Below are positions 1-64,000 of a stretch of DNA of 64,000 bases, piece after piece. Each line of letters begins with the position of its first letter. Position 1 is the stretch's first letter. Position numbers and translations under genes: made by a program. The DNA is taken from contig NZ_NSKB01000001.1 of the NCBI RefSeq assembly GCF_002286975.1, positions 126,733 to 190,732 of the forward strand. The letters are read 5' to 3'. The notes beneath the pieces were generated by a model. The model was given only the letters and a program-made list of their open reading frames with translations. It was not told the DNA's origin and made no database searches. The DNA is from Halomonas salipaludis (GTDB taxonomy: Bacteria > Pseudomonadota > Gammaproteobacteria > Pseudomonadales > Halomonadaceae).

Positions 1-55
1 AAATCCAATTGGCGGGAAAAGGGCGGGGGCATGGGGCCGTTGAGTGGGCGGGGGG

Positions 56-472
56 CTAGTATTGTTGCCGAAAACGTTCCGCTAGCTCAGCCAAGGCATT
101 GATTAGCTGAGGGTCTTGGCACATTAGATCATGGCCATCTGGTTCATCGAGTATATCAATGAGTAGATATTTTTCAGGATCATAATACCCACGCGTGTAG
201 ACGAGAATGCGACTTGATGTCTTGCGGGATCGACGTTGGTAGCGCAAGAGCCATTGGTCTCGTGCGGCTTCGTCAAATATGGGGATTAGATGGACGTGGC
301 GCAATTCTTCATCTACTGCCAAGCGCGGGGTGCGAAAGGCGCTGTCTTTGCCAAAGGTTATATGCTCATATTCGCCAACCTGAAGCCAGTCGAGAAACTC
401 ATCACGAAGCTGACGGAAGGAATCTTCACCCAAGGCGTCTCTAAGCTGCGTTGTGGTGAATACCTTTGCCAT
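56..472 (-). CDS. YafO-family type II toxin (putative mRNA interferase)
   Basis: 138 residues. The C-terminal half (ILVYTRGYYDPEKYLLIDIL, then a block around ALAELAERFR near the end) follows the E. coli YafO pattern of an HLVY-like strand, a short D-containing turn, an LLIAIL strand and a terminal AEAFR helix, and the length matches YafO (about 132). YafO is a ribosome-dependent mRNA-cleaving toxin; that activity here is by family only. It is the second gene of a pair, 39 bp downstream of a small ORF on the same strand, as expected for antitoxin-toxin order. The segment is visibly richer in AT than the core genes to its right and sits next to a disrupted tRNA, so it is probably acquired. Family call is fairly secure, activity untested. 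Confidence 0.72.
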   Translation of the reverse strand: MAKVFTTTQLRDALGEDSFRQLRDEFLDWLQVGEYEHITFGKDSAFRTPRLAVDEELRHVHLIPIFDEAARDQWLLRYQRRSRKTSSRILVYTRGYYDPEKYLLIDILDEPDGHDLMCQDPQLINALAELAERFRQQY

Positions 473-511
473 TCAGTCCCTTAGGGTGGGGTTGCTAAAT
501 TTCTTAGGCGG

Positions 512-760
512 CTAGGTTTCGATGAAGTCCGCGGTGCGGTAGCCTTTGATGCGCTGCTCTGTGGTTAGCTCACGGTTACGCTGAACAACCCTCTCAACGC
601 CTCTCCCCATGACGACAAGGCCTCGCGCTCTTTTCTTGCCAGTGTATACGCGCAGCTTTTCCGCTACCTGATCATCACGGTGATCACGGCCTTGTAGGAC
701 AGAGGGTTTTCGATAGTCTTTCAAAATCATAGCGGCAGCCTCATAGTTGGACGTTGCCAT
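512..760 (-). CDS. Putative antitoxin partner of the YafO-like toxin
   Basis: 82 residues from the ATG at 760 (ATG at 766 and TTG at 796 are also in frame). The protein is basic, with RARGLVVMGRGVERVVQ in the middle and a polar C-terminus. I do not recognise it as YafN, RelB/DinJ, Phd or HigA, so the antitoxin role rests on position: immediately upstream of and co-directional with the toxin. The 760 start is preferred because a promoter-like pair (-35 TTGGAC at 791-796, -10 CATACT at 767-772, 18-bp spacer) would begin transcription at about that ATG, and no Shine-Dalgarno sequence precedes any candidate start. That implies a leaderless message. Confidence 0.5.
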   Translation of the reverse strand: MATSNYEAAAMILKDYRKPSVLQGRDHRDDQVAEKLRVYTGKKRARGLVVMGRGVERVVQRNRELTTEQRIKGYRTADFIET

Positions 761-761
761 T

Positions 762-774
762 CCCATAGTATGGG
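762..774. promoter_or_regulatory. Palindromic operator over the toxin-antitoxin promoter
   Basis: CCCATA-G-TATGGG is a perfect 6+1+6 inverted repeat. On the minus strand it overlaps the candidate -10 hexamer CATACT (767-772) and the first ATG of the antitoxin frame. Autoregulation by an antitoxin binding its own promoter is the rule for type II modules. That this palindrome is the operator is inference from its position. Confidence 0.5.
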
Positions 775-819
775 GATGGTGAGGCGAGCTGTCCAATGCT
801 TACTGAAGAGGGGGGAGAA

Positions 820-906
820 TGGTACGGGTGGCCGGACTCGAACCGGCACGGCCTAACGGCCTTCAGATTTTAAGTCTGATGTGTCTACCAATTCCACCAC
901 ACCCGC
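820..906 (-). tRNA. tRNA-Leu(UAA), complete, probably element-borne
   Basis: 87 nt including encoded CCA. The acceptor GCGGGTG pairs with CACCCGT (one G-U). The D-arm TGGTAGACAC, anticodon loop CTTAAAA with anticodon UAA at 870-872, a long variable arm GGCCGTTAGGCC and a T-arm with GGTTCGAGTCC are all present. It differs clearly from the truncated tRNA-Leu(UAA) only 80 bp upstream, whose acceptor is GCCCGGA. It therefore looks like a separately acquired copy that replaces the damaged resident gene. Confidence 0.93.
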
Positions 907-988
907 ATGGTGATACATAAGCGCTACATAAAAATTCAAGATCATTCTAAGATATTGAATTTAATGTGTTTTTTCCCCGATACCTGCA

Positions 989-1030
989 AGATTTTAAGTC
1001 TCTTGCGTCTACCAATTTCGCCATCCGGGC
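989..1030 (-). pseudogene. Truncated resident tRNA-Leu(UAA) (leuZ position), 5' half only
   Basis: The minus strand reads GCCCGGATGGCGAAATTGG, a normal tRNA-Leu(UAA) 5' half with acceptor, D-arm and anticodon loop (anticodon UAA at 994-996). Identity to a tRNA stops after the anticodon stem at about 989; no variable arm, T-arm or CCA follows. The order pgsA-tRNA-Gly-tRNA-Cys-tRNA-Leu(UAA) is the conserved enterobacterial glyW-cysT-leuZ order, so this is the resident leuZ remnant. The break falls in a 13-bp stretch, AGACTTAAAATCT, that is also present in the complete copy at 820-906. Confidence 0.8.
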
Positions 1031-1082
1031 GGGAGTTCGAGCGGGGGATCTTGCACAGCGAAGAATATCGTACAGACGAAAA

Positions 1083-1156
1083 TGGAGGCTGGAGTCGGAA
1101 TCGAACCGGCGTACACGGAGTTGCAGTCCGCTGCATAACCACTCTGCCATCCAGCC
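1083..1156 (-). tRNA. tRNA-Cys(GCA)
   Basis: 74 nt with encoded CCA. The acceptor GGCTGGA pairs with TCCAGCC, the anticodon loop contains GCA (GGACTGCAACTCC), and the T-loop is GTTCGATTC. It follows tRNA-Gly in the same direction, matching E. coli glyW-cysT. The two are presumably processed from one transcript with pgsA or its downstream promoter. Confidence 0.95.
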
Positions 1157-1190
1157 TCTCTTGTCAGGAATAGCAAAAGCACATTCCCGA

Positions 1191-1215
1191 CGAATCATGG
1201 AGCGGGAAACGAGAT
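1191..1215 (-). repeat. Duplicated 3' end of tRNA-Gly (25-bp direct repeat)
   Basis: These 25 bases are identical to 1272-1296, which is the 3' acceptor strand, CCA and first downstream bases of the intact tRNA-Gly. The sequence further into the tRNA (1216-1240) is only vaguely similar. This is best explained as the remnant of a second tRNA-Gly copy between tRNA-Gly and tRNA-Cys; an old att-site duplication is the alternative. Confidence 0.7.
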
Positions 1216-1278
1216 GCGATCGGACCGGCGCACCGGCTCGCGATACTGCTCGCTTCTAGCTTGTCCCATGCCGAATCA

Positions 1279-1353
1279 TGGAGCGGGAAACGAGATTCGA
1301 ACTCGCGACCCCAACCTTGGCAAGGTTGTGCTCTACCACTGAGCTATTCCCGC
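1279..1353 (-). tRNA. tRNA-Gly(GCC)
   Basis: 75 nt with encoded CCA. The acceptor GCGGGAA pairs with TTCCCGC, the D-arm is TAGCTCAGTGGTAGAGC, the anticodon loop is TTGCCAA with anticodon GCC, and the T-arm carries GTTCGAATC. It is the first tRNA downstream of pgsA, as in many gammaproteobacteria. Confidence 0.95.
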
Positions 1354-1432
1354 TTGATTCGAGTGCGTATTCTACGCATAACCCGCTGCTTGTCAATCGT
1401 TTATTACCGTTGGCAAGGCGGCCGAGACCGCC

Positions 1433-1981
1433 TTACATGGCGCGACTCAGATGCGGCCAGGCGGCACGTAGATATTGGACCATCGACCACAATGTCAGCG
1501 TGGCGGCGACGAACAAGGTGAGTACGCCCAGGTTGGCAATCAGCGAGCCGGGGGAGAAGCCCAGCAGCAGGAAGATCGACGTCATCTGCAGGGTGGTCTT
1601 GAGCTTGCCGATCCACGATACCGCCACCGTGCCGCGCTTGCCCATTTCGGCCATCCACTCGCGTAGCGCCGAGATCACGATCTCGCGGCCGATGATCACC
1701 AGCGCTGGCAGGGTCAGCCATACCACGTCATAGCGCTCGATCAGCAGCGCCAGCGCCACTGCCACCATCAGCTTGTCTGCCACCGGGTCGAGGAAGGCGC
1801 CGAACGGCGTGCTCTGGTCCCAGCGTCGCGCCAGATAGCCGTCGAGCCAGTCGGTGATTGCCGCTATGGCAAATAGCCCGGCGGCTAGCGGCATGCTCCA
1901 GCTGAACGGCAGGTAGAACACCACCACCAGCAGCGGAATGAAGGCAATACGCGCTAGTGTCAGGATATTGGGGATATTCAT
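1433..1981 (-). CDS. pgsA: CDP-diacylglycerol--glycerol-3-phosphate 3-phosphatidyltransferase
   Basis: 182 residues, the usual PgsA length. The CDP-alcohol phosphotransferase signature DG-x2-AR-x8-G-x3-D-x3-D is visible as [11 protein letters not shown] followed by [11 protein letters not shown]. Several hydrophobic segments mark an inner-membrane protein. It makes phosphatidylglycerophosphate, the committed step to phosphatidylglycerol and cardiolipin. It lies 74 bp downstream of uvrC and upstream of the tRNA-Gly/Cys/Leu group, the same order as in E. coli (uvrY-uvrC-pgsA-glyW). The N-terminus begins [11 protein letters not shown], typical of the family, which supports the start. Confidence 0.95.
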
Positions 1982-2055
1982 CTGTGCGTCGCAGGTCCTG
2001 GGGGGTGGACGGAAAGCCCTATCTTAGCGGTCTTGGCATGATTCATCCATGCGCC

Positions 2056-3870
2056 TCAGCCATGTAGCGCCTGATGAATGGCCTCGGCCAGGCTGGCACT
2101 GATACCGGGCACCTTGGCGAGGTCCTGGCGACTGGCCTTGCGCACGCCCTGCAGGCCACCGAAGTAGCGTAGTAGCTCGCGGCGACGCTTGGGGCCGACG
2201 CCGGGAATATCCTGCAGCGTCGAGGTGCGCCGCGCCTTGTCACGTCGCGTGCGGTGGCCGGTGATGGCGAAGCGGTGCGACTCGTCGCGGATGTGCTGGA
2301 TCAAGTGCAGCGCCGGCGAGGCGCCGTCCAGCGCCAGGCTGCGCTCCACGGTTTCGATGAACAGCGTCTCGAGGCCGGCCTTGCGGGTGGTGCCTTTGGC
2401 GACGCCGAGCAGGCGAATGTCGGCGATGCCGAGCTCGGTGAACACCTCGCGGGCCATGTTCAGCTGGCCCTTGCCGCCATCCACCACCAGCACATCGGGA
2501 CGCTTGCCTTCGCCGTCCTGCAGCCGCTTGAAGCGCCGCGTCAGCGCCTGGCGCATGGCGGCATAGTCATCGCCGGCGGCTACGCCTTCGATATTGAAGC
2601 GCCGGTAGTCCGACTTGATGGGGCCCTGGTGGTCGAACACCACGCAGGAGGCCACCGTGGCCTCGCCGTGGCTATGGCTGATGTCGAAGCACTCCAGGCG
2701 CTGCGGGGTGTCGGGCATGTCGAGGGCGTCGCGCAGCGCTGCGAAGCGCTTGGCCAGCTGCTGCTGGTTGGCGAGCTGGCTGGCCAGTTGCTGCTCGGCA
2801 TTGGTTTGCGCCAGTTGCAGCCACTGGGCGCGATGACCGCGCACCTGATGAGCCAGGCGCACGCGCTTGCCGGCATGGGCGGAAAGGGCGTCCTGCAGCA
2901 GGCCGCGGTCGGGGAGCGGATGGGTGGTGATCACCTCGCTGGGTGCCTCGCGGCTCTGGCCCAGGTAGAGCTGGCTGACGAATTCGCCCAGCAGGGCTTC
3001 GGCGCCCAGGTCGAGGCCGTTGCTGGGGGCATAGTGGCTCGCGCCGAGCATGCGCCCCTGGCGCACGCTGATCACCGATACGCAGAGCGCGCCGGGGCGC
3101 TCTGCGAGAGCGATGATATCGGCATCGCCGCCCTCGGTGTCGACGAACTGGCGGGCCTGCAGCTGGCGCAGGTGCTGGACCTGGTCGCGCAGACGCGCCG
3201 CCTCCTCGAAGGCCAGCGCCTGACTGGCACGCTCCATGGCGGCGGTCAGCTCGTCGGTGACCTGTTCGCTCTTGCCCTCCAGGCACATGACGGCGTGCTC
3301 GAGGTCGCGGCGGTAGTCTTGCTCGCTGATGTAGTCGACGCAGGGCGCGCTGCAGCGCTGGATCTGATACTGCAGGCAGGGCCGTGTGCGGTGGGCGAAG
3401 ACGCTGTCTTCGCAGTTGCGGATACGAAAGATCTTCTGCATCAATGACAGGCTCTCACGCACCGCGCCGCTGCTGGGGTAGGGGCCCAGGTAGCGGCCGT
3501 CGTCGCGTCGCGCCCGGGCGCGTTTGTACTCCAGCGCCGGATAGGGGTGGCGGTCGCTGACGAACACGAAGGGGTAGGACTTGTCGTCGCGCAGCAGGAT
3601 GTTATACGGCGGACGCAGCTCCTTGATCAGGGTCTGCTCGAGCAGCAGCGCCTCGGTCTCGGTGCGCGTAACGGTGACCTGTATATCGGCGATGCGGCCT
3701 ACCAGTGCCTGGGTCTTGGTATTCAGGGTGCCGCGGAAATAGCTGGCCAGGCGCGCCTTGAGGCGCTTTGCCTTGCCGATATAGAGCGTATCGCCCTGAA
3801 TGTCGAGCATGCGATAGACGCCGGGGGAGGCGCTGACCGAGGCGAGAAAGTGCTTGGAATCGAAACTCAT
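2056..3870 (-). CDS. uvrC: UvrABC excinuclease subunit C
   Basis: 604 residues, close to E. coli UvrC (610). In order: an N-terminal GIY-YIG nuclease (GVYRMLDIQGDTLYIGKAK), a central cysteine-containing segment, a UVR motif near residues 200-240 that binds UvrB, an RNase H-like endonuclease domain (CFDISH and VVDGGKGQL, with conserved Asp residues), and a C-terminal double helix-hairpin-helix (IPGVGPKRRRELL). It incises DNA on both sides of a lesion in nucleotide excision repair. It sits 52 bp downstream of the response regulator gene, the conserved uvrY-uvrC arrangement. Confidence 0.97.
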   Translation of the reverse strand: MSFDSKHFLASVSASPGVYRMLDIQGDTLYIGKAKRLKARLASYFRGTLNTKTQALVGRIADIQVTVTRTETEALLLEQTLIKELRPPYNILLRDDKSYPFVFVSDRHPYPALEYKRARARRDDGRYLGPYPSSGAVRESLSLMQKIFRIRNCEDSVFAHRTRPCLQYQIQRCSAPCVDYISEQDYRRDLEHAVMCLEGKSEQVTDELTAAMERASQALAFEEAARLRDQVQHLRQLQARQFVDTEGGDADIIALAERPGALCVSVISVRQGRMLGASHYAPSNGLDLGAEALLGEFVSQLYLGQSREAPSEVITTHPLPDRGLLQDALSAHAGKRVRLAHQVRGHRAQWLQLAQTNAEQQLASQLANQQQLAKRFAALRDALDMPDTPQRLECFDISHSHGEATVASCVVFDHQGPIKSDYRRFNIEGVAAGDDYAAMRQALTRRFKRLQDGEGKRPDVLVVDGGKGQLNMAREVFTELGIADIRLLGVAKGTTRKAGLETLFIETVERSLALDGASPALHLIQHIRDESHRFAITGHRTRRDKARRTSTLQDIPGVGPKRRRELLRYFGGLQGVRKASRQDLAKVPGISASLAEAIHQALHG

Positions 3871-3922
3871 GGTGAATCACTGGCCGGAACTGCGGCCAGC
3901 ATATCAGATCGGCGTTGCGCGC

Positions 3923-4576
3923 TCAGGCCTGCTCGCTGCTACGATAGCCGTCGACCAGGCCGTGACGCAGGCCGAGGTGGGTCAGTTCGACGTCGGAATG
4001 CACGCCAAGCTTCTCGAAGATCCGGTAGCGATAGGTGTTGACCGTCTTGGGGCTCAGGTAGAGTCGGTCGGAGATCTCGCTGACCTTCTGGCAGTTGACG
4101 ATCATCATTGCCACCTGCAGCTCGCGATGAGAGAGGTTGTCGAAGGGGTTTTCGCTGGACTCCATCTTGGTGAGTACCAGCCGCTGGGCGATCTCGGGGC
4201 TGATGTAGCGCTGCCCGTCGAAGACATTGCGGATCGCCAGCACCATGTCGTCGAGCTCGGCACCCTTGCTGATGAAGCCGCTGGCGCCGGCATCGAGCAG
4301 ACGCTGGGCAAAGGTTTCCTCGAGGAAGGCGGTCAATACCAAGACGTGGATATCGGCCATGCCCTTGGCGATCTTGCGGGTAGCCTCCAGGCCGCCGATC
4401 CCCGGCATGCGGATATCCATCAGGACGATATCGGGGCGAAGCTGGCGGGCCATGCTGATGGCTTCTTCGCCATCGATGGCTTCGCCAACCACGGCAATGC
4501 CGTCTTCGCCGTCGAGTAACCGGGCTATGCTGGTACGCACCAGATGGTGATCGTCTGCAACAAGGACCTTGATCAA
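3923..4576 (-). CDS. uvrY: UvrY/GacA-type LuxR-family response regulator
   Basis: 217 residues from a TTG start at 4576, preceded by GGGAGC at good spacing; the longer open frame upstream has no family similarity. The N-terminal receiver has VADDHH, the phospho-acceptor Asp54 in VLMDIRMP, and a Lys in ISKG. The C-terminus is a LuxR helix-turn-helix (SHRELQ then LSPKTVNTYRYRIFEKL). In relatives, BarA/GacS phosphorylates it and it activates CsrA-sequestering small RNAs controlling carbon flux, motility and biofilm. The gene order with uvrC and pgsA supports the assignment. No kinase is adjacent, as is usual. Confidence 0.92.
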   Translation of the reverse strand: MIKVLVADDHHLVRTSIARLLDGEDGIAVVGEAIDGEEAISMARQLRPDIVLMDIRMPGIGGLEATRKIAKGMADIHVLVLTAFLEETFAQRLLDAGASGFISKGAELDDMVLAIRNVFDGQRYISPEIAQRLVLTKMESSENPFDNLSHRELQVAMMIVNCQKVSEISDRLYLSPKTVNTYRYRIFEKLGVHSDVELTHLGLRHGLVDGYRSSEQA

Positions 4577-4733
4577 GTCAGCTCCCGTATCTGTCCAAAA
4601 AGGGCGTCGGCATGCGGGGCGGTTCGCCCGACGCTGCAAGCTTAGCTTTAATTAGTACGCCAATCCATAGCGTTATCGTTACTGGCGATGGTGCTATCGT
4701 AACCCGCGATGGCAAGCCGCCTCCGGGCACTGC

Positions 4734-4762
4734 TTGACGCCACCAAACCCTTTGTATATCAT
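4734..4762 (+). promoter_or_regulatory. Promoter of tRNA-Ala
   Basis: TTGACG at 4734-4739 and TATCAT at 4757-4762 are separated by 17 bp, a strong sigma-70-type match, and lie about 60 bp upstream of the tRNA. The intervening sequence is AT-rich compared with its surroundings. Confidence 0.65.
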
Positions 4763-4824
4763 ACGCTTCGTCTTGTGAGAGGCGATCTTTCAAGATCCAG
4801 TGGCAATCCATTCTTGCCATTCGT

Positions 4825-4900
4825 GGGGCCTTAGCTCAGCTGGGAGAGCGCAACACTGGCAGTGTTGAGGTCAGCGGTTCGATCCCGCTAGGCTCCACCA
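4825..4900 (+). tRNA. tRNA-Ala(GGC)
   Basis: 76 nt with encoded CCA. The acceptor GGGGCCT pairs with AGGCTCC, the D-arm is AGCTCAGCTGGGAGAGC, the anticodon loop is CTGGCAG with anticodon GGC, and the T-arm contains GGTTCGATCCC. It is an isolated single-tRNA unit with its own promoter and terminator. Confidence 0.97.
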
Positions 4901-4917
4901 ACAAGATTCCCTGAAGC

Positions 4918-4951
4918 AGCCGCTTGTCGCACCGCGACAGGCGGCTTTTTC
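4918..4951 (+). terminator. Rho-independent terminator of tRNA-Ala
   Basis: AGCCGCTTGTCGC pairs with GCGACAGGCGGCT across a 3-nt loop and is followed by TTTTT. It begins 18 nt after the tRNA CCA. Confidence 0.88.
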
Positions 4952-4998
4952 ATTGGGCTATAAAACACCGCGAACGCCCCGCGGTCGTTGGCCGCGTG

Positions 4999-5029
4999 AG
5001 CAGCCCCCTGCCGACAACAGGGGGCTGCT
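4999..5029. terminator. Hairpin downstream of argF
   Basis: AGCAGCCCCCTG pairs perfectly with CAGGGGGCTGCT across a 7-nt loop. It lies one base past the argF stop codon. No clear T-tract follows on the minus strand, so it may act as an mRNA 3'-end stabiliser rather than an intrinsic terminator. Confidence 0.55.
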
Positions 5030-5030
5030 T

Positions 5031-5951
5031 TCAGGACTCGACCCGGCCCAGTAGCAGGAATTCGAGCAACGCCTTCTGGGCGTGCAGGCGGTTGCCGGCT
5101 TCCTGCCAGACTACCGCACGAGGGTCGTCTAGCAGAGTTGCACTGATCTCTTCGCCGCGGTGGGCTGGCAGGCAGTGCAGGAATAGCACATCCTTGGCGG
5201 CGCGATCGAGCATTGCTTCGGTGACCTGAAAACCGCTGAAGTCGGCCTCGCGCTTGGCCTGTTCTTCCTCCTGGCCCATCGAGGCCCAGACATCGGTGGT
5301 GATCAGGTCGGCATCCTGGGCCGCCTGCTGCGGATCGTGCAGGATCGTGACCCGCTCGCCAGCGGCGGCCAGGATATCCTGGCGCGGCTCGTAGCCCTCA
5401 GGGCAGCACACTCGCAGCTGGAAGTCGAACTGGCGGGCGGCATTGATCCAGGAGTGGCACATGTTGTTGCCGTCACCTATCCATACCGCGGTCTTGCCGC
5501 GGATCTGGCCGCGCAGCTCGGTCCAGGTCATCACGTCGGCGAGCAGTTGGCAGGGATGGTAGTCGTCGGTGAGGGCGTTGATCACCGGCACGCTGCTGGC
5601 GGCGGCGAAGGCTTCCAGCCCCTGGTGGGAGAAGGTGCGGATCATCACCGCATCGACCATCTCCGAGAGCACGCGGGCGGTATCCTCGACCGGCTCGCCG
5701 CGACCCAGCTGAGTGTCCCGCGAGGAGAGGAACAGCGCATGGCCGCCGAACTGTGCCATGGCGGTCTCGAAGGAGACGCGGGTGCGCGTCGAGGACTTCT
5801 CGAAGATCATCGCTAGGGTACGGTTCGAGAACGGCGTATAGGTTGGGCCGTGTGTCTTTAGGCCGTTCTTGATGCTGATCGCGCGCCGAATCAGGTAGCT
5901 GAGTTCGTCGCTCGAGAGGTCCAACAGGGTCAGGAAATGGCGAGTCGCCAT
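5031..5951 (-). CDS. argF: Ornithine carbamoyltransferase (anabolic)
   Basis: 306 residues, the usual subunit length. The carbamoyl-phosphate-binding [10 protein letters not shown] motif is near residue 53, the DDYHPCQ loop follows, and the ornithine-binding [10 protein letters not shown] motif is near residue 260. It converts ornithine and carbamoyl phosphate to citrulline in arginine biosynthesis. It is divergent from grxD, and argG, the next enzyme of the pathway, lies 1.5 kb away on the other strand. This argF-grxD-rnt-argG neighbourhood supports the anabolic rather than the catabolic (arcB) form. Confidence 0.95.
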
Positions 5952-6102
5952 GATGTCGCTCCGCGAGAAAAAACAGTCATCCTAGCCATCCCCCCGCTGC
6001 AGCGCAATGTGCCCGGCGGTGCGCGCGATGGCAGGGGTGTTTTCGATGCGCGCGGATCAGTAGAATGGGGGGTAACGTCAAGCCAACCGAACAGGAGTGC
6101 TC

Positions 6103-6438
6103 ATGAGCACCACCGCAGAGAATATCCAGCAGCAGATCAGTGAAAACCCGATCCTCATCTACATGAAGGGCACCCCGCAGCTGCCGCAGTGCGGCTTCTC
6201 GGCGCAGACCGTGCAGGCGCTGATGGCCTGTGGCGAGCGCTTCGCCTTCGTCAATGTGCTCGACAACCCCGATATCCGCGCCGAGCTGCCCAAGATTGCC
6301 AACTGGCCGACCTTTCCGCAGTTGTGGGTCAACGGCGAGCTGGTCGGCGGCTGCGACATCGTGGTCGAGATGTACCAGAACGGCGAGCTCGAGCCGCTGG
6401 TCAAGGACGCCGCCGCCAAGCAGCAGGACGACGCGTAA
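6103..6438 (+). CDS. grxD: Monothiol glutaredoxin Grx4
   Basis: 111 residues. The monothiol active site CGFS is near residue 29, followed by the WPTFPQLWV and GGCDI glutathione-binding segments typical of Grx4. In the family it binds a 2Fe-2S cluster with glutathione and passes it to client proteins. The ATG at 6103 is chosen because AGGAG (6093-6097) precedes it by 5 nt; the in-frame GTG at 6097 overlaps that ribosome-binding site. Confidence 0.95.
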   Translation: MSTTAENIQQQISENPILIYMKGTPQLPQCGFSAQTVQALMACGERFAFVNVLDNPDIRAELPKIANWPTFPQLWVNGELVGGCDIVVEMYQNGELEPLVKDAAAKQQDDA

Positions 6439-6454
6439 CAACAGCAGCAAGCGC

Positions 6455-6478
6455 CCAGCACCAGCACCAGCACCAGCG
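6455..6478 (+). repeat. Short CCAGCA tandem repeat
   Basis: Four near-perfect 6-bp units (CCAGCA three times, then CCAGCG) lie 17 bp after the grxD stop, and a complementary GGTGCTGG follows at about 6484. The region could fold back on itself. No coding function is apparent. Confidence 0.5.
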
Positions 6479-6519
6479 GCTGGGTGCTGGACACGACGGT
6501 CTAGAACGTACGCAGCACG

Positions 6520-6552
6520 GCCCCACGGGAATCAATTCCCGTGGGGCTTGTG
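6520..6552. terminator. Terminator between convergent grxD and rnt
   Basis: GCCCCACGGGAAT pairs perfectly with ATTCCCGTGGGGC across a 2-nt centre and is followed on the plus strand by TTGTGTTT. The position between two convergent genes suggests it serves grxD and possibly both. Confidence 0.75.
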
Positions 6553-6597
6553 TTTGGTATCAGAATAGTGGGAGACGACACCCTGTGGCGCTCGGCG

Positions 6598-7263
6598 CTA
6601 GTCCTCCTCCATCCCCTGCTCGCGCTGGGCGAGATGCCAGCCGCCGAGGTCCTTGTAGCGATTGACCATGGCGCAGAACAGCTCAGCGGTGCGTTCGGTG
6701 TCGTAGCGCGCCGAGTGGGCCGACGAGTTGTCGAATTCGATGCCGGCGGCGCGGCAGGCGCGAGCCAGTACCGTCTGTCCGTAGACCAGGCCCGCCAGCG
6801 AGGCGGTGTCGAAACTCGAGAACGGGTGGAAGGGGTTACGCTTGATGCCGCAGCGCGCCACCGCGGCGTTGAGGAAGCCGTGGTCGAAGGCGGCATTGTG
6901 GCCAACCAGCACCGCGCGGGTGCAGCCATTGGCCTTTATCGCCTTGCGTACCGGACGAAATATCTCGCCCAAGGCTTCCGCCTCGCTCAGGGCGACTTTC
7001 TGGCGTAGCGGGTCGTCGAGCTTGATGCCGGTAAAGTCCAGCGCCGACTGTTCGATGTTGGCGCCCTCGAAGGGACTGATGTGAAAAGCGTAGGTGGCAT
7101 CGGGGGCGAGTACGCCATCCGCGTTCATGGCCAGCGTCACCGCGGCGATTTCGAGGATCGCATCGCCTTGGGCATTGAAGCCGCCGGTTTCAAGATCCAC
7201 GACCACCGGCAGGAAACTGCGAAAACGCTTAGCCATCAGATCGCAGGCGACTGTCTCGCTCAT
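6598..7263 (-). CDS. rnt: Ribonuclease T
   Basis: 221 residues, against about 215 in E. coli. The DEDDh exonuclease residues are visible: VVDLETGG (Asp and Glu), HNAAFDHGF (Asp) and HSARYDTE (catalytic His and last Asp). The HNAAFDHGFLNAA block is typical of RNase T rather than DnaQ. It trims the 3' ends of tRNA (CCA turnover) and other stable RNAs. Its place beside grxD matches many gammaproteobacteria. Confidence 0.95.
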   Translation of the reverse strand: MSETVACDLMAKRFRSFLPVVVDLETGGFNAQGDAILEIAAVTLAMNADGVLAPDATYAFHISPFEGANIEQSALDFTGIKLDDPLRQKVALSEAEALGEIFRPVRKAIKANGCTRAVLVGHNAAFDHGFLNAAVARCGIKRNPFHPFSSFDTASLAGLVYGQTVLARACRAAGIEFDNSSAHSARYDTERTAELFCAMVNRYKDLGGWHLAQREQGMEED

Positions 7264-7386
7264 GTACCTCTCCCTACCCGATTAACGAATTCCCTGGCGG
7301 TCACCCGCTTCTGAATGCGCGAGAGTTTAACAGTTTTGCCAGGCCTTTGCCGCGGCGCGGCGGTATTCGTGGACGCCCATCGGCGC

Positions 7387-7421
7387 TATAATCGTACGGT
7401 TTCGACGTTTACTTAAAGGAG
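7387..7421 (+). promoter_or_regulatory. argG -10 element and ribosome-binding site
   Basis: A consensus TATAAT at 7387-7392 lies 35 bp before the start codon, and AAAGGAG (7415-7421) sits 6 nt upstream of the argG ATG. The -35 region is weak. I saw no convincing ARG box, which would be needed to claim ArgR control. Confidence 0.6.
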
Positions 7422-7427
7422 CCCAGA

Positions 7428-8648
<1,221 letters not shown>

Positions 8649-8673
8649 TCGCCAGGCGAGCGAGGAGGCACAG

Positions 8674-8964
8674 ATGCTCAAGAAACTGTTTTCCGGCCTG
8701 CTCGGCGGCGCTGGCGACAAGCCCGCCGCCGAGGCCGAGCCGGTCGAGTACAAGGGCTACCTGATCGTTCCCGATCCCCAGGATCGCGACGGCCAGTACC
8801 GCGTCAGCGGCTGGATCCGCAAGCCGGTTGCCGAGGGCGAGACCCTCGAGCACCGCTTCGAGCGCTCCGACGTGGTCTCCGGACGTGAGGCCTGCGAGTC
8901 GCTGATGATCAGCAAGGCGCAGCGCTTTATCGACGATCTGGGGGACGCCATCTTCGACAAGTAG
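8674..8964 (+). CDS. HlyU-family protein
   Basis: 96 residues from the ATG at 8674, which is preceded by GAGGAGG. The pattern VEYKGYLIVPDP, then GQYRVSGWI, EHRFERSDV and KAQRFIDDLGD matches the small HlyU-family proteins common in marine gammaproteobacteria. Despite the name, this type is not the ArsR-like HlyU activator of Vibrio, and its function is poorly defined. It starts 25 bp after argG on the same strand and is probably cotranscribed with it. Confidence 0.75.
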   Translation: MLKKLFSGLLGGAGDKPAAEAEPVEYKGYLIVPDPQDRDGQYRVSGWIRKPVAEGETLEHRFERSDVVSGREACESLMISKAQRFIDDLGDAIFDK

Positions 8965-8988
8965 TCGCTTTAGCTGCTGTTGCACTGT

Positions 8989-9016
8989 CGCGCGGCGCCC
9001 TTCGGGGCGCCGCGCG
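8989..9016. terminator. Perfect 12-bp hairpin with TTCG loop
   Basis: CGCGCGGCGCCC pairs with GGGCGCCGCGCG around the very stable TTCG tetraloop, 25 bp after the HlyU-like stop. There is no T-tract, so it is a likely transcript-end stabiliser or weak terminator. Confidence 0.55.
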
Positions 9017-9103
9017 CGGTTGTGGTGTGCCTATGCGCCCTTTGGCTTAACGCGCCGCGGTGGGGCGGGGCGCTACACTGGGGGCACCACCAAGGAGCCT
9101 GCC

Positions 9104-10243
9104 ATGCGTCTGCTGCATCGTGCCTCGCCCTGGCGTGCGCTATTCGCCGGCGACGCGCCCCCCGATCCCTGTGATTGGCCACCGCTGCTGGCCCCGCTGG
9201 CCGATGCCGTGGCCGCACTGGGGCCGACGCCACGCCTTGCCGAGGCCAAGGCGTGGCAGCCGCAGCTGGTCGAGGCACTGCGGCGTCTCGACCTGCCGGC
9301 CTGGCGCATCGCCCAGCTGCTCAGCGACCATAACGACTGGCTCTACCGACAAGCCGTCGAGCAAGGCCTGAGTGCCATGCGTGGCTCCGGTTGGGGGGAG
9401 CCGCCAGCGCGCTTCTGCGTGTTGACGCTGGGCTCTGGCGCCCGCCACGAGAGCCTGCTAGGGCCGGACCAGGACAACGCGATGATTGTCGAGGACTACC
9501 CGGACCGTGCGCATACCGAGATCGACGGCTACTTCCAGGCGCTCGGCGAGCGCATGACCGATACGCTGGATGAGGCCGGTATCCCGCTGTGCAATGGCCA
9601 TGTCATGGCGCGCTGGCCGATGTGGCGCAAGCGCCTCGGCGAGTGGGGGCGTCAGTTGGAGATCTGGACCGCCGAGCGTCGCGTCAAACGCGTGCAGCAG
9701 GCCAATATTCTGCTCGATTTCCACGCCGTCTACGGTGATCCGGCGCTGGCCGAGTCGCTGCGCGACCTGGTGGTGGCACTGGTGCCGCGGGCGGCGCTGT
9801 TCCTCGACGAGATGGCCAGCCTGTTGGATGAAACCCCGGTGGCGCTTGACCGCCTCGGGCGTCTGGTCGGTGACGATGACGGCGCGCCCCACGAGCGCGC
9901 CATCAACCTCAAACGCCAGGGGCTACTGCCGCTGACCGGCAGCGTGCGCTTGCTGGCACTGCGCCAGGGGTGTCGGGCGCCTGACACCCGTGGCCGGCTC
10001 AGCGAGTTGGTCGTGGCAGGCGTGCTGGACGCGGCACGTGCTTCCGCCCTGGGCGATGCCCTGGGGCGCCTTCAGGCGCTGGTGCTGGATGCCCAGCTGA
10101 CCAGCCTGGCCGCTGGCCGTGCCGCCGATGGCTGGATCGATACGGCACGGCTCGACGACGCCCAGCGCCTGCTACTGCGTCACGATCTGCAGCAGGTTCG
10201 GCGCCTGATCAAGACGGCGAAGAGCATGGGCAACAATGGGTAA
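9104..10243 (+). CDS. DUF294-type putative nucleotidyltransferase
   Basis: 379 residues from the ATG at 9104, preceded by AAGGAG. The nucleotidyltransferase core is visible around residue 110 as GSGARHESLL, then GPDQDNAMI, giving the GS and D-x-D metal-binding elements. A later region (RAALFLDEMASLL onward) corresponds to the substrate-binding helical domain of the DUF294/DUF294_C family. Relatives usually carry N-terminal cNMP-binding and CBS domains; this copy lacks both. Genes of this family often lie beside symporter-kinases of the acetate switch, as here. Substrate unknown. Confidence 0.75.
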   Translation: MRLLHRASPWRALFAGDAPPDPCDWPPLLAPLADAVAALGPTPRLAEAKAWQPQLVEALRRLDLPAWRIAQLLSDHNDWLYRQAVEQGLSAMRGSGWGEPPARFCVLTLGSGARHESLLGPDQDNAMIVEDYPDRAHTEIDGYFQALGERMTDTLDEAGIPLCNGHVMARWPMWRKRLGEWGRQLEIWTAERRVKRVQQANILLDFHAVYGDPALAESLRDLVVALVPRAALFLDEMASLLDETPVALDRLGRLVGDDDGAPHERAINLKRQGLLPLTGSVRLLALRQGCRAPDTRGRLSELVVAGVLDAARASALGDALGRLQALVLDAQLTSLAAGRAADGWIDTARLDDAQRLLLRHDLQQVRRLIKTAKSMGNNG

Positions 10244-10250
10244 CGCCGCC

Positions 10251-11474
10251 TCACTGCGCTGCAGATAGCGTCGTCAACAGCTCGAGTGCATCTTGGTGTG
10301 CCTGCAGGTAGAGGTCGCAGAGTCGCGGCTCTTCGCTCCCCGACGACCACTGCCGCATAGCGAAGCACTTCTCGGTGACTTCGATGCGCTGCAAGACCTT
10401 GCCATAGACGCCTGCGCGGCGGAGTGTGGCTGACATGGTGGCCGAATCGAGTCCAAGGCTGGTTAAAAACTCTTCACCGGGAATGCCAAGTAGCAGCTCG
10501 GCCGAGGAGAGCAGGCCAATGAAGTAAGCGTCCTGACCGCTCAAGCCCTCCTGATTGGCCAACAACTCGCAGGCTTTGGCACGGGTCAGCGCCAGTTCGG
10601 CATGTGCTGAGCTGGCGTTGCCCAGCAGGCCAAACAGGGCCGCCCAACTGGAGAGCTGCTGAAAACCGATTCTGGCTACGACATCGCGTAGCGAGCTGAT
10701 CGGGGCGTGCTGGCTGAAGTAGGCGCTGTTGGCGATGCGAGTCAACTTGATGGCCAGCTCGGGGTCGGCTTGTATTAGCGCGATGACGGCATCGATGCTT
10801 GGTTCGTTACGGCAGAGGGCCTGGAGCAGCTGTGTGGCGTATAGGGTGGTGGCGGGCAGTTTCTTGCCATATACGGGCACCGGTTGTGCGTAGTAGTAGC
10901 CTTGGAAGAGGTCGAAGCCCATTTGCCGGTAGGTGTCGCGCTCCTCGCGGGTCTCCACGCGTTCGGCGATCCACTTGAGGTCCAGGTGCGACAGCCGTTG
11001 TTTGTGTCGTGCCACTTGCGACGCCTCGAGCGAGGAAATATCGACCTTGAGGTAGGATGACAGGGCGAGCAGGGGCGTCCACTCGGGGGTGAAGTTGAAA
11101 TCGTCGAGGGCGAAACGGTAGCCCTGCGCATGCAGGCGTCGGACCGCGTCGATCAACGGCTGGTCAGGCGTGATGCGCTCGACGAGCTCGATCACCACCT
11201 GGTCGGGAGACACGGGCAGGAAGTGCGGTGACAGCAATAACGCGGCGGAGACATTGATGAAGGTGGGTACCTTGGAAAAGCTGACTCGCTGCATGATGGC
11301 AGTATTGAGGTGGTAGACGACTTCGGCCGTGGCAACTTCATCGCCGACATCAAGTGCTCCTAGTCCGGAGTCGCTACGATAGAGCAGTTCCACGCCGTGA
11401 ATATCATCATGGATATCAAAGACCGGCTGCGAGGCCAGTAGCAGGGAGTTTGCACTAGTTGTTGGTTTGGGCAT
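10251..11474 (-). CDS. EAL-HDOD signalling protein
   Basis: 407 residues from the ATG at 11474 (GAGG 8 nt upstream; a TTG 27 nt earlier is less likely). The N-terminal EAL-like domain (about 20-210) has ELLYRS in place of EALLR, then VIELVER, ALDDFNF, LKVDIS and AERVETRE. Many catalytic residues persist, but the signature is degenerate. The C-terminal HDOD domain (about 215-390) begins around ALCRNEPS and includes LTRIANSAYF. This YuxH-like architecture usually acts as a regulator rather than a vigorous c-di-GMP phosphodiesterase. It is convergent with the DUF294 gene, 7 bp apart, and downstream of the symporter-kinase. Confidence 0.85.
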   Translation of the reverse strand: MPKPTTSANSLLLASQPVFDIHDDIHGVELLYRSDSGLGALDVGDEVATAEVVYHLNTAIMQRVSFSKVPTFINVSAALLLSPHFLPVSPDQVVIELVERITPDQPLIDAVRRLHAQGYRFALDDFNFTPEWTPLLALSSYLKVDISSLEASQVARHKQRLSHLDLKWIAERVETREERDTYRQMGFDLFQGYYYAQPVPVYGKKLPATTLYATQLLQALCRNEPSIDAVIALIQADPELAIKLTRIANSAYFSQHAPISSLRDVVARIGFQQLSSWAALFGLLGNASSAHAELALTRAKACELLANQEGLSGQDAYFIGLLSSAELLLGIPGEEFLTSLGLDSATMSATLRRAGVYGKVLQRIEVTEKCFAMRQWSSGSEEPRLCDLYLQAHQDALELLTTLSAAQ

Positions 11475-11551
11475 TCCGTTGACCTCGAGTTGGCACCCCA
11501 AACGTTATATCGACGCTTCCCGCGTCTTCTTTAACTGGGGCGGGAAATAGC

Positions 11552-14302
11552 TTAGCTGTCGAGGGGCTGCTGGCGCTCTTCTGGGCGTGCCTCGGGGAGG
11601 TCCATTACCAGGCAGGCGCCGCCCAGGGTGGGGGCGTTCTCGACCCACAGGCGACCGCCGAGGTGGGCGACGATGCCGCGGCTGATGGGCAGGCCCAGGC
11701 CGCTGCCGCGGGGGCGTCCGCGAGCCTTGCCGCTGTCGTGCTGCTGCTTGATCTGATGGAATTTCTCGAATACCCGCTCGCGCTCCTCGGCGCTGATCCC
11801 CGGGCCGTTGTCCTCCACCGCCAGGCACCAGTGCTGCTTGTGGCGCCACAGGCGCAGGCGCACCCGCGCGGCGTGTTCGTCGGCAAACTTGCTGGCGTTG
11901 TCGAGCAGGTTGATGATCACCTGTTCGAGGCGGTCCGGGTCGCCGATCACCCAGGCCTCATCGGCCTCGATGTCGACGCTCAGTGTTACGCCCCGCTCCT
12001 CCTGCACGCGCTGCACCGCGGCCACGCTCTGGCGTGCCAGGGCGGCGAGATCCAGCGGCTGGGGATTGAGGGTCAAGCGCCCGCTCTCGAGACGTGCCAG
12101 GTCGAGAATCTCTTCGATCAGCCGCGACAGTCGCTGGCTCTCGAGTACCATCACATCGAGGAAGTGAGCGCGCTTGTCGTCGGGCAACGTCTGGCCGTCG
12201 CGAAGGATTTCGGCGAAGGCGCGAATCGAGGTCAAGGGGGTGCGCAGCTCGTGACTGACCATGGCGACGAACTCGTCCTTGAGGCGGTCGAGTTCGCGCA
12301 GCCGCTCGTTGGCGGCGCGCAGCTCCTCGCCGATGCGCGCCAGCTCGGCGGACTTCTGTTCCAGGCGTCGGTTGTATTCGAGGGTCTGGGAGGTGGTGTC
12401 GAGGATGCTCAGCACGGCTTCCAGATCGAGTGCCTCGCCGCGCACCACCGAGTTGATCAGCACCCGCGCCGAGGCGCTGCCCAGCGCCCCGGTCAGGGCC
12501 TGCTCGGCGCTGGCGATGACCTCGGAGGGTACCGCCTGCTGGTCGTCGTCGTGCTGGCCGGCGAACACCCGCGCCGCGGCCGCCGCCCCCAGGTAGCGGG
12601 CCAGTAGCGCTTCCAGCTCGCCGCGGGTGGTCTGGCCCTGCCACAGGCTGGCGTAGCTGAGTCCGGAATTAAGGGCTTCGGTAAAGAGTGCTGCCTGGGT
12701 CTGCTCGAGACGGCTTTGGCGCGTGAACAGCGACACTCCTACCAGTACGCCGACGTTGGCCAGCAGGCTCCACAGCAGCGAGTGGCTGTAGATATCGGCA
12801 TTCTCGAGGCCGAACAGGGCATAGGGGCGCAGCCAGGCGATGCCCAGCGGGCCGGCCTCGACGAAGCCGGGGGCGAGCCAGCCGGACTGGGCGAAGCCGG
12901 GCAGCAGCAGGGTATAGACCCAGACCAGGAAACCGGCGATCAGGCCGAAGGTGGCGCCGAGGCGGGTTGCGCCGCGCCAGTAGAGGCCGAGTAGCAGCGC
13001 CGGTGCGAACTGGCAGGCGGCGGCGAACGACACCAGGCCGATGGTGACCAGGCTGTAGGAGTCACCGACCAGCGCGTGGTAGAGGTAGCCGAGCAGCAGG
13101 ATCAGTACGATGGCGACCCGGCGAATGCCCAGTAGCCAGCCGGTGAGTTCGACCTGCGAGCCGAGGTGCAAACGCGAGGAGCGCAGCAGCAGCGGCATCA
13201 CCAGGTGGTTGCTGACCATGGTCGACAGGGCGATGGTCTCGACGATGACCATGCCGGTGGCCGCCGACAGCCCGCCGATGAAGACCAGCAGCGGCAGCCC
13301 CTCGAGGCCCGCCGAGAGCGGCAGGGTGAGCACGAAGCTATCGGGGTCGCTGGCGCCGTTGCCGATCAGCATGCCGGCCATGGCGATGGGGATCACGAAC
13401 AGGTTGATGGCCAGCAGGTAGAGCGGGAACAGCCAGCTGGCGCGTTTTAGGTGGCGCTCGTCGACGTTTTCCACCACCAGCACCTGGAACTGACGGGGCA
13501 GGGTCAGGAAGGCCAGGAATGCCAGCACCAGGGTGCCGACCCAGCCCAAAGCGCCGCCGGGCACGGCGTCGAGGCTCAGTGCATCGACCAGCGCCGGGTG
13601 CTCGGCGGTACGCGCGAACAGGTCGGCGGGGCCGTGGAATAGCACGAAGACCGTGAAGATACCCACCGCCAGGAAGGCCACCAGCTTGACCAGTGACTCG
13701 AAGGCAATTGCCGCGACCATGCCCTCGTGGCGCTCGCTGGCGTCGAGGTGGCGGGTGCCAAAGAGAATGATGAACACCGCCAGCACTAGCGCCACCCAGA
13801 ACGACTTGTCGATCCAGAAGCTCTCTTCGGCCAGGCGCAGCTCGGGCGGTGCCGGGTAGTTGACCAGCACGGCATGGCTCAGGGTGATGGCCTTGAGCTG
13901 CAGGGCAATATAGGGGGTGATACCGATCAGCGCGATCAGTGCGACCAGCGCGCCGAGGCTGCCGCTCTTGCCGTAGCGGGCACTGATGAAGTCGGCAATG
14001 GAGGTGATGCGCTGGGCGCGGGCGATGCGCACCATCTTTCGGATCAGGAACGGCGCGGCGAGCATCGCCAGCGTGGGGCCCAGGTAGATCAGCAGGAAGC
14101 TGGGGCCGTGCTCGGCGGCGCGGCCGACGCTGCCGTAGAAGGTCCAGGCGGTGCAGTAGACGGCGATCGACAGCGCATAGATGGTTGGCGAGCCGATCAG
14201 CGAACGGCCCTGCTCGGCGCGGCGGTCGCCCCAGGCGGCGATCACGAACAGCAGCGCCAGGTAGCCGAAGGCCACCGTCAATACCAGCGGCTCGGCCCTC
14301 AT
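11552..14302 (-). CDS. Sodium/solute symporter-histidine kinase (CrbS/CbrA-like)
   Basis: 916 residues. Residues 1 to about 490 form a multi-spanning sodium:solute symporter domain (YCTAWTFYGSVG and SARYGKSGSLGALVALIALI are characteristic). A coiled-coil linker leads to a HisKA domain with phospho-acceptor His684 in MVSHELRTPL, then HATPase boxes INLLDNASKF, VEDNGPGI and GSGLGLPI. Family members include CrbS, MxtR (acetate metabolism) and CbrA (amino acids, histidine). The DUF294 gene and exonuclease neighbours resemble the CrbS setting, but no acs or actP is in the window. The cognate regulator may be the lone receiver 2.3 kb upstream in the same operon. Signal specificity is inference. Confidence 0.88.
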   Translation of the reverse strand: MRAEPLVLTVAFGYLALLFVIAAWGDRRAEQGRSLIGSPTIYALSIAVYCTAWTFYGSVGRAAEHGPSFLLIYLGPTLAMLAAPFLIRKMVRIARAQRITSIADFISARYGKSGSLGALVALIALIGITPYIALQLKAITLSHAVLVNYPAPPELRLAEESFWIDKSFWVALVLAVFIILFGTRHLDASERHEGMVAAIAFESLVKLVAFLAVGIFTVFVLFHGPADLFARTAEHPALVDALSLDAVPGGALGWVGTLVLAFLAFLTLPRQFQVLVVENVDERHLKRASWLFPLYLLAINLFVIPIAMAGMLIGNGASDPDSFVLTLPLSAGLEGLPLLVFIGGLSAATGMVIVETIALSTMVSNHLVMPLLLRSSRLHLGSQVELTGWLLGIRRVAIVLILLLGYLYHALVGDSYSLVTIGLVSFAAACQFAPALLLGLYWRGATRLGATFGLIAGFLVWVYTLLLPGFAQSGWLAPGFVEAGPLGIAWLRPYALFGLENADIYSHSLLWSLLANVGVLVGVSLFTRQSRLEQTQAALFTEALNSGLSYASLWQGQTTRGELEALLARYLGAAAAARVFAGQHDDDQQAVPSEVIASAEQALTGALGSASARVLINSVVRGEALDLEAVLSILDTTSQTLEYNRRLEQKSAELARIGEELRAANERLRELDRLKDEFVAMVSHELRTPLTSIRAFAEILRDGQTLPDDKRAHFLDVMVLESQRLSRLIEEILDLARLESGRLTLNPQPLDLAALARQSVAAVQRVQEERGVTLSVDIEADEAWVIGDPDRLEQVIINLLDNASKFADEHAARVRLRLWRHKQHWCLAVEDNGPGISAEERERVFEKFHQIKQQHDSGKARGRPRGSGLGLPISRGIVAHLGGRLWVENAPTLGGACLVMDLPEARPEERQQPLDS

Positions 14303-14571
14303 TGCGACCCTCGCGGCGGCTCAGCGGGCGGTGCATCGGATTGGTGCTGCTGTGTGGCGTCGTCGCTGCGCCCGCCTGGTTCGTGGCGATGTTCGAGCAG
14401 CCAGGCGGCCAGTGTGATGACCAGCGCCCAGGCAATGAACAGGTAGAGCGGCAGCCACGACAGGCCGTTGGTGGCGGGGCGGTCGGCGACCAGGATCAGC
14501 GGCGGGCTGAACAGCACCAGCGCGACGCCGATCAGGGCGACCAGCCGCTCACCGAGGCGTGGCGTCTTCAT
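14299..14571 (-). CDS. Small two-span membrane protein of the symporter-kinase operon
   Basis: 90 residues, with hydrophobic segments at about 10-28 and 40-60 and a polar Gln/Ser/Pro-rich tail. Its stop overlaps the start of the symporter-kinase (ATGA), and its start overlaps the stop of the exonuclease-sensor gene, so all three are translationally coupled. In acetate-symporter operons a small DUF4212/DUF485-like membrane protein accompanies ActP. This one occupies the equivalent position beside a symporter-like kinase, but I cannot assign it to those families by sequence. Confidence 0.7.
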   Translation of the reverse strand: MKTPRLGERLVALIGVALVLFSPPLILVADRPATNGLSWLPLYLFIAWALVITLAAWLLEHRHEPGGRSDDATQQHQSDAPPAEPPRGSQ

Positions 14572-16649
14572 GCGCTGGCGTCCTCACGATCGAAGGCGCC
14601 GGCCTGCAGGGTCAGTGCTTCCTGCAGGGTGATCACGCCGCGTGCCTCCAGGCGTGGCAGCAGTGCCAGCCATAGCTCGGCGGTGAGGCGGGCATCGCCC
14701 AACGCGGTATGCCGGGCGCCCTCGGGTACGCTGAGGTCGAAGCGGCTGGCCAGGCTGTCGAGGTCGTGGCCGTCGAGGCTGGGGTCGAGAGCCCGCGACA
14801 GCAGCAGGGTGTCGAGCACCGGTAGCTGGAAGTCGACGCCGGCGCCGGGGGGCTGGATCGCCAGCAGGTCGAAGGCGGCGTTGTGGGCCAGTAGTACCGC
14901 TTCGCCGACATAGCGGCGAAAGCGTGGCAGCACTACATGCAGCGGCGGGGCGCCGGCCACGTCGGCATCGCGCAGGCCATGGATCACGGTGCTGGCCGGC
15001 GGAATCGGGCGGCCGGGGTCGACGCGCGCATCGAAGGTGTCGTCGGCGAGCAGGCGGGCGTTGACCACCCGGCAGGCGCCGAGGCTGATCACCGTATCGC
15101 CACGACGCAGCTCGAGCCCGGTGGTCTCGGTATCGAAGGCGACGATCTCCAGCGCGCGCAGTGAGCAGGCCGCCAGCTCGGCATCCGGCGGCGGCAGGTC
15201 GGCGATGCCGAAGTCGTGGAACTCCGGGCGCGGCGCCTTGTGGGCGGCGGGGGCGCCAACCCGCTCTACCGCAGGCAGTGGCAGCCGCAGCCGGGCGTGC
15301 TCACCGTCGGCATCGGCCAGGCTCCAGGCGTCACTGCCGTGCTGCTGGAGCAACTCGCCGATGCTCGGCGCCAGTGGCAGGCTCTCCAGGCGCTGGTCGT
15401 GCCACTCGGCCAGGGTGCGCTGGGGCAGCGGCGTACCGCGCCAGATCAGATCGAGATAGACGCGACGATTGCCCAGACAGAGTTCGCCTTCCAGGGCATG
15501 GCTTCCGGTGGCCTGGTGGAGCCGCTCGAGCAGCGCCTCGAGCAGCGCCAGCAGCGCCGGGGCGTCACCCTTGAACCAGGCTGGCATGCCGATCGGCGTG
15601 ACCCGCGGCAGTTCGGGCAGATGATCGAGGCGCTCGTTGAGCGACTGCCAGAGGTCGTTGGACCACAGCGGCACCAGCCGCTCGCCCTGCTGCTGCAGGT
15701 CGTCGATGCGCTGACCCAGGCGTTCGATCTCGGCGGTCAGCGCACGACTCTCTTCGTCGATGACGGCGCTGATGCGGGTACGTAGATCGCCGGCCTCGGC
15801 GTGTTGAGCATCCAGTCGAGTCAGGGTCTCGGCGGCGCTGGCAAGCCCCGCGCCGTGACGGCGCAGGGCCGGCAGCAGCTCGCCGAGGGCGGCGCGGGTG
15901 TGGCTTTCGCCGGTGAGGCTGGCGGTGGTGTCGGTCAGCGTGATTAGGGTCTCGCCCTGGCTTTGCGGTACGCGCTTGAGCAGGCAGCGCAGCCAGCGTT
16001 CGTCGCTGGGCACCAGCAGTTCGCGGGGGGCGCCGTCGTCGGGCAGCCGTGCCAGGGCGTCCTGTAGGCTGGCCACGCCGATCAGCCCCTCCAGGCGCTT
16101 GCCCAGGCCCAACCCGGGATGGCCGTCGAACAGCGTCTCGGCGGCGTGATTGAACAGCAGCAGGCGGCGGTGCTGGTCGCACAGCAGCAGCGGCATCTCC
16201 AACACCTGTAGCAGCGACTCCAGCTCGAGGCGGATGCGTGCCGCGCTGCGCGCGCCGTCGGTGTGGGCGGTGGCCAACAGCTGGCGGTCCTGGCGCCAGC
16301 CATCGCGCAGCCTGGCCAGGTCTGGCCCCAACCCCTTGAGCCAGCCTTCGGGGGGGTAGTCGTCGCGGGCATCGGGATTGGCCGCCAGGCGTGCCATCTG
16401 TACTTGCAGGTGGCGCAGTGGGGTGAACAGGCGGCGCTCTAGCACTAGCCCCAGCAGCAGGGTCAGTACGCCGCCGCCCAGGCTACCGGCCCAGAGCGCC
16501 ACGCGCTGTACGCCGCTGGGAGCCAGTTCGGCATCCAGCCACAGCGCCAGCAGGGCGCCGCTGAAGAAGGCTAGCCCGCTGACCAGTAGCCAGATACCCA
16601 CCAGGCGCTGGCGACGGGGCAGGTGGCCGCGGGCAGGGCGCGGCGCCAT
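14568..16649 (-). CDS. Membrane sensor fused to DEDDh 3'-5' exonuclease
   Basis: 693 residues. Two membrane spans (about 15-40 and 48-70) are followed by a HAMP/coiled region, a PAS-like segment around LLLCDQHRRLLLFNHAAE (about 150-230), a long helical region, and a C-terminal DnaQ-type exonuclease (about 500-670). All exonuclease residues are present: Asp506 and Glu508 in FDTETTG, the Asp of AHNAAFD, and the His and Asp of HTALGDAR. The gene overlaps the receiver gene upstream (TGATG) and the small membrane protein downstream. A membrane-anchored sensor with an exonuclease output is unusual. Substrate (DNA, RNA or nucleotide) is unknown. Confidence 0.82.
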   Translation of the reverse strand: MAPRPARGHLPRRQRLVGIWLLVSGLAFFSGALLALWLDAELAPSGVQRVALWAGSLGGGVLTLLLGLVLERRLFTPLRHLQVQMARLAANPDARDDYPPEGWLKGLGPDLARLRDGWRQDRQLLATAHTDGARSAARIRLELESLLQVLEMPLLLCDQHRRLLLFNHAAETLFDGHPGLGLGKRLEGLIGVASLQDALARLPDDGAPRELLVPSDERWLRCLLKRVPQSQGETLITLTDTTASLTGESHTRAALGELLPALRRHGAGLASAAETLTRLDAQHAEAGDLRTRISAVIDEESRALTAEIERLGQRIDDLQQQGERLVPLWSNDLWQSLNERLDHLPELPRVTPIGMPAWFKGDAPALLALLEALLERLHQATGSHALEGELCLGNRRVYLDLIWRGTPLPQRTLAEWHDQRLESLPLAPSIGELLQQHGSDAWSLADADGEHARLRLPLPAVERVGAPAAHKAPRPEFHDFGIADLPPPDAELAACSLRALEIVAFDTETTGLELRRGDTVISLGACRVVNARLLADDTFDARVDPGRPIPPASTVIHGLRDADVAGAPPLHVVLPRFRRYVGEAVLLAHNAAFDLLAIQPPGAGVDFQLPVLDTLLLSRALDPSLDGHDLDSLASRFDLSVPEGARHTALGDARLTAELWLALLPRLEARGVITLQEALTLQAGAFDREDASA

Positions 16650-17020
16650 CAGCGTGCCTCGCCGAGCAGGCCCTGTACCTTGTCGACCAGCGCCTGGGTG
16701 GAGAACGGCTTGGTGATGTAGTCGTCGGCGCCCAGCGCCAGGCCCTTCTCACGCTCTACTTCGCGTCCGTGGGCGGTCAGCATGATGATCGGCAGCTTGG
16801 CGTGGGCGGGGTCGGCGCGTAGCTGCTCGAGCACGTCGAAGCCGCTGATGCCGGGCAGGCTGATATCCAGCAGAATCAGATCGGGGGCGCCGTCGACAAC
16901 GCTTTGCAGGGCGCTTTCGCCATCTTCGGCAGTGACCACGTCGAATCCCGCCTGCTGCATCAGAAATTCCAGTGACAGGACGATGTTGGGTTCATCGTCG
17001 ACCACCAGTACCTTGGCCAT
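16649..17020 (-). CDS. Single-domain response regulator (CheY-like receiver)
   Basis: 123 residues, only a receiver: acidic pair Asp8-Asp9 in VVDDEP, phospho-acceptor Asp52 in LLDISLPG, Thr in MLTAHG and Lys in ITKPFS. There is no DNA-binding or enzymatic output. It is the first gene of a tightly overlapping operon with the exonuclease-sensor, small membrane protein and symporter-kinase, so the kinase is its likely partner. Known CrbS partners (CrbR/ErdR) are LuxR-type, which makes a stand-alone receiver here noteworthy. Confidence 0.9.
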   Translation of the reverse strand: MAKVLVVDDEPNIVLSLEFLMQQAGFDVVTAEDGESALQSVVDGAPDLILLDISLPGISGFDVLEQLRADPAHAKLPIIMLTAHGREVEREKGLALGADDYITKPFSTQALVDKVQGLLGEAR

Positions 17021-17175
17021 GGCGGCTCTCCCTTCTGCGATGGCGTATCTGTTGTCTGCAGTCTAGTGCGGCGACGATACCTGGCGAAAGACGACCTTGG
17101 CAGGAGGTGGCAGGGTGGTTGTCGGGTTTGGCGCGCGGAGCGGCGGCCCGGCCTGGTGGTCGGGCCGTCGGGTCG

Positions 17176-19347
17176 TTACGGCGTCCCTGAGCGGATTCGG
17201 TCGAGAATGATCGATGCAATATCCCTGCGCGCCTGAGGGTCCTGCTCCACCAGTTCCAGCAGGGCGTCGCGCGGGATGGCCAGGGTCTCTACCGGGCCAT
17301 CCGCTGTCACCCGTACCGTTGCCGTTCGCGCTCTGGCTTCGAGAATGCCGATTTCGCCAAAATGGTCGCCTGGCTGGAGCGTTGCCACCTGCTGCGTGCC
17401 GTTCGCATCCTCGATCAGCACAGCAACCGTCCCGGTGAGCAGGATGTAAAACCAGTCGGCATCATCGCCCTGGCGAATGATGGTGTCGTCGGCCTCGAAG
17501 CGTTTCAGCGAGCCGGTTCCAGCCAACGTTCTCAGCCGCTCTGAGGTGAGCGCAGGCAGGGCTTTGTGCACACGGGTTGTGAGGTAGCGCTGGCGCAGCG
17601 CGGCCGCGATTTCGCCGGGCACCAGATCATCCTTGAGCACGATGGCCAGGAAGTCGTCCCGGGTCATCTCCAGCACCAGCGTGGGGGTAGTCGATAGACA
17701 GTTGGCGGTTCTGCGACCCTCCCCAAGCAGTCCGATTTCGCCAAAGTAGTTGCCTGGCTCGAGGCTGGCCAGGTGTTCATTCGATCCCGACGTTACCTCG
17801 ACAGTACCTTCGATCAGGACATGGAATGTCTCGGCCTGCTCTCCCTTACGTAGGATGTAATCACCGGACTCATGGCGGCGTGGGGTCACATTGTCGAGTC
17901 TTTCGCGCATGGCGGGTTTCGCCAGGCGGCCACTTTCGAAAAGCTCATCGAGTGCGTTGACGGCAAGTTGCGTGTGATCCGTCTTTCCCGCCGCATGCTC
18001 GCTGCGCTCGTCAATAAAACGGATACGGAACTTGCGATCGGGTGCCGGCAGCGGAGCGAGGACGGTGCGCAGCGGATCATTGGCCGGTACGCGCTCGAAG
18101 GTGCGTCGGTGAATGATCCGGCTGATCGAAACCAGGGTGCAGGTCTCTACCAGCCCCCCTGCTGGGCAGACGCGTTTGCCATATCCGTAAGGCGCGTATG
18201 CACGGCGCTGTTTGTGTTCATTGCGTGGTGCGCGGCACCGGTCTGGATCGAAGCGGTGAGGCTGCGGATAAAAGTCGGCACTGAAGTGGTTAGGGACCCC
18301 GCTATAGACGCAGAATTGCCCCTTGGGAACCGTGTGGCCGTTGAATTCGAAAGGTTCATCGACCATGAATGGCATGCCCAGCGACACCGGATGTAGCCGC
18401 ATCGACTCCTTGAGCGCCGCATTCAGCGTGCTCATGCCGCGCAGGTCGAGGCTGTCGGGCAGCCCGTTGGCATAGGCGCCGTCGACCTCTTCGCGCACGC
18501 GCTCGTAGTGTTCGGGGTTCGATAGCAGGTCGTGCAGAAGGAAGGCGACCGTGCGGTTCATATACACCACGGTACCGATAATGCCGTACTGCAGCGTTGC
18601 CACCAGATCCTTGCGCGGCAGCGGGTTGCCGTCATCGTCTGTGGCGCTGACCAGGGCATCCAGGATCGTATACGGCATGCCATGGTCTGCCGGGCGATTT
18701 TCATAGCGCGTGAGTACCTCATCCGCCATCTTCATGACGTCGCGCCGCAGCTTTTTGTAGGCCGGCAGATGGACGCTGAACTCCGGCACCTTCTTGACGC
18801 CTATGTTCATTACCCACACCGCGTAGCGGTTGGCGGTATCGAAGTAGGCGTCCAGGCTCTCACCACACAGTAACCGGCTGTATTGATCGAAGCTGACGCG
18901 CGTGCATAGATCCATCACCGACACGGTGCTGCCCGGCGGATGTCGATCCAGGCCCTCATCCACGCAGCCGACGAGGTCGGGAATAAACTCTGCGGCCAAC
19001 TGACGGGAAAACGCCAGGCGTGCCTGATTGCGCAGATTCTGATACGCCCCAACGGGCTGCGTCAGCAGCACGACACCCCCGATCTGTTTGTCCACCGGAC
19101 CGAAAAACGCCTCCCGGCTCATGCCCTGCTCGCGGAATTCCAGCAGATGGTTCAGCGATTCCGGGCCGGCCATGATGGTGTAATTGCGAAACAGGTAGTT
19201 GACCTGAAACACCGGGCCGAGCTTCTCGTAGGCCTCACTGAAAAACCGATTGGCGTCTTTGGTCAGCAACTCGATCGTGTTGCCGAGCAGGGGTAAGCCA
19301 GGCAGGCTGGGTGGGGGCGTGGACTCGGTGGACTTCGAATCAGTCAT
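17176..19347 (-). CDS. Cytochrome P450 fused to two cyclic-nucleotide-binding domains
   Basis: 723 residues from the ATG at 19347 (an in-frame TTG directly precedes it). The P450 domain spans about 10-450: proline-rich start PSLPGLPLLGN, K-helix KESMRLHP (ExxR), PERF-like HRFDPDR, and heme loop YGYGKRVCPAGG with ligand Cys394. The loop deviates from FxxGxRxCxG at the Phe (Tyr) and last Gly (Ala). The I-helix reads GIIGTVVYMNRT and lacks the usual AGxDT acid-alcohol pair. Two cNMP domains follow (about 490-590 and 610-715), each with a phosphate-binding cassette: FGEIGLL-x4-RTAN and FGEIGIL-x4-RTAT. It lies 90 bp downstream of a squalene-synthase-like gene. Substrate, ligand and redox partner are unknown. 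Confidence 0.9.
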   Translation of the reverse strand: MTDSKSTESTPPPSLPGLPLLGNTIELLTKDANRFFSEAYEKLGPVFQVNYLFRNYTIMAGPESLNHLLEFREQGMSREAFFGPVDKQIGGVVLLTQPVGAYQNLRNQARLAFSRQLAAEFIPDLVGCVDEGLDRHPPGSTVSVMDLCTRVSFDQYSRLLCGESLDAYFDTANRYAVWVMNIGVKKVPEFSVHLPAYKKLRRDVMKMADEVLTRYENRPADHGMPYTILDALVSATDDDGNPLPRKDLVATLQYGIIGTVVYMNRTVAFLLHDLLSNPEHYERVREEVDGAYANGLPDSLDLRGMSTLNAALKESMRLHPVSLGMPFMVDEPFEFNGHTVPKGQFCVYSGVPNHFSADFYPQPHRFDPDRCRAPRNEHKQRRAYAPYGYGKRVCPAGGLVETCTLVSISRIIHRRTFERVPANDPLRTVLAPLPAPDRKFRIRFIDERSEHAAGKTDHTQLAVNALDELFESGRLAKPAMRERLDNVTPRRHESGDYILRKGEQAETFHVLIEGTVEVTSGSNEHLASLEPGNYFGEIGLLGEGRRTANCLSTTPTLVLEMTRDDFLAIVLKDDLVPGEIAAALRQRYLTTRVHKALPALTSERLRTLAGTGSLKRFEADDTIIRQGDDADWFYILLTGTVAVLIEDANGTQQVATLQPGDHFGEIGILEARARTATVRVTADGPVETLAIPRDALLELVEQDPQARRDIASIILDRIRSGTP

Positions 19348-19437
19348 CAAGCAGATTCCTGTTGTTGGGTGCTTGTCCGGCGATAGGCTGCATGCTGGTG
19401 GCGCTGCGCCAGACTGAGAAAAGCGCGGGGCGCATCT

Positions 19438-20496
19438 TCATGCATTTCTGTCATGGCCCGCCTGCAGGCGGTCGACTTCCTGTTCCTGAACGCTGGGCAG
19501 TCGGTAGCAGCTCAGCCGAAAGACACCTCGCAGCAGCGTATCGTTGACGACCGTGAGATTATTCGTGGCCACGATCATGCGCAGGCGTCGCCGCGAGATC
19601 TTGACCTGCTCGCTGGCAGTGAAGCCTGGATTGTTGGCAATGTTGCGCAGCGTCGAGAGCGCCATACCGATCGACCAGCTGCAGAAGCGGCGAATGCCGA
19701 CCTCAGAGGCGGGAATGCGCAGCGTATACTCTTGCGCCTGGCGCAGATGATGATGCGCAACGGCGACCAGAAAACGGATCCCGTCGCGATAGCCGGGATG
19801 ATTCTGCCAGTCATGTATCCGCATCAGGTCAACGCCACGCGCCGCGAAGACGTCGCGCGGGAGCCAGCAGATACTGCGCTGGCGATCATCCCAGACGTCT
19901 TTCAGAATGTTGGTCAACTGCAGTCCCTGGCCGAAGGCCAGCGACAGGCGCCGAAGCTCTTCGCGCTGGGCGTGGATTGTCGGATTGATCTCGGCGAACA
20001 GCCGAGTCAGCATTTCGCCAACGCAGCCAGCAGCCACGTAGCAGTAATCGCGCAGGCTGTCACTGTCTTCGAGCCCATACGGGTTCTTGAGACGTTCGAA
20101 ATTCGCCATGCCGTGGCACATGGTGGTTAAGCAATCGCGCAATGCCTGCTGCTGATCGACCGGCAATTCGCCGAAGGCGAGCAGTACGCCGGGTGTCTGG
20201 TCGATGAGTTCCCGTTCCAGGGGGGCTTGTACCAGTCCGGTAGCGAGCAGCGCCTCGGAGAACTTCCGGGCGGCGATGGGGTTATTCAGCCCATCCAGCA
20301 GGCGCTGGTAATGAGCGTCTTTTTCGTCGGGCGCCATGGCGGTGCTATCTTCCACCGTGTCGGCAATACGGCACAGTAAATAGGCATTGGTGATCGCCGG
20401 GCGCAGCGAAATCGGCAACTGCGGAATGGTCAGCGCAAAGGTCCGAGAAACGCCGGGCAGCAGCCGGTTCTGTAGGGCGAGCGAGGCATGCCTCAT
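19438..20496 (-). CDS. Squalene/phytoene synthase-like prenyltransferase
   Basis: 352 residues, the squalene-synthase length. Both aspartate-rich motifs that bind magnesium-diphosphate are present: DTVED (Asp46-Asp50) and, in NILKDVWDD, DVWDD near residue 203. The block CYVAAGCVGEMLTRLF matches the conserved central helix. The family joins two prenyl diphosphates head-to-head. No hopanoid genes (hpnC/E, shc) or carotenoid genes lie nearby, so the product cannot be named. It is the promoter-proximal gene of a two-gene unit with the P450-cNMP fusion and is divergent from ispH, which supplies isoprenoid precursors. Confidence 0.9.
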   Translation of the reverse strand: MRHASLALQNRLLPGVSRTFALTIPQLPISLRPAITNAYLLCRIADTVEDSTAMAPDEKDAHYQRLLDGLNNPIAARKFSEALLATGLVQAPLERELIDQTPGVLLAFGELPVDQQQALRDCLTTMCHGMANFERLKNPYGLEDSDSLRDYCYVAAGCVGEMLTRLFAEINPTIHAQREELRRLSLAFGQGLQLTNILKDVWDDRQRSICWLPRDVFAARGVDLMRIHDWQNHPGYRDGIRFLVAVAHHHLRQAQEYTLRIPASEVGIRRFCSWSIGMALSTLRNIANNPGFTASEQVKISRRRLRMIVATNNLTVVNDTLLRGVFRLSCYRLPSVQEQEVDRLQAGHDRNA

Positions 20497-21058
20497 AGCA
20501 ACGTCATCTCCGATGTCGGGAGCAGGTATATTTCCCGCTCAAGCCAGATCATATTGAATGCCTCCGACCTCTCGGGATTGACGTGGAAAAGGCTCTCAGC
20601 GATACACAAGGCAGGTTTTCTTACCTACATGCAGCCGGGCTATTCTGTTCGATTGGCCGCATCTACAGGCGTTAACCAGTAATTCACGGAAGCAAGGCCG
20701 CTGGATTGAAAGCGTACCGGCCCGGTCAGCGCCCTGCAACGACCCCGTTCACGTTAGGCCGGCTTTTTCATCAGGGTGATGGTCACCACTTATATTCCTT
20801 TTTCGTCTAGATGGCCTTTCATCTATAGCATTTCTTGCAAAATGCCGGGCATGAGCGCAGGCGGGCTCATCGGCCATCGACAGGCTTTCCCAGTTTGTGA
20901 TTGGATCGGGGTGGGCATTAACCCCCCCACTGGCAGGGCGTACTCTGAGCCTCGAGATCGAAGCTTCGATGCCAGGCTAGCGCTGACGCCATCAAAGGCG
21001 TCGTGTAGTGTAAAGGCACTCTCCATTTCTAGCGATGCAGTGGCATCAAGGCGTGAGC
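20497..21058. other. Long divergent intergenic region between the prenyl synthase gene and ispH
   Basis: 562 bp without a convincing gene. It holds an inverted repeat GGTGA-TGG-TCACC at 20775-20787, an AT-rich stretch around 20787-20840, and a weak promoter-like pair on the plus strand (TTGACG near 20578, poor -10). A lone TGTGA near 20898 lacks the second half needed for a CRP site. The region must carry the promoters of both divergent units. Confidence 0.5.
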
Positions 21059-22066
21059 ATGGCTTCTGAAACAGCTTCCAAGGCGCTTCCAGAAACGACA
21101 GGCGAATCTCCCGTGCAGATCATGCTGGCCAATCCGCGCGGATTTTGTGCTGGGGTCAACCGGGCTATCGACATTGTCAATCGCGCTTTGGATGTATTTG
21201 GCCCGCCGATTTACGTGCGCCATGAAGTCGTCCATAACCGTTTTGTGGTCGAATCGCTACGCGAGCGTGGCGCGGTATTCGTCGAAGAGCTGGATGAAGT
21301 GCCGGATGACGTCATTGTGATTTTTTCTGCCCATGGCGTGTCGCGTGCAGTGCAGCAAGATGCCGAGCGGCGCGGTTTGAAAGTCTTCGACGCCACCTGC
21401 CCACTGGTTACCAAGGTTCACATGGAAGTGCTGCGCTACGCCAAGCGCGGCCAGGAGTGTGTGCTGATCGGTCACGCAGGACATCCCGAAGTGGCAGGCA
21501 CCATGGGGCGCTACGACACCTTCCACGGTGGCCGCATCTATCTCGTCGAGGATGAACACGACGCCGCCAATCTGGAGGTCAAGAATCCTGCCCAGCTGGC
21601 ATTCGTGACCCAGACGACGCTTTCGATGGATGATACCGCCAAGGTGATTGACGTCTTGCGGAGCAAATTCCCCGAGATCAGTGGCCCGCGAACGGATGAT
21701 ATTTGCTATGCCACCCAGAATCGCCAGGATGCGGTGCGTGAGTTGGCCGCTAAGAGCGATCTGGTGCTAGTGGTCGGTAGTGCCAATAGTTCCAACTCCA
21801 ATCGCCTGCGTGAGCTCTCCGAGAGCATAGGCAAACCGGCGTATTTGATCGACAGCGCCGAGCAGATCGATGCGAGCTGGCTGGATAACGTGCAGCGCGT
21901 GGGTGTCACTGCCGGTGCCAGCGCGCCCGAAGTGCTGGTGAAAGGCGTGATTGAACGGCTTAAATCCCTCGGTGCCGCCGTACCAGAAGAACTGGCAGGT
22001 TGCGAAGAAACCATCACGTTCTCCATGCCCTATGAGCTACGTCAGCAGGTGATTGCTAGCAGCTGA
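21059..22066 (+). CDS. ispH: 4-hydroxy-3-methylbut-2-enyl diphosphate reductase
   Basis: 335 residues from the ATG at 21059 (AAGG 6-7 nt upstream; an ATG at 21035 is possible). The three cluster-ligand cysteines are in [19 protein letters not shown] and [10 protein letters not shown], and the SAHGVS and GHAGHPEV motifs are intact. It makes IPP and DMAPP, the last step of the MEP pathway. The N-terminus is about 25 residues longer than E. coli IspH. In most gammaproteobacteria ispH follows lspA-fkpB; here it stands alone opposite a prenyl synthase gene. It could therefore be a second, pathway-dedicated copy. Enzyme identity is secure, paralogy is inference. Confidence 0.95.
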
Positions 22067-22225
22067 GCGAGCTGAAATCCTTACGCAACTGCATGTGTGT
22101 GATGGCGAAATAACATCAGCAAGGTTGCCGGCCGTATAAGCGCTTTCTACATGCCCTGGCACTGGTGGTCGCGCGCGCTGCGGCCCAACCAGTAGTGTAA
22201 GAAAAACCTTGAGGAATGTTCGGGC

Positions 22226-24433
22226 ATGGCATCAAAGACTCCCATCCGTACCTACAAGCGCTATTGGCACTGGTTGCAGTACGCTGGCGGTGTGTTGATC
22301 GTGATGCTGTTGCTTGTCGAGAAAACGGGCCTGCTGCCCTTCCCGTTGTTGGAGCGCCTGGAGTGGCAGGCTTACGACATGAAGGTGCGCAGCACCTTGT
22401 CGGAACAGGCGGACGCCTCCCTGGCCATTATCGACATTGACGAGCGCAGCCTTTACGAAGTGGGGCAATGGCCATGGCCGCGGGCTACGCTTGCGGATCT
22501 GGTGGACACGCTGTTCACCGAGTACGAGGCAGGGTTGCTGGGCATCGATGTGGTCTTTGCCGAACCTGAAACCTCGCTATGGCAACGGCACTGGGAGGAG
22601 CTCTCCCGCGATTACCCGGCGCTCGGTGAACTGCCGCCGCCTGTCGATGGCGACGAGCAGTTGTCGAACGCCCTGGCGGCCCACCCTGTTGTACTTGGTT
22701 ACTATTTCCAGGCGTCACGCCAACCCGGGGATCCGCCCTCTGTCGGGCAGTTGCCTCGCCCGGCGCTCCTAGAGGCGTCTGACCCGCTGCCGTTTCCTGC
22801 GCCCGAGCGCTATACCGCCAACCTGCCGATCCTGCAACAGAGCGCGATGAATGCGGGGTTTTTCGATAACCCGCGTGTGGACGACGACGGTGTATTTCGT
22901 CGCGTGCCCATGCTGCAACGTTGGGAGGGGGAGCTTTACCCCAACCTGCCGTTGGCGATGTTGCTCACGCTGCTGGGCGAGCCACCGATCACAGCGGTGC
23001 TGGGGGAGGGCGCTGGGGTGACGCAGTTGGAAGCCCTTGACGTCGGCGGGTTCGAGATCCCGGTGGATGGTCGTGGCGCCGCCCTGGTGCCCTGGTACGG
23101 GGCGCAAGGGCATTTCGACTATATTCCGGCAGTCGATGTGCTGGAGGGGCGCCTGGAGCCGGGGGCGCTGGCGGGAAAGACGCTGATACTGGGGGCCTCC
23201 GCCCCTGGATTGATGGATTTGCGCTCCACGCCGGTGGGGGGCGTCTACCCCGGGCCCGAGATCAACCTCAGCCTGCTGGCCGGCATGCTGCACCAGAGCA
23301 TCCACGCCCAGCCGCCGTGGGTGCTCGGGTTCGAGCTCGTGAGCCTGGTGGCCCTGGGCATGCTGATGGTGCTGCTCTATCCGCATCTCAATGCGCTACT
23401 GCTGGTCGCGATCAGTAGCGTACTGCTGGCGACGGCGCTAGGCGGTAACCTGTGGGCGTGGTATCAGGGGCTTGCGTTGCCCATCGCCGGCTTGCTGGTG
23501 CTGCTGGTGGCCCAGATGATGTGGCACCTGGCGATGAACTTTCTGCGCGAAACCCAGCAGAAGCGCTGGGTGGCCGAGCGCTTCGGACAGTACATTCCAC
23601 CACAGCTGGTGGAGGACATGGTCGATAGCGGCGAAAGCTTCGGGTTGGAAGGGGAGGAGCGTGAGCTCACCGTGCTGTTCTCGGATGTACGCGGCTTTAC
23701 CGCCTTTTCAGAGGCCATTGCGCCTGCAGAGCTTACTGAGGTGATGAACCGGCTGTTGACGCCGCTGACCGGCGCGATCCATCAGCACCGCGGTACCATC
23801 GACAAGTATATGGGCGATGCCATCATGGCGTTCTGGGGCGCACCGCTGCACGACACGCAACACGCCGAGCATGCGCTCGAGGGCGCCTTTGCCATGCTCG
23901 ACGCGCTCGAGGCCGTCAACCGCGAATTCATGGCCGAGGGCAAACCCGCACTGGCCATGGGGGTAGGGCTCAATACTGGCCCCATGAGCGTGGGCAACAT
24001 GGGCTCCAGCTTTCGCATGGCGTATACGGTGATGGGCGATAACGTCAACCTTGGCTCGCGCCTGGAGGGGTTGACCAAGGCCTATGGCGTGAGCGTGATC
24101 GTCAGCGAGAATACCGCCAAGCAGTTGCCCAGCTGGTGTTTCAGACGCTTGGATAAGGTGCGGGTGAAAGGTCGCAGCGCGCCGCTGTGGATTCTCGAGC
24201 CGCTCGGCCGCCAGGAGGCGCTGGGCGAATCACGGCGCGAGTGGCACGCCGCGTACGAGCAGGCGCTGGATCTCTATCACGCGGCGGATTTTGCTGCCGC
24301 CGGGCGCGCCTTCCAGGCGCTATCCGACCGGCAAGACGCTCCCACCCAGATGTACCTTGAGCGCATCGCGCTGTTCAAGGCAGCCCCACCCCCATCCGAC
24401 TGGGATGGGGTATGGACGCATACGGAGAAGTGA
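22226..24433 (+). CDS. CHASE2-domain adenylate cyclase
   Basis: 735 residues, with GAGGAA upstream of the ATG. One N-terminal span (about 20-38), a periplasmic CHASE2 sensor (about 45-375), three closely spaced spans (about 380-465) and a class III cyclase domain (about 480-665). Metal ligands are Asp487 (FSDVRGFT) and Asp531 (KYMGD); Lys527 and Asp605 (MGDNVN) are the pair that selects adenine; Asn608 and Arg612 are the transition-state residues. All are present, so it should make cAMP. It is convergent with the FecR gene, 11 bp apart, and lies 5 kb from a P450 carrying cNMP-binding domains. The CHASE2 ligand is unknown. Confidence 0.93.
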   Translation: MASKTPIRTYKRYWHWLQYAGGVLIVMLLLVEKTGLLPFPLLERLEWQAYDMKVRSTLSEQADASLAIIDIDERSLYEVGQWPWPRATLADLVDTLFTEYEAGLLGIDVVFAEPETSLWQRHWEELSRDYPALGELPPPVDGDEQLSNALAAHPVVLGYYFQASRQPGDPPSVGQLPRPALLEASDPLPFPAPERYTANLPILQQSAMNAGFFDNPRVDDDGVFRRVPMLQRWEGELYPNLPLAMLLTLLGEPPITAVLGEGAGVTQLEALDVGGFEIPVDGRGAALVPWYGAQGHFDYIPAVDVLEGRLEPGALAGKTLILGASAPGLMDLRSTPVGGVYPGPEINLSLLAGMLHQSIHAQPPWVLGFELVSLVALGMLMVLLYPHLNALLLVAISSVLLATALGGNLWAWYQGLALPIAGLLVLLVAQMMWHLAMNFLRETQQKRWVAERFGQYIPPQLVEDMVDSGESFGLEGEERELTVLFSDVRGFTAFSEAIAPAELTEVMNRLLTPLTGAIHQHRGTIDKYMGDAIMAFWGAPLHDTQHAEHALEGAFAMLDALEAVNREFMAEGKPALAMGVGLNTGPMSVGNMGSSFRMAYTVMGDNVNLGSRLEGLTKAYGVSVIVSENTAKQLPSWCFRRLDKVRVKGRSAPLWILEPLGRQEALGESRREWHAAYEQALDLYHAADFAAAGRAFQALSDRQDAPTQMYLERIALFKAAPPPSDWDGVWTHTEK

Positions 24434-24444
24434 GGTTATCTGGG

Positions 24445-26031
24445 TTATTCAGGTTGAGGTCCGATTTCTTCGAACACGCCGGTACCGCTGTAGTTGCCGA
24501 TATCGCCCCAGGTTTCAATTAGGCTCATGATGGCGGCGGCGTCTTCGCCGATATAGCGGCCTGTGAAATTTCCGCCGTCGAAGCAGCCGCTACCACCACA
24601 GGTCACATCATCTAGCGGAATATTGGCGAGAGAGAAGCTTTCAGTTGCCACGCTGCCGGACAGTGTGCCAAATCCATCGAGATGAATCTCAATTTCAATA
24701 CCACCAATGCCACCAACGTTGGAAAGCTCAATAGAGCTGTCGCTGAGAATAGGGATGATATCGCCACCTTCGTGGGGTACCAGCCCGGTGCCATCCACCC
24801 AGCTAAATGTAACGGAAGCCAATTCATCAATCTCGAAGGGATACGCTTCGTTTATCGTTAACTCCGGTGAGGCGGCGATAAAGACGACCGATTCCGGCAG
24901 CACATCGGTAGTGCCGTCCAACGTCACTTCCTGCCCGCTCTCCCAGTAGCCCCACACCACCTCGCCCGTTTCAATTTCTCTGGAACTCTGCGCGAAAGGC
25001 GGTGTGTTGGACTCATATAGCGCACCTATATAGTCAGTTCCGACGACGGTGGTCAGCGTGTTTTCAAAGACAACGGGCTCAAAGTCTAACCACGGCTCTG
25101 GTTCAGGCTCAGGCTCTGGTTCAGGCTCGGGTTCTGGTTCTGGTTCTGGTTCTGGTTCGGGCTCGGGCTCGGGCTCTGGTTCGGGCTCTGGTTCAGGCTC
25201 AGGCTCAGGCTCAGGCTCCGGAGCGGGGGTGGACGCGATGACATCTTCGGCATCACGCTCTGTATCGATCAGCTGTTCACTGCTCTCGGATTCACTCAGG
25301 GTGGCCTGCAGGTCCGCCGTATCCACGGGCGTCAGCGCTATTTCTTCGAAAAACGTGCTGCCCTGGGGCATGCTCTCCTCGAGTTGATCGAAGATACCGA
25401 TGCCACCCGGTGCCAGGCGCGGCGGTTCATCCAACGCAGGGGAGAAATAGACCTGGCCAGGGCGCACCAGGGTTTCGCCGGCGGCGGTGGACATGACCAG
25501 CAGGCCGCTTTCCACATAGAGGTAACTGCCGGCTTCGACGTCGGGCAGGGAGGGTATTCCTTGCTCGGGAACATGCAGCATTTGGAAGCTGGTCCCGCGG
25601 ATGCCCATGGTGGCGACCGGGGTGCTGTGGGTGACATTGTCAGGCGCGTCTCGGCCAATGGCGCCGGTGATGGCACGCAGGCCGCCGCGCACGAGCTCGC
25701 CACCCTGGGCGGAGTCTTCCGGGCTATCGTCATCGAGTTCATAGCGCTCGAGGGTGTAGCTGCTGTCTGGGCGAATGGCCTTGGTGCCGCCATCGCTGTA
25801 GCGCAGCTGTAGCGTGCTGGCACCTGCGGTGTGGAAGGTGTCACCGGCAAAGAAGTCGGCGCCACGTTCCGCGGCAATGCGTTCGCCATTGCGTTCGATG
25901 GTGGCGCTGCCGTGAACGAACATGACCTGCCCGGCAGGCGTGTCTGCGTGGGCGAGCATGGGCAGCAGCCCGGCACCAGCAATACCCAGCGATAGGCAGT
26001 GTGCCAGGGGATGTTTGGCAAAGAGGTTCAT
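24445..26031 (-). CDS. Secreted FecR-domain protein with Glu-Pro repeat and C-terminal barrel-like domain
   Basis: 528 residues. A signal peptide (about 1-29, ending LAHA) is followed by a FecR domain (about 34-180: [17 protein letters not shown], then [13 protein letters not shown]). Next comes a linker with 21 Glu-Pro dipeptides (25093-25218), then a beta-rich C-terminal region ending in [14 protein letters not shown] and YSGTGVFEE. That ending resembles the TbpB-like barrel found in Slam-dependent cargo. There is no lipobox. It begins 11 bp downstream of the TPR/beta-barrel gene. FecR domains sit in the periplasm in iron signalling, but no sigma/anti-sigma pair is nearby, so the role is likely structural or sensory. 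Confidence 0.8.
25093..25218 (-). repeat. 6-bp tandem repeat encoding 21 Glu-Pro dipeptides
   Basis: The minus strand alternates GAG/GAA and CCT/CCC/CCG/CCA codons, giving an uninterrupted EP dipeptide array inside the FecR gene. Third positions vary somewhat, so the array is maintained as protein as well as DNA. Such a linker would be extended, stiff and acidic. Slippage could change its length. Confidence 0.9.
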
Positions 26032-26042
26032 GTCCGGCTCCG

Positions 26043-27455
26043 TCAGAAAAGGTAGCGAATGCCGACTTGTGTCTGGCGGCGGCTCGTATCGAAGAAGTCG
26101 ACCGACGATCGACGGCGCTCGACATCGGCACTGGCCTCTACCAGCCAGTCCCTGCTGAACTGGTAAAGCCAGGTGAGACGGGCCTGCCAGATACGGTCGC
26201 GGCGCTGCGTGGCGGAAAAATCGTTGAAGCGTGCGAAGCCGTCGTCTTGATAGCTGCGCAGGCGATGATTCAGGTCGGCGCGCAACAGCTGTCGCTCACC
26301 GATGGGGTAGTCCACGCCGCCGCCCAGGCGAAGCTGAGTCACGTCGCCGCCCTCGCGGTCGTCGTTAGCCCACTCCTGCTCGACCTGGGCCACCAGACGT
26401 GTGCGCCATGCCGAGTGGTGGCTGGTGAGTTGAATGCCAAGCAGGCCGGTATCATGGTCGTTTCTCGCGTCACTATAGCGGTTGTGCTGGACACCCAGCT
26501 GCCAAGTCAGCTCGCTGTCGAGCCCAATCGGTTGGCTGAGTTCCGCGCGGCTGCCCCAGCGAGTCAGCAGGCGGTCCTGGCTGCGCCCACTCCAGCCCTG
26601 CAGTGCAGCGCCGCGCAGTGTGAAGACGCGCTGCTGCGCCAGGTCGCGCTGGTAGCCTAGCTCGGCCTGCGCCAGGGTTAGATCGTAATCCTGTGCCGCT
26701 TCCCGGCTATAGCGCTGCGCCTGGCCCACGGCATTGAGCAGCCAGCGCGACTGCCCATCCACCGGGAAGGTCCCCTGGTAGCTGCCTTGTAACCGCTGAT
26801 AGGTACTCGAATCGCGGGCAAATATCTGCGGCTGAGGTATAGAGCTCTCGTCAATCTCAATATCTGGATGGGCGAGCAAGGTCTCGATGGCATCACGTCT
26901 ATTAGGCTGCAACGGGTCAATAGCGACCTCACCGGGAAAGCGCTGGGGATTACTGTCATGGCCGATGTCGATGCCAAAACGCCCTTGGTGCTGCGGGCTG
27001 TTCTCCGCGTGTTGGCGCTGCTCGATCGCGGCTTGAAAGCGCCCGATCGCTGCCTCTGCGTCAGGGGGCGGCGAGAGTGCCTGCAGGCGCTCGATCTCGC
27101 GTTCCGCGGCGGCACGCTGGTCGAGTTGCAATAGCGCCGCCACACGCTCCATGCGGGCACCTGCGTGGCGTGGTTGCCGGAGAATGACGCGCTCCAGCGC
27201 GATCAGGGCGTGGCTTGGCGCCCCGGCACGTAGAGCGGCTACGCCCAGCCAGTAATCGAATTCAGGCTCGCCGCCGTATTCTAGCTCAAGCGCTTGAAGC
27301 TGCTGGTAGGCGGCCTGATGTTCGCCTTGTTCGAGGGTCTGGCGGGCTGCGTCGAGGTCGGCGTGATAGGCCCAGGCGGATGAACAGAGCAGCACGAAGA
27401 GAACACCCACCCGTGAGGCGAGCCGGGCCGGCGAGAAGGTGAAAATTCGCCTCAT
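26043..27455 (-). CDS. TPR plus beta-barrel outer-membrane protein (Slam/DUF560-like)
   Basis: 470 residues from the ATG at 27455, which has GGAG upstream and overlaps the phosphodiesterase stop (ATGA). A signal peptide (ending SSAWA) is followed by TPR-like helices (about 30-180: [38 protein letters not shown]). The second half has alternating amphipathic strands typical of an outer-membrane barrel, ending in IRYLF with terminal Phe. Slam proteins have this TPR-barrel plan and move adjacent cargo to the surface; the next gene, with a TbpB-like C-terminus, fits as cargo. Slam membership is a pattern-based guess; barrel and TPR are clearer. Confidence 0.75.
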
Positions 27456-28225
27456 GATGGAAGGCTCCAGGTCAATGAATCGGGTAGCGCATGCTGCAGT
27501 TCGGTAAAAATCTGCTCGCGAAGGCTGGGCTTCAGGTGAGTGACCCAGAGTGTCTTGGGAGGTGAATCGAGGCTGGCAAGCAGCGCGGTTAGACGGTGTG
27601 GCGTCAAGTGACAAGCGATTTCGGCCAGGGCATCAAGGTGGTTGGCAAAGGCACACTCGATGACCAGGCAGTCGAGTGTGCCTAATCGATTGAGCGATGC
27701 TGTCACGCTGACATCGAGGCCGGTGTCGCCACTGAAAGCGAATTTCATCGTGTCGTCACTCACCAGGTAGCCGCATGCGGGCACGCTGTGGGAGACGGGA
27801 AAGGGGGTGATGGTCAGCGATTCTCCCCCAATAGTGGGGAGCGTGAGAGCGTCCCACGGGCTTAGGGGAGAAAAGCGCAATACGGCATTATCGGAGGAGG
27901 GCAAGGTGCTGAAGTCCGGCCAGATAGCGCCATTGAAGATATGCCGTTTGAGTGTCTCGATCACCTCGGGCAGCGCATAGACCGTCAGGGCCGTCTCCTG
28001 CTCGACCATTCTTTCGTATTGGGTGTCGATGAGCAGGGGCAGGCTTGCAATGTGATCGAGGTGGGCATGGGTGAGCAGCACGCTGTCGATACATGCCATC
28101 TGAGCCGGGGTGAGTTGCTGGACGCCGGTGCCAGCATCCAGCAGCAGGTTCGGTGCGAGCAGGAAAGCGGTGGTGCCTTCCCGGCTTTCGATTCCGCCGC
28201 TGGCCCCCAGTGTCTGAATGTGCAT
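27452..28225 (-). CDS. Class II-type cyclic nucleotide phosphodiesterase (metallo-beta-lactamase fold)
   Basis: 257 residues. The metal-binding motif HAHLDHIASL matches the class II PDE signature (HxHLDH). Further ligands are visible in FPVSHSVPACGY, FSGDTGLD, ECAFAN and VTHLKPS. The N-terminus MHIQTLGASGG is the usual first strand of this family. It would hydrolyse cAMP to AMP in the cytoplasm; no signal peptide is apparent. First gene of an operon coupled by ATGA to the barrel gene and followed by the FecR gene, facing the adenylate cyclase. Another MBL substrate cannot be excluded by sequence alone. Confidence 0.8.
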   Translation of the reverse strand: MHIQTLGASGGIESREGTTAFLLAPNLLLDAGTGVQQLTPAQMACIDSVLLTHAHLDHIASLPLLIDTQYERMVEQETALTVYALPEVIETLKRHIFNGAIWPDFSTLPSSDNAVLRFSPLSPWDALTLPTIGGESLTITPFPVSHSVPACGYLVSDDTMKFAFSGDTGLDVSVTASLNRLGTLDCLVIECAFANHLDALAEIACHLTPHRLTALLASLDSPPKTLWVTHLKPSLREQIFTELQHALPDSLTWSLPS

Positions 28226-28507
28226 GGCATCTATCCGTCAGCGATGGAGGTGAAAAGCAGCGCTATCGAAGGCACCATTTTCGCCTAAAAAAGGGGGCGT
28301 CAATTGGATGAGGCGTTCTGCCTATGTCGTCAGCTGAAGTCGAACCTTAGGCTAAACTGATTGGTTGCCGAGTGTCGAGTTACATGGATAGAACGCTGCG
28401 ACATCAAGGCGGCCAAGCACCTCGAGGAAGATTTTCACATCCAGAGGCGTGGTCAGGGAGTGGTGGTGAATCGCCGCGGATATCCAGGTGAGCGTTCCGC
28501 TGCGGCG

Positions 28508-28786
28508 CTACTTGCTGTTGCCGTTGGCCTGGGTGAAGCGTGGTGCTAGCGGCCCCAGCCATAGCCATACCTGTAACACCACCAGCAGCGGCACCAGCCA
28601 TACCGGCGCACCGGTTACCGCCAGCAGGATGCGGTAGATGAAGAAGGCGGTGATGCCCGCCAGCAGCCCCACCAGCGGAAACAGGAAGGGCCGCTGGTAG
28701 CCTGGGCGGCGGCTGAGGCGAAACAGCGAGCCGGTGAAGGCACCGAAGGCGGCGGACATGGCCAGGAGAGTCCAGAATGCATCCAT
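28508..28786 (-). CDS. Small three-span membrane protein, unknown function
   Basis: 92 residues, with hydrophobic segments at about 5-22, 33-52 and 62-80 and short basic loops (LSRRPGYQR). I do not recognise a family. It lies alone between the phosphodiesterase operon, whose start is 440 bp away, and the divergent cstA. The 282 bp between its stop and the phosphodiesterase start (28226-28507) show no gene. Confidence 0.6.
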   Translation of the reverse strand: MDAFWTLLAMSAAFGAFTGSLFRLSRRPGYQRPFLFPLVGLLAGITAFFIYRILLAVTGAPVWLVPLLVVLQVWLWLGPLAPRFTQANGNSK

Positions 28787-29027
28787 GAGGAGGCCTCTTC
28801 GCGATGAAGGTGGGTCATCGCCGTTGGCGATGCCTATATGGGCAGCGTATCGCCGCCGCCTGGCGGTTGCCTTTCGACCTTCGATGTAATTTGCTCAGAA
28901 ACGCCATGCCCGTGATGGATTTATCGATAATCAGGCGCCATCATTGGCGCGACGAGCAACTGCCCGATAAAAGCGAGATGACGGAAAACCGCCGCATGCG
29001 TTTTTCCCAGTGCAAGGAGCCTCTCAC

Positions 29028-30707
29028 ATGAGTGCAATCGTTCTGCTGGTGCTAGGTCTTGCCGGGATGGCCGGGGGGTACTTCGTGTACTCCAAGTTCA
29101 TTGCCGAGAAGATCTATCGCCTCGATCCCGACTTCAAGACACCCGCCCACGAGTACGAAGATGGCGTCGATTTCGTACCCACCAACCGTTTCATTCTCTG
29201 GGGCCACCACTTCACCTCGGTAGCCGGGGCCGCGCCCATCGTAGGGCCAGCCATTGCGGTGATCTGGGGTTGGCTGCCGGCCTTCCTGTGGGTGGTGTTT
29301 GGTACCATCTTCTTTGCCGGGATACACGACTTCGGCGCCATCTGGGCCAGCGTGCGCAACAAGGCCAAGTCGGTGGGGGCGCTGACCGGCGATGTGGTCG
29401 GTAGTCGCGCGCGCAGCATCTTCATGATCGTCATCTTCCTGGTGTTGCTGATGGTCAACGCGGTCTTCGCGGTGGTCATCGCCGGCCTGATGATGAACTT
29501 CTCCAGCGCCGTGGTGCCGGTGTGGGGGGCAATCTTTGTCGCACTGATCATTGGCCAACTGATCTATCGTCGCATCCTCAGCCTGCCGGTGGTCTCGGTG
29601 ATCGGTGTCATCGCGCTTTACGCGCTGATCGGCATCGGGCCGTCGGTGCCGCTGCAGATGCCTGCCGAGGTGGCCGGCTTCTCCGGTAATGCGGTGTGGA
29701 TCCTGATCCTGTTCGGCTATGCCGCCATCGCTTCGCTGCTGCCGGTGTGGGTGCTGCTGCAGCCGCGCGACTATATCAATGGCTTGCAGTTGTTCATCGG
29801 CCTGATCGTCCTCTATGGTGCCATCCTGCTGCTCAATCCGAGCATCGTCGCGCCGATGGTCAACAGTGACGTGCCGGCGGGAACGCCATCGATGCTGCCG
29901 CTACTGTTCGTGACCATCGCCTGCGGGGCAATCTCGGGCTTCCACGGGCTGGTGTCGTCGGGCACCACCTCCAAGCAGCTCAACAAGGAAACCGACGCGC
30001 GTTTCGTGGGCTACTTCGGTGCGGTGGGCGAAGGCATGCTGGCGCTGGCTGCGATCCTCGCTGCGACGGCCGGCTTCGCGACTCTGGCCGACTGGCAGGC
30101 CATGTACACTGCTTTCGGCGCCGGTGGCGTGAATGCCTTCGTCGAGGGCGGTGCCTTCATGATTCACAATGGCCTGGGCCTGCCCGAAGCCACCGCCGCG
30201 ACCTTGCTGACGGTGATGGCGGCGCTGTTTGCCGGCACCACCATGGATACGGGCCTGCGTCTGCAGCGCTATATTTTCCAGGAGTGGGGCGAGATCTATC
30301 ACCAGCCATGGATGAAGAAGTCGGCCCCGGCCACCCTGCTGGCGGTGGGCAGCTGTCTGGTGCTGGCCTTCGGCGCCGGTGGTGCCGATGGCACCGGTGG
30401 CTTGATCATCTGGCCGCTGTTCGGCACCACCAACCAGCTGCTGGCGGGCCTGACCCTGCTGGTGATCACGGTGATGCTGGTGCGCCTGCGTCGTCCCATG
30501 TGGTACACCCTGGCGCCGTTGTGCTTCCTGCTGGTGATGACCATTGCCGCGCTGCTCATCCAGCTGCGTACCTTCTTCAACGACGGTAACTACTTCCTGC
30601 TGATCCTGGATATCGTGGTACTGGTTGCCGCGATCATGGTGGCCATGGAGTGTGCGGCGGCGCTCAAGCGTACCCGCGCGGACATGGCCGAACAGGGTGA
30701 AGGGTGA
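29028..30707 (+). CDS. cstA: CstA-family pyruvate/peptide transporter
   Basis: 559 residues from the ATG at 29028 (AAGGAG 8 nt upstream). More than a dozen hydrophobic spans are present, with the CstA hallmarks FILWGHHFTSVAGAAPIVGPA near residue 60, GTIFFAGIHDFGA, and SGFHGLVSSGTTSKQ. CstA and the related BtsT import pyruvate under carbon limitation. E. coli CstA has 701 residues; this shorter form is the version often paired with an ArsA-type ATPase. The following small gene begins 22 bp downstream and completes that group. Confidence 0.93.
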   Translation: MSAIVLLVLGLAGMAGGYFVYSKFIAEKIYRLDPDFKTPAHEYEDGVDFVPTNRFILWGHHFTSVAGAAPIVGPAIAVIWGWLPAFLWVVFGTIFFAGIHDFGAIWASVRNKAKSVGALTGDVVGSRARSIFMIVIFLVLLMVNAVFAVVIAGLMMNFSSAVVPVWGAIFVALIIGQLIYRRILSLPVVSVIGVIALYALIGIGPSVPLQMPAEVAGFSGNAVWILILFGYAAIASLLPVWVLLQPRDYINGLQLFIGLIVLYGAILLLNPSIVAPMVNSDVPAGTPSMLPLLFVTIACGAISGFHGLVSSGTTSKQLNKETDARFVGYFGAVGEGMLALAAILAATAGFATLADWQAMYTAFGAGGVNAFVEGGAFMIHNGLGLPEATAATLLTVMAALFAGTTMDTGLRLQRYIFQEWGEIYHQPWMKKSAPATLLAVGSCLVLAFGAGGADGTGGLIIWPLFGTTNQLLAGLTLLVITVMLVRLRRPMWYTLAPLCFLLVMTIAALLIQLRTFFNDGNYFLLILDIVVLVAAIMVAMECAAALKRTRADMAEQGEG

Positions 30708-30729
30708 CTGACGCCCCGAGGAGCGACTG

Positions 30730-31032
30730 ATGCACGACGATCATGACACTGGGCATGATCCTCGTCGCGAAAAAATCCGGGCCTGGCTAAGCCAGGCCCG
30801 TTTCTTCGCCGAGGAGGTCTACTCCTCGCGCTATCGCGGCGCGATAGCCCGCGCCCGCCGCGACGAGGACGACCTGTTCATGCTGCTGGTGTTCTCGGAG
30901 ATGATGGGCGTGCCCAATCCGGCCGCCTATTACACCCTCGAACTGCAGCCGCTGCTGCTCGAGCGTTTCCATGACTGGCACACACGCATGGGGATGGAGC
31001 GCTCGCCGCTGGATCACTTCAGGTGCTGCTAG
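30730..31032 (+). CDS. Cory-CC-star-type small protein (YbdD-like)
   Basis: 100 residues, ending in the diagnostic double cysteine FRCC directly before the stop. The body (ARFFAEEVYSSRYRGAIARA, DDLFMLLVFSEMMGVPNP, YYTLELQPLLLERFHDWH) fits the cory-CC-star family, which is found between cstA and an ArsA-like ATPase gene. The related YbdD/YjiX accompany CstA/BtsT in E. coli. Function is unknown; the terminal cysteines could bind metal, form a disulfide or be lipid-modified. Preceded by GAGGAGCG, so translation should be efficient. Confidence 0.82.
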   Translation: MHDDHDTGHDPRREKIRAWLSQARFFAEEVYSSRYRGAIARARRDEDDLFMLLVFSEMMGVPNPAAYYTLELQPLLLERFHDWHTRMGMERSPLDHFRCC

Positions 31033-31084
31033 CGCCGGCTGCTGAGACACACAAGCGTACCCATCAGCATCGCTTGGGTGGTAG

Positions 31085-31204
31085 TGCTCAGGGCTGATCC
31101 GTCGACAAGCCTAGGAGGGGGCGCCATGAACCCCTCCCTGGGGGCTACCTGGACCATCCCTGGTCCAGAACCCCCTCTTCGGCTTGTCCCCGGCGCCCCT
31201 CGCC
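31085..31204 (-). repeat. Structured intergenic repeat, copy A
   Basis: Reverse complement of the same element seen at 42986-43188 and 50642-50704. The outer arms ACAAGCC and GGCTTGT pair, as do GAGGGGG and CCCCCTC. Inside, CTGGACCA pairs with TGGTCCAG around GGGA. This copy lies between the cory-CC-star gene and the ArsA-type gene. Relative to copy B, base changes on one arm are matched on the other. Confidence 0.8.
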
Positions 31205-31244
31205 GCTGGCCCTTGCGATAGCCCTGTGACATTGGGATAAGTGC

Positions 31245-32255
31245 ATGATGAAAGCTTTACTGCAGAAACGCCTGCTATGGGTCGGCGGCAAGGGCGGGGT
31301 GGGCAAGACCACCGTGGCTGCCTCGCTGGCGGTGCTCGCCGCGCGTCGCGAACGGCGCGTGCTGGTGGTCTCCACCGACCCGGCACACAGCCTCGGCGAT
31401 GTCTTCGACCGCGAGCTGAGCGACACCCCGCGGCGCCTGCTACCCAACCTCGACGCCATGGAGATCGACCCGGATATCGAGGTCGAGGCGCACCTGGCGC
31501 GGGTCACCGAGCAGATGCGCCGCTACGCCGCGCCGGAGATGATGAAGGAGCTCGAGCGTCAGATGCGTCTCACCCGGCAGTCGCCGGGCACCCAGGAGGC
31601 GGCGCTACTCGAGCGCCTGGCGCGGCTGATGACCGACGACCAGCTACCCTACGACCTGATCATCTTCGATACCGCGCCTACCGGCCACACCCTGCGGTTG
31701 CTGACGCTGCCCGAGGCGATGGCCGCCTGGACCGATGGCCTGCTGGCCCACAATCGCAAGTCCGAGGAACTGGGTAAGGTGCTCAAGCACCTGACCCCCA
31801 AGCGTGGTCGCGATGTCGCCACGCCCTTCGATGACCCCCAGGAAGACGCCTTCAACGATCTCGATGAGCGCACCCGTGACGTGGCGCAGACCTTGCTCGA
31901 TCGCCGCCGACTGTTCCACCAGGCGCGGCGACGCATCGAAGACCCTGAGCAGAGTAACTTCCTGTTCGTGATGACCCCCGAGCGGCTGCCGATTCTCGAG
32001 ACCGCGCGTGCCGTCGAGGCGCTCGAAGCGGTCAAGATTCCGGTGGCCGGGACCCTGGTCAATCGGGTGATTCCCGCGGATGCCGACGGCGACTTCCTGC
32101 GCGCGCGGCGCGAGCAGGAGGCGGTCTATCTGGCCAGTATTGATGAGGCCTTCAGCCATCTGCCGCGGCCACACCTGCCGTGGTTGCCCACCGACGTGCA
32201 GGGCATCGAGATCCTCGATGACCTGGCCGACCGGCTCGAATCGCTGGGGTTCTAG
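31245..32255 (+). CDS. ArsA/Get3-family ATPase
   Basis: 336 residues (ATGs at 31245 and 31248). A deviant Walker A motif, GGKGGVGKTT, is near residue 14; the switch region VVSTDPAHSLGDVF and the DTAPTGHTLRLL motif identify the ArsA/Get3 branch of SIMIBI NTPases. It has a single ATPase domain and no CxC metal site that I can see. There is no arsB, arsR or arsC nearby, so arsenite export is unlikely. The cstA/cory-CC-star context instead suggests a chaperone or membrane-targeting role for that system. That last step is inference. Confidence 0.88.
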   Translation: MMKALLQKRLLWVGGKGGVGKTTVAASLAVLAARRERRVLVVSTDPAHSLGDVFDRELSDTPRRLLPNLDAMEIDPDIEVEAHLARVTEQMRRYAAPEMMKELERQMRLTRQSPGTQEAALLERLARLMTDDQLPYDLIIFDTAPTGHTLRLLTLPEAMAAWTDGLLAHNRKSEELGKVLKHLTPKRGRDVATPFDDPQEDAFNDLDERTRDVAQTLLDRRRLFHQARRRIEDPEQSNFLFVMTPERLPILETARAVEALEAVKIPVAGTLVNRVIPADADGDFLRARREQEAVYLASIDEAFSHLPRPHLPWLPTDVQGIEILDDLADRLESLGF

Positions 32256-32257
32256 CC

Positions 32258-33316
32258 TTAAGTGTCGAGCAGATCGAGGCGACGTGTCGGCCAGTGGACC
32301 ACGGCGGTGTGCCGTACCATGCGCTCGGCGAGTGCCGGGTGTTCTCGGCCAATCACCTGGCTGGCGAAGTCCGACAGGAAGCGTGACTTGAGCTCGGCGC
32401 GGGCGCGATCGACACCGATGTCCTGGTAGGGCGTCGAGGCCAGCAGCATGAAGCCGTCGTCGGGAATGCGCCCGGCGCGCATGTTGGCATCGATGATGCT
32501 CGCCGCGGTGCCGATCGGCTCCGAGAGATTGGGGCTGTAGGGGCCGACGATCAGCGCGGTATTGGGCACGTGCAGGAAGTCGAAGCCGCGGCCGATACAG
32601 ATCACCCACTCGCGATGCTCGATATCCAGGGCGCGGGATACCCCACGCAGCGCCTCGACGTGTGCCAGGTTGCCCTCCAGCAGTGGCAGCAGGTCGCGCA
32701 GCGTGGCCGCCGGCATATCGGGGCAGAGTGCGCTGACGGCTTGTGTCAGGCCGGCAGCCTGATTGGCGTCGAGGCTGCCGATGTCGAGCACGCGGCCGTC
32801 GTCGCCGTGAATGATCAGCGCATCGCTGTCGGTTTCGAAGCCGCACACCAGCGGGTAGACGTGGCGGTGGTCAGCGCCGAACAGCTGCTCGGCCTGGGCG
32901 CGGATCTGGTAGGCATGGGCCAGCGCCGCCTGGCTGTCGCAGTCGAAGCCTGCGCAGCCGCGCGACCGCTCACCGCGGGAGAAGTGGTAGGTGATCAGCA
33001 TCAGCACGCCATGACCAGCGCGGGCGGCTTCGCTGACGCTTTCGGCGAGCATCTCGCCCAGGTAGGGCCAGCCGAGGTGGAAGATGCCGCCGAGATTGCG
33101 AAACGGGCGAATGATGCCCAGCGGGGTGCGCGTGGCATGCGGCAGGTGAATCCGCCCGTCCATGCACTTCATCGCCACGATGCGGGTGGGATGCGCGGCG
33201 AGGTAGCGCTCCCGGGCCAGCCAGGCCGACGGGCTGCCGAAGCACTCGGCGTGGTCGCGGGACAGGGTCAGCAGCCACTCGATGCGCTGTGCCAGGGGGC
33301 GGTCATGTATCTGCAT
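32258..33316 (-). CDS. Beta-carbonic-anhydrase-like protein (CsoSCA-related domain)
   Basis: 352 residues from the ATG at 33316. The N-terminal half has MKCMDGR (C-x-D-x-R), then TYHFSRGERSRGCAGF with His and Cys at the spacing of a beta-carbonic-anhydrase zinc site. The rest resembles the proteins annotated in non-carboxysomal gammaproteobacteria as carboxysome shell carbonic anhydrase-like. No RuBisCO or shell genes are present. The ribosome-binding site is weak. It is convergent with the ArsA-type gene (2 bp) and 20 bp downstream of nth. Catalytic activity is plausible but unproven. Confidence 0.65.
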   Translation of the reverse strand: MQIHDRPLAQRIEWLLTLSRDHAECFGSPSAWLARERYLAAHPTRIVAMKCMDGRIHLPHATRTPLGIIRPFRNLGGIFHLGWPYLGEMLAESVSEAARAGHGVLMLITYHFSRGERSRGCAGFDCDSQAALAHAYQIRAQAEQLFGADHRHVYPLVCGFETDSDALIIHGDDGRVLDIGSLDANQAAGLTQAVSALCPDMPAATLRDLLPLLEGNLAHVEALRGVSRALDIEHREWVICIGRGFDFLHVPNTALIVGPYSPNLSEPIGTAASIIDANMRAGRIPDDGFMLLASTPYQDIGVDRARAELKSRFLSDFASQVIGREHPALAERMVRHTAVVHWPTRRLDLLDT

Positions 33317-33336
33317 GGGCGGCTCGCTGGTATCTG

Positions 33337-33972
33337 TTAGAGGTCGACCTTGTCCTTGAACTCGCACAGGTCCTCGATCACGCAGCTGCCGCAGCGCGGC
33401 TTGCGCGCTACGCAAGTATAGCGGCCGTGGAGGATCAGCCAGTGGTGGGCATCCTGCCGAAACTCCTTGGGCACGTGGCGCATCAGTTTCTTCTCGACCT
33501 CGACCACGTCCTTGCCCGGGGCGATGCGGGTGCGGTTGGAGACCCGGAAGATGTGGGTGTCGACGGCAATGGTGGGTTGCCCAAAGGCGGTATTGAGGAT
33601 CACGTTGGCGGTCTTGCGGCCCACCCCGGGCAGCGCTTCCAGGGCGGCGCGGGTCTGCGGCACCTCGCCGGCATGCTTGTCGATCAGGATATGGCAGGTC
33701 TTCATCAGGTTCTCGGCCTTGGTGTTGTAGAGGCCGATGGTCTTGATGTGCTGCTTGAGGCCATCAATGCCGAGATCGATGATCGCCTGGGGCGTATTGG
33801 CTACCGGGAACAGTCGCGCTGTGGCCTTGTTGACGCCGACATCGGTGGCCTGGGCCGAGAGTAGCACCGCGGTGAGAAGTTCGAAGGGCGTGGTCCAGTT
33901 CAGCTCGGTGGTCGGCTCGGGCATATGCTCGCGCAGCCGGGTGAATATCGCGTGGCGTTTCTCGGCATTCAT
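33337..33972 (-). CDS. nth: Endonuclease III
   Basis: 211 residues, same as E. coli Nth. The helix-hairpin-helix [13 protein letters not shown] carries the catalytic Lys, [11 protein letters not shown] carries the catalytic Asp, and the C-terminal 4Fe-4S motif is C-x6-C-x2-C-x5-C ([17 protein letters not shown]). It removes oxidised pyrimidines and cleaves abasic sites in base-excision repair. It overlaps the RnfB-like gene by 4 bp (ATGA), echoing the rsx-nth operon of E. coli. Confidence 0.97.
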
Positions 33973-34928
33973 GATGGCTTGCCCGGTGAAGGTGGCTGGG
34001 AGGCGAGGGCCTGCTCGAGCATCGCGCTGGCCTGTGCGATCTGCTGCTGGGCACTGGCTTGGGCGGCGGGGTCGTGCTGGCGCTCGGCGTGGGCCAGCTG
34101 CTGGCGGGCCTTGCGCAGCGACTGCTCGGCCGCGTTGACGGCCATGCGTTTCTGCTGCAGCCCCGGTGTGCGGGGCGTCGAAGGCGCCTGAGCCTGACCG
34201 AGCCGGCGGTCGAGTTCATCGAGCTTGGCCTGGTGCTCGGCGATGCGTGCTGTCAGGCTCCGGCGCTGCGTATCGTCCTCGGCGCGCTGCTGCTGACGCG
34301 TCAGCCGCTTGATGACCGCCGCCAAGCGCATGCGATTGGCGCGCAGGGCACTTTCGGAGAGCGTCGCGGCCTGCTGGGTGCCGGGTCTCGCCTGGCGTTG
34401 GGCACGACGCTGACGCTTGGCCTCGGCCTGGGCTGCCAGACGCTGCTGACGCGCTTCGAAGCGCTTGCGGCCCTGATCGGCGCGATAGGCCAGATAGCGC
34501 TGCTGCTGTGCTTCGCTGCTGGCGGCCTGCCACTGTGGATGGGGGAGCAGGTCGATACAGTCGACCGGGCAGGGGGCGACACACAGCTCGCAGCCGGTGC
34601 ACTGGTCGACGATCACAGTATGCATCTGCTTGGCGGCGCCGAGAATGGCGTCCACCGGGCAGGCCTGAATGCACTTGGTGCAGCCGATGCACTCGTCTTC
34701 GCGAATATAGGCGGTCAGCGGCGACTGGGCCGGCTGTTCCAGCGCGATGACAGGGCGCCCGGTGATCGCCGCCAGCCGCGCCACGGTACGTTCGCCGCCC
34801 GGCGGGCAGCGATTGATTGCCTCGCCGTTGGCGACCGCCTCGGCGTAAGGGCGGCAGCCCGGTTGGCCGCACTTGCCGCACTGGGTCTGGGGCAGTTCGG
34901 CATCGATGGCGTCGATCAGGTGCTGCAT
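33969..34928 (-). CDS. Soluble RnfB/RsxB-like multi-cluster ferredoxin
   Basis: 319 residues from the ATG at 34928 (ATG at 34937 also possible). The N-terminal 4Fe-4S domain has CGKCGQPGC and later NRCPPGG; two ferredoxin motifs follow, [12 protein letters not shown] and [12 protein letters not shown]. About 180 C-terminal residues form a Gln/Arg/Ala-rich coiled coil. Unlike RnfB/RsxB it has no N-terminal membrane helix, and rnfA, C, D, G and E are absent from the window. The overlap with nth keeps the ancestral order. It may carry electrons to nearby redox enzymes or keep iron-sulfur regulators reduced; partner unknown. Confidence 0.82.
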
Positions 34929-35011
34929 GGGACACATATCATCATCGGCTGGCGGCTTGGCTATATGAGCCGCCCATTATAGCCCCCGCAGCGGTTGGCT
35001 TCGAGCGCCGC

Positions 35012-36598
35012 TCACGGCTCTTCCGCGGCGTCCAGCACATGGTTGCGGCCGGCGGCCTTGGCCGCATATAGCGCGCGGTCGGCCTCGCGCATCAGCGCAT
35101 GCGGATCGAAAGGTGGCGACGTGGCACTGGCGACGCCGATGCTTACCGTCAAGGGGCTGCCGACCGGCGAGGCAACATGCGGGATATCCAGCGCCACTAT
35201 CGCGGCACGCAGCGACTCGGCGAAGCCCATCGCAGTATCGTGGTCGCTATCCTCCAGCAGTAGGCTGAATTCCTCACCCCCGGTGCGTGCTACCAGCGGC
35301 CGCAGACCCGGTTCTGCACGATCGGCGAGACGTCGCATGCAGTCGGCAACCTGCACCAGGCAGGCATCGCCGGCCTGGTGTCCGTAGTGATCGTTATAGG
35401 GCTTGAAGTAGTCGATATCGAGCATCATCACTGCGACGCTGCCAGCGTTGCGTTCGGCGGTGATCAGCGCCTCGTCGAGCCGTGCGTCGAACAGCCGTCG
35501 GTTGGCAAGACCGGTGAGATGATCGTGGCGAGCCAGCTCGAGCAGCGACGAGGTGCGTGCGCGCTGCTCCTCGAGCAGTCCCTGAAACTCCCGGGCCAGG
35601 GTGCCGATCTCGTCGTCTCGGGCCAGCAGCGCCGCCGGGGTGGAGTGGGTCTTGGCCGGATCCTGCAGGCTATGAGTGAAACGCGTGAAGTCGCGCAGCG
35701 GGCGCAGGATCATACGCTCCAGCAACAGCAGCACCAGGGCAATGACCAGCAGCATCAGCGCGACGACGGAGCCCAGCGCATAGCGGAAGGTACGCAGGCT
35801 GGTGCGGATCGTATCGCGTGGCAGTTGGGTCGTCAGATTCAGGGCAAGCCCGGGCTGAGAGGCGGGCAGGTAGCGGCTGACTCTCATCAGGGAAGCCTCA
35901 TCCTGATGCAGCAGGACGTGGATGTCGCCGGGCTCCGCTGTCAGGGCCGGCTCGACGCTGACGGGCAGCCCTGTCCGCTCATGGACACCTGCCTGCCAGG
36001 CCTCGTCGAGTAGCCGTACCTTGGCTAGCCAGCCGCGCGGCGGGCCGCTCTCATCGGTGCGCAGCACCGGGCTGATGCCGACCAGTGCGGGCCAGGGCTT
36101 GACGAAAAGATAGTCGCTGCCGCCCTCCATGACGCTCTCCAGGCGCTGCTGGAGGCTGGTGATGACCGCTGCCGCCCAGGCACAGTCGCCGCGCGGCTCG
36201 GCGCAGGAGGCATATCGGGCGCTGGCGGGATCGATGCCCGCCACCCAGTAGACGTTGCCGTCGGAGTCGAAGAACACCATCAGCTGGTAGTCCATGTCCT
36301 CGAACATGCTGCGGCTGAAGTTGACTTGCGCATAGCGGGGCTGCTGGCCCTGGACGAAGGCGTAGGTATCGTCCCAGTGCGCCCAGTCGCGAACCTGGGC
36401 CATCAGCAGCTGCTGATTGTGAGTAAGGCTGCGTTCGAGTCGATCGAGCTCCCGCGAGGCGACCTCGCGCTCTTCCTCGAGCAGGGCGGGAAGCACCAGC
36501 AGCCGGCCGATCAACCATAGCCCGGCCATGGTCATCAGTAACACACCGCCCAGGGCGAGCAGGAACCGGTGGCGTAAGGAGGTGAGGGGGAGTGGCAT
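35012..36598 (-). CDS. CHASE4-GGDEF diguanylate cyclase
   Basis: 528 residues. Spans at about 8-36 and 238-263 flank a periplasmic CHASE4-like sensor (DWAHWDDTYAFVQG and VYWVAGIDP are characteristic). A short HAMP-like linker follows, then a GGDEF domain (about 350-515) with LTGLANRRLFD and active-site RTGGEEFSLL. The GGEEF signature is intact, so it should make c-di-GMP. A canonical RxxD product-inhibition site five residues upstream is not obvious. Monocistronic, downstream of the metG terminator. Confidence 0.92.
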   Translation of the reverse strand: MPLPLTSLRHRFLLALGGVLLMTMAGLWLIGRLLVLPALLEEEREVASRELDRLERSLTHNQQLLMAQVRDWAHWDDTYAFVQGQQPRYAQVNFSRSMFEDMDYQLMVFFDSDGNVYWVAGIDPASARYASCAEPRGDCAWAAAVITSLQQRLESVMEGGSDYLFVKPWPALVGISPVLRTDESGPPRGWLAKVRLLDEAWQAGVHERTGLPVSVEPALTAEPGDIHVLLHQDEASLMRVSRYLPASQPGLALNLTTQLPRDTIRTSLRTFRYALGSVVALMLLVIALVLLLLERMILRPLRDFTRFTHSLQDPAKTHSTPAALLARDDEIGTLAREFQGLLEEQRARTSSLLELARHDHLTGLANRRLFDARLDEALITAERNAGSVAVMMLDIDYFKPYNDHYGHQAGDACLVQVADCMRRLADRAEPGLRPLVARTGGEEFSLLLEDSDHDTAMGFAESLRAAIVALDIPHVASPVGSPLTVSIGVASATSPPFDPHALMREADRALYAAKAAGRNHVLDAAEEP

Positions 36599-36688
36599 CG
36601 AGGTTTCCCGGGCGCCCGGTGACGCCGTCCTGTAAGAGATATCCTACAAAGCCTATCGGCGAGCGCTAATGATTCTTTAGTTCAGTGG

Positions 36689-36724
36689 CAAAAAAACGGG
36701 CGCCTGGGATACCCCCGGCGCCCG
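36689..36724 (-). terminator. Rho-independent terminator of metG
   Basis: On the minus strand CGGGCGCC pairs with GGCGCCCG and is followed by a run of seven T residues. It begins about 22 bp after the metG stop. Confidence 0.93.
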
Positions 36725-36745
36725 CTACGGCGTTGGCGAATGAGG

Positions 36746-38791
36746 TTACACCACGCGTTGGCCAGGCTCAGCGCCGGAGTCCGGCGACAGCAGGTAGATG
36801 CCGTCGTCGTTACCGGCGGCCAGCACCATGCCTTCGGAGACCCCGAAACGCATCTTGCGCGGCGCCAGGTTGGCGACCATCACCGTCAGGCGCCCCTCCA
36901 GTGCTTCCGGGGCATAGGCGGAACGAATGCCGGAAAACACCGTGCGGGTCTCGCCGCCCAGGTCGAGGGTCAGCTCGAGCAGCTTGTCGGCCCCCTCGAC
37001 GTAGTCGGCCTTGGCGATGCGGGCGATGCGCAGGTCGACCTTGATGAAGTCGTCGAAGCCGATCTCTGCGGCGATGGGCTCCGCGGCCAGCGGGCCCTTG
37101 GGGGTGTCCTTGAGTTTCTGCTCTTCCACCAGGTCCTCCTTGGATGCCTCGATCATGGCATCGATCTTGTCGCGCTCGACGCGGGTCATCAGCGGCTTGA
37201 ACTTGGCGACCTCGTGATCCAGCAGCACCTCATGGCGGCTATGCCAGTCGAGGCCGTCGAGCTCGAGGAACTCGCGGGCACCCTCGGCCATGGCCGGCAC
37301 CACCGGCGCCAGGTAGACCATTAGCTGGCGGAACAGGTTGATGCCTACCGAGCAGATATCGAGGACCTCGTGCTCGCGCCCCGACTCCTTGGCCAGTACC
37401 CACGGCGCCTTGTCGGCAATATAGGTGTTGGCCTCGTCGGCGAGCTCCATCACCCGGCGCATGGCGCGGCCGAATTCACGTGCCTCGAAATCGGCGGCGA
37501 TGTCATCGCCAGCGGCGATGAAGCGGGCCACCAGCTCCGGCTCGGCGCAGTGGGCCGACAGCTTGCCATTGCCCAGTTTCTTGACGAAGCCAGCGCAGCG
37601 ACTGGCGATGTTGACCACCTTGCCGACCAGGTCCGAGTTGACGCGCTGGGCGAAGTCCTCGAGGTTGAGGTCGAGGTCGTCGACACCCGAGGTCAGCTTG
37701 GCGGCGAAATAGTAGCGCAGGTACTCGGGGTTGAGATGCTCGGCATAGGTCGCCGCCTTGATGAAGGTGCCCCGCGACTTGGACATCTTGGCACCGTTGA
37801 CGGTGACGAAGCCGTGGCAGTTGACCCCGGTCGGGGTGCGGAAGTCGGCACCCTCGAGCATCGCCGGCCAGAACAGCGCGTGGAAATAGACGATGTCCTT
37901 GCCGATGAAGTGGTAGACCTCGGCGTCGCTGTCACGCTTCCAGTAGGCGTCGAAGTCGATGCCCTCGCGGTCGCAGAGGTTCTTGAAGCTGGCCAGGTAG
38001 CCGATCGGCGCGTCGAGCCAGACGTAGAAGTACTTGCCCGGGGCATCGGGAATCTCGAAGCCGAAGTAGGGCGCATCGCGGGAGATATCCCACTCGTTGA
38101 GCCCCGACTCGAACCACTCCTGGAGCTTGTTGCTGATCTGGCTCTGGACGTGGTCGCCGCGGGTCCAGCGCTTGAGGAAGTCGGCGAAGTCGGGCAGCTT
38201 GAAGAAGTAGTGGGTCGAGCTGCGCACCTCCGGCGTGGCGCCGGAGATCGCCGAGACCGGATCGATCAGCTCGGCCGGTGTATAGGTAGCACCGCACGCC
38301 TCGCAGTTGTCGCCGTATTGATCCTCGGCCTTGCACTTGGGGCAGGTACCCTTGATGAAGCGGTCGGCGAGGAACAACCCCTTGACCGGGTCGTACATCT
38401 GCTCGATGTCGCGGGTGGCGATATGGCCGGCGTCGCGCAGGCGAGTGTAGATCAGCTCGCTGAAATAGCGGTTTTCGTCGGAGTGGGTCGAGTGGTAGTT
38501 GTCGAAGGCCACGCCAAAGCGTGCGAAATCCGCCTGGTGCTCCCTGGAGACGCGCTCGATCAGTGCCTCGGAGGTGATGCCTTCCTGCTCTGCACGCAGC
38601 ATGATGGCGGTGCCATGAGCGTCGTCGGCGCACACGTAGTGGCACGCATTGCCACGGCTCTTCTGGAAGCGCACCCAGATGTCGGTCTGGATGTACTCCA
38701 GCAGGTGGCCGAGGTGGATCGCACCGTTGGCGTAGGGCAGGGCGCTGGTAACGAGAATCTTGCGCGCATGGTGACGTGGCGAGTTGGACAT
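36746..38791 (-). CDS. metG: Methionyl-tRNA synthetase
   Basis: 681 residues from the ATG at 38791; the longer frame upstream is not family-like. Class I signatures are [11 protein letters not shown] and KMSKSRG. The zinc-knuckle cysteines are CPKC and CEAC in the connective region near residues 145-165. A C-terminal tRNA-binding/dimerisation domain ([12 protein letters not shown]) completes the long form. It charges initiator and elongator tRNA-Met. Divergent from polB, with 145 bp between starts. Confidence 0.97.
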
Positions 38792-38936
38792 AGTGGCGAT
38801 GACGTTCCCCAGAAAATCAGACCCCCGATTGTAGCCATCTTCGCCGCCCGCTGCATCCGTGTGCCGCGCACGGCCAACGACATCGACGCCTGCAGCACGT
38901 ACCATCCGAGTCTGGTAGGCAGCAGCGAGACACGGC

Positions 38937-41318
38937 GTGGCACAGCAGGGGTTTCTACTCACTCGACACTGGCGGGACACGCCGGCCGGCTGCGAGGTGT
39001 CATTCTGGCTGGCCACCGACGCCGGGCCGCGGTATGTGATACTGCCGCCACGCCCGTCGGTGGCTTTCGTGGCCGCCGCCGAGTGTCAGCGAGTGGAGCA
39101 ACTGCTGGTGGAAGAGCGCGGCGTCGAGCTGCGCGAGCTGGCGCTGTGCGATTTTCAACAGCGCCCGGTGCTGGGGCTCTACTGCCGTCACCAACGCCAA
39201 ATGATGCAGCTCGAGAAACGCCTGGCTGATGCCGGGGTCGCGCTGCTCGAGGCCGATATCAGACCCCCCGAACGCTACCTGATGGAGCGCTTTATTACCG
39301 CTGGCGTGTGCGTCAGCGGTAGCCTTGGCGACGCCGGCCGGGTGGTGGATGCCGATCTCAAGCCGGATGCCTGCTATCGCCCTGAACTGCGACTCTGCTC
39401 GCTGGATATCGAGACCAGCGAGCGCGGCGCGCTCTACTCGATTGCCGTGCAGGGCTGCGGCCAGCGTCAGGTCTTCATGCTCGACGAAAAGGGCAGCGCC
39501 GAACCCAATGTGGCGCCAGACGACATCGACCTGAGCTACTGCGCCACCCGCGCCGAACTGCTGGAGCGGCTCAATGAGTGGGTCGCCAGGCACGATCCGG
39601 ACGCGATCATCGGCTGGAATCTGGTGCAGTTTGATCTGCGCGTGCTGCAGCGCCACGCCGAGCAGCTCGGTGTCCCGCTGCGGTTCGGCCGCGGCGGTGA
39701 AGCGATGAGCTGGCGCGCCCACGGCAGCCAGGCCAACCACTATTTTGCCGCGGCGCCGGGGCGGCTGATCATCGACGGCATCGAGGCACTGCGTCAGGCG
39801 ACCTGGCAGTTCCCCTCGTTCAGCCTGGAGAGCGTCGCCCAGACGCTGCTCGGCGAGGGCAAGGCGATCGACAACCCCTACCAGCGCATGGACGATATCA
39901 ACCGCATGTTCGCCGAGGACAAGCCGGCGCTGGCGCGCTACAACCTCAAGGACTGCGAGCTGGTCACGCGGATCTTCGCCAAGACCCAGTTGATCGACTT
40001 CCTGCTCGAGCGCGCCGCGGTCACCGGCCTGCCCGTCGACCGCATGGGCGGCTCGGTGGCGGCGTTCTCGCATCTCTACCTGCCACGCATGCACCGCCTC
40101 GGTTTCGTGGCGCCGAACCTTGGCGACATTGAGGGCGACAACAGCCCCGGCGGCTTCGTCATGGACTCGCGTCCGGGGCTCTACGACTCGGTGCTGGTGC
40201 TCGATTTCAAGAGCCTCTACCCGTCGATCATCCGCACCTTCCTGATCGATCCGGTGGGCCTGGTGGCGGGGCTCGCCGAGGAGCAACACGACCCTGGTCG
40301 CGGCCTGACGGTGCCCGGCTTTCGCGGTGCGTACTTCTCGCGCAGCCGCCACGCGCTGCCCGAGATCGTGGCCCGGGTATGGCGGGGCCGTGAGGCCGCC
40401 AAACGTGACGGCAACGCACCGCTGGCCCAGGCGCTGAAGATCATCATGAATGCCTTCTACGGCGTGCTCGGTTCGCGGGGCTGCCGCTTCTTCGATCCGC
40501 GGCTGGCCTCCTCGATCACCCTGCGCGGTCACCAGATCATGCAGCGCACCCGCGAGCTGATCGAGGCCGAAGGCCATACGGTCATCTACGGCGATACCGA
40601 CTCCACCTTCGTATGGCTCCAGGACGCCCACGATGGCGATGCAGCAGAGGCCATCGGCCGCCGCCTGGCGGCCAAGGTCAACGCCTGGTGGCGCGATCAT
40701 CTGCGCACCACCTACGATCTGGAGAGTGCCCTGGAACTGCAGTTCGAGACCCATTATCGGCGCTTTCTGATGCCCACCATTCGCGGCGCCGAGGAGGGCA
40801 GCAAGAAGCGCTACGCAGGGCTGGTGGAGGATGCCGGGGGGCAGCCGCAGCTGGTGTTCAAGGGACTCGAGACGGTGCGCGCCGACTGGACGGCACTGGC
40901 CAAGACCTTTCAGCAGGAACTCTACCGACGGATCTTTGTGGGCGAACCCTACCGCGACTTCGTGCGCGACTACGTGGCCCGCACCCTGGCCGGTGAGTAC
41001 GACGAGCAGCTGGTGTATCGCAAGCGGCTGCGCCGCAAGCTTGGCGACTACCAGCGTAACGTGCCGCCCCACGTACGCGCCGCGCGCCTGGCCGATGAGC
41101 TCAATCAGCGCCTGGGTAGGCCACGGCAGTACCAGCACGGCGGCTGGATTCGCTACGTGATCACCGTCGCCGGCCCCGAGCCGCTGGAGCTGCAACGCTC
41201 GGCCATCGACTACCAGCATTACCTGACGCGCCAGCTGCAGCCGGTGGCGGATGCCATCCTGCCGTTCGTCGATGATGATTTCAGCGCCTTGATCGACCGG
41301 CAGCTGGGGCTCTTCTAG
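38937..41318 (+). CDS. polB: DNA polymerase II (family B)
   Basis: 793 residues from a GTG start, like E. coli Pol II (783). The exonuclease domain has LDIETSE (Exo I), [11 protein letters not shown] (Exo II) and YNLKDCELV (Exo III). The polymerase motifs are [10 protein letters not shown] (A), [12 protein letters not shown] (B) and [10 protein letters not shown] (C). It restarts stalled replication and can bypass lesions with proofreading. Pol II is SOS-induced in E. coli, but I found no clear LexA box in the 145-bp gap to metG. Confidence 0.96.
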
Positions 41319-41413
41319 GCGCCGATGGCGGCGTCTCGTCGCATATCACCGAGCGGCGTAGTGCCCGAGCATGCTGGGCTCGGAGACATACTGCCGATGC
41401 GGCGCGGGCTGGC

Positions 41414-42886
41414 TCACGCCTCGCCCCGGTAGACGCCAAAGTGGTCGAGACCCTGGTCGGTGAGGTGCAGTGCCTGCATGCGGCTCATCACGCCCTGACC
41501 GCAGTAGAGCAGGTAGCGTCGGCGTGGCAGCGTCGGGGCCCGGCTTGCCAGTTCGAAGAAGGGTATCGCCAGCGGTTCGCCATGGGGCAGTCGTAGCGGC
41601 GCGGCGTCACGCTCCTCGGGGTGGCGAATATCGATCACGGTGGCGTCGGCGGCCTCGGCCAGTGTGTGGGGCGTGGCGATCTCGTCGATCTCTCCCAGCA
41701 CAGGGGCGCTCTCCAGCAGGCGATCGCTGCGCGTCATCTCGGCGGCGGCGATGGCGGCGTCGAGCACCGCCTGATCGAAGTCCGCCTCGGCGGCCTCGAG
41801 CTGGGCCGGGCTGGGGCGCACGTGGGGGCGCTGCGAGACCACGCCGCAGTACTCGGGGAGCCGTTCGGCGTAGGTGGCGGTGCCGATGCGCCGGGCGTCG
41901 GCGATGATCGCCTGCTTGTCGCTGGCGATCAGCGGGCGCAGGATCGGCCGCTCGCTGACCGCATCGATCAGCCCCAGGTTAACGAGGCTCTGGCTCGAGA
42001 CTTGGGCCAGGGCGTCGCCGGTGATCAGCGCGGGGATCCGCGCCCGGGCGGCGACCCGGTTGGCGGCGCGCAGCATCATGCGCTTGAGCACCACCCCGGC
42101 CAGGCCGGCCGGCACCCGGCGCTGGATCTCGTCGACCACGCCGCCGAAGGGCACGCTGATGAAGTTGACCCGGTGCGAGGCGCTGTACTGCTGCCAGAGG
42201 TGGTGGGTGACCTCGCGCACGCCTCGTTCGTGGGCCGGACCGCCGAGATTGAAGAATAGGAAGTGGGTCTTGAGCCCGCGGCGCAGCAGCCGCCAGGCGG
42301 CCACCGGCGAATCGAAGCCGCCCGAGATCAGCGCCAGCGCCTGGCCCTGGGTGCCCAGTGGGTAGCCACCGAGGCCTGCCAGGCGCCGGCTGACCAGCAA
42401 CAGCCGTTGATCCTTGAGCTCCAGGCCCACGTCGAACTCGGCATGGCGCAGGTCGACGCGTGCACTGGGCACGGCCTCGAGCAGGGCGCTGCCCAGGTAG
42501 CGCTCGAGATCTTCCGAGCCGAAGTCGTGCTGGCCGCGGCGCTTGACGCTGACCCGGAAGCGCCGGCCGGGCAGCGCCTCGCGCCATAGCGCTACCAGCC
42601 GCTCGGCGGTGGTGGCGAAATCGATAAAGGGATACGCCTCCACCACCTGCACCTCATGAATGCCGGGAATGCGCGTCAGGCTGGCTTCGACGGCGGCATG
42701 TGCCGCGTCATCAAGATGTGCCGAGGGGCGAACCTCCAGCGCATCCCAGTGGTCGGCGACCCGCACCTTCGGGTCGATACCACGCAGCGTATTGCGGATA
42801 TTGGTGCGCAGGCAGCGCACCATCTCCTTGCGCACCGCGCGGGACTTGATGGTGATTTCGCCAAACAGCTTGATTCGATAGCGCAT
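41414..42886 (-). CDS. thiI: tRNA 4-thiouridine synthase/thiamine sulfur carrier ThiI with rhodanese domain
   Basis: 490 residues from the ATG at 42886. An N-terminal ferredoxin-like/THUMP region binds tRNA (about 1-165), the PP-loop ALISGGFDSPVAAW is near residue 180, and a C-terminal rhodanese domain (about 390-490) has catalytic Cys in LLYCGQGVMSR. It adenylates U8 of tRNA and transfers persulfide sulfur, and supplies sulfur to thiazole synthesis. The E. coli-type architecture is complete. Convergent with polB. Confidence 0.96.
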   Translation of the reverse strand: MRYRIKLFGEITIKSRAVRKEMVRCLRTNIRNTLRGIDPKVRVADHWDALEVRPSAHLDDAAHAAVEASLTRIPGIHEVQVVEAYPFIDFATTAERLVALWREALPGRRFRVSVKRRGQHDFGSEDLERYLGSALLEAVPSARVDLRHAEFDVGLELKDQRLLLVSRRLAGLGGYPLGTQGQALALISGGFDSPVAAWRLLRRGLKTHFLFFNLGGPAHERGVREVTHHLWQQYSASHRVNFISVPFGGVVDEIQRRVPAGLAGVVLKRMMLRAANRVAARARIPALITGDALAQVSSQSLVNLGLIDAVSERPILRPLIASDKQAIIADARRIGTATYAERLPEYCGVVSQRPHVRPSPAQLEAAEADFDQAVLDAAIAAAEMTRSDRLLESAPVLGEIDEIATPHTLAEAADATVIDIRHPEERDAAPLRLPHGEPLAIPFFELASRAPTLPRRRYLLYCGQGVMSRMQALHLTDQGLDHFGVYRGEA

Positions 42887-42985
42887 GCGCTTCACTTCGA
42901 GGAGACACGAACGCGTCATGGTAGCAATCCGCTGCCACGCATCGCCAGTTGGCTCGCCATGGTCTAAGCACTATCGCTGCGACTC

Positions 42986-43188
42986 TTAGCGAGGGACGCC
43001 GGGGGCAGGCCGATGAGGAGGTTCTGCGCCATGGGTGAGGAGGATTCCTCCGAACGGGCTGGCCATGGATGGCCAGCACCGGTCCTGCTAGCGGAGCAGG
43101 ATGCGAGAGCGCTGCAGGGCGCAGGTAGCGCCCAGGGACGGTTTACAGCGCCTCCTCTTAGGCCTGTCGACGGATCAGTTCCGAGCGA
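42986..43188 (+). repeat. Structured intergenic repeat, copy B (longest)
   Basis: This 203-bp copy fills most of the 327-bp gap between thiI and the GST gene, which holds no gene. Outer arms GCAGGCC/GGCCTGT and GAGGAGG/CCTCCTC pair. Internal hairpins include GCTGGCCA/TGGCCAGC around TGGA, TCCTGCT/AGCAGGA, and GGCGC/GCGCC. The ends (GCGAGGGACGCCG and ACGGATCAGTTCCGAGC) match copies A and C. Confidence 0.82.
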
Positions 43189-43213
43189 TGTTGATAGCTG
43201 GAGTAGCATCGGC

Positions 43214-43843
43214 TCAGGGCAGTGGAATCTCGTTGACCTTGTGCGGGCTGTGGTAGCCGCGCTGCACCGCCGGCCGGGCGGCGATCTCCAGATACCAGCG
43301 TTTGACCGCAGGGTAGGCGTCGAGATCGATGCGCTGCCACTCGAAGCGCGACACCCACGGCCACACCGCCATGTCGGCGATGGAGTACTCGCCAGCCAGG
43401 TAGCTGCGCTCATCGAGGCGCGTATCCAGCACCCGGTAAAGGCGCTGGGTCTCGTCGAAGAAACGCGTCTCGGCGTAGGCCGCCTTGCCAGGGTTGAAGT
43501 GCAGGAAGTGGTGTGTCTGGCCGAGGATCGGCCCCAGGCCGCCCATCTGCCACATCAGCCACTCCATTACCCGGTAGCGCGGCTCGCCGTCGGCGGGCAG
43601 AAAGCGCCCATGGCGCTCGGCCAGGTAGTACATGATGGCACCCGACTCCATGAGGGTGACGCCGGTGTCGTCATCGCGCAGGGCGGGAATCTTGTTGTTG
43701 GGGCTGACCGCGAGGAACGCCGGGGTGTGTTGCTCGCCCTGGGTGAGGTCGACCGCGTGGGTGCGGTAATCGAGCCCCAGTTCCTCGAGCAGAATCGAGA
43801 CCTTGCGGCCGTTGGGAGTGGTCCAGGTCCAGAAATCGATCAT
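43214..43843 (-). CDS. Glutathione S-transferase, YfcG/YghU-like disulfide reductase type
   Basis: 209 residues from the ATG at 43843. The thioredoxin-fold start WTTPNGRKVSILLEELGLDY and SPNNKIPAL match the Nu-class YfcG family, where the Thr-x-Asn element replaces a catalytic Tyr/Cys. The helical C-terminal domain contains IADMAVWPWV. Relatives reduce disulfides with two bound glutathiones. Monocistronic; the promoter lies in the 179-bp gap shared with a divergent lipoprotein gene. Confidence 0.88.
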   Translation of the reverse strand: MIDFWTWTTPNGRKVSILLEELGLDYRTHAVDLTQGEQHTPAFLAVSPNNKIPALRDDDTGVTLMESGAIMYYLAERHGRFLPADGEPRYRVMEWLMWQMGGLGPILGQTHHFLHFNPGKAAYAETRFFDETQRLYRVLDTRLDERSYLAGEYSIADMAVWPWVSRFEWQRIDLDAYPAVKRWYLEIAARPAVQRGYHSPHKVNEIPLP

Positions 43844-43938
43844 GCGCGCAGCCTCGTGGCGAAGGGGATCGAATAGCCAGCCTCGCACAGTCGCGGTGAG
43901 CTGTCATGGTGACGATGTCAAACGCTGTTCGAAAAGTG

Positions 43939-43967
43939 TTGACGCAGGTTTGAAAGCGGTGATATTT
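43939..43967 (+). promoter_or_regulatory. Promoter of the small lipoprotein gene
   Basis: TTGACG at 43939-43944 and GATATT at 43961-43966 are 16 bp apart and lie about 55 bp before the lipoprotein ATG. The surrounding bases are AT-rich. Confidence 0.5.
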
Positions 43968-44022
43968 AGCGCTACCGGCAATCCGTGCCGGGCCTATCAA
44001 CGCTCTTCGAGGGTTCGTGAAC

Positions 44023-44292
44023 ATGCCTCTGCGCCGCTGTTTACCCATTCTTCTGGTGGCTGCTCTCGCCACCGGTTGTGCCAGCACTACCATTGCGCCG
44101 CGCTACACCACCGACAATCCCGATGTCCTGCGGATCGGTGGCGAGCGTCCGGCCAATCCGGACCAGCGTACCGAAAGCGCCGGCTCCTACTGCCTCGAGA
44201 TCGCCGAGCGCTGGAACGACCACGGCAAGACCCCGGACGGTCAGGTGCTGTGGGCCAAGGACACCCTGCGCAAGGTGGTGCCCTGCCGCTGA
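44023..44292 (+). CDS. Small outer-membrane lipoprotein, unknown function
   Basis: 89 residues from the ATG at 44023 (GAGGG upstream; GTG at 44017 also in frame). The signal peptide ends in lipobox LATGC. Mature length is about 70 residues, with two further cysteines (SYCLEIAERW and the C-terminal VVPCR) that could form a disulfide. I do not recognise a family. A strong terminator follows, so it is a single-gene unit. Confidence 0.75.
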   Translation: MPLRRCLPILLVAALATGCASTTIAPRYTTDNPDVLRIGGERPANPDQRTESAGSYCLEIAERWNDHGKTPDGQVLWAKDTLRKVVPCR

Positions 44293-44314
44293 CTCCCTCG
44301 GCTGGGCCAGATAT

Positions 44315-44356
44315 CAGCGACCCCGGTGTGACGCTCACACCGGGGTCGCTGCGTTT
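44315..44356 (+). terminator. Rho-independent terminator after the lipoprotein gene
   Basis: CAGCGACCCCGGTGTGA pairs with TCACACCGGGGTCGCTG around a 3-nt loop, followed by CGTTT. It starts 22 bp after the stop codon. Confidence 0.85.
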
Positions 44357-44398
44357 AGTATGCTGTGAGCTCCTCGGATCCTGACCGGAGCAATGCCT

Positions 44399-44776
44399 AT
44401 GCCCACGATGCAACCCGGGAACCATCTGCGGATGCGCCTGACGCTGAGTTCACCGCTGGCGGCAGTGTTGCTGGTGGTACTGTTCCTGAGCGGCTGTGGT
44501 AGCGACAGCGACAGTCAGGTGCCGCTCTACGTGCTGGCCTCAGAGGGTGATGCCTACGATGGTGAACGCGTGGTCACCCAGGGCGTGGTGCGACGCTTCG
44601 AGGATCCACTGCACTACTGGATCGAGGATCAGGATCTCAATCGCGTCGAGCTGTTTCCCCATGATGCCGTCGCCGAGCACCTCGGAGAGCAGGTGCAGGT
44701 GAGTGGTACCTTTCGCCTCGACGAGCGCGGCGGCCGCCGCTTGACGGTGACGCGCCTCGAGGCGCTGGGCGAGTAG
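44399..44776 (+). CDS. Lipoprotein with a predicted OB-like domain
   Basis: 125 residues from the second ATG (44399), which has GGAG at 8-nt spacing; the first ATG (44393) is too close to it. A membrane-spanning signal ends in lipobox FLSGC. The mature part (VVTQGVVRRFEDPLHYWIED, then LGEQVQVSGTFRLDERGGRRLTV) has the strand pattern of small OB-fold proteins. No specific function can be given. Convergent with the PBP gene, 9 bp apart. Confidence 0.7.
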   Translation: MPTMQPGNHLRMRLTLSSPLAAVLLVVLFLSGCGSDSDSQVPLYVLASEGDAYDGERVVTQGVVRRFEDPLHYWIEDQDLNRVELFPHDAVAEHLGEQVQVSGTFRLDERGGRRLTVTRLEALGE

Positions 44777-44785
44777 CGCCAGAGG

Positions 44786-47700
44786 CTACTCGCTTGTGGC
44801 AGGCGGCACACGTCGTTGCTCGGCCACCAGCAGCTCCTGGCGGCTGCCCGGCAGGCAGCCGTCGCCTTCGCCGGCCAATAGCGGGCGCAGGATCTCCTGC
44901 ATGCCCTTGAGTACCTGCACCGGCAGTGCCGAGGTGAAGCGGAAGTTGTCGGCATCGCTGCCCGGGACGAAGGCGGTCAGAGTGCCGAAGTGGTCGTCGC
45001 CCAGGTAGAAAACGAAGGTGGCGGTGCGGTTGCGCGCCTGGGAGCTTAGTACCTGTCCGCCGCGCCCCACGGTCTCGAAGCGATTATTGCCGGTGCCGGT
45101 CTTACCGCCCATTACCAGTGGTGTTGCGTCGTCGAGGCTGAAGCTGCCCTGCAGGCGGCGTGCGGTGCCGCCCTCGACCACCTCGGCAAGGCTTTCACGC
45201 AGCACCGCAGCCACTTCCGGTTCCATGACCCGCTGGCCGCGGGTGCCGGCAGGCACCAAGCGCGTCTCGTAGGGCGTGTCGGCGGCGAAGTGCAGGTCGT
45301 CGATACGCAGCGTCGGCAGGCGCACGCCGTCGTTGAGAATGATCCCCATCAGCTCGGCCAGTGCTGCCGGCCGGTCGCCGGAGCTGCCCACGGCGGTGGC
45401 CAGCGACGGCACCAGGTGGTCGAACGGGTAGCCGAGCCGCGCCCAGCGTTGGTGAATGTCGAGGAATGCCTCGACCTCGAGCATGGTACGGATGCGTACG
45501 TCGCGCGCATGGCGGTGGCGGGTCTTGAATAGCCAGCCGTAGACCTCCTGGCGCTCGCTGCGGCTGGCGTGGGCGGCTTCGCCGAACGTCGCCTCGGGGT
45601 GGTCGAGCAGATAGCCGAGCAGCCACAGCTCCAGCGGGTGAACCCGGGCGATATAGCCCTGATCGGAGAGGTCATGGTTGCCCGGCGCATAGCTGCGGTA
45701 GAGCGAGGCGATGCGCTGCTCGCTCAGCGCCTCGTCGGGCAACCGCTCGCGGATGAAGGCGGCAAAACTGGCCTCGTCGGCCTCCGGGAACAAGTAGCGA
45801 TGCACCGCCGCCAGGCGTGGCGCGGTGGTGCGCAGGCCGTCGAGGAACAGTGCCAGGCGCGCGTCGCTCTCCTTGCCGCGGTACTTGTTCCAGAAGCGCT
45901 GCAGGAAGACTCGGCCTTCGCGGTCGGCGAAGCGCTGCAGGTAGTCCTGGCGGCGCGGGTCCTGATCGTCCTCGAGCAGCTGGCTGCGACGCTCGTTCTG
46001 GTGAACGCTGTAGCGTACCAGGTCGCGCAGTAGGCGTACGAAGGGCAGGTTGAGGGATTCGCGCAGCGACTCGCTGAGGGTCGGGTTGCGGCCATTGTCC
46101 TCGCGGCGGAAGTTGCTGAAGGTGTGACGCCCGCCGCCGGTGAAGAAGGCCTCATGGGGGCTGGCCGAATAGCGACGCTGCATGGCGTCATCCAGCAGGC
46201 TGCGCAAGTCGAGGTCGGGGCTGGCGATCAGTTGATCGATGACCCAGCGGCTCAGCGCATCCTGGCGGTCTACTTCGATACTGCGCAGTGCGTCGCCGCT
46301 CTTGCCGGCGTGGCGCTGATGCAGTTCGGCGATTACTTCCAAGTAGGTGGCGAGCACGCGCAGCTTGGCGGTGGAGCCCAGCTCCAGCTTGCTGCCCTCG
46401 TTGATGTCGAAGGGCTGGCCGGTGTTGTCGGTCTGGATGCGCACCCGATAGCCGTCTTCGCCGCGCTCGAAAAGCGTAAAGCTGTAGTTGACCTCGGCGG
46501 TCACCTCGGGTGCCAGCAGGCGCTCACCAAACAGCCCGATCTCGCCGGCGAAGTCAGGATCGGCAAGACGATAGAGGTAGTCGCTGACCTGGCGCTGCAG
46601 GTCGCCGTGGAGGGTGGTGCGGGCCGCCAGATCGAGGCGGTCGAGTTCGTAGAAGGAGGTGCCGAGTAGGCTGCCGAGACGGCTGCGGGCGACCTGCAGG
46701 CCCTTGTCCTGCGCGACCTGCAGGCGCAGTGGGTCGCGGGCGAAGTCGCGGAAGCTGAGCCGCTGGGCCAGCGCCGCGTCGCGCAGCATGGGATCGACCA
46801 CCTCGGCCTCGGCGAGGATGCGCAGGTAGCTGTCGGTGAGCCGTTCGAGGCTCTGGCGCCCGGTGGTCAGATACCAGGAAGGGCGCCGCTGGGCGATCAT
46901 CAGCGCCACTACCTGGCGCAGCGCCAGGCCCTGCTGCTGCAGGCTGGTCGGGCCGTTGAAGCTGGGCACCAGCAGCCGGTTGAGGGCGTCGAAGTCGGCG
47001 TCGAACCATACCCAGAGGCCGTCGCCGATGCCGTGCACCTCGCCGTAGCCAGGCGCCGCCGACAGCGGCACGCTGTTGAGGTAATCCAGCGCCACGTCCT
47101 GGCGGGCGGCGAGGGTCTGCGGCCCTTGACGGTAACCGCGCACGCTGGCGGAAATCATCTGGCGCAGCTTCTCGCGGGCCGAGCCGGTCAGGCCCTGGGG
47201 TGAGTGGCGATACTTCTCGACCTGGGTCGCCAGAGTACTGCCGCCGGACGACTGGCCCGAGACATCCAGAGCGCGGCCCACCTGCGACATGGCCGCCTTG
47301 GCGAAGCGTGGCCAGTCCACGGCCGGGTTGGCGTAGGGCGAGCGGGTGTCGAGCAGTTCGCGATTCTCGATGAACAGCAGCACCTGCGGCACCAGCGGCG
47401 GGATGGCATCGAAATGCGGGTAGTGGCGCTGCGGATGACGAAATGCATACAGCGTTTCGCCGCGACACTCCTCCAGGGTCAGGCCGGCGCGAGTCTTTTC
47501 GGGGTAGGGGGGAAAGAAACCGCGCTGGGTGTACTCGAGCAGCGCGGGTGAAAAGCGCGCCTGGCGCTCGACCACGAAGTCGCTGGCACGCAGCCGCGCC
47601 TCGAACTGGGGCAGGCGGGTGTAGCCCAGGCGGATATCGAAGGGACCGTGCTGTGGAAAGACGATGCGCTCGCTGGGGCCCGGCGACAGGGTATAGGTAA

Positions 47701-47914
47701 GGGTGCCGGCGTAGCGCGACAGCTCCTGGGCCTGGAAATGCGAGGTGCGCGCTTCGGCGACCAGCAGCGTGGCCAGGCTGACCGAGACCAGCGCCAGCGC
47801 TATCAGCAGGGTATTGCGTAACCAGTGGCGGCGTTTGGCCGGCACTGGCAGCGGCACGAGCTCATCCTCAGCCGCTTGCGGATGTCCTGCGTCAGACGAG
47901 ACGGTTGCGCTCAT
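44786..47914 (-). CDS. Atypical class A penicillin-binding protein
   Basis: 1042 residues, longer than usual PBP1A/1B (about 850). One membrane span (about 33-53), then a GT51 glycosyltransferase domain with IENRELLD in place of the usual EDxxF and SSGGSTLATQ in place of GGSTITQQ. The transpeptidase domain has GSTAK (SxxK), SLN (SxN) and GGKTGTG (KTG). A long helical insertion (about 600-780) lies within the transpeptidase. Predicted to polymerise and crosslink peptidoglycan in the periplasm. The altered GT51 motifs make glycosyltransferase activity uncertain. Confidence 0.85.
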   Translation of the reverse strand: MSATVSSDAGHPQAAEDELVPLPVPAKRRHWLRNTLLIALALVSVSLATLLVAEARTSHFQAQELSRYAGTLTYTLSPGPSERIVFPQHGPFDIRLGYTRLPQFEARLRASDFVVERQARFSPALLEYTQRGFFPPYPEKTRAGLTLEECRGETLYAFRHPQRHYPHFDAIPPLVPQVLLFIENRELLDTRSPYANPAVDWPRFAKAAMSQVGRALDVSGQSSGGSTLATQVEKYRHSPQGLTGSAREKLRQMISASVRGYRQGPQTLAARQDVALDYLNSVPLSAAPGYGEVHGIGDGLWVWFDADFDALNRLLVPSFNGPTSLQQQGLALRQVVALMIAQRRPSWYLTTGRQSLERLTDSYLRILAEAEVVDPMLRDAALAQRLSFRDFARDPLRLQVAQDKGLQVARSRLGSLLGTSFYELDRLDLAARTTLHGDLQRQVSDYLYRLADPDFAGEIGLFGERLLAPEVTAEVNYSFTLFERGEDGYRVRIQTDNTGQPFDINEGSKLELGSTAKLRVLATYLEVIAELHQRHAGKSGDALRSIEVDRQDALSRWVIDQLIASPDLDLRSLLDDAMQRRYSASPHEAFFTGGGRHTFSNFRREDNGRNPTLSESLRESLNLPFVRLLRDLVRYSVHQNERRSQLLEDDQDPRRQDYLQRFADREGRVFLQRFWNKYRGKESDARLALFLDGLRTTAPRLAAVHRYLFPEADEASFAAFIRERLPDEALSEQRIASLYRSYAPGNHDLSDQGYIARVHPLELWLLGYLLDHPEATFGEAAHASRSERQEVYGWLFKTRHRHARDVRIRTMLEVEAFLDIHQRWARLGYPFDHLVPSLATAVGSSGDRPAALAELMGIILNDGVRLPTLRIDDLHFAADTPYETRLVPAGTRGQRVMEPEVAAVLRESLAEVVEGGTARRLQGSFSLDDATPLVMGGKTGTGNNRFETVGRGGQVLSSQARNRTATFVFYLGDDHFGTLTAFVPGSDADNFRFTSALPVQVLKGMQEILRPLLAGEGDGCLPGSRQELLVAEQRRVPPATSE

Positions 47915-48052
47915 GTGCCACCCCCAGCGCCTAGGTGCCCCGACGAGTTGTTTTCGGCATAAGCTTCGCCTTACTTTGTAGCGTAGCCTGCACTGCAGGA
48001 AAGTGGATGGCTTTATTTATTCTTTCTCATGGTCGACACAGGGACGAGTGCT

Positions 48053-49183
48053 ATGAACCACACCACGGCCGAGTCGTGGCGCTATCTGCGGGATGCGCCG
48101 CACCTACCGCGCGCCGAGGGGCGTATCGCGGCCATCGACCTGGCCCGTGGGGTGGCAATCGCGCTGATGATCGTCAGCCATGCGGTAAGCGGGCTGCTGG
48201 GCCTGCGCCTGGTGCCGGAATGGGGCATGGTGCCGGTGCACTTGCTCACCAAGTTCTCGTCGTCGCTGTTTATCCTGGTGTTCGGCATCGCGCTCGCCGT
48301 GGCTTTTCTGCCCCATGCACGCGGCGCCGGCTGGCCGCGGCGACGCCTCAAGCTGTGGCTGCGCGGCCTGGAGGTGCTGTTCTGGTACAAGGCGCTGACT
48401 GTCGTCGAGATGCTGCCGCTGTATGCCCCGGAAGATATTCTCGCCACCCTGCTATGGAACAACTTCGCGATCTGGGTCGAGATCCTCGGCTTCTATGCCA
48501 TCGCCCTGATATGGGTGCCGTTGGCCCTGCCGCTGTGGGCGCGTGCCCCGCTGTGGAGTCGCCTGGCGGCGATGGTGCTGGTCACCGCGCTGGCCGCCTG
48601 GCTGCAGGGCGTTGACTTCGGTGGCAATGACATCCTCAAGGCGCTACTGGTCGACCATGAGGACCATTACGCCTGGGGGCAGCTGTCGCGGGCGCCGCTG
48701 ATCATGGCCGGCCTGCTGATCGGCGAGGCGCTGCTACGCTGCTATTTCACGCCCGCCTGGCGGCGCCGCCTGGTGATCACCCTGCTGGGCCTGGGGGGCG
48801 CCATGCTGGCGGCGTTCTTTGTGCTCGCAGCCCTCGGTGGCGAGGTTCATGCTGCGCTGATGGCGGTGGCGCGCAACGTTGGCAAGCATCCCCCGGGGCT
48901 GGCCTTCATGCTGTTCAGCGTGGGTGGGGCGCTGGTGATTCTGGCGGCAGCGCTGGCGGGCGGCGAGCGCTTGTCGCGAGTGCTGCTACCCATCACCCTG
49001 GTCGGCTCGGACGCGCTCAAGGCGTTCATCTTCCATATCGTGGCGATCTTCCTGGTGCTGCGCTTCCTGCTCGACAGCTGGCAGGTCTACAGCTATCCCC
49101 AGGTACTGGGTATTGGCGTGGCGCTGGTGCTGGGGGCCGCCGGCTGGATCGCCCTGACGCGCTGGATAGGAGCCAACAAATGA
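48053..49183 (+). CDS. Multi-span membrane protein, DUF1624/heparan-glucosaminide acetyltransferase-like
   Basis: 376 residues from the ATG at 48053. About ten hydrophobic spans; the N-terminal motif RIAAIDLARGVAIALMIVSH is the conserved start of DUF1624-type acyltransferases, whose His transfers acyl groups across the membrane. It overlaps the next gene by 4 bp (ATGA), so the two are translationally coupled. The partner is a periplasmic serine hydrolase, suggesting a joint role in modifying an envelope glycan or peptide. Substrate unknown. Confidence 0.78.
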   Translation: MNHTTAESWRYLRDAPHLPRAEGRIAAIDLARGVAIALMIVSHAVSGLLGLRLVPEWGMVPVHLLTKFSSSLFILVFGIALAVAFLPHARGAGWPRRRLKLWLRGLEVLFWYKALTVVEMLPLYAPEDILATLLWNNFAIWVEILGFYAIALIWVPLALPLWARAPLWSRLAAMVLVTALAAWLQGVDFGGNDILKALLVDHEDHYAWGQLSRAPLIMAGLLIGEALLRCYFTPAWRRRLVITLLGLGGAMLAAFFVLAALGGEVHAALMAVARNVGKHPPGLAFMLFSVGGALVILAAALAGGERLSRVLLPITLVGSDALKAFIFHIVAIFLVLRFLLDSWQVYSYPQVLGIGVALVLGAAGWIALTRWIGANK

Positions 49184-50298
49184 TACATCGCGCGATCTGC
49201 TGCCTGCTGCTGCTGCTGGCCAGCAGCGCTCTCCACGCTGCAGGCATGCACGCTGACTGGTACTACCAGGTCGACAAGCGCAGCGCCTGGCAGGCGCCGC
49301 TGGAGGCGCGCCTGGCCGAGCTGGAAGGTGACTTCCCCGGCCAACTCGGCGTCTATGTCCAGGACCTGCACAGCGGCGAGGCGCTGTCGTGGCGGGGTGA
49401 GCAGCACTGGTACCTGGCATCGCTGATCAAGGTGCCGGTGGCGGTGGAGCTCTTTGCGCGCCGCGACGAGGGGGCTTTGGGCCTCGATGAGCACATGACC
49501 CTGACCCGCAGCGACTATGTCGACGGCGCCGGCCAGACCAACTGGCAGGAACCGGGTAGCCGGCTGACGCTGCGCTTTCTGCTCGATGAGATGCTCACCG
49601 TCAGCGACAACACCGCCAGCGACATGCTGATCCGTCGGGTCGGCCTTGCCGCGAGCAATCGCCGTGCCCGGGAGATGGTCGCCGCGGCCGGCGGTGACCC
49701 CGACCAGCTGGGCGAGATCACTAGCCTGCTCGAGGTGCGCCGCGCACTGTTCGGCGAACTGCATCCCGGCGCCCGCGAACTGGGTGGCATGGACTATATC
49801 GCGCTGCGCCATAATGACGATCTCGCCACCCGCGTGGCCGCCTTTGCCGAGCGCCTCGGCGTGGCGCCAGGCGAGCTGGCGGTGGAGGGCTACGATGCCG
49901 CTTTCGACGCCTACCAGGATAGCGGGCTCAATGGCGGCAGCCTGATGGCATTCGGCGACCTGCTGGCGACCCTGGCCCGCGGGGCTCCCGGGCAGGCCGG
50001 CTTGAGCGCTGCCAGCCGCGAGGCGCTGCTGGCAGTCATGCAGCGCACCCGCTCCGGCGAGGCGCGGCTCAAGGCCGGGTTCGGCGACGACGTGATCTTT
50101 GCCCACAAGACCGGCACCCAGCATCGCCGCACCTGCGATGCGGGTATCGCCCAGCGCGGCAGTGACCGCCAGGTAGCGGTAGTAGCCTGCACCCGTGGCC
50201 CGCTGGCCGTGACGATCCATGAGCGGCTGCTGGCCGAGGTGGGGGCGGCCATCGAGGCCAGCGGCGTGCTAAGCTTGCCAGTCCCAACCCTAGACTGA
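49180..50298 (+). CDS. Periplasmic class A beta-lactamase-like serine hydrolase
   Basis: 372 residues. A signal peptide (about 1-20, ending HAAG) is followed by SxxK in ASLIKVPV, SDN in VSDNTASD and KTG in HKTGTQ, the class A beta-lactamase/PBP layout. I could not find the ExxLN omega-loop Glu166 motif, so efficient beta-lactam hydrolysis is doubtful; peptidase or cell-wall activity is as likely. About 100 residues longer than ordinary class A enzymes. Coupled to the acyltransferase gene upstream and followed by ppiC after 18 bp. Confidence 0.78.
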   Translation: MIHRAICCLLLLLASSALHAAGMHADWYYQVDKRSAWQAPLEARLAELEGDFPGQLGVYVQDLHSGEALSWRGEQHWYLASLIKVPVAVELFARRDEGALGLDEHMTLTRSDYVDGAGQTNWQEPGSRLTLRFLLDEMLTVSDNTASDMLIRRVGLAASNRRAREMVAAAGGDPDQLGEITSLLEVRRALFGELHPGARELGGMDYIALRHNDDLATRVAAFAERLGVAPGELAVEGYDAAFDAYQDSGLNGGSLMAFGDLLATLARGAPGQAGLSAASREALLAVMQRTRSGEARLKAGFGDDVIFAHKTGTQHRRTCDAGIAQRGSDRQVAVVACTRGPLAVTIHERLLAEVGAAIEASGVLSLPVPTLD

Positions 50299-50316
50299 TG
50301 TTCAGGAGAAGTATCC

Positions 50317-50595
50317 ATGGCCCGCGCCAGCGCACGTCACATTCTGGTCGATAGTGAAGATAAGTGTCTCGCCCTCAAGCAGGAAATCGAAGCCGGCAAG
50401 GACTTTGCCGAAGTCGCCAAGGCTCACTCGTCCTGCCCCTCGGGCAGCCAGGGCGGCGACCTGGGCAGCTTTGGCCCGGGGCAGATGGTGCCCGAGTTCG
50501 ACAAGGTGGTGTTCAGCGCTGAGCTGAATCAGGTACAGGGACCAGTCAAGACCCAGTTCGGCTATCATCTGCTGGAAGTCACCGAGCGCACGTGA
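50317..50595 (+). CDS. ppiC: Parvulin-type peptidyl-prolyl isomerase
   Basis: 92 residues, matching E. coli PpiC (93). Begins MARASARHIL; the parvulin signature FAEVAKAHSSCPSGSQGGDLG leads to the FGPGQMVPEFD and FGYHLLEV active-site segments. It is a cytoplasmic single-domain isomerase with no signal peptide. AGGAGAA precedes the ATG. Confidence 0.95.
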   Translation: MARASARHILVDSEDKCLALKQEIEAGKDFAEVAKAHSSCPSGSQGGDLGSFGPGQMVPEFDKVVFSAELNQVQGPVKTQFGYHLLEVTERT

Positions 50596-50602
50596 CGCTG
50601 TT

Positions 50603-50619
50603 GTTTACCAACGGTAAAC
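50603..50619. repeat. Short inverted repeat after ppiC
   Basis: GTTTACC-N3-GGTAAAC is a perfect 7-bp inverted repeat 8 bp past the ppiC stop, with no T-tract. It could be a 3'-end hairpin or a protein site. Confidence 0.45.
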
Positions 50620-50641
50620 GCTGAGTTGAGCGCCGCGGTGT

Positions 50642-50704
50642 TTAGCGAGGGACGCCGTGGGCAGGCCGAAGTCAGGCCTGCCCACGGATCAGTCCCGAGC
50701 GACG
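50642..50704 (+). repeat. Structured intergenic repeat, copy C (minimal form)
   Basis: 63 bp with both ends of the family (TTAGCGAGGGACGCCG and ACGGATCAGTCCCGAGC) but without the internal hairpins. CGTGGGCAGGCC pairs perfectly with GGCCTGCCCACG across 7 nt. It may act as a transcription-end hairpin between ppiC and the next gene. Confidence 0.82.
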
Positions 50705-50759
50705 TTTAATCGTGTTGGCTTGACGGTAATGGGTATTCGCTTTCGCTAAGGAGATCACC

Positions 50760-50966
50760 ATGAATGAAGAAGCCTTCAATCTGAGCCTGCGCAAGTTTCT
50801 CAAGACCGTGGGCGTGAGTTCGCAGCGTGAAATCGAGCAGGCCGTCGACAAGGCCCGCGCCGAAGGCCGCCTGAGCGGCAACGAGTCGCTGCCGGCGAGC
50901 ATGACGCTCAACGTCGAGGGACTCGATCTCACGGTCACCTTCGATGGCTCCATCGAGCTTGAATGA
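50760..50966 (+). CDS. DUF6494-type small protein
   Basis: 68 residues: a helical N-terminus ([20 protein letters not shown]) and a short beta C-terminus ([21 protein letters not shown]). This is the small conserved protein often found directly before a YadG-type ABC gene. AAGGAG precedes the start. Its 3' end overlaps the ABC ATPase gene by 23 bp, implying translational coupling. Function unknown. Confidence 0.75.
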
Positions 50967-51930
50967 GCTGAGTCAGGCGGTACTGCCCGATGCGCTGGGC
51001 GCCGCCGAGCCGATCATCCGTATCAGCGGCCTCGAGAAGACCTATGCCGGCGGCTTCCATGCCCTCAAGTCCGTCGACCTGAGCATTCGTCGCGGCGAGA
51101 TCTTTGCCCTGCTGGGCCCCAATGGTGCCGGCAAGACCACCCTGATCAGCGTGGTCTGCGGCTTGGTCAATCCCAGCGCCGGCGAGGTGCGGGTCGATGG
51201 CTTCGACAACGTGCGCGACTACCGTCAGGCACGGTCGCTGATTGGGCTGGTTCCTCAGGAGCTGACCAACGAGGCCTTCGAAACGGTGTGGAATACGGTC
51301 AGCTTCAGCCGCGGACTGTTTGGCAAACCGCCCAATCCGGCCCATATCGAGCGGATACTCAAGTCGCTGACGCTGTGGGACAAACGCGACAACCGCTTGA
51401 TTACCCTGTCGGGCGGCATGAAGCGCCGGGTGCTGATCGCCAAAGCGCTGTCCCACGAGCCGCGCATCCTGTTCCTCGATGAGCCCACTGCCGGCGTCGA
51501 CGTCGAGCTGCGCCGCGAGATGTGGGAGGTGGTGCGCCAGCTGCGCGACAGCGGCGTGACGATCATCCTGACCACCCACTATATCGAGGAAGCCGAGGAG
51601 ATGGCCGACCGCATCGGCGTGATCAACGGTGGCCGGATCGTGCTGGTGGAGGAGAAGGCGGCGCTGATGCGCAAGCTCGGCAGCAAGCAGCTTACCCTGC
51701 ACCTGCAGGTGCCGCTGGACGCCGTGCCGGCGAGCCTGGCCGGCTACGACCTGCAGTTGGCGGCTGATGGCAGCGAGCTGATCTACAGCTACGACGGTGC
51801 CGAGGAGGGCAGCGGCATCACCGCCTTGCTGGGTGATCTTGACGCTGCAGGCATTGCCTTCAAGGATCTGCATACCCGCCAGAGTTCGCTGGAGGATATC
51901 TTCGTCGACCTGGTCAAGGAGCGCCCATGA
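50944..51930 (+). CDS. ABC transporter ATP-binding protein, YadG/drug-export type
   Basis: 328 residues. Walker [11 protein letters not shown]-loop GLVPQE, signature LSGGMKRR, Walker [13 protein letters not shown] and the H-loop TTHYIEE are all intact. A C-terminal 90-residue extension ending [11 protein letters not shown] is typical of the DrrA/YadG group. The ATG at 50944 lies inside the preceding gene without a clear ribosome-binding site, so an alternative TTG at 50959 is possible. It overlaps the permease gene by 4 bp. Substrate unknown. Confidence 0.9.
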
Positions 51931-52688
51931 ATCTGTATCCGGTGCGTGCCATCTACGCTGCGGAGATGGCACGCACGCGCCGCACCCTGCTGCAGAGCAT
52001 CGTATCGCCGGTGATCTCCACCTCGCTCTACTTCGTGGTGTTCGGTGCCGCCATCGGCTCGCGCATCAGCGAGATCGACGGGGTCAGCTACGGCGCCTTC
52101 ATCGTGCCTGGGCTGATCATGCTGATGCTGCTGACCCAGAGCGTCTCCAATGCCTCGTTCGGGATCTTCTTTCCCAAATTTTCGGGTAGCATCTATGAGC
52201 TGCTCTCGGCGCCGATCTCGCATATCGAGATCGTCATCGGCTACGTCGGCGCCGCGGCCACCAAATCGATCGTGCTGGGGCTGATCATCCTGGCCACGGC
52301 CGGGCTGTTCGTGCCGCTGGAGATCGCCCATCCGTTGTGGATGCTGACCTTCCTGGTGCTCACCGCGGTGACCTTCAGCCTGCTGGGCTTCATCATCGGC
52401 ATCTGGGCCGACGGCTTCGACAAGCTGCAGCTGGTGCCGTTGCTGGTGATCACGCCGCTGACCTTCCTCGGCGGTAGCTTCTACTCCATCGACATGCTGC
52501 CGCCGGTGTGGCAGACCCTGACCCTGTTCAACCCGGTGGTCTATCTGGTCAGCGGCTTCCGCTGGAGCTTCTACGGCATCAGCGATGTCAGCCTGATGGC
52601 CAGCGTGGCGATGATCCTGGTGTTCCTGGCGCTGTGTCTGGCGGTCATCGCCTGGATGTTCCGCACCGGCTACCGCCTCAGGCCGTAA
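51927..52688 (+). CDS. ABC-2 type permease, YadH family
   Basis: 253 residues with six hydrophobic spans and the ABC-2 signature region [10 protein letters not shown] near residue 60 (here [11 protein letters not shown]) and [14 protein letters not shown] near residue 183. It pairs with the ATPase encoded directly upstream (ATGA overlap), forming a two-component inner-membrane exporter. E. coli YadGH is the close analogue. Cargo unknown. Confidence 0.92.
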
Positions 52689-52735
52689 CTCGCCGTGCCA
52701 CGTTCCACTTTCTTCTTCCTGTCAGAATGTAACCT

Positions 52736-53743
52736 ATGCCCGTATTGCAAAGCATCGTCCATCGCCTCGAACCCGGCAGCGACAGCGACCGCCTGGTGGT
52801 CAGCGCGGCCTCCGAGGTCCACCCCGAGAGCACGGTGATGGCCGAGCTGGTGGCTGCCATCAGCGATGCCTACAACCCCAAGCCCAAGGGCTGGGGCGCC
52901 TTCGCCGAGGGCGAGTCGGCGAGCCCGCTGGCCGGCTGGTTGAGCGCCTATCTCGACGCTGAGCGCGACTTTGCCGATATCACCCGAGCGATTGCCGAGC
53001 GGCTGGCCGGCCTGCTCGAGGACCGCCTCTCGGTGGGCGGCTATTTGGTGTTCGACCACAGCCGCCGTGGCGAGGCGGACAGCATCAGCCTGGCGCTGGT
53101 GCAGCAGCGCCAGGGTATCGGCATCGACGCCGAGCAGCGCGCGGTGCCGGCCGCCCAGCTCAACCTCGGCCAACTGACGCTGGCGGCGCGCATCAACGTC
53201 AGCCAGTGGCGCAGCGATTCACCCGGCGCACAGTACGTCTCCTTTCTCAAGGACCGCGGCGGCAAGAAGCTTGCCGAGAGTCTGGTCGAGTTGCTTGGCG
53301 TCGAAGAGAGCATCGATGCGCCCAGCGAAACCCGCACCCTGCTCAAGGCGTTCAGCGACTACGTCGAGCAGGGCGACTTCGACGAGACGGCCAGCCGCGA
53401 GAAGACCGACGCCCTGGTCGACTATGCCAGCGAGCAGCTCAGCCGCGGCGAGCCAATTACCCTCGATGAGCTCTCGGCGCTGGTCGACGAGCAGCAGCCC
53501 AAGGCGTTTTACGAGCATATCCGCCACGCCGACTACGGGCTGGCAGCGGAGATTCCGCCCGACAAGCGCACCCTCAATCAGTTTCGGCGCTTCACCGGAC
53601 GCGCTGCGGGGGTCTCGATCAGCTTTGACTCGCATCTGCTGGGCTCGAGCGTCGAATACGACGAAGCGCGTGAGCGTCTGATCATCAAGACCCTGCCCAG
53701 CCAGCTGCGCGATCAGCTCCAGCAGCGCCAGAAGGGAACCTAA
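52736..53743 (+). CDS. yejK: Nucleoid-associated protein NdpA/YejK
   Basis: 335 residues, same as E. coli YejK. The family blocks FLKDRGGKKLAESLV near residue 165 and HADYGLAAEIPPDKR near residue 262 are present; the protein ends in a charged Gln-rich tail. It binds the nucleoid; in Pseudomonas relatives it also interacts with topoisomerase IV. It is 47 bp after the ABC permease gene, probably with its own promoter. Confidence 0.93.
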   Translation: MPVLQSIVHRLEPGSDSDRLVVSAASEVHPESTVMAELVAAISDAYNPKPKGWGAFAEGESASPLAGWLSAYLDAERDFADITRAIAERLAGLLEDRLSVGGYLVFDHSRRGEADSISLALVQQRQGIGIDAEQRAVPAAQLNLGQLTLAARINVSQWRSDSPGAQYVSFLKDRGGKKLAESLVELLGVEESIDAPSETRTLLKAFSDYVEQGDFDETASREKTDALVDYASEQLSRGEPITLDELSALVDEQQPKAFYEHIRHADYGLAAEIPPDKRTLNQFRRFTGRAAGVSISFDSHLLGSSVEYDEARERLIIKTLPSQLRDQLQQRQKGT

Positions 53744-53838
53744 TTCCGGTCATTATTGTCGCTAGTTGGAGACAGATAATGCTGGATGCCGAGGGTGGAT
53801 TGCCTCGGCAATCGTTCACATGGATGGGGAGTATCATC

Positions 53839-54360
53839 ATGCAACGCCTGTATTTCCTGGCACCCAATGCCGACACCACCTCAGATATCGCTGACGAGCT
53901 GAACCAGATGGGCCTTACCCAGGACGAGCTCCATGTGGTGGGACGCAAATGGAAGCCGCTGGAGCGTGAGGGCGTGCCGGTGGCCACCCTGCGCGAGACC
54001 AGCGACGTGATGAACGCGCCCAAGCGCGGTGTGCCGGTCGGCGCCGGCCTGGGGGCAGTGCTGGGCGTCGTGGTGCACTATGTGCTGGGGCCGAGCCTGA
54101 TCGTGATCGTGCCGGCGATGGCCGTTTTCGGTGGCTTGTTCGGACTGTGGACCAGTACCATGGTTGGCGTCTCGGTGAAGGATGTGAAAGTCAGCAAGTA
54201 CAGGCAGGCGCTCAATCGTGGCGAACTGCTGATGATTGCCGATGTACCCGGCGAACGCGAGGAGACCGTCAAACAGATGGTGCGTCGCCATCACCCTGAA
54301 GTGGTGATCGACAAGATCACCGCACGCGATGAGGCTCGGCCGGTCGGTAAGGGCCACTGA
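53839..54360 (+). CDS. Membrane-associated stress-like protein with glycine-rich hydrophobic centre
   Basis: 173 residues from the ATG at 53839 (GGGGAG upstream). An alpha-beta N-terminus (RLYFLAPNADTTSDIADEL) is followed by two glycine-zipper spans (about 68-85 and 88-110) and a second alpha-beta part. The plan, with a GVPVGAGLGAVLG hinge, resembles DUF1269/YlaJ-like membrane proteins. A short hairpin (53787-53810) lies in the leader. First of four small envelope genes. Function unknown. Confidence 0.65.
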   Translation: MQRLYFLAPNADTTSDIADELNQMGLTQDELHVVGRKWKPLEREGVPVATLRETSDVMNAPKRGVPVGAGLGAVLGVVVHYVLGPSLIVIVPAMAVFGGLFGLWTSTMVGVSVKDVKVSKYRQALNRGELLMIADVPGEREETVKQMVRRHHPEVVIDKITARDEARPVGKGH

Positions 54361-54375
54361 TGGAGTCGTTTTTGC

Positions 54376-54849
54376 ATGCTTGATTCGATTCAGCAATTCT
54401 TCCAGCGCGCCCTGGCCGAGCCTGAGGCCAGGGAGGATCGAGGTCTTACCCTTGAACTGGCCACTGCGGCGTTGCTGTGCGAGGTGATGCGTGCCGATTA
54501 CGCCACCAGCGAGGCGGAACTCGCCACCCTGCGCCGCATGCTGGTCGAGCGCTATCACCTCAGCGACGCGGCGGTCGACGAGCTGATGGCGCTCGCCCGG
54601 CGCGAGGTGGAGGAGGCCGTCGACCACTACCAGTTCGTTAGCCTGATCAAGCAGCACTACGGCTATGCCCAGCGCTGCGAACTGGTGCAGCTGATGTGGC
54701 AACTGGCCTGGGCCGACGGCAGCATCGACCCGCTCGAGGAGCACCGCATCCGGCGCCTGGCCGACCTGCTTCACGTCGGGCACAGCGATTTTATCCTCGC
54801 CAAGCTGACGGTGCAGGAGGCGCGTGGCACAGGCAAGGACCAGGCATGA
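54376..54849 (+). CDS. TerB-like protein
   Basis: 157 residues, all helical. The TerB hallmarks are LATAALLCEVMRADYATSEAE near residue 28 (acidic metal-binding helix) and LMWQLAWADGSIDPLEEHRIRRLADLL near residue 110. The family is linked to tellurite resistance and stress, but without terC/D/E nearby this is a stand-alone member. It overlaps the ExoD-like gene by 4 bp. Confidence 0.85.
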   Translation: MLDSIQQFFQRALAEPEAREDRGLTLELATAALLCEVMRADYATSEAELATLRRMLVERYHLSDAAVDELMALARREVEEAVDHYQFVSLIKQHYGYAQRCELVQLMWQLAWADGSIDPLEEHRIRRLADLLHVGHSDFILAKLTVQEARGTGKDQA

Positions 54850-55442
54850 ACAACGCGGCTTCATCGCCACGCACGCTGGGCGAACTACTCGAACGCCTGC
54901 AGCGCATCGATGGCCGTGACGGCCACGTAAGTCTCGATGATGTGCTCGACGAGCTGGGACGGAGGGCCTTCGGGCCGTTGCTGCTGCTGGCCGGTATCGT
55001 CACCATGGTGCCTATCATTGGCGGCATTCCCGGCGTGCCGACCGTGATGGCAGGCCTGGTGCTGCTGGTGGCTGTGCAGCTGCTGTTGCAGCGGCACGCC
55101 ATCTGGCTGCCACGCTGGCTGCTCGACCGCAGCGTAACGCCTGCCTCGCTGCACAAGGCGTGCGCCTGGCTGGCGCGCCCGGCAAGACTGCTCGACGCGC
55201 TGCTGTACCAGCGCTGGGCAGCACTGGTCGGCGACCACGCCGTGTTGGCGATAGCGATCTGCTGTATCGGGGTGGCCTTGATGATGCCGCCCATGGAGCT
55301 TGTGCCATTCTCGGCCAACGGTGCCGGCCTTGCGCTGAGCGGCTTCGGTCTGGCACTGATGGCCAAAGACGGCCTGATGGCGCTGTTCGCCTTCGCGGTA
55401 AGTATTGCTACGCTGATAGCCATCGTTGCCGGGCTGAGTTGA
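54846..55442 (+). CDS. ExoD-family membrane protein
   Basis: 198 residues from the ATG at 54846, coupled to the TerB-like gene (ATGA). The conserved ExoD pattern is present: LDELGRRAFGPLLLLAGIVTMVP, then GIPGVPTVMAGLVLLVA, and four to five spans in total. ExoD was first linked to exopolysaccharide synthesis in rhizobia; the biochemical role is unsettled. Confidence 0.88.
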   Translation: MNNAASSPRTLGELLERLQRIDGRDGHVSLDDVLDELGRRAFGPLLLLAGIVTMVPIIGGIPGVPTVMAGLVLLVAVQLLLQRHAIWLPRWLLDRSVTPASLHKACAWLARPARLLDALLYQRWAALVGDHAVLAIAICCIGVALMMPPMELVPFSANGAGLALSGFGLALMAKDGLMALFAFAVSIATLIAIVAGLS

Positions 55443-55481
55443 TCGAGCGCGCAGTCCGAACCCCTGACAAGGAAGCCTGCC

Positions 55482-55694
55482 ATGGACAAGGTATACCTGA
55501 TACTCAAGATCCTGATCACGCTGATCGTGGTGGTGCTGTTCGTGCAGAACATCCGCGTGGTCGAGGTCAATTTCCTGGCCTGGAGCCTGTCGCTGCCGCT
55601 AGCTATGCTGCTGGTGGTGGTCTATGTGCTGGGCATGGTCAGCGGCAAGAGCCTGATGGCGCTGGTCAGGCGCCTGCGCGCGTCGCGGCGCTGA
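55482..55694 (+). CDS. LapA-domain (DUF1049) small membrane protein
   Basis: 70 residues with two spans (about 6-24 and 35-55). The motif VVVLFVQNIRVVEVNFLAWSLSLPL is the LapA/DUF1049 core in which the first helix is followed by the Gln-Asn turn. Related LapA acts with LapB on LpxC turnover in LPS control, though stand-alone copies like this one are common and uncharacterised. 39 bp after the ExoD-like gene. Confidence 0.85.
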   Translation: MDKVYLILKILITLIVVVLFVQNIRVVEVNFLAWSLSLPLAMLLVVVYVLGMVSGKSLMALVRRLRASRR

Positions 55695-55702
55695 AGCGCC
55701 GG

Positions 55703-56617
55703 CTACTCCACGGTGGTGATCACTGCATGACGTGGGTCGACGTGCCAGGCCACGCCGACTCGGTCGCTGTGCTCGAGCTCGGCGATGACCTGGCCGCCCA
55801 GCAGCAGGATGATGGCGCCGACCTCGAGGCTCAGCAGCACTACGATCAGCGTGGCCAGTGAGCCGTAGACCACGTTGACGAACGAGATCTGGGCGAAGTA
55901 GACCACCAGCAGCAGCCTGACCCCCTCCCATAGCAGCGCGGCCACGAAACCGCCTACCAGCGCGCGGCGTAGTGCGATGCGTACCACTGGCAGCACCTTG
56001 TACACGGCGCTGAACAGTGCAAACACACCAACGAAGCTAAACAGGTTCAGCGCTGCCTGTGAGAGTCCCGCCAGCGGCAGCTCGCGGCCGAGGATTGCCA
56101 GCCACAGGTCGTTGATGGCACTGGCCATCGACACCAGCAGGGTCAACCCGAGGATGCCGCTGGCGAGTACTAGCATGAAGGCATAGGGCAGCAGCGCTGA
56201 CACCCAGGCGCTGCGCCGGCTAGGGTTGTCGGGCTGGTGGAAGATGATCGCCATGGCGTCTTCCAGCATGCGAAAGGCGAATGAGCTGAACAGCAGCAGT
56301 ACCAGCAATCCCAGGGTGCCGATGGCATCCCGCGAGTCGACCAGGGCGCGCACCGCGTCGAGCAGGATATCGGCATGCGCTGGGGCCAGGTGCTGGGTCT
56401 GTACCGCCATCACCCCGAGCAGGTGCTGCTCGTCGACCACGCTTGCCAGCAGCACTGCCAGCAGCGCCAGCAGTGGCACCACCGAAAGCAGCACGTTGTA
56501 GCCAACACCGCCGGCCAGCAGGACGCCGCGATTGCGCATGAAGGCGACCACCACGCGCCAGGCGAAGCGGGCCAGGCGGGCTAGTAGCGGGGCATGCCAG
56601 CGGCGCGTGGTTTGCAT
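55703..56617 (-). CDS. YihY/BrkB-family inner-membrane protein
   Basis: 304 residues, six hydrophobic spans. Family signatures are GVGYNVLLSVVPLLALL near residue 37, RSAWVSALLPYAFMLVL, and VNVVYGSLATLIVVLLSLEVGAIILLLGGQV near residue 250. Once annotated as ribonuclease BN, the family is now regarded as of unknown transport or envelope function. Convergent with the LapA-like gene. Confidence 0.9.
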   Translation of the reverse strand: MQTTRRWHAPLLARLARFAWRVVVAFMRNRGVLLAGGVGYNVLLSVVPLLALLAVLLASVVDEQHLLGVMAVQTQHLAPAHADILLDAVRALVDSRDAIGTLGLLVLLLFSSFAFRMLEDAMAIIFHQPDNPSRRSAWVSALLPYAFMLVLASGILGLTLLVSMASAINDLWLAILGRELPLAGLSQAALNLFSFVGVFALFSAVYKVLPVVRIALRRALVGGFVAALLWEGVRLLLVVYFAQISFVNVVYGSLATLIVVLLSLEVGAIILLLGGQVIAELEHSDRVGVAWHVDPRHAVITTVE

Positions 56618-56744
56618 CGATATCTCCTGATGGATGAGGCTCCTTGGCTATCCGTCGTCACGTGGTTATCGTAACCTGCGGCCATGCCTTGGTTTCAGGG
56701 TACTCTCCACCGCGTTCGCCATCCATCTGTAGGGAGCTTGACGA

Positions 56745-58111
56745 TTGCACGACGCAGGACACATACCCGGAACCTGGCGCCACACCCTTGCGTTCACTCT
56801 TGCTTTCATTCTCCTCCTGGGGCTCGGTTGGCAGGGCATGCGCGTGCAGCAGGCGCTGCTGGATGCCAATGCCGAGGTCAATCACAGCCTCGAGTTGATC
56901 ACCGTTATCAGGACATGCAGCTGACGCTGCAGGATGTCGAGACCGGTGAGCGGGGGTTCGTGATTACTGGCCAGCCAGCCTATCTGCAACCCTACCGGGA
57001 GGCCCGCGAGCGGATCGCCGATGAGCGCGCAGCGCTGCAGCAGCTGTTGGAGCGTCGCAGCGTTGCCGATCAGCAGGCGCTGGCCGAGCTCGATGCACTG
57101 ATCGCCCGGCGCCTCGAAATCAGTCAAGCCAATATCACAGTGCGCGAGAGCGACGGACTGGAAGCCGCCTCGCTACGTCTGCTGGCGGCGGGTGGGCGCC
57201 AGACAATGGATCGTCTGCGCCTCAGTCTCGGTGCTCTGGAGCGCGATGAACGCAGCCGCCTGGCCGCGGACACCCAGCGCGCTGCCGAGCAGGCCGAGCG
57301 GGCGCGCTGGCTGGGCCTGCTCGGTGCGCTGTTGGCCGGCGGTCTGCTGCTGGCGGCGTTCATGTCGGTCAGTCGCAACCTGCGGCTGCGCCGTCAGCTG
57401 GCGCTCGAGGCGCTGCAGCGCGAGGCGCGCATGGCGGCGCTGCTCGAAGCGGTGCCCGATGATCTCTATCGGATCGTGCCCGGGCAAGGGGTCAGCCGCT
57501 TGCGCCAGCAGGATCCGGCAGCGCCGCCGGTGGACGCGGCCTTTGCCGAGGAGTTGCTCGCACGGCTTGGCGATGACGATGAGCTGCTGCATAGCTTTAT
57601 GTGGCGCGCCGCCAGCGGTGACGAGTTCGACGTGCGCATGCTGCCGACCCGCGATGGCGAGTACCTGGCGGTGTGCCGTGATGTGACCGACCGCCTGCGC
57701 AGCCGGCAGCGGTTGCGTGACCAGCAGACTTTCCTGCGCAGTATCGTCGATGCCGACGAGAACCTGATCTTCGCCCGTGACGTCAGCGGCCGCTTTTGCA
57801 TGTGCAACCAGGCATTCGCTGACTTTGTGGGCGTAAGCCCTGGCTACCTCGAAGGTCGCAGCGCCGCCGAGCTGCGCCACGGCCAGTGCCTGTTGCCGCT
57901 GATGGCCGGTGACAGCGAGCTGCTGGCCGGCAAGCCAGAGCAGCGTGCCATGGCCCTCGAGGTGCAGGACGCCGAGGGGCATACCCGCTGGCTGCAGCTG
58001 CTCAAGCGCCCGCTGACGCTGTCCGACGGCAGTCGCTACCTGCTGGCAGTGGCGGTGGATATCACCGGGCGGTGCGAGATGAAGCGCAGCGGGCAGTGGG
58101 GCGGCGAATAG
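56745..58111 (+). pseudogene. Frameshifted CHASE3-PAS sensor without output domain
   Basis: A TTG at 56745 with AGGGAG 8 nt upstream begins a frame encoding a membrane helix (LAFTLAFILLLGLGW) and the start of a CHASE3 domain up to HSLELITVI. The frame then changes near 56909, where loss of one base (GTTATC-AGGAC instead of GTTATCCAGGAC) would explain it. The second frame continues with MQLTLQDVETGERGFVITG, a second span and a PAS domain (about 57720-58070). It stops at 58111 right after the PAS domain with no kinase, GGDEF or HAMP output. Broken twice, or one sequencing error plus a natural truncation. Confidence 0.8.
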
Positions 58112-58114
58112 GTG

Positions 58115-59140
<1,026 letters not shown>

Positions 59141-59364
59141 AGGGCAATCTCCTTGTAGGTTGGCCTGGCTTCGAGCCGCATCCGGTGCGGTTGGTTCCCG
59201 GCCAGTCGCGTCAGTGGTGGCAGGATGCGGCAGGTGTGCAAGGTGGCTGAGGGCTGCTAGGCTGGAATCGTCGGTGCAACGAACGCCGACCGATCTGGGC
59301 AATGGCGTGCCGTCAGGAAGACGCGGCCTTGTTCATTACCTACCCCACTGCAAGGAGTGCTGCC

Positions 59365-59439
59365 ATGCGAAGCATCATCTATATCATCGGTTTGATCGTT
59401 GTGGTCATGTTCCTACTGTCGCTGTTCGGCCTGCGCTGA
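59365..59439 (+). CDS. 24-residue single-span membrane peptide
   Basis: Begins MRSIIYIIGLIVVV and ends SLFGLR: one hydrophobic helix with Arg near both ends and no other domain. AAGGAG (59352-59356) is 8 nt upstream of the ATG, ideal spacing. Similar tiny peptides beginning MRSIIYIIGLIV occur in related gammaproteobacteria as far as I recall. Located in the 315-bp gap between the beta-lactamase-like gene and a lipoprotein gene. Function unknown. Confidence 0.7.
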   Translation: MRSIIYIIGLIVVVMFLLSLFGLR

Positions 59440-59455
59440 GCCGGGATCCGGTGGT

Positions 59456-60058
59456 ATGGCCATGTACGGCAGGTCCCGCTATCGGCCGCTACTGGCAGCG
59501 GGGCTGGCGTTGACCGTCACGCTACTCGGCGGTTGCGCTGCACGGATCATGCCCGAGTCACAGCTCGACACCCCACAGCCGGTTTATCTGGTCGACCACG
59601 GTCGTCACGCCAGCCTGGTAATTCCCCACGAGGATGGCCTTACGCGCTACTCATTCGGTGAGTGGCGCTGGTACGTGGAGGGCCGGCGTGGCGCCATGGC
59701 TGGATTGTCGGCTCTGCTATGGCCGACCGCCGGCGGACTCGGCCGCAAGGAGCATGCGGCGCTCGAGGCGCCGCCGCTGCCTGCGCGGGTGACGCCTGAA
59801 GGTCGCCAGCAGGTGTATGCTTTGAACGCCGAAGCAGTGCGCGTCGAGGCGCTGCGTCGACGGCTCGATGCCTATCATGCCGGTGCGCCCGAGCCGCCTG
59901 TCTACAGTGAAACCTTCGGGCTCTATTTCGTGCCCTACTCCCGCCACTACTGGGCCGGGCATCAGTCCAACCTCAAGGTCGTGGAGTGGTTGCAGGAACT
60001 TGGCATGCAGGTGCAGGGGTCGGCCTGGCTATCGCGTTGGCGCATCGTGGAAGATTGA
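59456..60058 (+). CDS. DUF2459-type lipoprotein
   Basis: 200 residues from the ATG at 59456 (59462 also possible). The signal ends in lipobox LLGGC. The mature protein has VYLVDHGRHASLVIP near residue 42, SFGEWRWY, and the C-terminal YSRHYWAGHQSNLKVVEWL. This is the DUF2459 pattern, in which His, Gly and Asn residues are conserved. Possibly a membrane-bound hydrolase. It starts 16 bp after the 24-residue peptide gene and is likely cotranscribed with it. Confidence 0.78.
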   Translation: MAMYGRSRYRPLLAAGLALTVTLLGGCAARIMPESQLDTPQPVYLVDHGRHASLVIPHEDGLTRYSFGEWRWYVEGRRGAMAGLSALLWPTAGGLGRKEHAALEAPPLPARVTPEGRQQVYALNAEAVRVEALRRRLDAYHAGAPEPPVYSETFGLYFVPYSRHYWAGHQSNLKVVEWLQELGMQVQGSAWLSRWRIVED

Positions 60059-60214
60059 CGGCGAGGATCTTATGCTGAGGCTCAACAATCGGTAACAATC
60101 AGCAGGCTCGCTTTTCTGATCGTCACGAGTGTGTATGCTGAATGGTGAGCCTTACCCTAGCGTCGTGTAGGCAGTGACGGCGTCCATACGCAGTTACCAA
60201 GGGGAAACCACAAG

Positions 60215-61201
60215 ATGGCACAACAATCGATGAGTGAGCTCTCACGAGACAACCGGGTACGCATCCTCGCCGGCATCGCGGTGATCGCGCTGGTCTACGC
60301 GCTGATCGCCAGTTCCGGCGCGAGTTCTGCGCGCGAGGAGCGCGATAGCCTCGAGGAGCGCGTGGCGGTGCTCGAAGGCGAGAATGATGCATTGCGCAGC
60401 GAAGTCGACACCTTCGCCGAGGCCCAGGGCAGCGTAGAAGAGGCGCAGCAAGAGCTGTCCACGCTCGAAGCCGATGCCGAGTCGGCCCGCGAGCGTCTTG
60501 CCGAGGTCGAGAGCGAGTTGGCCGACAGCGAGTCGCAGCTGGCCGAGCAGGAGGCCGCCTACGAGCAACGCCAGGCCGAAATGGAAGAGGAGCTCGAGAC
60601 GCGCCGCCAGGCGCAGGAAGAGGAGCTGGCGGCCCGCCGCGACGAGCTCGAAGCGCAGGTCGAGGAGCTCAACGAGCAGGCCCAGGCGCTGGACGAGCAG
60701 GTGGCGCAGAAGCAGGCTGAGCTGGAAACGCTGGAAGCCCAGGCAGAAGAGACGCGTGAGGCCCGCGACAACGCGCGTGAGTCGTTCGAGGCACTGGAGG
60801 AGCAGATCGCCGAGGCCGAAGGGCGTCAGGCCGAACTGCAAAGCCAGGTCGAGTCTGGGCAGGACCACATCGCAACTCTCGAGGAGGAGATCGAAGCACT
60901 GGAAGCCCAGGCCGAGGAGCGCGAGGCCATGCTCGAAGAACTGGACGCCCAGATTGCGGCCTCCCAGCGTAGCTTCGACCATGTCGAGGAAGGGCTCAAC
61001 GCTGCCCTCAACGAGTACGAGGCGACTGAGGCGCAGGTCGATGAGGCCGAGGCGCGTCTCAATGAGCTTTCCGAGCAGACTACTGCCCGTACTGAGCAGC
61101 TCGAGCGTCTTGAAGCCCAACTGGCCAACTGGCGTGACGAGCTCAGCGAGCTCGAAGCCAGCCTTGAAGCAGCAGCGGCGCAGCAGGAAGATGACGAGTG
61201 A
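60215..61201 (+). CDS. Membrane-anchored acidic coiled-coil protein
   Basis: 328 residues. One N-terminal span (about 17-33) is followed by nearly 290 residues of uninterrupted heptad-like sequence very rich in Glu, Ala and Gln (for example EELAARRDELEAQVEEL). There are no Cys residues and very few aromatic ones. No enzymatic motif is visible. The length would give a rod of roughly 40 nm if one helix. It has its own terminator. Possibly a spacer or scaffold in the envelope; orientation is not certain. Confidence 0.75.
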   Translation: MAQQSMSELSRDNRVRILAGIAVIALVYALIASSGASSAREERDSLEERVAVLEGENDALRSEVDTFAEAQGSVEEAQQELSTLEADAESARERLAEVESELADSESQLAEQEAAYEQRQAEMEEELETRRQAQEEELAARRDELEAQVEELNEQAQALDEQVAQKQAELETLEAQAEETREARDNARESFEALEEQIAEAEGRQAELQSQVESGQDHIATLEEEIEALEAQAEEREAMLEELDAQIAASQRSFDHVEEGLNAALNEYEATEAQVDEAEARLNELSEQTTARTEQLERLEAQLANWRDELSELEASLEAAAAQQEDDE

Positions 61202-61234
61202 CCTGATCTGACGCCTGTGGCGCAGAGTCATGAC

Positions 61235-61268
61235 ACGGCGGCGAGCACCCAGTTCGCCGCCGTTTTTG
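61235..61268 (+). terminator. Rho-independent terminator after the coiled-coil gene
   Basis: ACGGCGGCGA pairs with TCGCCGCCGT across a 9-nt loop and runs into TTTTT. It begins 34 bp after the stop. Confidence 0.9.
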
Positions 61269-61385
61269 GTGAGTCAGGCTAAAGTTGAGCATGGCACTTG
61301 GTTATAGCGCCCGCTACCGGGTTATACTCGCCGTTACACCGATCGGTGCCGACCGGTCGCCACGATCGACCAGCAGGAGCAAGCC

Positions 61386-62189
61386 GTGATCGAAGGGGTA
61401 AAGCATATCGTTGCCGTGGCCTCGGGCAAGGGGGGCGTGGGCAAGTCCACCGTGACCGTCAATCTGGCCCTGGCGATGGCCGCCGAAGGCTATCGGGTGG
61501 GCCTGCTCGACGCCGATATCTATGGTCCCAGCCAGGCGCAGATGCTAGGCATCGGCGAAGGCGTGAGGCCCCAGCAGGCTGGCGAGAACCAGTTCCAGCC
61601 GCTCGAGGCCCACGGCATTCAGGCGATGTCGATGGCCTTCATGGTAGATATCAACGAGCCGATGGTGTGGCGTGGGCCAATGGTTGCCGGGGCCTTCCAG
61701 CAGATGCTCAACCAGACTGCCTGGAACGACCTCGACTATCTGTTCATCGACATGCCGCCGGGTACCGGCGACATCCAGCTGACTCTGGCCCAGAAGGTGC
61801 CGGTGTCGGGGGCGGTGATCGTTACCACGCCGCAGGACATCGCCCTGCTCGACGCGCGCAAGGGCATCGAGATGTTCCGCAAGGTCAATGTCCCGGTGCT
61901 CGGCGTGGTCGAGAACATGAGCCTGCACGTCTGTTCCGAGTGTGGACACAGCGAGCCGATCTTCGGTGCTGGCGGTGGCGAGCGCATCGCGGCTCAGTAC
62001 GAGACGCGCCTGCTTGGCCAGCTGCCGCTGACGCTATCGATTCGCGAGCAGTCCGACAGCGGCCGGCCGACGGTGATCAGCGACCCCGACAGCGAAGCAG
62101 CGGCGACCTTCCGCAACATGTCGCGTGCTGTGGTCGAAGGCGTCGCTGGCCAGCAGCCGCAGGGGCCGAGCATCAGCTTCGGTGACTGA
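61386..62189 (+). CDS. apbC: Mrp/ApbC iron-sulfur cluster carrier ATPase
   Basis: 267 residues from a GTG start with AGGAG 7 nt upstream. The deviant Walker A GKGGVGKST is near residue 14, LLDADIYGPS is near residue 40, MPPGTGD is Walker B-like, and the cluster-binding CSEC motif is in the C-terminal part. It lacks the N-terminal DUF59 domain found in E. coli Mrp. It carries 4Fe-4S clusters to target apoproteins. Upstream of dcd, separated by a terminator. Confidence 0.95.
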   Translation: MIEGVKHIVAVASGKGGVGKSTVTVNLALAMAAEGYRVGLLDADIYGPSQAQMLGIGEGVRPQQAGENQFQPLEAHGIQAMSMAFMVDINEPMVWRGPMVAGAFQQMLNQTAWNDLDYLFIDMPPGTGDIQLTLAQKVPVSGAVIVTTPQDIALLDARKGIEMFRKVNVPVLGVVENMSLHVCSECGHSEPIFGAGGGERIAAQYETRLLGQLPLTLSIREQSDSGRPTVISDPDSEAAATFRNMSRAVVEGVAGQQPQGPSISFGD

Positions 62190-62221
62190 ATGCCGGCATT
62201 GCCAGCTTTGTATTCGTTGAA

Positions 62222-62250
62222 CGGGCCGTTATCATAACGGCCCGATTTCT
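62222..62250 (+). terminator. Rho-independent terminator after apbC
   Basis: CGGGCCGTTAT and ATAACGGCCCG are complementary with a 1-nt centre, followed by ATTTCTTTC. It lies 32 bp past the apbC stop. Confidence 0.85.
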
Positions 62251-62300
62251 TTCTGGCCGCGTCACGGCGCGGCAGGCTTCGCCCCATCAAGGACGCCCCG

Positions 62301-62867
62301 ATGAGTATCAAATCCGACAAATGGATCCGCCGCATGGCCGAGCGGGAAGGCATGATCGAGCCCTTCGAGGCCGACCAGGTGCGCTACGTGGACGAGCGTC
62401 GGGTGATCTCCTACGGGACCTCGAGCTATGGTTACGACGTGCGCTGTGCCGACGACTTCAAGGTGTTCACCAATATCCACTCGGCGGTGGTTGATCCCAA
62501 GGCCTTCGACGAGAAGAGCTTCGTCGATATCAAGGGCGATGTCTGCGTGATTCCACCCAACTCCTTCGCCCTGGCGCGGACTGTGGAGTATTTCCGCATT
62601 CCGCGTAGCGTGCTGACCATCTGCCTGGGCAAGTCGACCTACGCACGCTGTGGGATCATCGTCAACGTCACACCGCTGGAACCGGAGTGGGAAGGGCACG
62701 TGACGCTGGAGTTCTCCAACACCACCAACCTACCGGCCAAGATCTACGCTCACGAGGGCGTGGCGCAGATGCTGTTCCTGGAGTCCGATGAGGTGTGTGA
62801 CACCTCCTACAAGGACCGCGGTGGCAAGTACATGGGGCAGCGGGGCGTGACCCTGCCCAGGACCTGA
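62301..62867 (+). CDS. dcd: dCTP deaminase
   Basis: 188 residues, close to E. coli Dcd (193). The family blocks [13 protein letters not shown] near residue 41, [19 protein letters not shown] near residue 100 (active-site Ser/Arg region), and [17 protein letters not shown] are intact. It converts dCTP to dUTP, feeding thymidylate synthesis. No dut-type fusion is seen. AAGGACG is the only upstream ribosome-binding candidate. Confidence 0.97.
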
Positions 62868-62952
62868 GCCGGCCCGGCTTCACCGGGAGCAGTGAGCGGC
62901 GCAGGGGACGGGGTGAAGCGGACATCTTTTTCAGGGACGAAAAAGCTAGCGC

Positions 62953-63699
62953 TTATTGATCCTCGTCCAGCTCCTCTGCGGCATCGGCATGCGACAGGCG
63001 CAGCCCCTGGGGCGGCAGCGGCATGCCGTCGAGGGTCGGGCCCTGGCTGCCGAGTTGCAGGCGACCCTGGAGGAACCACTTCACGGCGATGGGGTAGATC
63101 AGGTGCTCGCGGACGTGCACCTTGTTCTTTAGCGAGGCTGCATCGTCCTCGGCATCAACTGTCACCGCGGCCTGTACCACCACCGGCCCGCCGTCGAGCT
63201 CTTCGGTGACGAAGTGCACGCTGCAGCCGTGCTCGGTGACACCGTCGGCCAGCGCCCGGGCGTGGGTATCGAGCCCTTGATAGGCGGGCAGCAGCGAGGG
63301 GTGGATATTCAGCAGGCGGCCGTAGAAGCGCTGCACGAACAGCGGGGTCAGGATGCGCATGAAGCCGGCCAGCACGATCAGGTCGGGCTCGTGGCGTTCG
63401 ATGACCTTGATCAGGGCGCCGTCGAAGGCCTCGCGGCTGTCGTACTCGCGATGCGGCAGGGCCACCGCGTCGATGCCGGCGTCGCGGGCGCGCTTGAGGC
63501 CATAGGCATCGGCCCGATTGGAGATCACCGCGACGATTTCGCCGCCCAGCTCATCGTAGGCCTGGGCGTCGATCAGCGCCTGAAGGTTGCTGCCGTTGCC
63601 GGAGATTAGCACTACCACGCGCCGCGCCTCGCTGGGTGCGGCGGTGAAGTCGTTGAGGGTATCGCTGGCCGGTGTGGGGCCTTCGGCGGAATGACTCAT
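62953..63699 (-). CDS. purN: Phosphoribosylglycinamide formyltransferase
   Basis: 248 residues, with an N-terminal extension of about 25 and a C-terminal acidic tail compared with E. coli PurN (212). The core starts [19 protein letters not shown]; the folate site has [11 protein letters not shown], and the catalytic Asn-His-Asp are in [10 protein letters not shown] and VTEELDGGP. Third step of purine synthesis, using 10-formyl-THF. It overlaps purM by 4 bp (ATGA), the standard purMN operon. Confidence 0.97.
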
Positions 63700-64000
63700 G
63701 CCGGGAGATTCTCCAGTTGGACCTGGGCCTCATCGCCGTGTCGCGGAGCGATCTCGCCGAGGCGATAGACGCGCTCGCCCTGGGCCTCGAGGTGGGCCTG
63801 CGCGGCCTCGGCCTGGGCCGCGGAAACCACCACCACCATGCCGATGCCGCAGTTGAGCACGCGGTGCATCTCGTGCTCGTCGACGTTGCCCTGCTGCTGC
63901 AGCCAGTCGAACACCGCCGGGCGTCTCCAGCGGGTCACATCGACGTGGGCGGTAAGGTTGTCGGGCAGCACTCGCGGTATGTTTTCGAGCAGGCCACCGC
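63696..64000 (-). CDS. purM: Phosphoribosylformylglycinamidine cyclo-ligase, C-terminal part
   Basis: Only the last 100 or so residues lie in the window; the gene runs past position 64000. The visible part includes [38 protein letters not shown] and the C-terminal YRLGEIAPR, all typical of PurM. It forms AIR from FGAM with ATP in purine synthesis. The stop overlaps the start of purN. Confidence 0.95.

Follow-up and report, generated by a model that had tools for sequence, protein, structure and literature searches.

Control of cytochrome P450s normally takes place at transcription or through their redox partners. An acid-threonine pair of the I-helix is used for oxygen activation; CYP74, the prostacyclin and thromboxane synthases and the CYP152 peroxygenases carry out other chemistry without the canonical pair, and in P450eryF substrate-assisted proton delivery makes up for the missing threonine. 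CYP51 and CYP120 have C30 or other isoprenoids as substrates. Cyclic-nucleotide-binding (cNMP) domains are tied genetically to terpene enzymes in the family 2B encapsulins and in cyanobacterial geosmin clusters, according to the cited passages (PMC4558948, PMC8346489, PMC12407261). No published account of a P450-cNMP fusion was found in the open-access literature searched.

Such a fusion is encoded on the minus strand (17176..19350) of a 64,000 nucleotide stretch of the Halomonas salipaludis genome, here called the window. The protein (17179..19350) has 724 amino acids if read from the TTG at 19350 and 723 from the directly adjacent ATG at 19347. A Pfam profile search identified one P450 and two cNMP-binding domains in the same chain: p450 (PF00067) covers residues 13-426 with 134.9 bits (cut-off 22.8), and two stretches match cNMP_binding (PF00027), the whole protein scoring 140.4 bits (cut-off 27.5). 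The P450 domain is put at about residues 13-448 (18007..19314, minus strand), and the cNMP domains at about residues 481-585 (17596..17910, minus strand) and 601-724 (17179..17550, minus strand). The FGE...R(T/A)A cassette is found in both, as FGEIGLLGEGRRTA at residue 536 (17704-17745, minus strand) and as FGEIGILEARARTA at residue 664 (17320-17361, minus strand); a longer PROSITE-like cNMP pattern matches the second domain only. In the P450 domain the ExxR motif is E315-R318 and the PERF-like motif FDPDR spans 367-371 (724-residue numbering). The alignment identifies C395 (18166..18168, minus strand) in PYGYGKRVCPAG as the heme ligand, in a loop that deviates from the usual consensus FxxGxRxCxG at Y388 and A397. 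A first-pass annotation of this DNA had likewise described one chain with a complete P450, its heme ligand being Cys394 in the 723-residue numbering, and two cNMP domains with intact cassettes. It did not mention the departures in the heme loop, the I-helix loss, the second ispH or the cyclase-type gene 1.7 kb from the neighbouring synthase.

Full-length homologues are present in three other genomes, which rules out an assembly artefact or frame error, the explanation that an absence from relatives would have signalled. Two of them belong to the same family (92-95% identity, synthase adjacent) and one to another family (G561, 47% identity). The 47% member keeps both FGE...RTA cassettes, the heme cysteine and ExxR, with a serine for a glycine in its heme loop. 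With PF00067 above its cut-off in the window's protein, and ExxR and the heme cysteine present in all four fusions, the P450 part belongs to the P450 superfamily. The rarity expected for such a protein was confirmed: it occurs in 3/201 genomes of the family, once beyond the window's own among 369 genomes of the class and not beyond the window's own among 398 genomes of the phylum; these samples overlap, and with at most five (family), three (class) or two (phylum) candidates scored per genome, fusions may be undercounted. Purifying selection acts on the reading frame, with dN/dS of 0.03-0.05 over the P450 part and 0.11-0.14 over the cNMP part, and the frame is neither chance nor chimera. Spread on plasmids was rejected, since none of the 274 matching plasmid records had one place covering 80% of the query, as was spread by phage, for which one weak match was found.

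We tentatively read the fusion as a P450-superfamily heme enzyme that is controlled by its cNMP domains and acts on linear squalene or a C30 intermediate, perhaps with unusual chemistry. The best PDB matches of its P450 domain are CYP51 (6mi0 and 6mcw, from Methylococcus) and CYP120 (2ve3), but only the fusion carries cNMP domains. The CYP51 B′ motif PxFGxxVx(F/Y)D appears as pifgrgvvfd in 6mi0, whereas the fusion has dkqiggvvll; in addition, no sterol-type cyclase was detected in the fusion genome. Both findings disfavour a sterol pathway with CYP51. The best plasmid match (29.4%) is a P450 of Planktothrix agardhii (WP_227398350.1 on NZ_LR882940.1), which lies in a cyanobacterial triterpene-type cluster; by annotation, its gene adjoins one for a squalene/phytoene synthase, and a cyclase-type gene is close by. 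It differs from the fusion in having no cNMP domain by Pfam and in keeping GGMETA in the I-helix, and its cluster differs by the cyclase-type gene and further P450s.

In the I-helix of the fusion, the segment G259-T-V-V-Y-M264 (18559..18576, minus strand) replaces AGx(D/E)TT in the alignments, with V262 at the acid position and Y263 at the threonine position; the canonical monooxygenase signature AGx(D/E)T is thus not found. The acid-threonine pair is lost in all four fusions, which have GT[VI]VYM where AGxDTT is usual, and this loss is newly described here. In one alignment, 14/15 non-fusion P450s keep the threonine and 0/4 fusions do. This mapping rests on sequence alignment because the structure model reached a pLDDT of only 31.8; AGHHTS of CYP51 aligns to GTVVYM without gaps, and the CYP120 alignment is gapped in that region. 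The replacement of acid and threonine by valine and tyrosine in all four members suggests that the reaction may differ from ordinary O2-dependent hydroxylation, and the absence of the oxygen-activation pair makes the fusion a candidate for unusual heme chemistry. CYP74, the prostacyclin and thromboxane synthases and CYP152 were not among the best 60 of 391 PDB matches.

The alternative that survives best is an ordinary O2-dependent monooxygenase on squalene or another terpenoid, in which the cNMP domains would exert allosteric control and substrate-assisted proton delivery would replace the threonine. The cysteine, ExxR and PERF-like motifs are intact and purifying selection is strong, as such an enzyme would have it, and the threonine is likewise missing from the non-fusion P450 L038 (tyrosine, preceded by a gap) and from one of two Planktothrix P450s (proline; the other keeps it). 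We nevertheless regard it as rather unlikely, since acid and threonine are swapped for the same residues in 4/4 fusions, down to 47% identity, which looks like selection for another use.

A second alternative concerns the cNMP domains, which may no longer bind cyclic nucleotides and may instead serve as an oligomerisation scaffold, bind a membrane or partner, or take another ligand. In the family 2B encapsulins these domains keep their fold and are reported, in the cited passages, not to bind cyclic nucleotides, a loss ascribed there to divergent binding-site residues (PMC12407261). The cNMP part of the fusion also evolves faster than the P450 part, which counts in favour of this alternative. 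Unlike in the divergent encapsulin sites, however, all four fusions retain the Glu, Arg and Thr in each of their two cassettes, and we consider a loss of binding quite unlikely. The encapsulin cNMP domain is part of a shell protein, and the Pfam search of 10 window proteins gave no capsid-type domain. Nor did it give a redox-partner domain, a point against the reading that we prefer.

The gene adjacent to the fusion encodes a squalene-synthase-like enzyme of 352 amino acids (19438..20496, minus strand), the only SQS_PSY match of the genome (187.2 bits, Pfam), with the Asp-rich motifs DTVED (46) and NILKDVWDD (196). With 110 bits it does not reach the equivalog cut-off (286.75) of the NCBIfam squalene synthase model TIGR01559, which is still its top score among the six models listed; a homologue that carries a fused squalene-hopene cyclase reaches a similar score (107.1). 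The enzyme thus appears closer to squalene synthase than to phytoene synthase, and a carotenoid (C40) synthase is disfavoured because the squalene synthase model scores above CrtB and squalene synthases head the PDB matches. Of the C30 or C40 product that had been proposed, the C30 part is plausible in view of this synthase and the Planktothrix cluster, and the C40 part is unlikely.

A squalene route is present in all four fusion genomes, through this synthase in three and through HpnC, HpnD and HpnE, each above its own NCBIfam cut-off, in G561. No squalene/oxidosqualene cyclase (PF13243) was detected by profile search in any of the four, hence no squalene-hopene cyclase that would mark a hopanoid pathway; the same search found matches in 2/14 control genomes. 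This combination of squalene route and no detected cyclase is new, and it strengthens the earlier statement that no hopanoid genes are nearby. The missing PF13243 leaves room for an unrelated cyclase type. Synthase homologues occur in 80/369 class genomes and are thus not rare, so that HpnCDE in G561 could be chance; the three fusions with 92-95% identity may share one transfer history, in which case the co-occurrence effectively represents two events.

In the three family genomes with the fusion, synthase and P450 are adjacent and co-directional. The first-pass annotation had placed the P450 90 bp downstream of a synthase with both Asp-rich motifs, which agrees with a gap of 87 bp to the TTG (90 to the ATG). 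According to the ORF coordinates this gap is equal in the window, L001 and L002, and its sequence, compared as 90-base pieces cut to length, has diverged. The pair is optional, since the close-clade synthase occurs without the P450 in 8/11 genomes. This is the pattern that the first-pass annotation itself had named as speaking against its pairing, which as an obligate one does not hold; it does not extend to G561 either, where this synthase is absent and HpnCDE stand instead.

Elsewhere, synthases of this kind belong to squalene/hopanoid loci: in 8/15 resolved loci, BLAST clustering places a squalene-hopene-cyclase-like protein next to the synthase or fused to it, as profile HMMs verified for L096 and L099 (three ORFs on each side; 18 non-G561 loci minus L097, L101 and L104, where the synthase ORF was not picked). 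Within the bacterial family, genes for isoprenoid supply are repeatedly neighbours of the synthase, ispH2 in four genomes and an IDI-type gene in five (HMM-verified for L141 and L142). An improbable third alternative, in which the P450 has nothing to do with the synthase, breaks down or detoxifies some other compound and shares no more than an acquired segment with it, would account for the synthases without P450, for the GST-type genes at the same place in four genomes and for the catabolic-looking neighbours of the distant P450 relatives L036/L037, but not readily for the shared orientation and equal gap in 3/3 family genomes or for the squalene route without detected cyclase in the fourth.

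Divergent from the synthase lies ispH2 (21035..22066, plus strand), a second copy that was probably acquired: its identity is 91% with the only ispH of G128 and 81% with the other copy of its own genome (G000:C3:18909-19886), which disfavours a native gene. The branch lengths of an unrooted tree of 8 sequences agree with these identities (native copies from G170, G035 and G049 and the partial ispH of G187 are not in the tree). ispH2 is not taken to prove that there is a dedicated pathway, as it may have arrived with the segment. A gene for a CHASE2 sensor with a class III nucleotide cyclase (22226..24433, plus strand; Pfam, cyclase motifs located) follows 1.7 kb from the synthase and is a possible source of the ligand; it sits among FecR and TPR genes and is not accepted as a proven partner.

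In the reading that we prefer, a cyclic nucleotide would bind to the two C-terminal cNMP domains, which would control the P450 domain. The adjacent synthase would supply the P450 substrate, either linear squalene or a C30 precursor of it, and ispH2 would add to the precursor supply. With no cyclase detected, squalene would remain in the membrane unless modified or removed by the P450 as the cyclic nucleotide level shifts. Peroxygenase, isomerase, dehydratase and substrate-assisted reactions are candidates. The full version is unlikely to be correct in every part: a cyclic-nucleotide-gated P450 would act on linear squalene by non-monooxygenase chemistry, in bacteria whose membrane squalene is made and left uncyclised. 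Squalene is described as a membrane component of haloalkaliphiles in the cited passages (PMC5487899, PMC4158274, PMC7691419).

It would be unusual for a second messenger to control a P450 directly within one chain. Should squalene be the substrate, the fusion also bears on the fate of squalene in cyclase-negative halophiles, and if the proposed control is true as well, a heme enzyme would directly couple the isoprenoid composition of the membrane to second-messenger signalling.

The P450 domain and the two cNMP-binding domains are encoded in one unbroken reading frame on the minus strand (17176-19350). In the numbering of the 724-residue protein the ExxR motif is formed by E315-R318, FDPDR occupies residues 367-371 and the heme cysteine is Cys395; the phosphate-binding cassettes are FGEIGLLGEGRRTA and FGEIGILEARARTA. 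A threonine follows the arginine in both cassettes, a feature that would not settle the preference for cAMP or cGMP. Searching PDB sequences with the cNMP tandem returned protein kinase G and A type domains and a Toxoplasma multi-domain protein as closest matches. The neighbouring squalene/phytoene-synthase-like gene (synthase, 19438-20496, minus strand) carries the motifs DTVED and NILKDVWDD and is separated from the fusion by 87 bp if counted to TTG and 90 bp if counted to ATG. According to the ORF coordinates both of the nearest relatives have a gap of equal length, with its sequence diverged. The first-pass annotation had described a P450 with two cNMP domains in a single chain, 90 bp from a synthase with both Asp-rich motifs, and this description was borne out.

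Full-length fusions were found in three of 201 Halomonadaceae genomes (Halomonas salipaludis, 5.48 Mb; Billgrantia montanilacus; Halomonas salicampi), in two of 369 genomes sampled across the class (H. salipaludis and G561, a member of a different family) and, at phylum level, in H. salipaludis only among 398 genomes, all of these counts being lower bounds with two to five candidates scored per genome. None of 274 matching plasmid records covers 80% of the fusion query in one place. In comparisons of the three close genomes, dN/dS is lowest in the P450 part (0.03-0.05), higher in the cNMP part (0.11-0.14) and highest in the synthase (0.18-0.22). The G561 protein is 47% identical to the window's across residues 10-719, with identical residues at 218/436 positions of the P450, 9/32 of the linker, 60/105 of the first and 45/124 of the second cNMP region. 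The low dN/dS values together with these regional identities show that selection maintains the architecture, with the strongest constraint on the P450. The fusion is thus real, rare, as had been claimed, and conserved; its presence in B. montanilacus, H. salicampi and G561 is not what an assembly artefact, missing from relatives, would give.

Literature searches, which covered open-access papers, yielded no recognisable description of a P450-cNMP fusion among the papers listed. The nearest published theme is that of cNMP-domain proteins in terpene loci, namely geosmin clusters (PMC4558948) and family 2B encapsulins (PMC8346489, PMC12407261). The encapsulin cNMP domain is reported not to bind cyclic nucleotides because its binding-site residues are divergent (PMC12407261), whereas the cassettes of the fusion are intact. 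Even so, this precedent stands as a warning for cyclic nucleotide binding by the fusion.

The synthase scores highest with the NCBIfam squalene synthase model TIGR01559 (110 bits), followed by HpnD (78), HpnC (65) and CrtB (41 and less). The score lies below the equivalog cut-off of 286.75 bits, but this is no argument against squalene, since a similar score (107.1) is obtained for a homologue that is fused to a squalene-hopene cyclase. Homologues are present in 80 of 369 class genomes (E <= 1e-20); 18 of these loci were inspected and the synthase ORF was resolved in 15, eight of which have a squalene-hopene-cyclase-like protein adjoining or fused to the synthase, as judged by BLAST clustering with HMM confirmation for L096 and L099. 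At L099 a single ORF of 1043 aa (3030-6161) comprises both enzymes. A protein cluster closest to HpnG occurs in 10 of 20 synthase loci, its representative scoring 157.6 bits, under the HpnG cut-off of 187.1.

H. salipaludis, B. montanilacus and H. salicampi have one SQS_PSY match each, and G561 has two, HpnC and HpnD, the latter adjoined by HpnE; all three Hpn proteins are above their NCBIfam cut-offs. PF13243, which takes in squalene-hopene and oxidosqualene cyclases, was detected in two of the 14 control genomes and in none of the four with the fusion, extending the earlier observation that hopanoid genes are absent nearby to the genome level. All four should therefore be able to make squalene, with a cyclase detected in none. 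This co-occurrence is suggestive but not proof, because three of the four genomes are closely related in this segment and squalene routes are not rare.

The synthase is often found without the P450. It has homologues in 17 of 201 family genomes (E <= 1e-10), 11 of which form a close clade (73-100% identity), and just three of these 11 carry the fusion, so that the proposed pairing is not obligatory; the first-pass interpretation as a whole finds partial support. Directly downstream of the synthase, the three fusion genomes have the P450, G049, G035, G012 and G187 have an antiparallel GST-type gene, and four other close-clade loci have neither. GST was verified by HMM in L113 and also in H. salicampi, there on the opposite side of the synthase. 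An IDI-type gene adjoins the synthase in five genomes (HMM-verified for L141 and L142), and a distant synthase locus (G005) includes a squalene-hopene cyclase. At the G187 locus an IS4/5-type transposase (L136, 7186-7935) lies between the GST-type and SprA-related-type genes; in H. salicampi the P450 occupies the place between the synthase and the SprA-related gene.

Divergent from the synthase lies ispH2 (21035-22066), the second ispH copy of H. salipaludis, which is 81% identical to the other (C3:18909-19886). ispH was found in 58 of 61 genomes, three of which have two copies; in the close clade there are two in H. salipaludis, B. montanilacus, G035 and G049 (4/11). Synthase-side copies are 91% identical to the single H. 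salicampi copy versus 81% to the other H. salipaludis copy. The H. salicampi gene adjoins what we take to be lspA, ileS and ribF, with murJ, GST, synthase and P450 beyond. From these comparisons we infer that the segment derived from an H. salicampi-like relative and was then trimmed with ispH retained, making ispH2 probably an acquired copy. GC3 gives weak support (P450 0.73, synthase 0.73, ispH2 0.65; response regulator 0.81, exonuclease-domain gene 0.85, histidine kinase 0.89), because the next gene, EAL-HDOD, is also at 0.73. Retention beside the synthase would fit a role in precursor supply; ispH2 may also have hitchhiked with the acquired segment. The lone response regulator has as neighbours what is by eye a symporter-like histidine kinase of 916 aa (11552-14302) and an exonuclease-domain protein of 693 aa whose N-terminal part is long (14568-16649).

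A CHASE2-cyclase gene (22226-24433, Pfam) has the motifs SDVRGF, DKYMGD and VMGDNVN, presumably of adenylate-cyclase type. Its counterpart lies past ispH2 in B. montanilacus, with one further gene in between, and about 15 kb from the synthase in H. salicampi; in G049 and G035 no match was obtained within the 20-kb synthase locus. The cyclase may belong with the neighbouring FecR and TPR genes. The stretch 22226-28225 encodes the cyclase, a FecR-like protein that contains a long Glu-Pro repeat, a TPR/beta-barrel protein and a metallo-beta-lactamase-fold protein, all four with homologues at the B. montanilacus locus; the last scores above the cut-off of the model for class II cAMP phosphodiesterase (62.3 bits) and higher still with Lactamase_B_2 (81). 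In B. montanilacus a 216-aa ORF (L002, 2171-2821), by eye a membrane protein ending in a cNMP-type domain, sits between ispH2 and the cyclase and is absent from the window.

All four fusions carry GT[VI]VYM in the I-helix. Alignment with 15 non-fusion P450s places V262 at the acid position and Y263 at the Thr position of the oxygen-activation motif; this Thr is kept in 14 of the 15, the exception (L038) having Tyr after a gap. Across the I-helix phmmer aligns the fusion to CYP51 (6mi0) without gaps and gives the same placement, while the alignment to CYP120 is gapped there. Involvement of the conserved Thr in oxygen activation is general for P450s (PMC4262458). The motif points to non-standard chemistry in the fusion; a substrate-assisted monooxygenation is also possible. 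The L038 gene encodes 676 aa (L079, 8183-10213) with about 200 residues of other sequence ahead of the P450. Of two Planktothrix P450s compared, one retains the Thr; the other, with Pro at this position, belongs to a plasmid cluster (L085) in which several P450 genes lie together with a squalene/phytoene synthase and a cyclase-type gene. The distant fusion is followed after 25 bp, on the same strand, by a phospholipid-methyltransferase-type gene (L074, 9384-9836; PEMT above, ICMT below cut-off), whose product could methylate an oxidised isoprenoid.

The most likely reading of the fusion is a heme enzyme that responds to a cyclic nucleotide, acts on a linear C30 isoprenoid and has unusual active-site chemistry. 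Squalene is reported as a membrane component of haloalkaliphiles that may limit proton leakage (PMC5487899, PMC4158274, PMC7691419). If the fusion is a regulated enzyme acting on squalene, the cell could tune the squalene content of its membrane.
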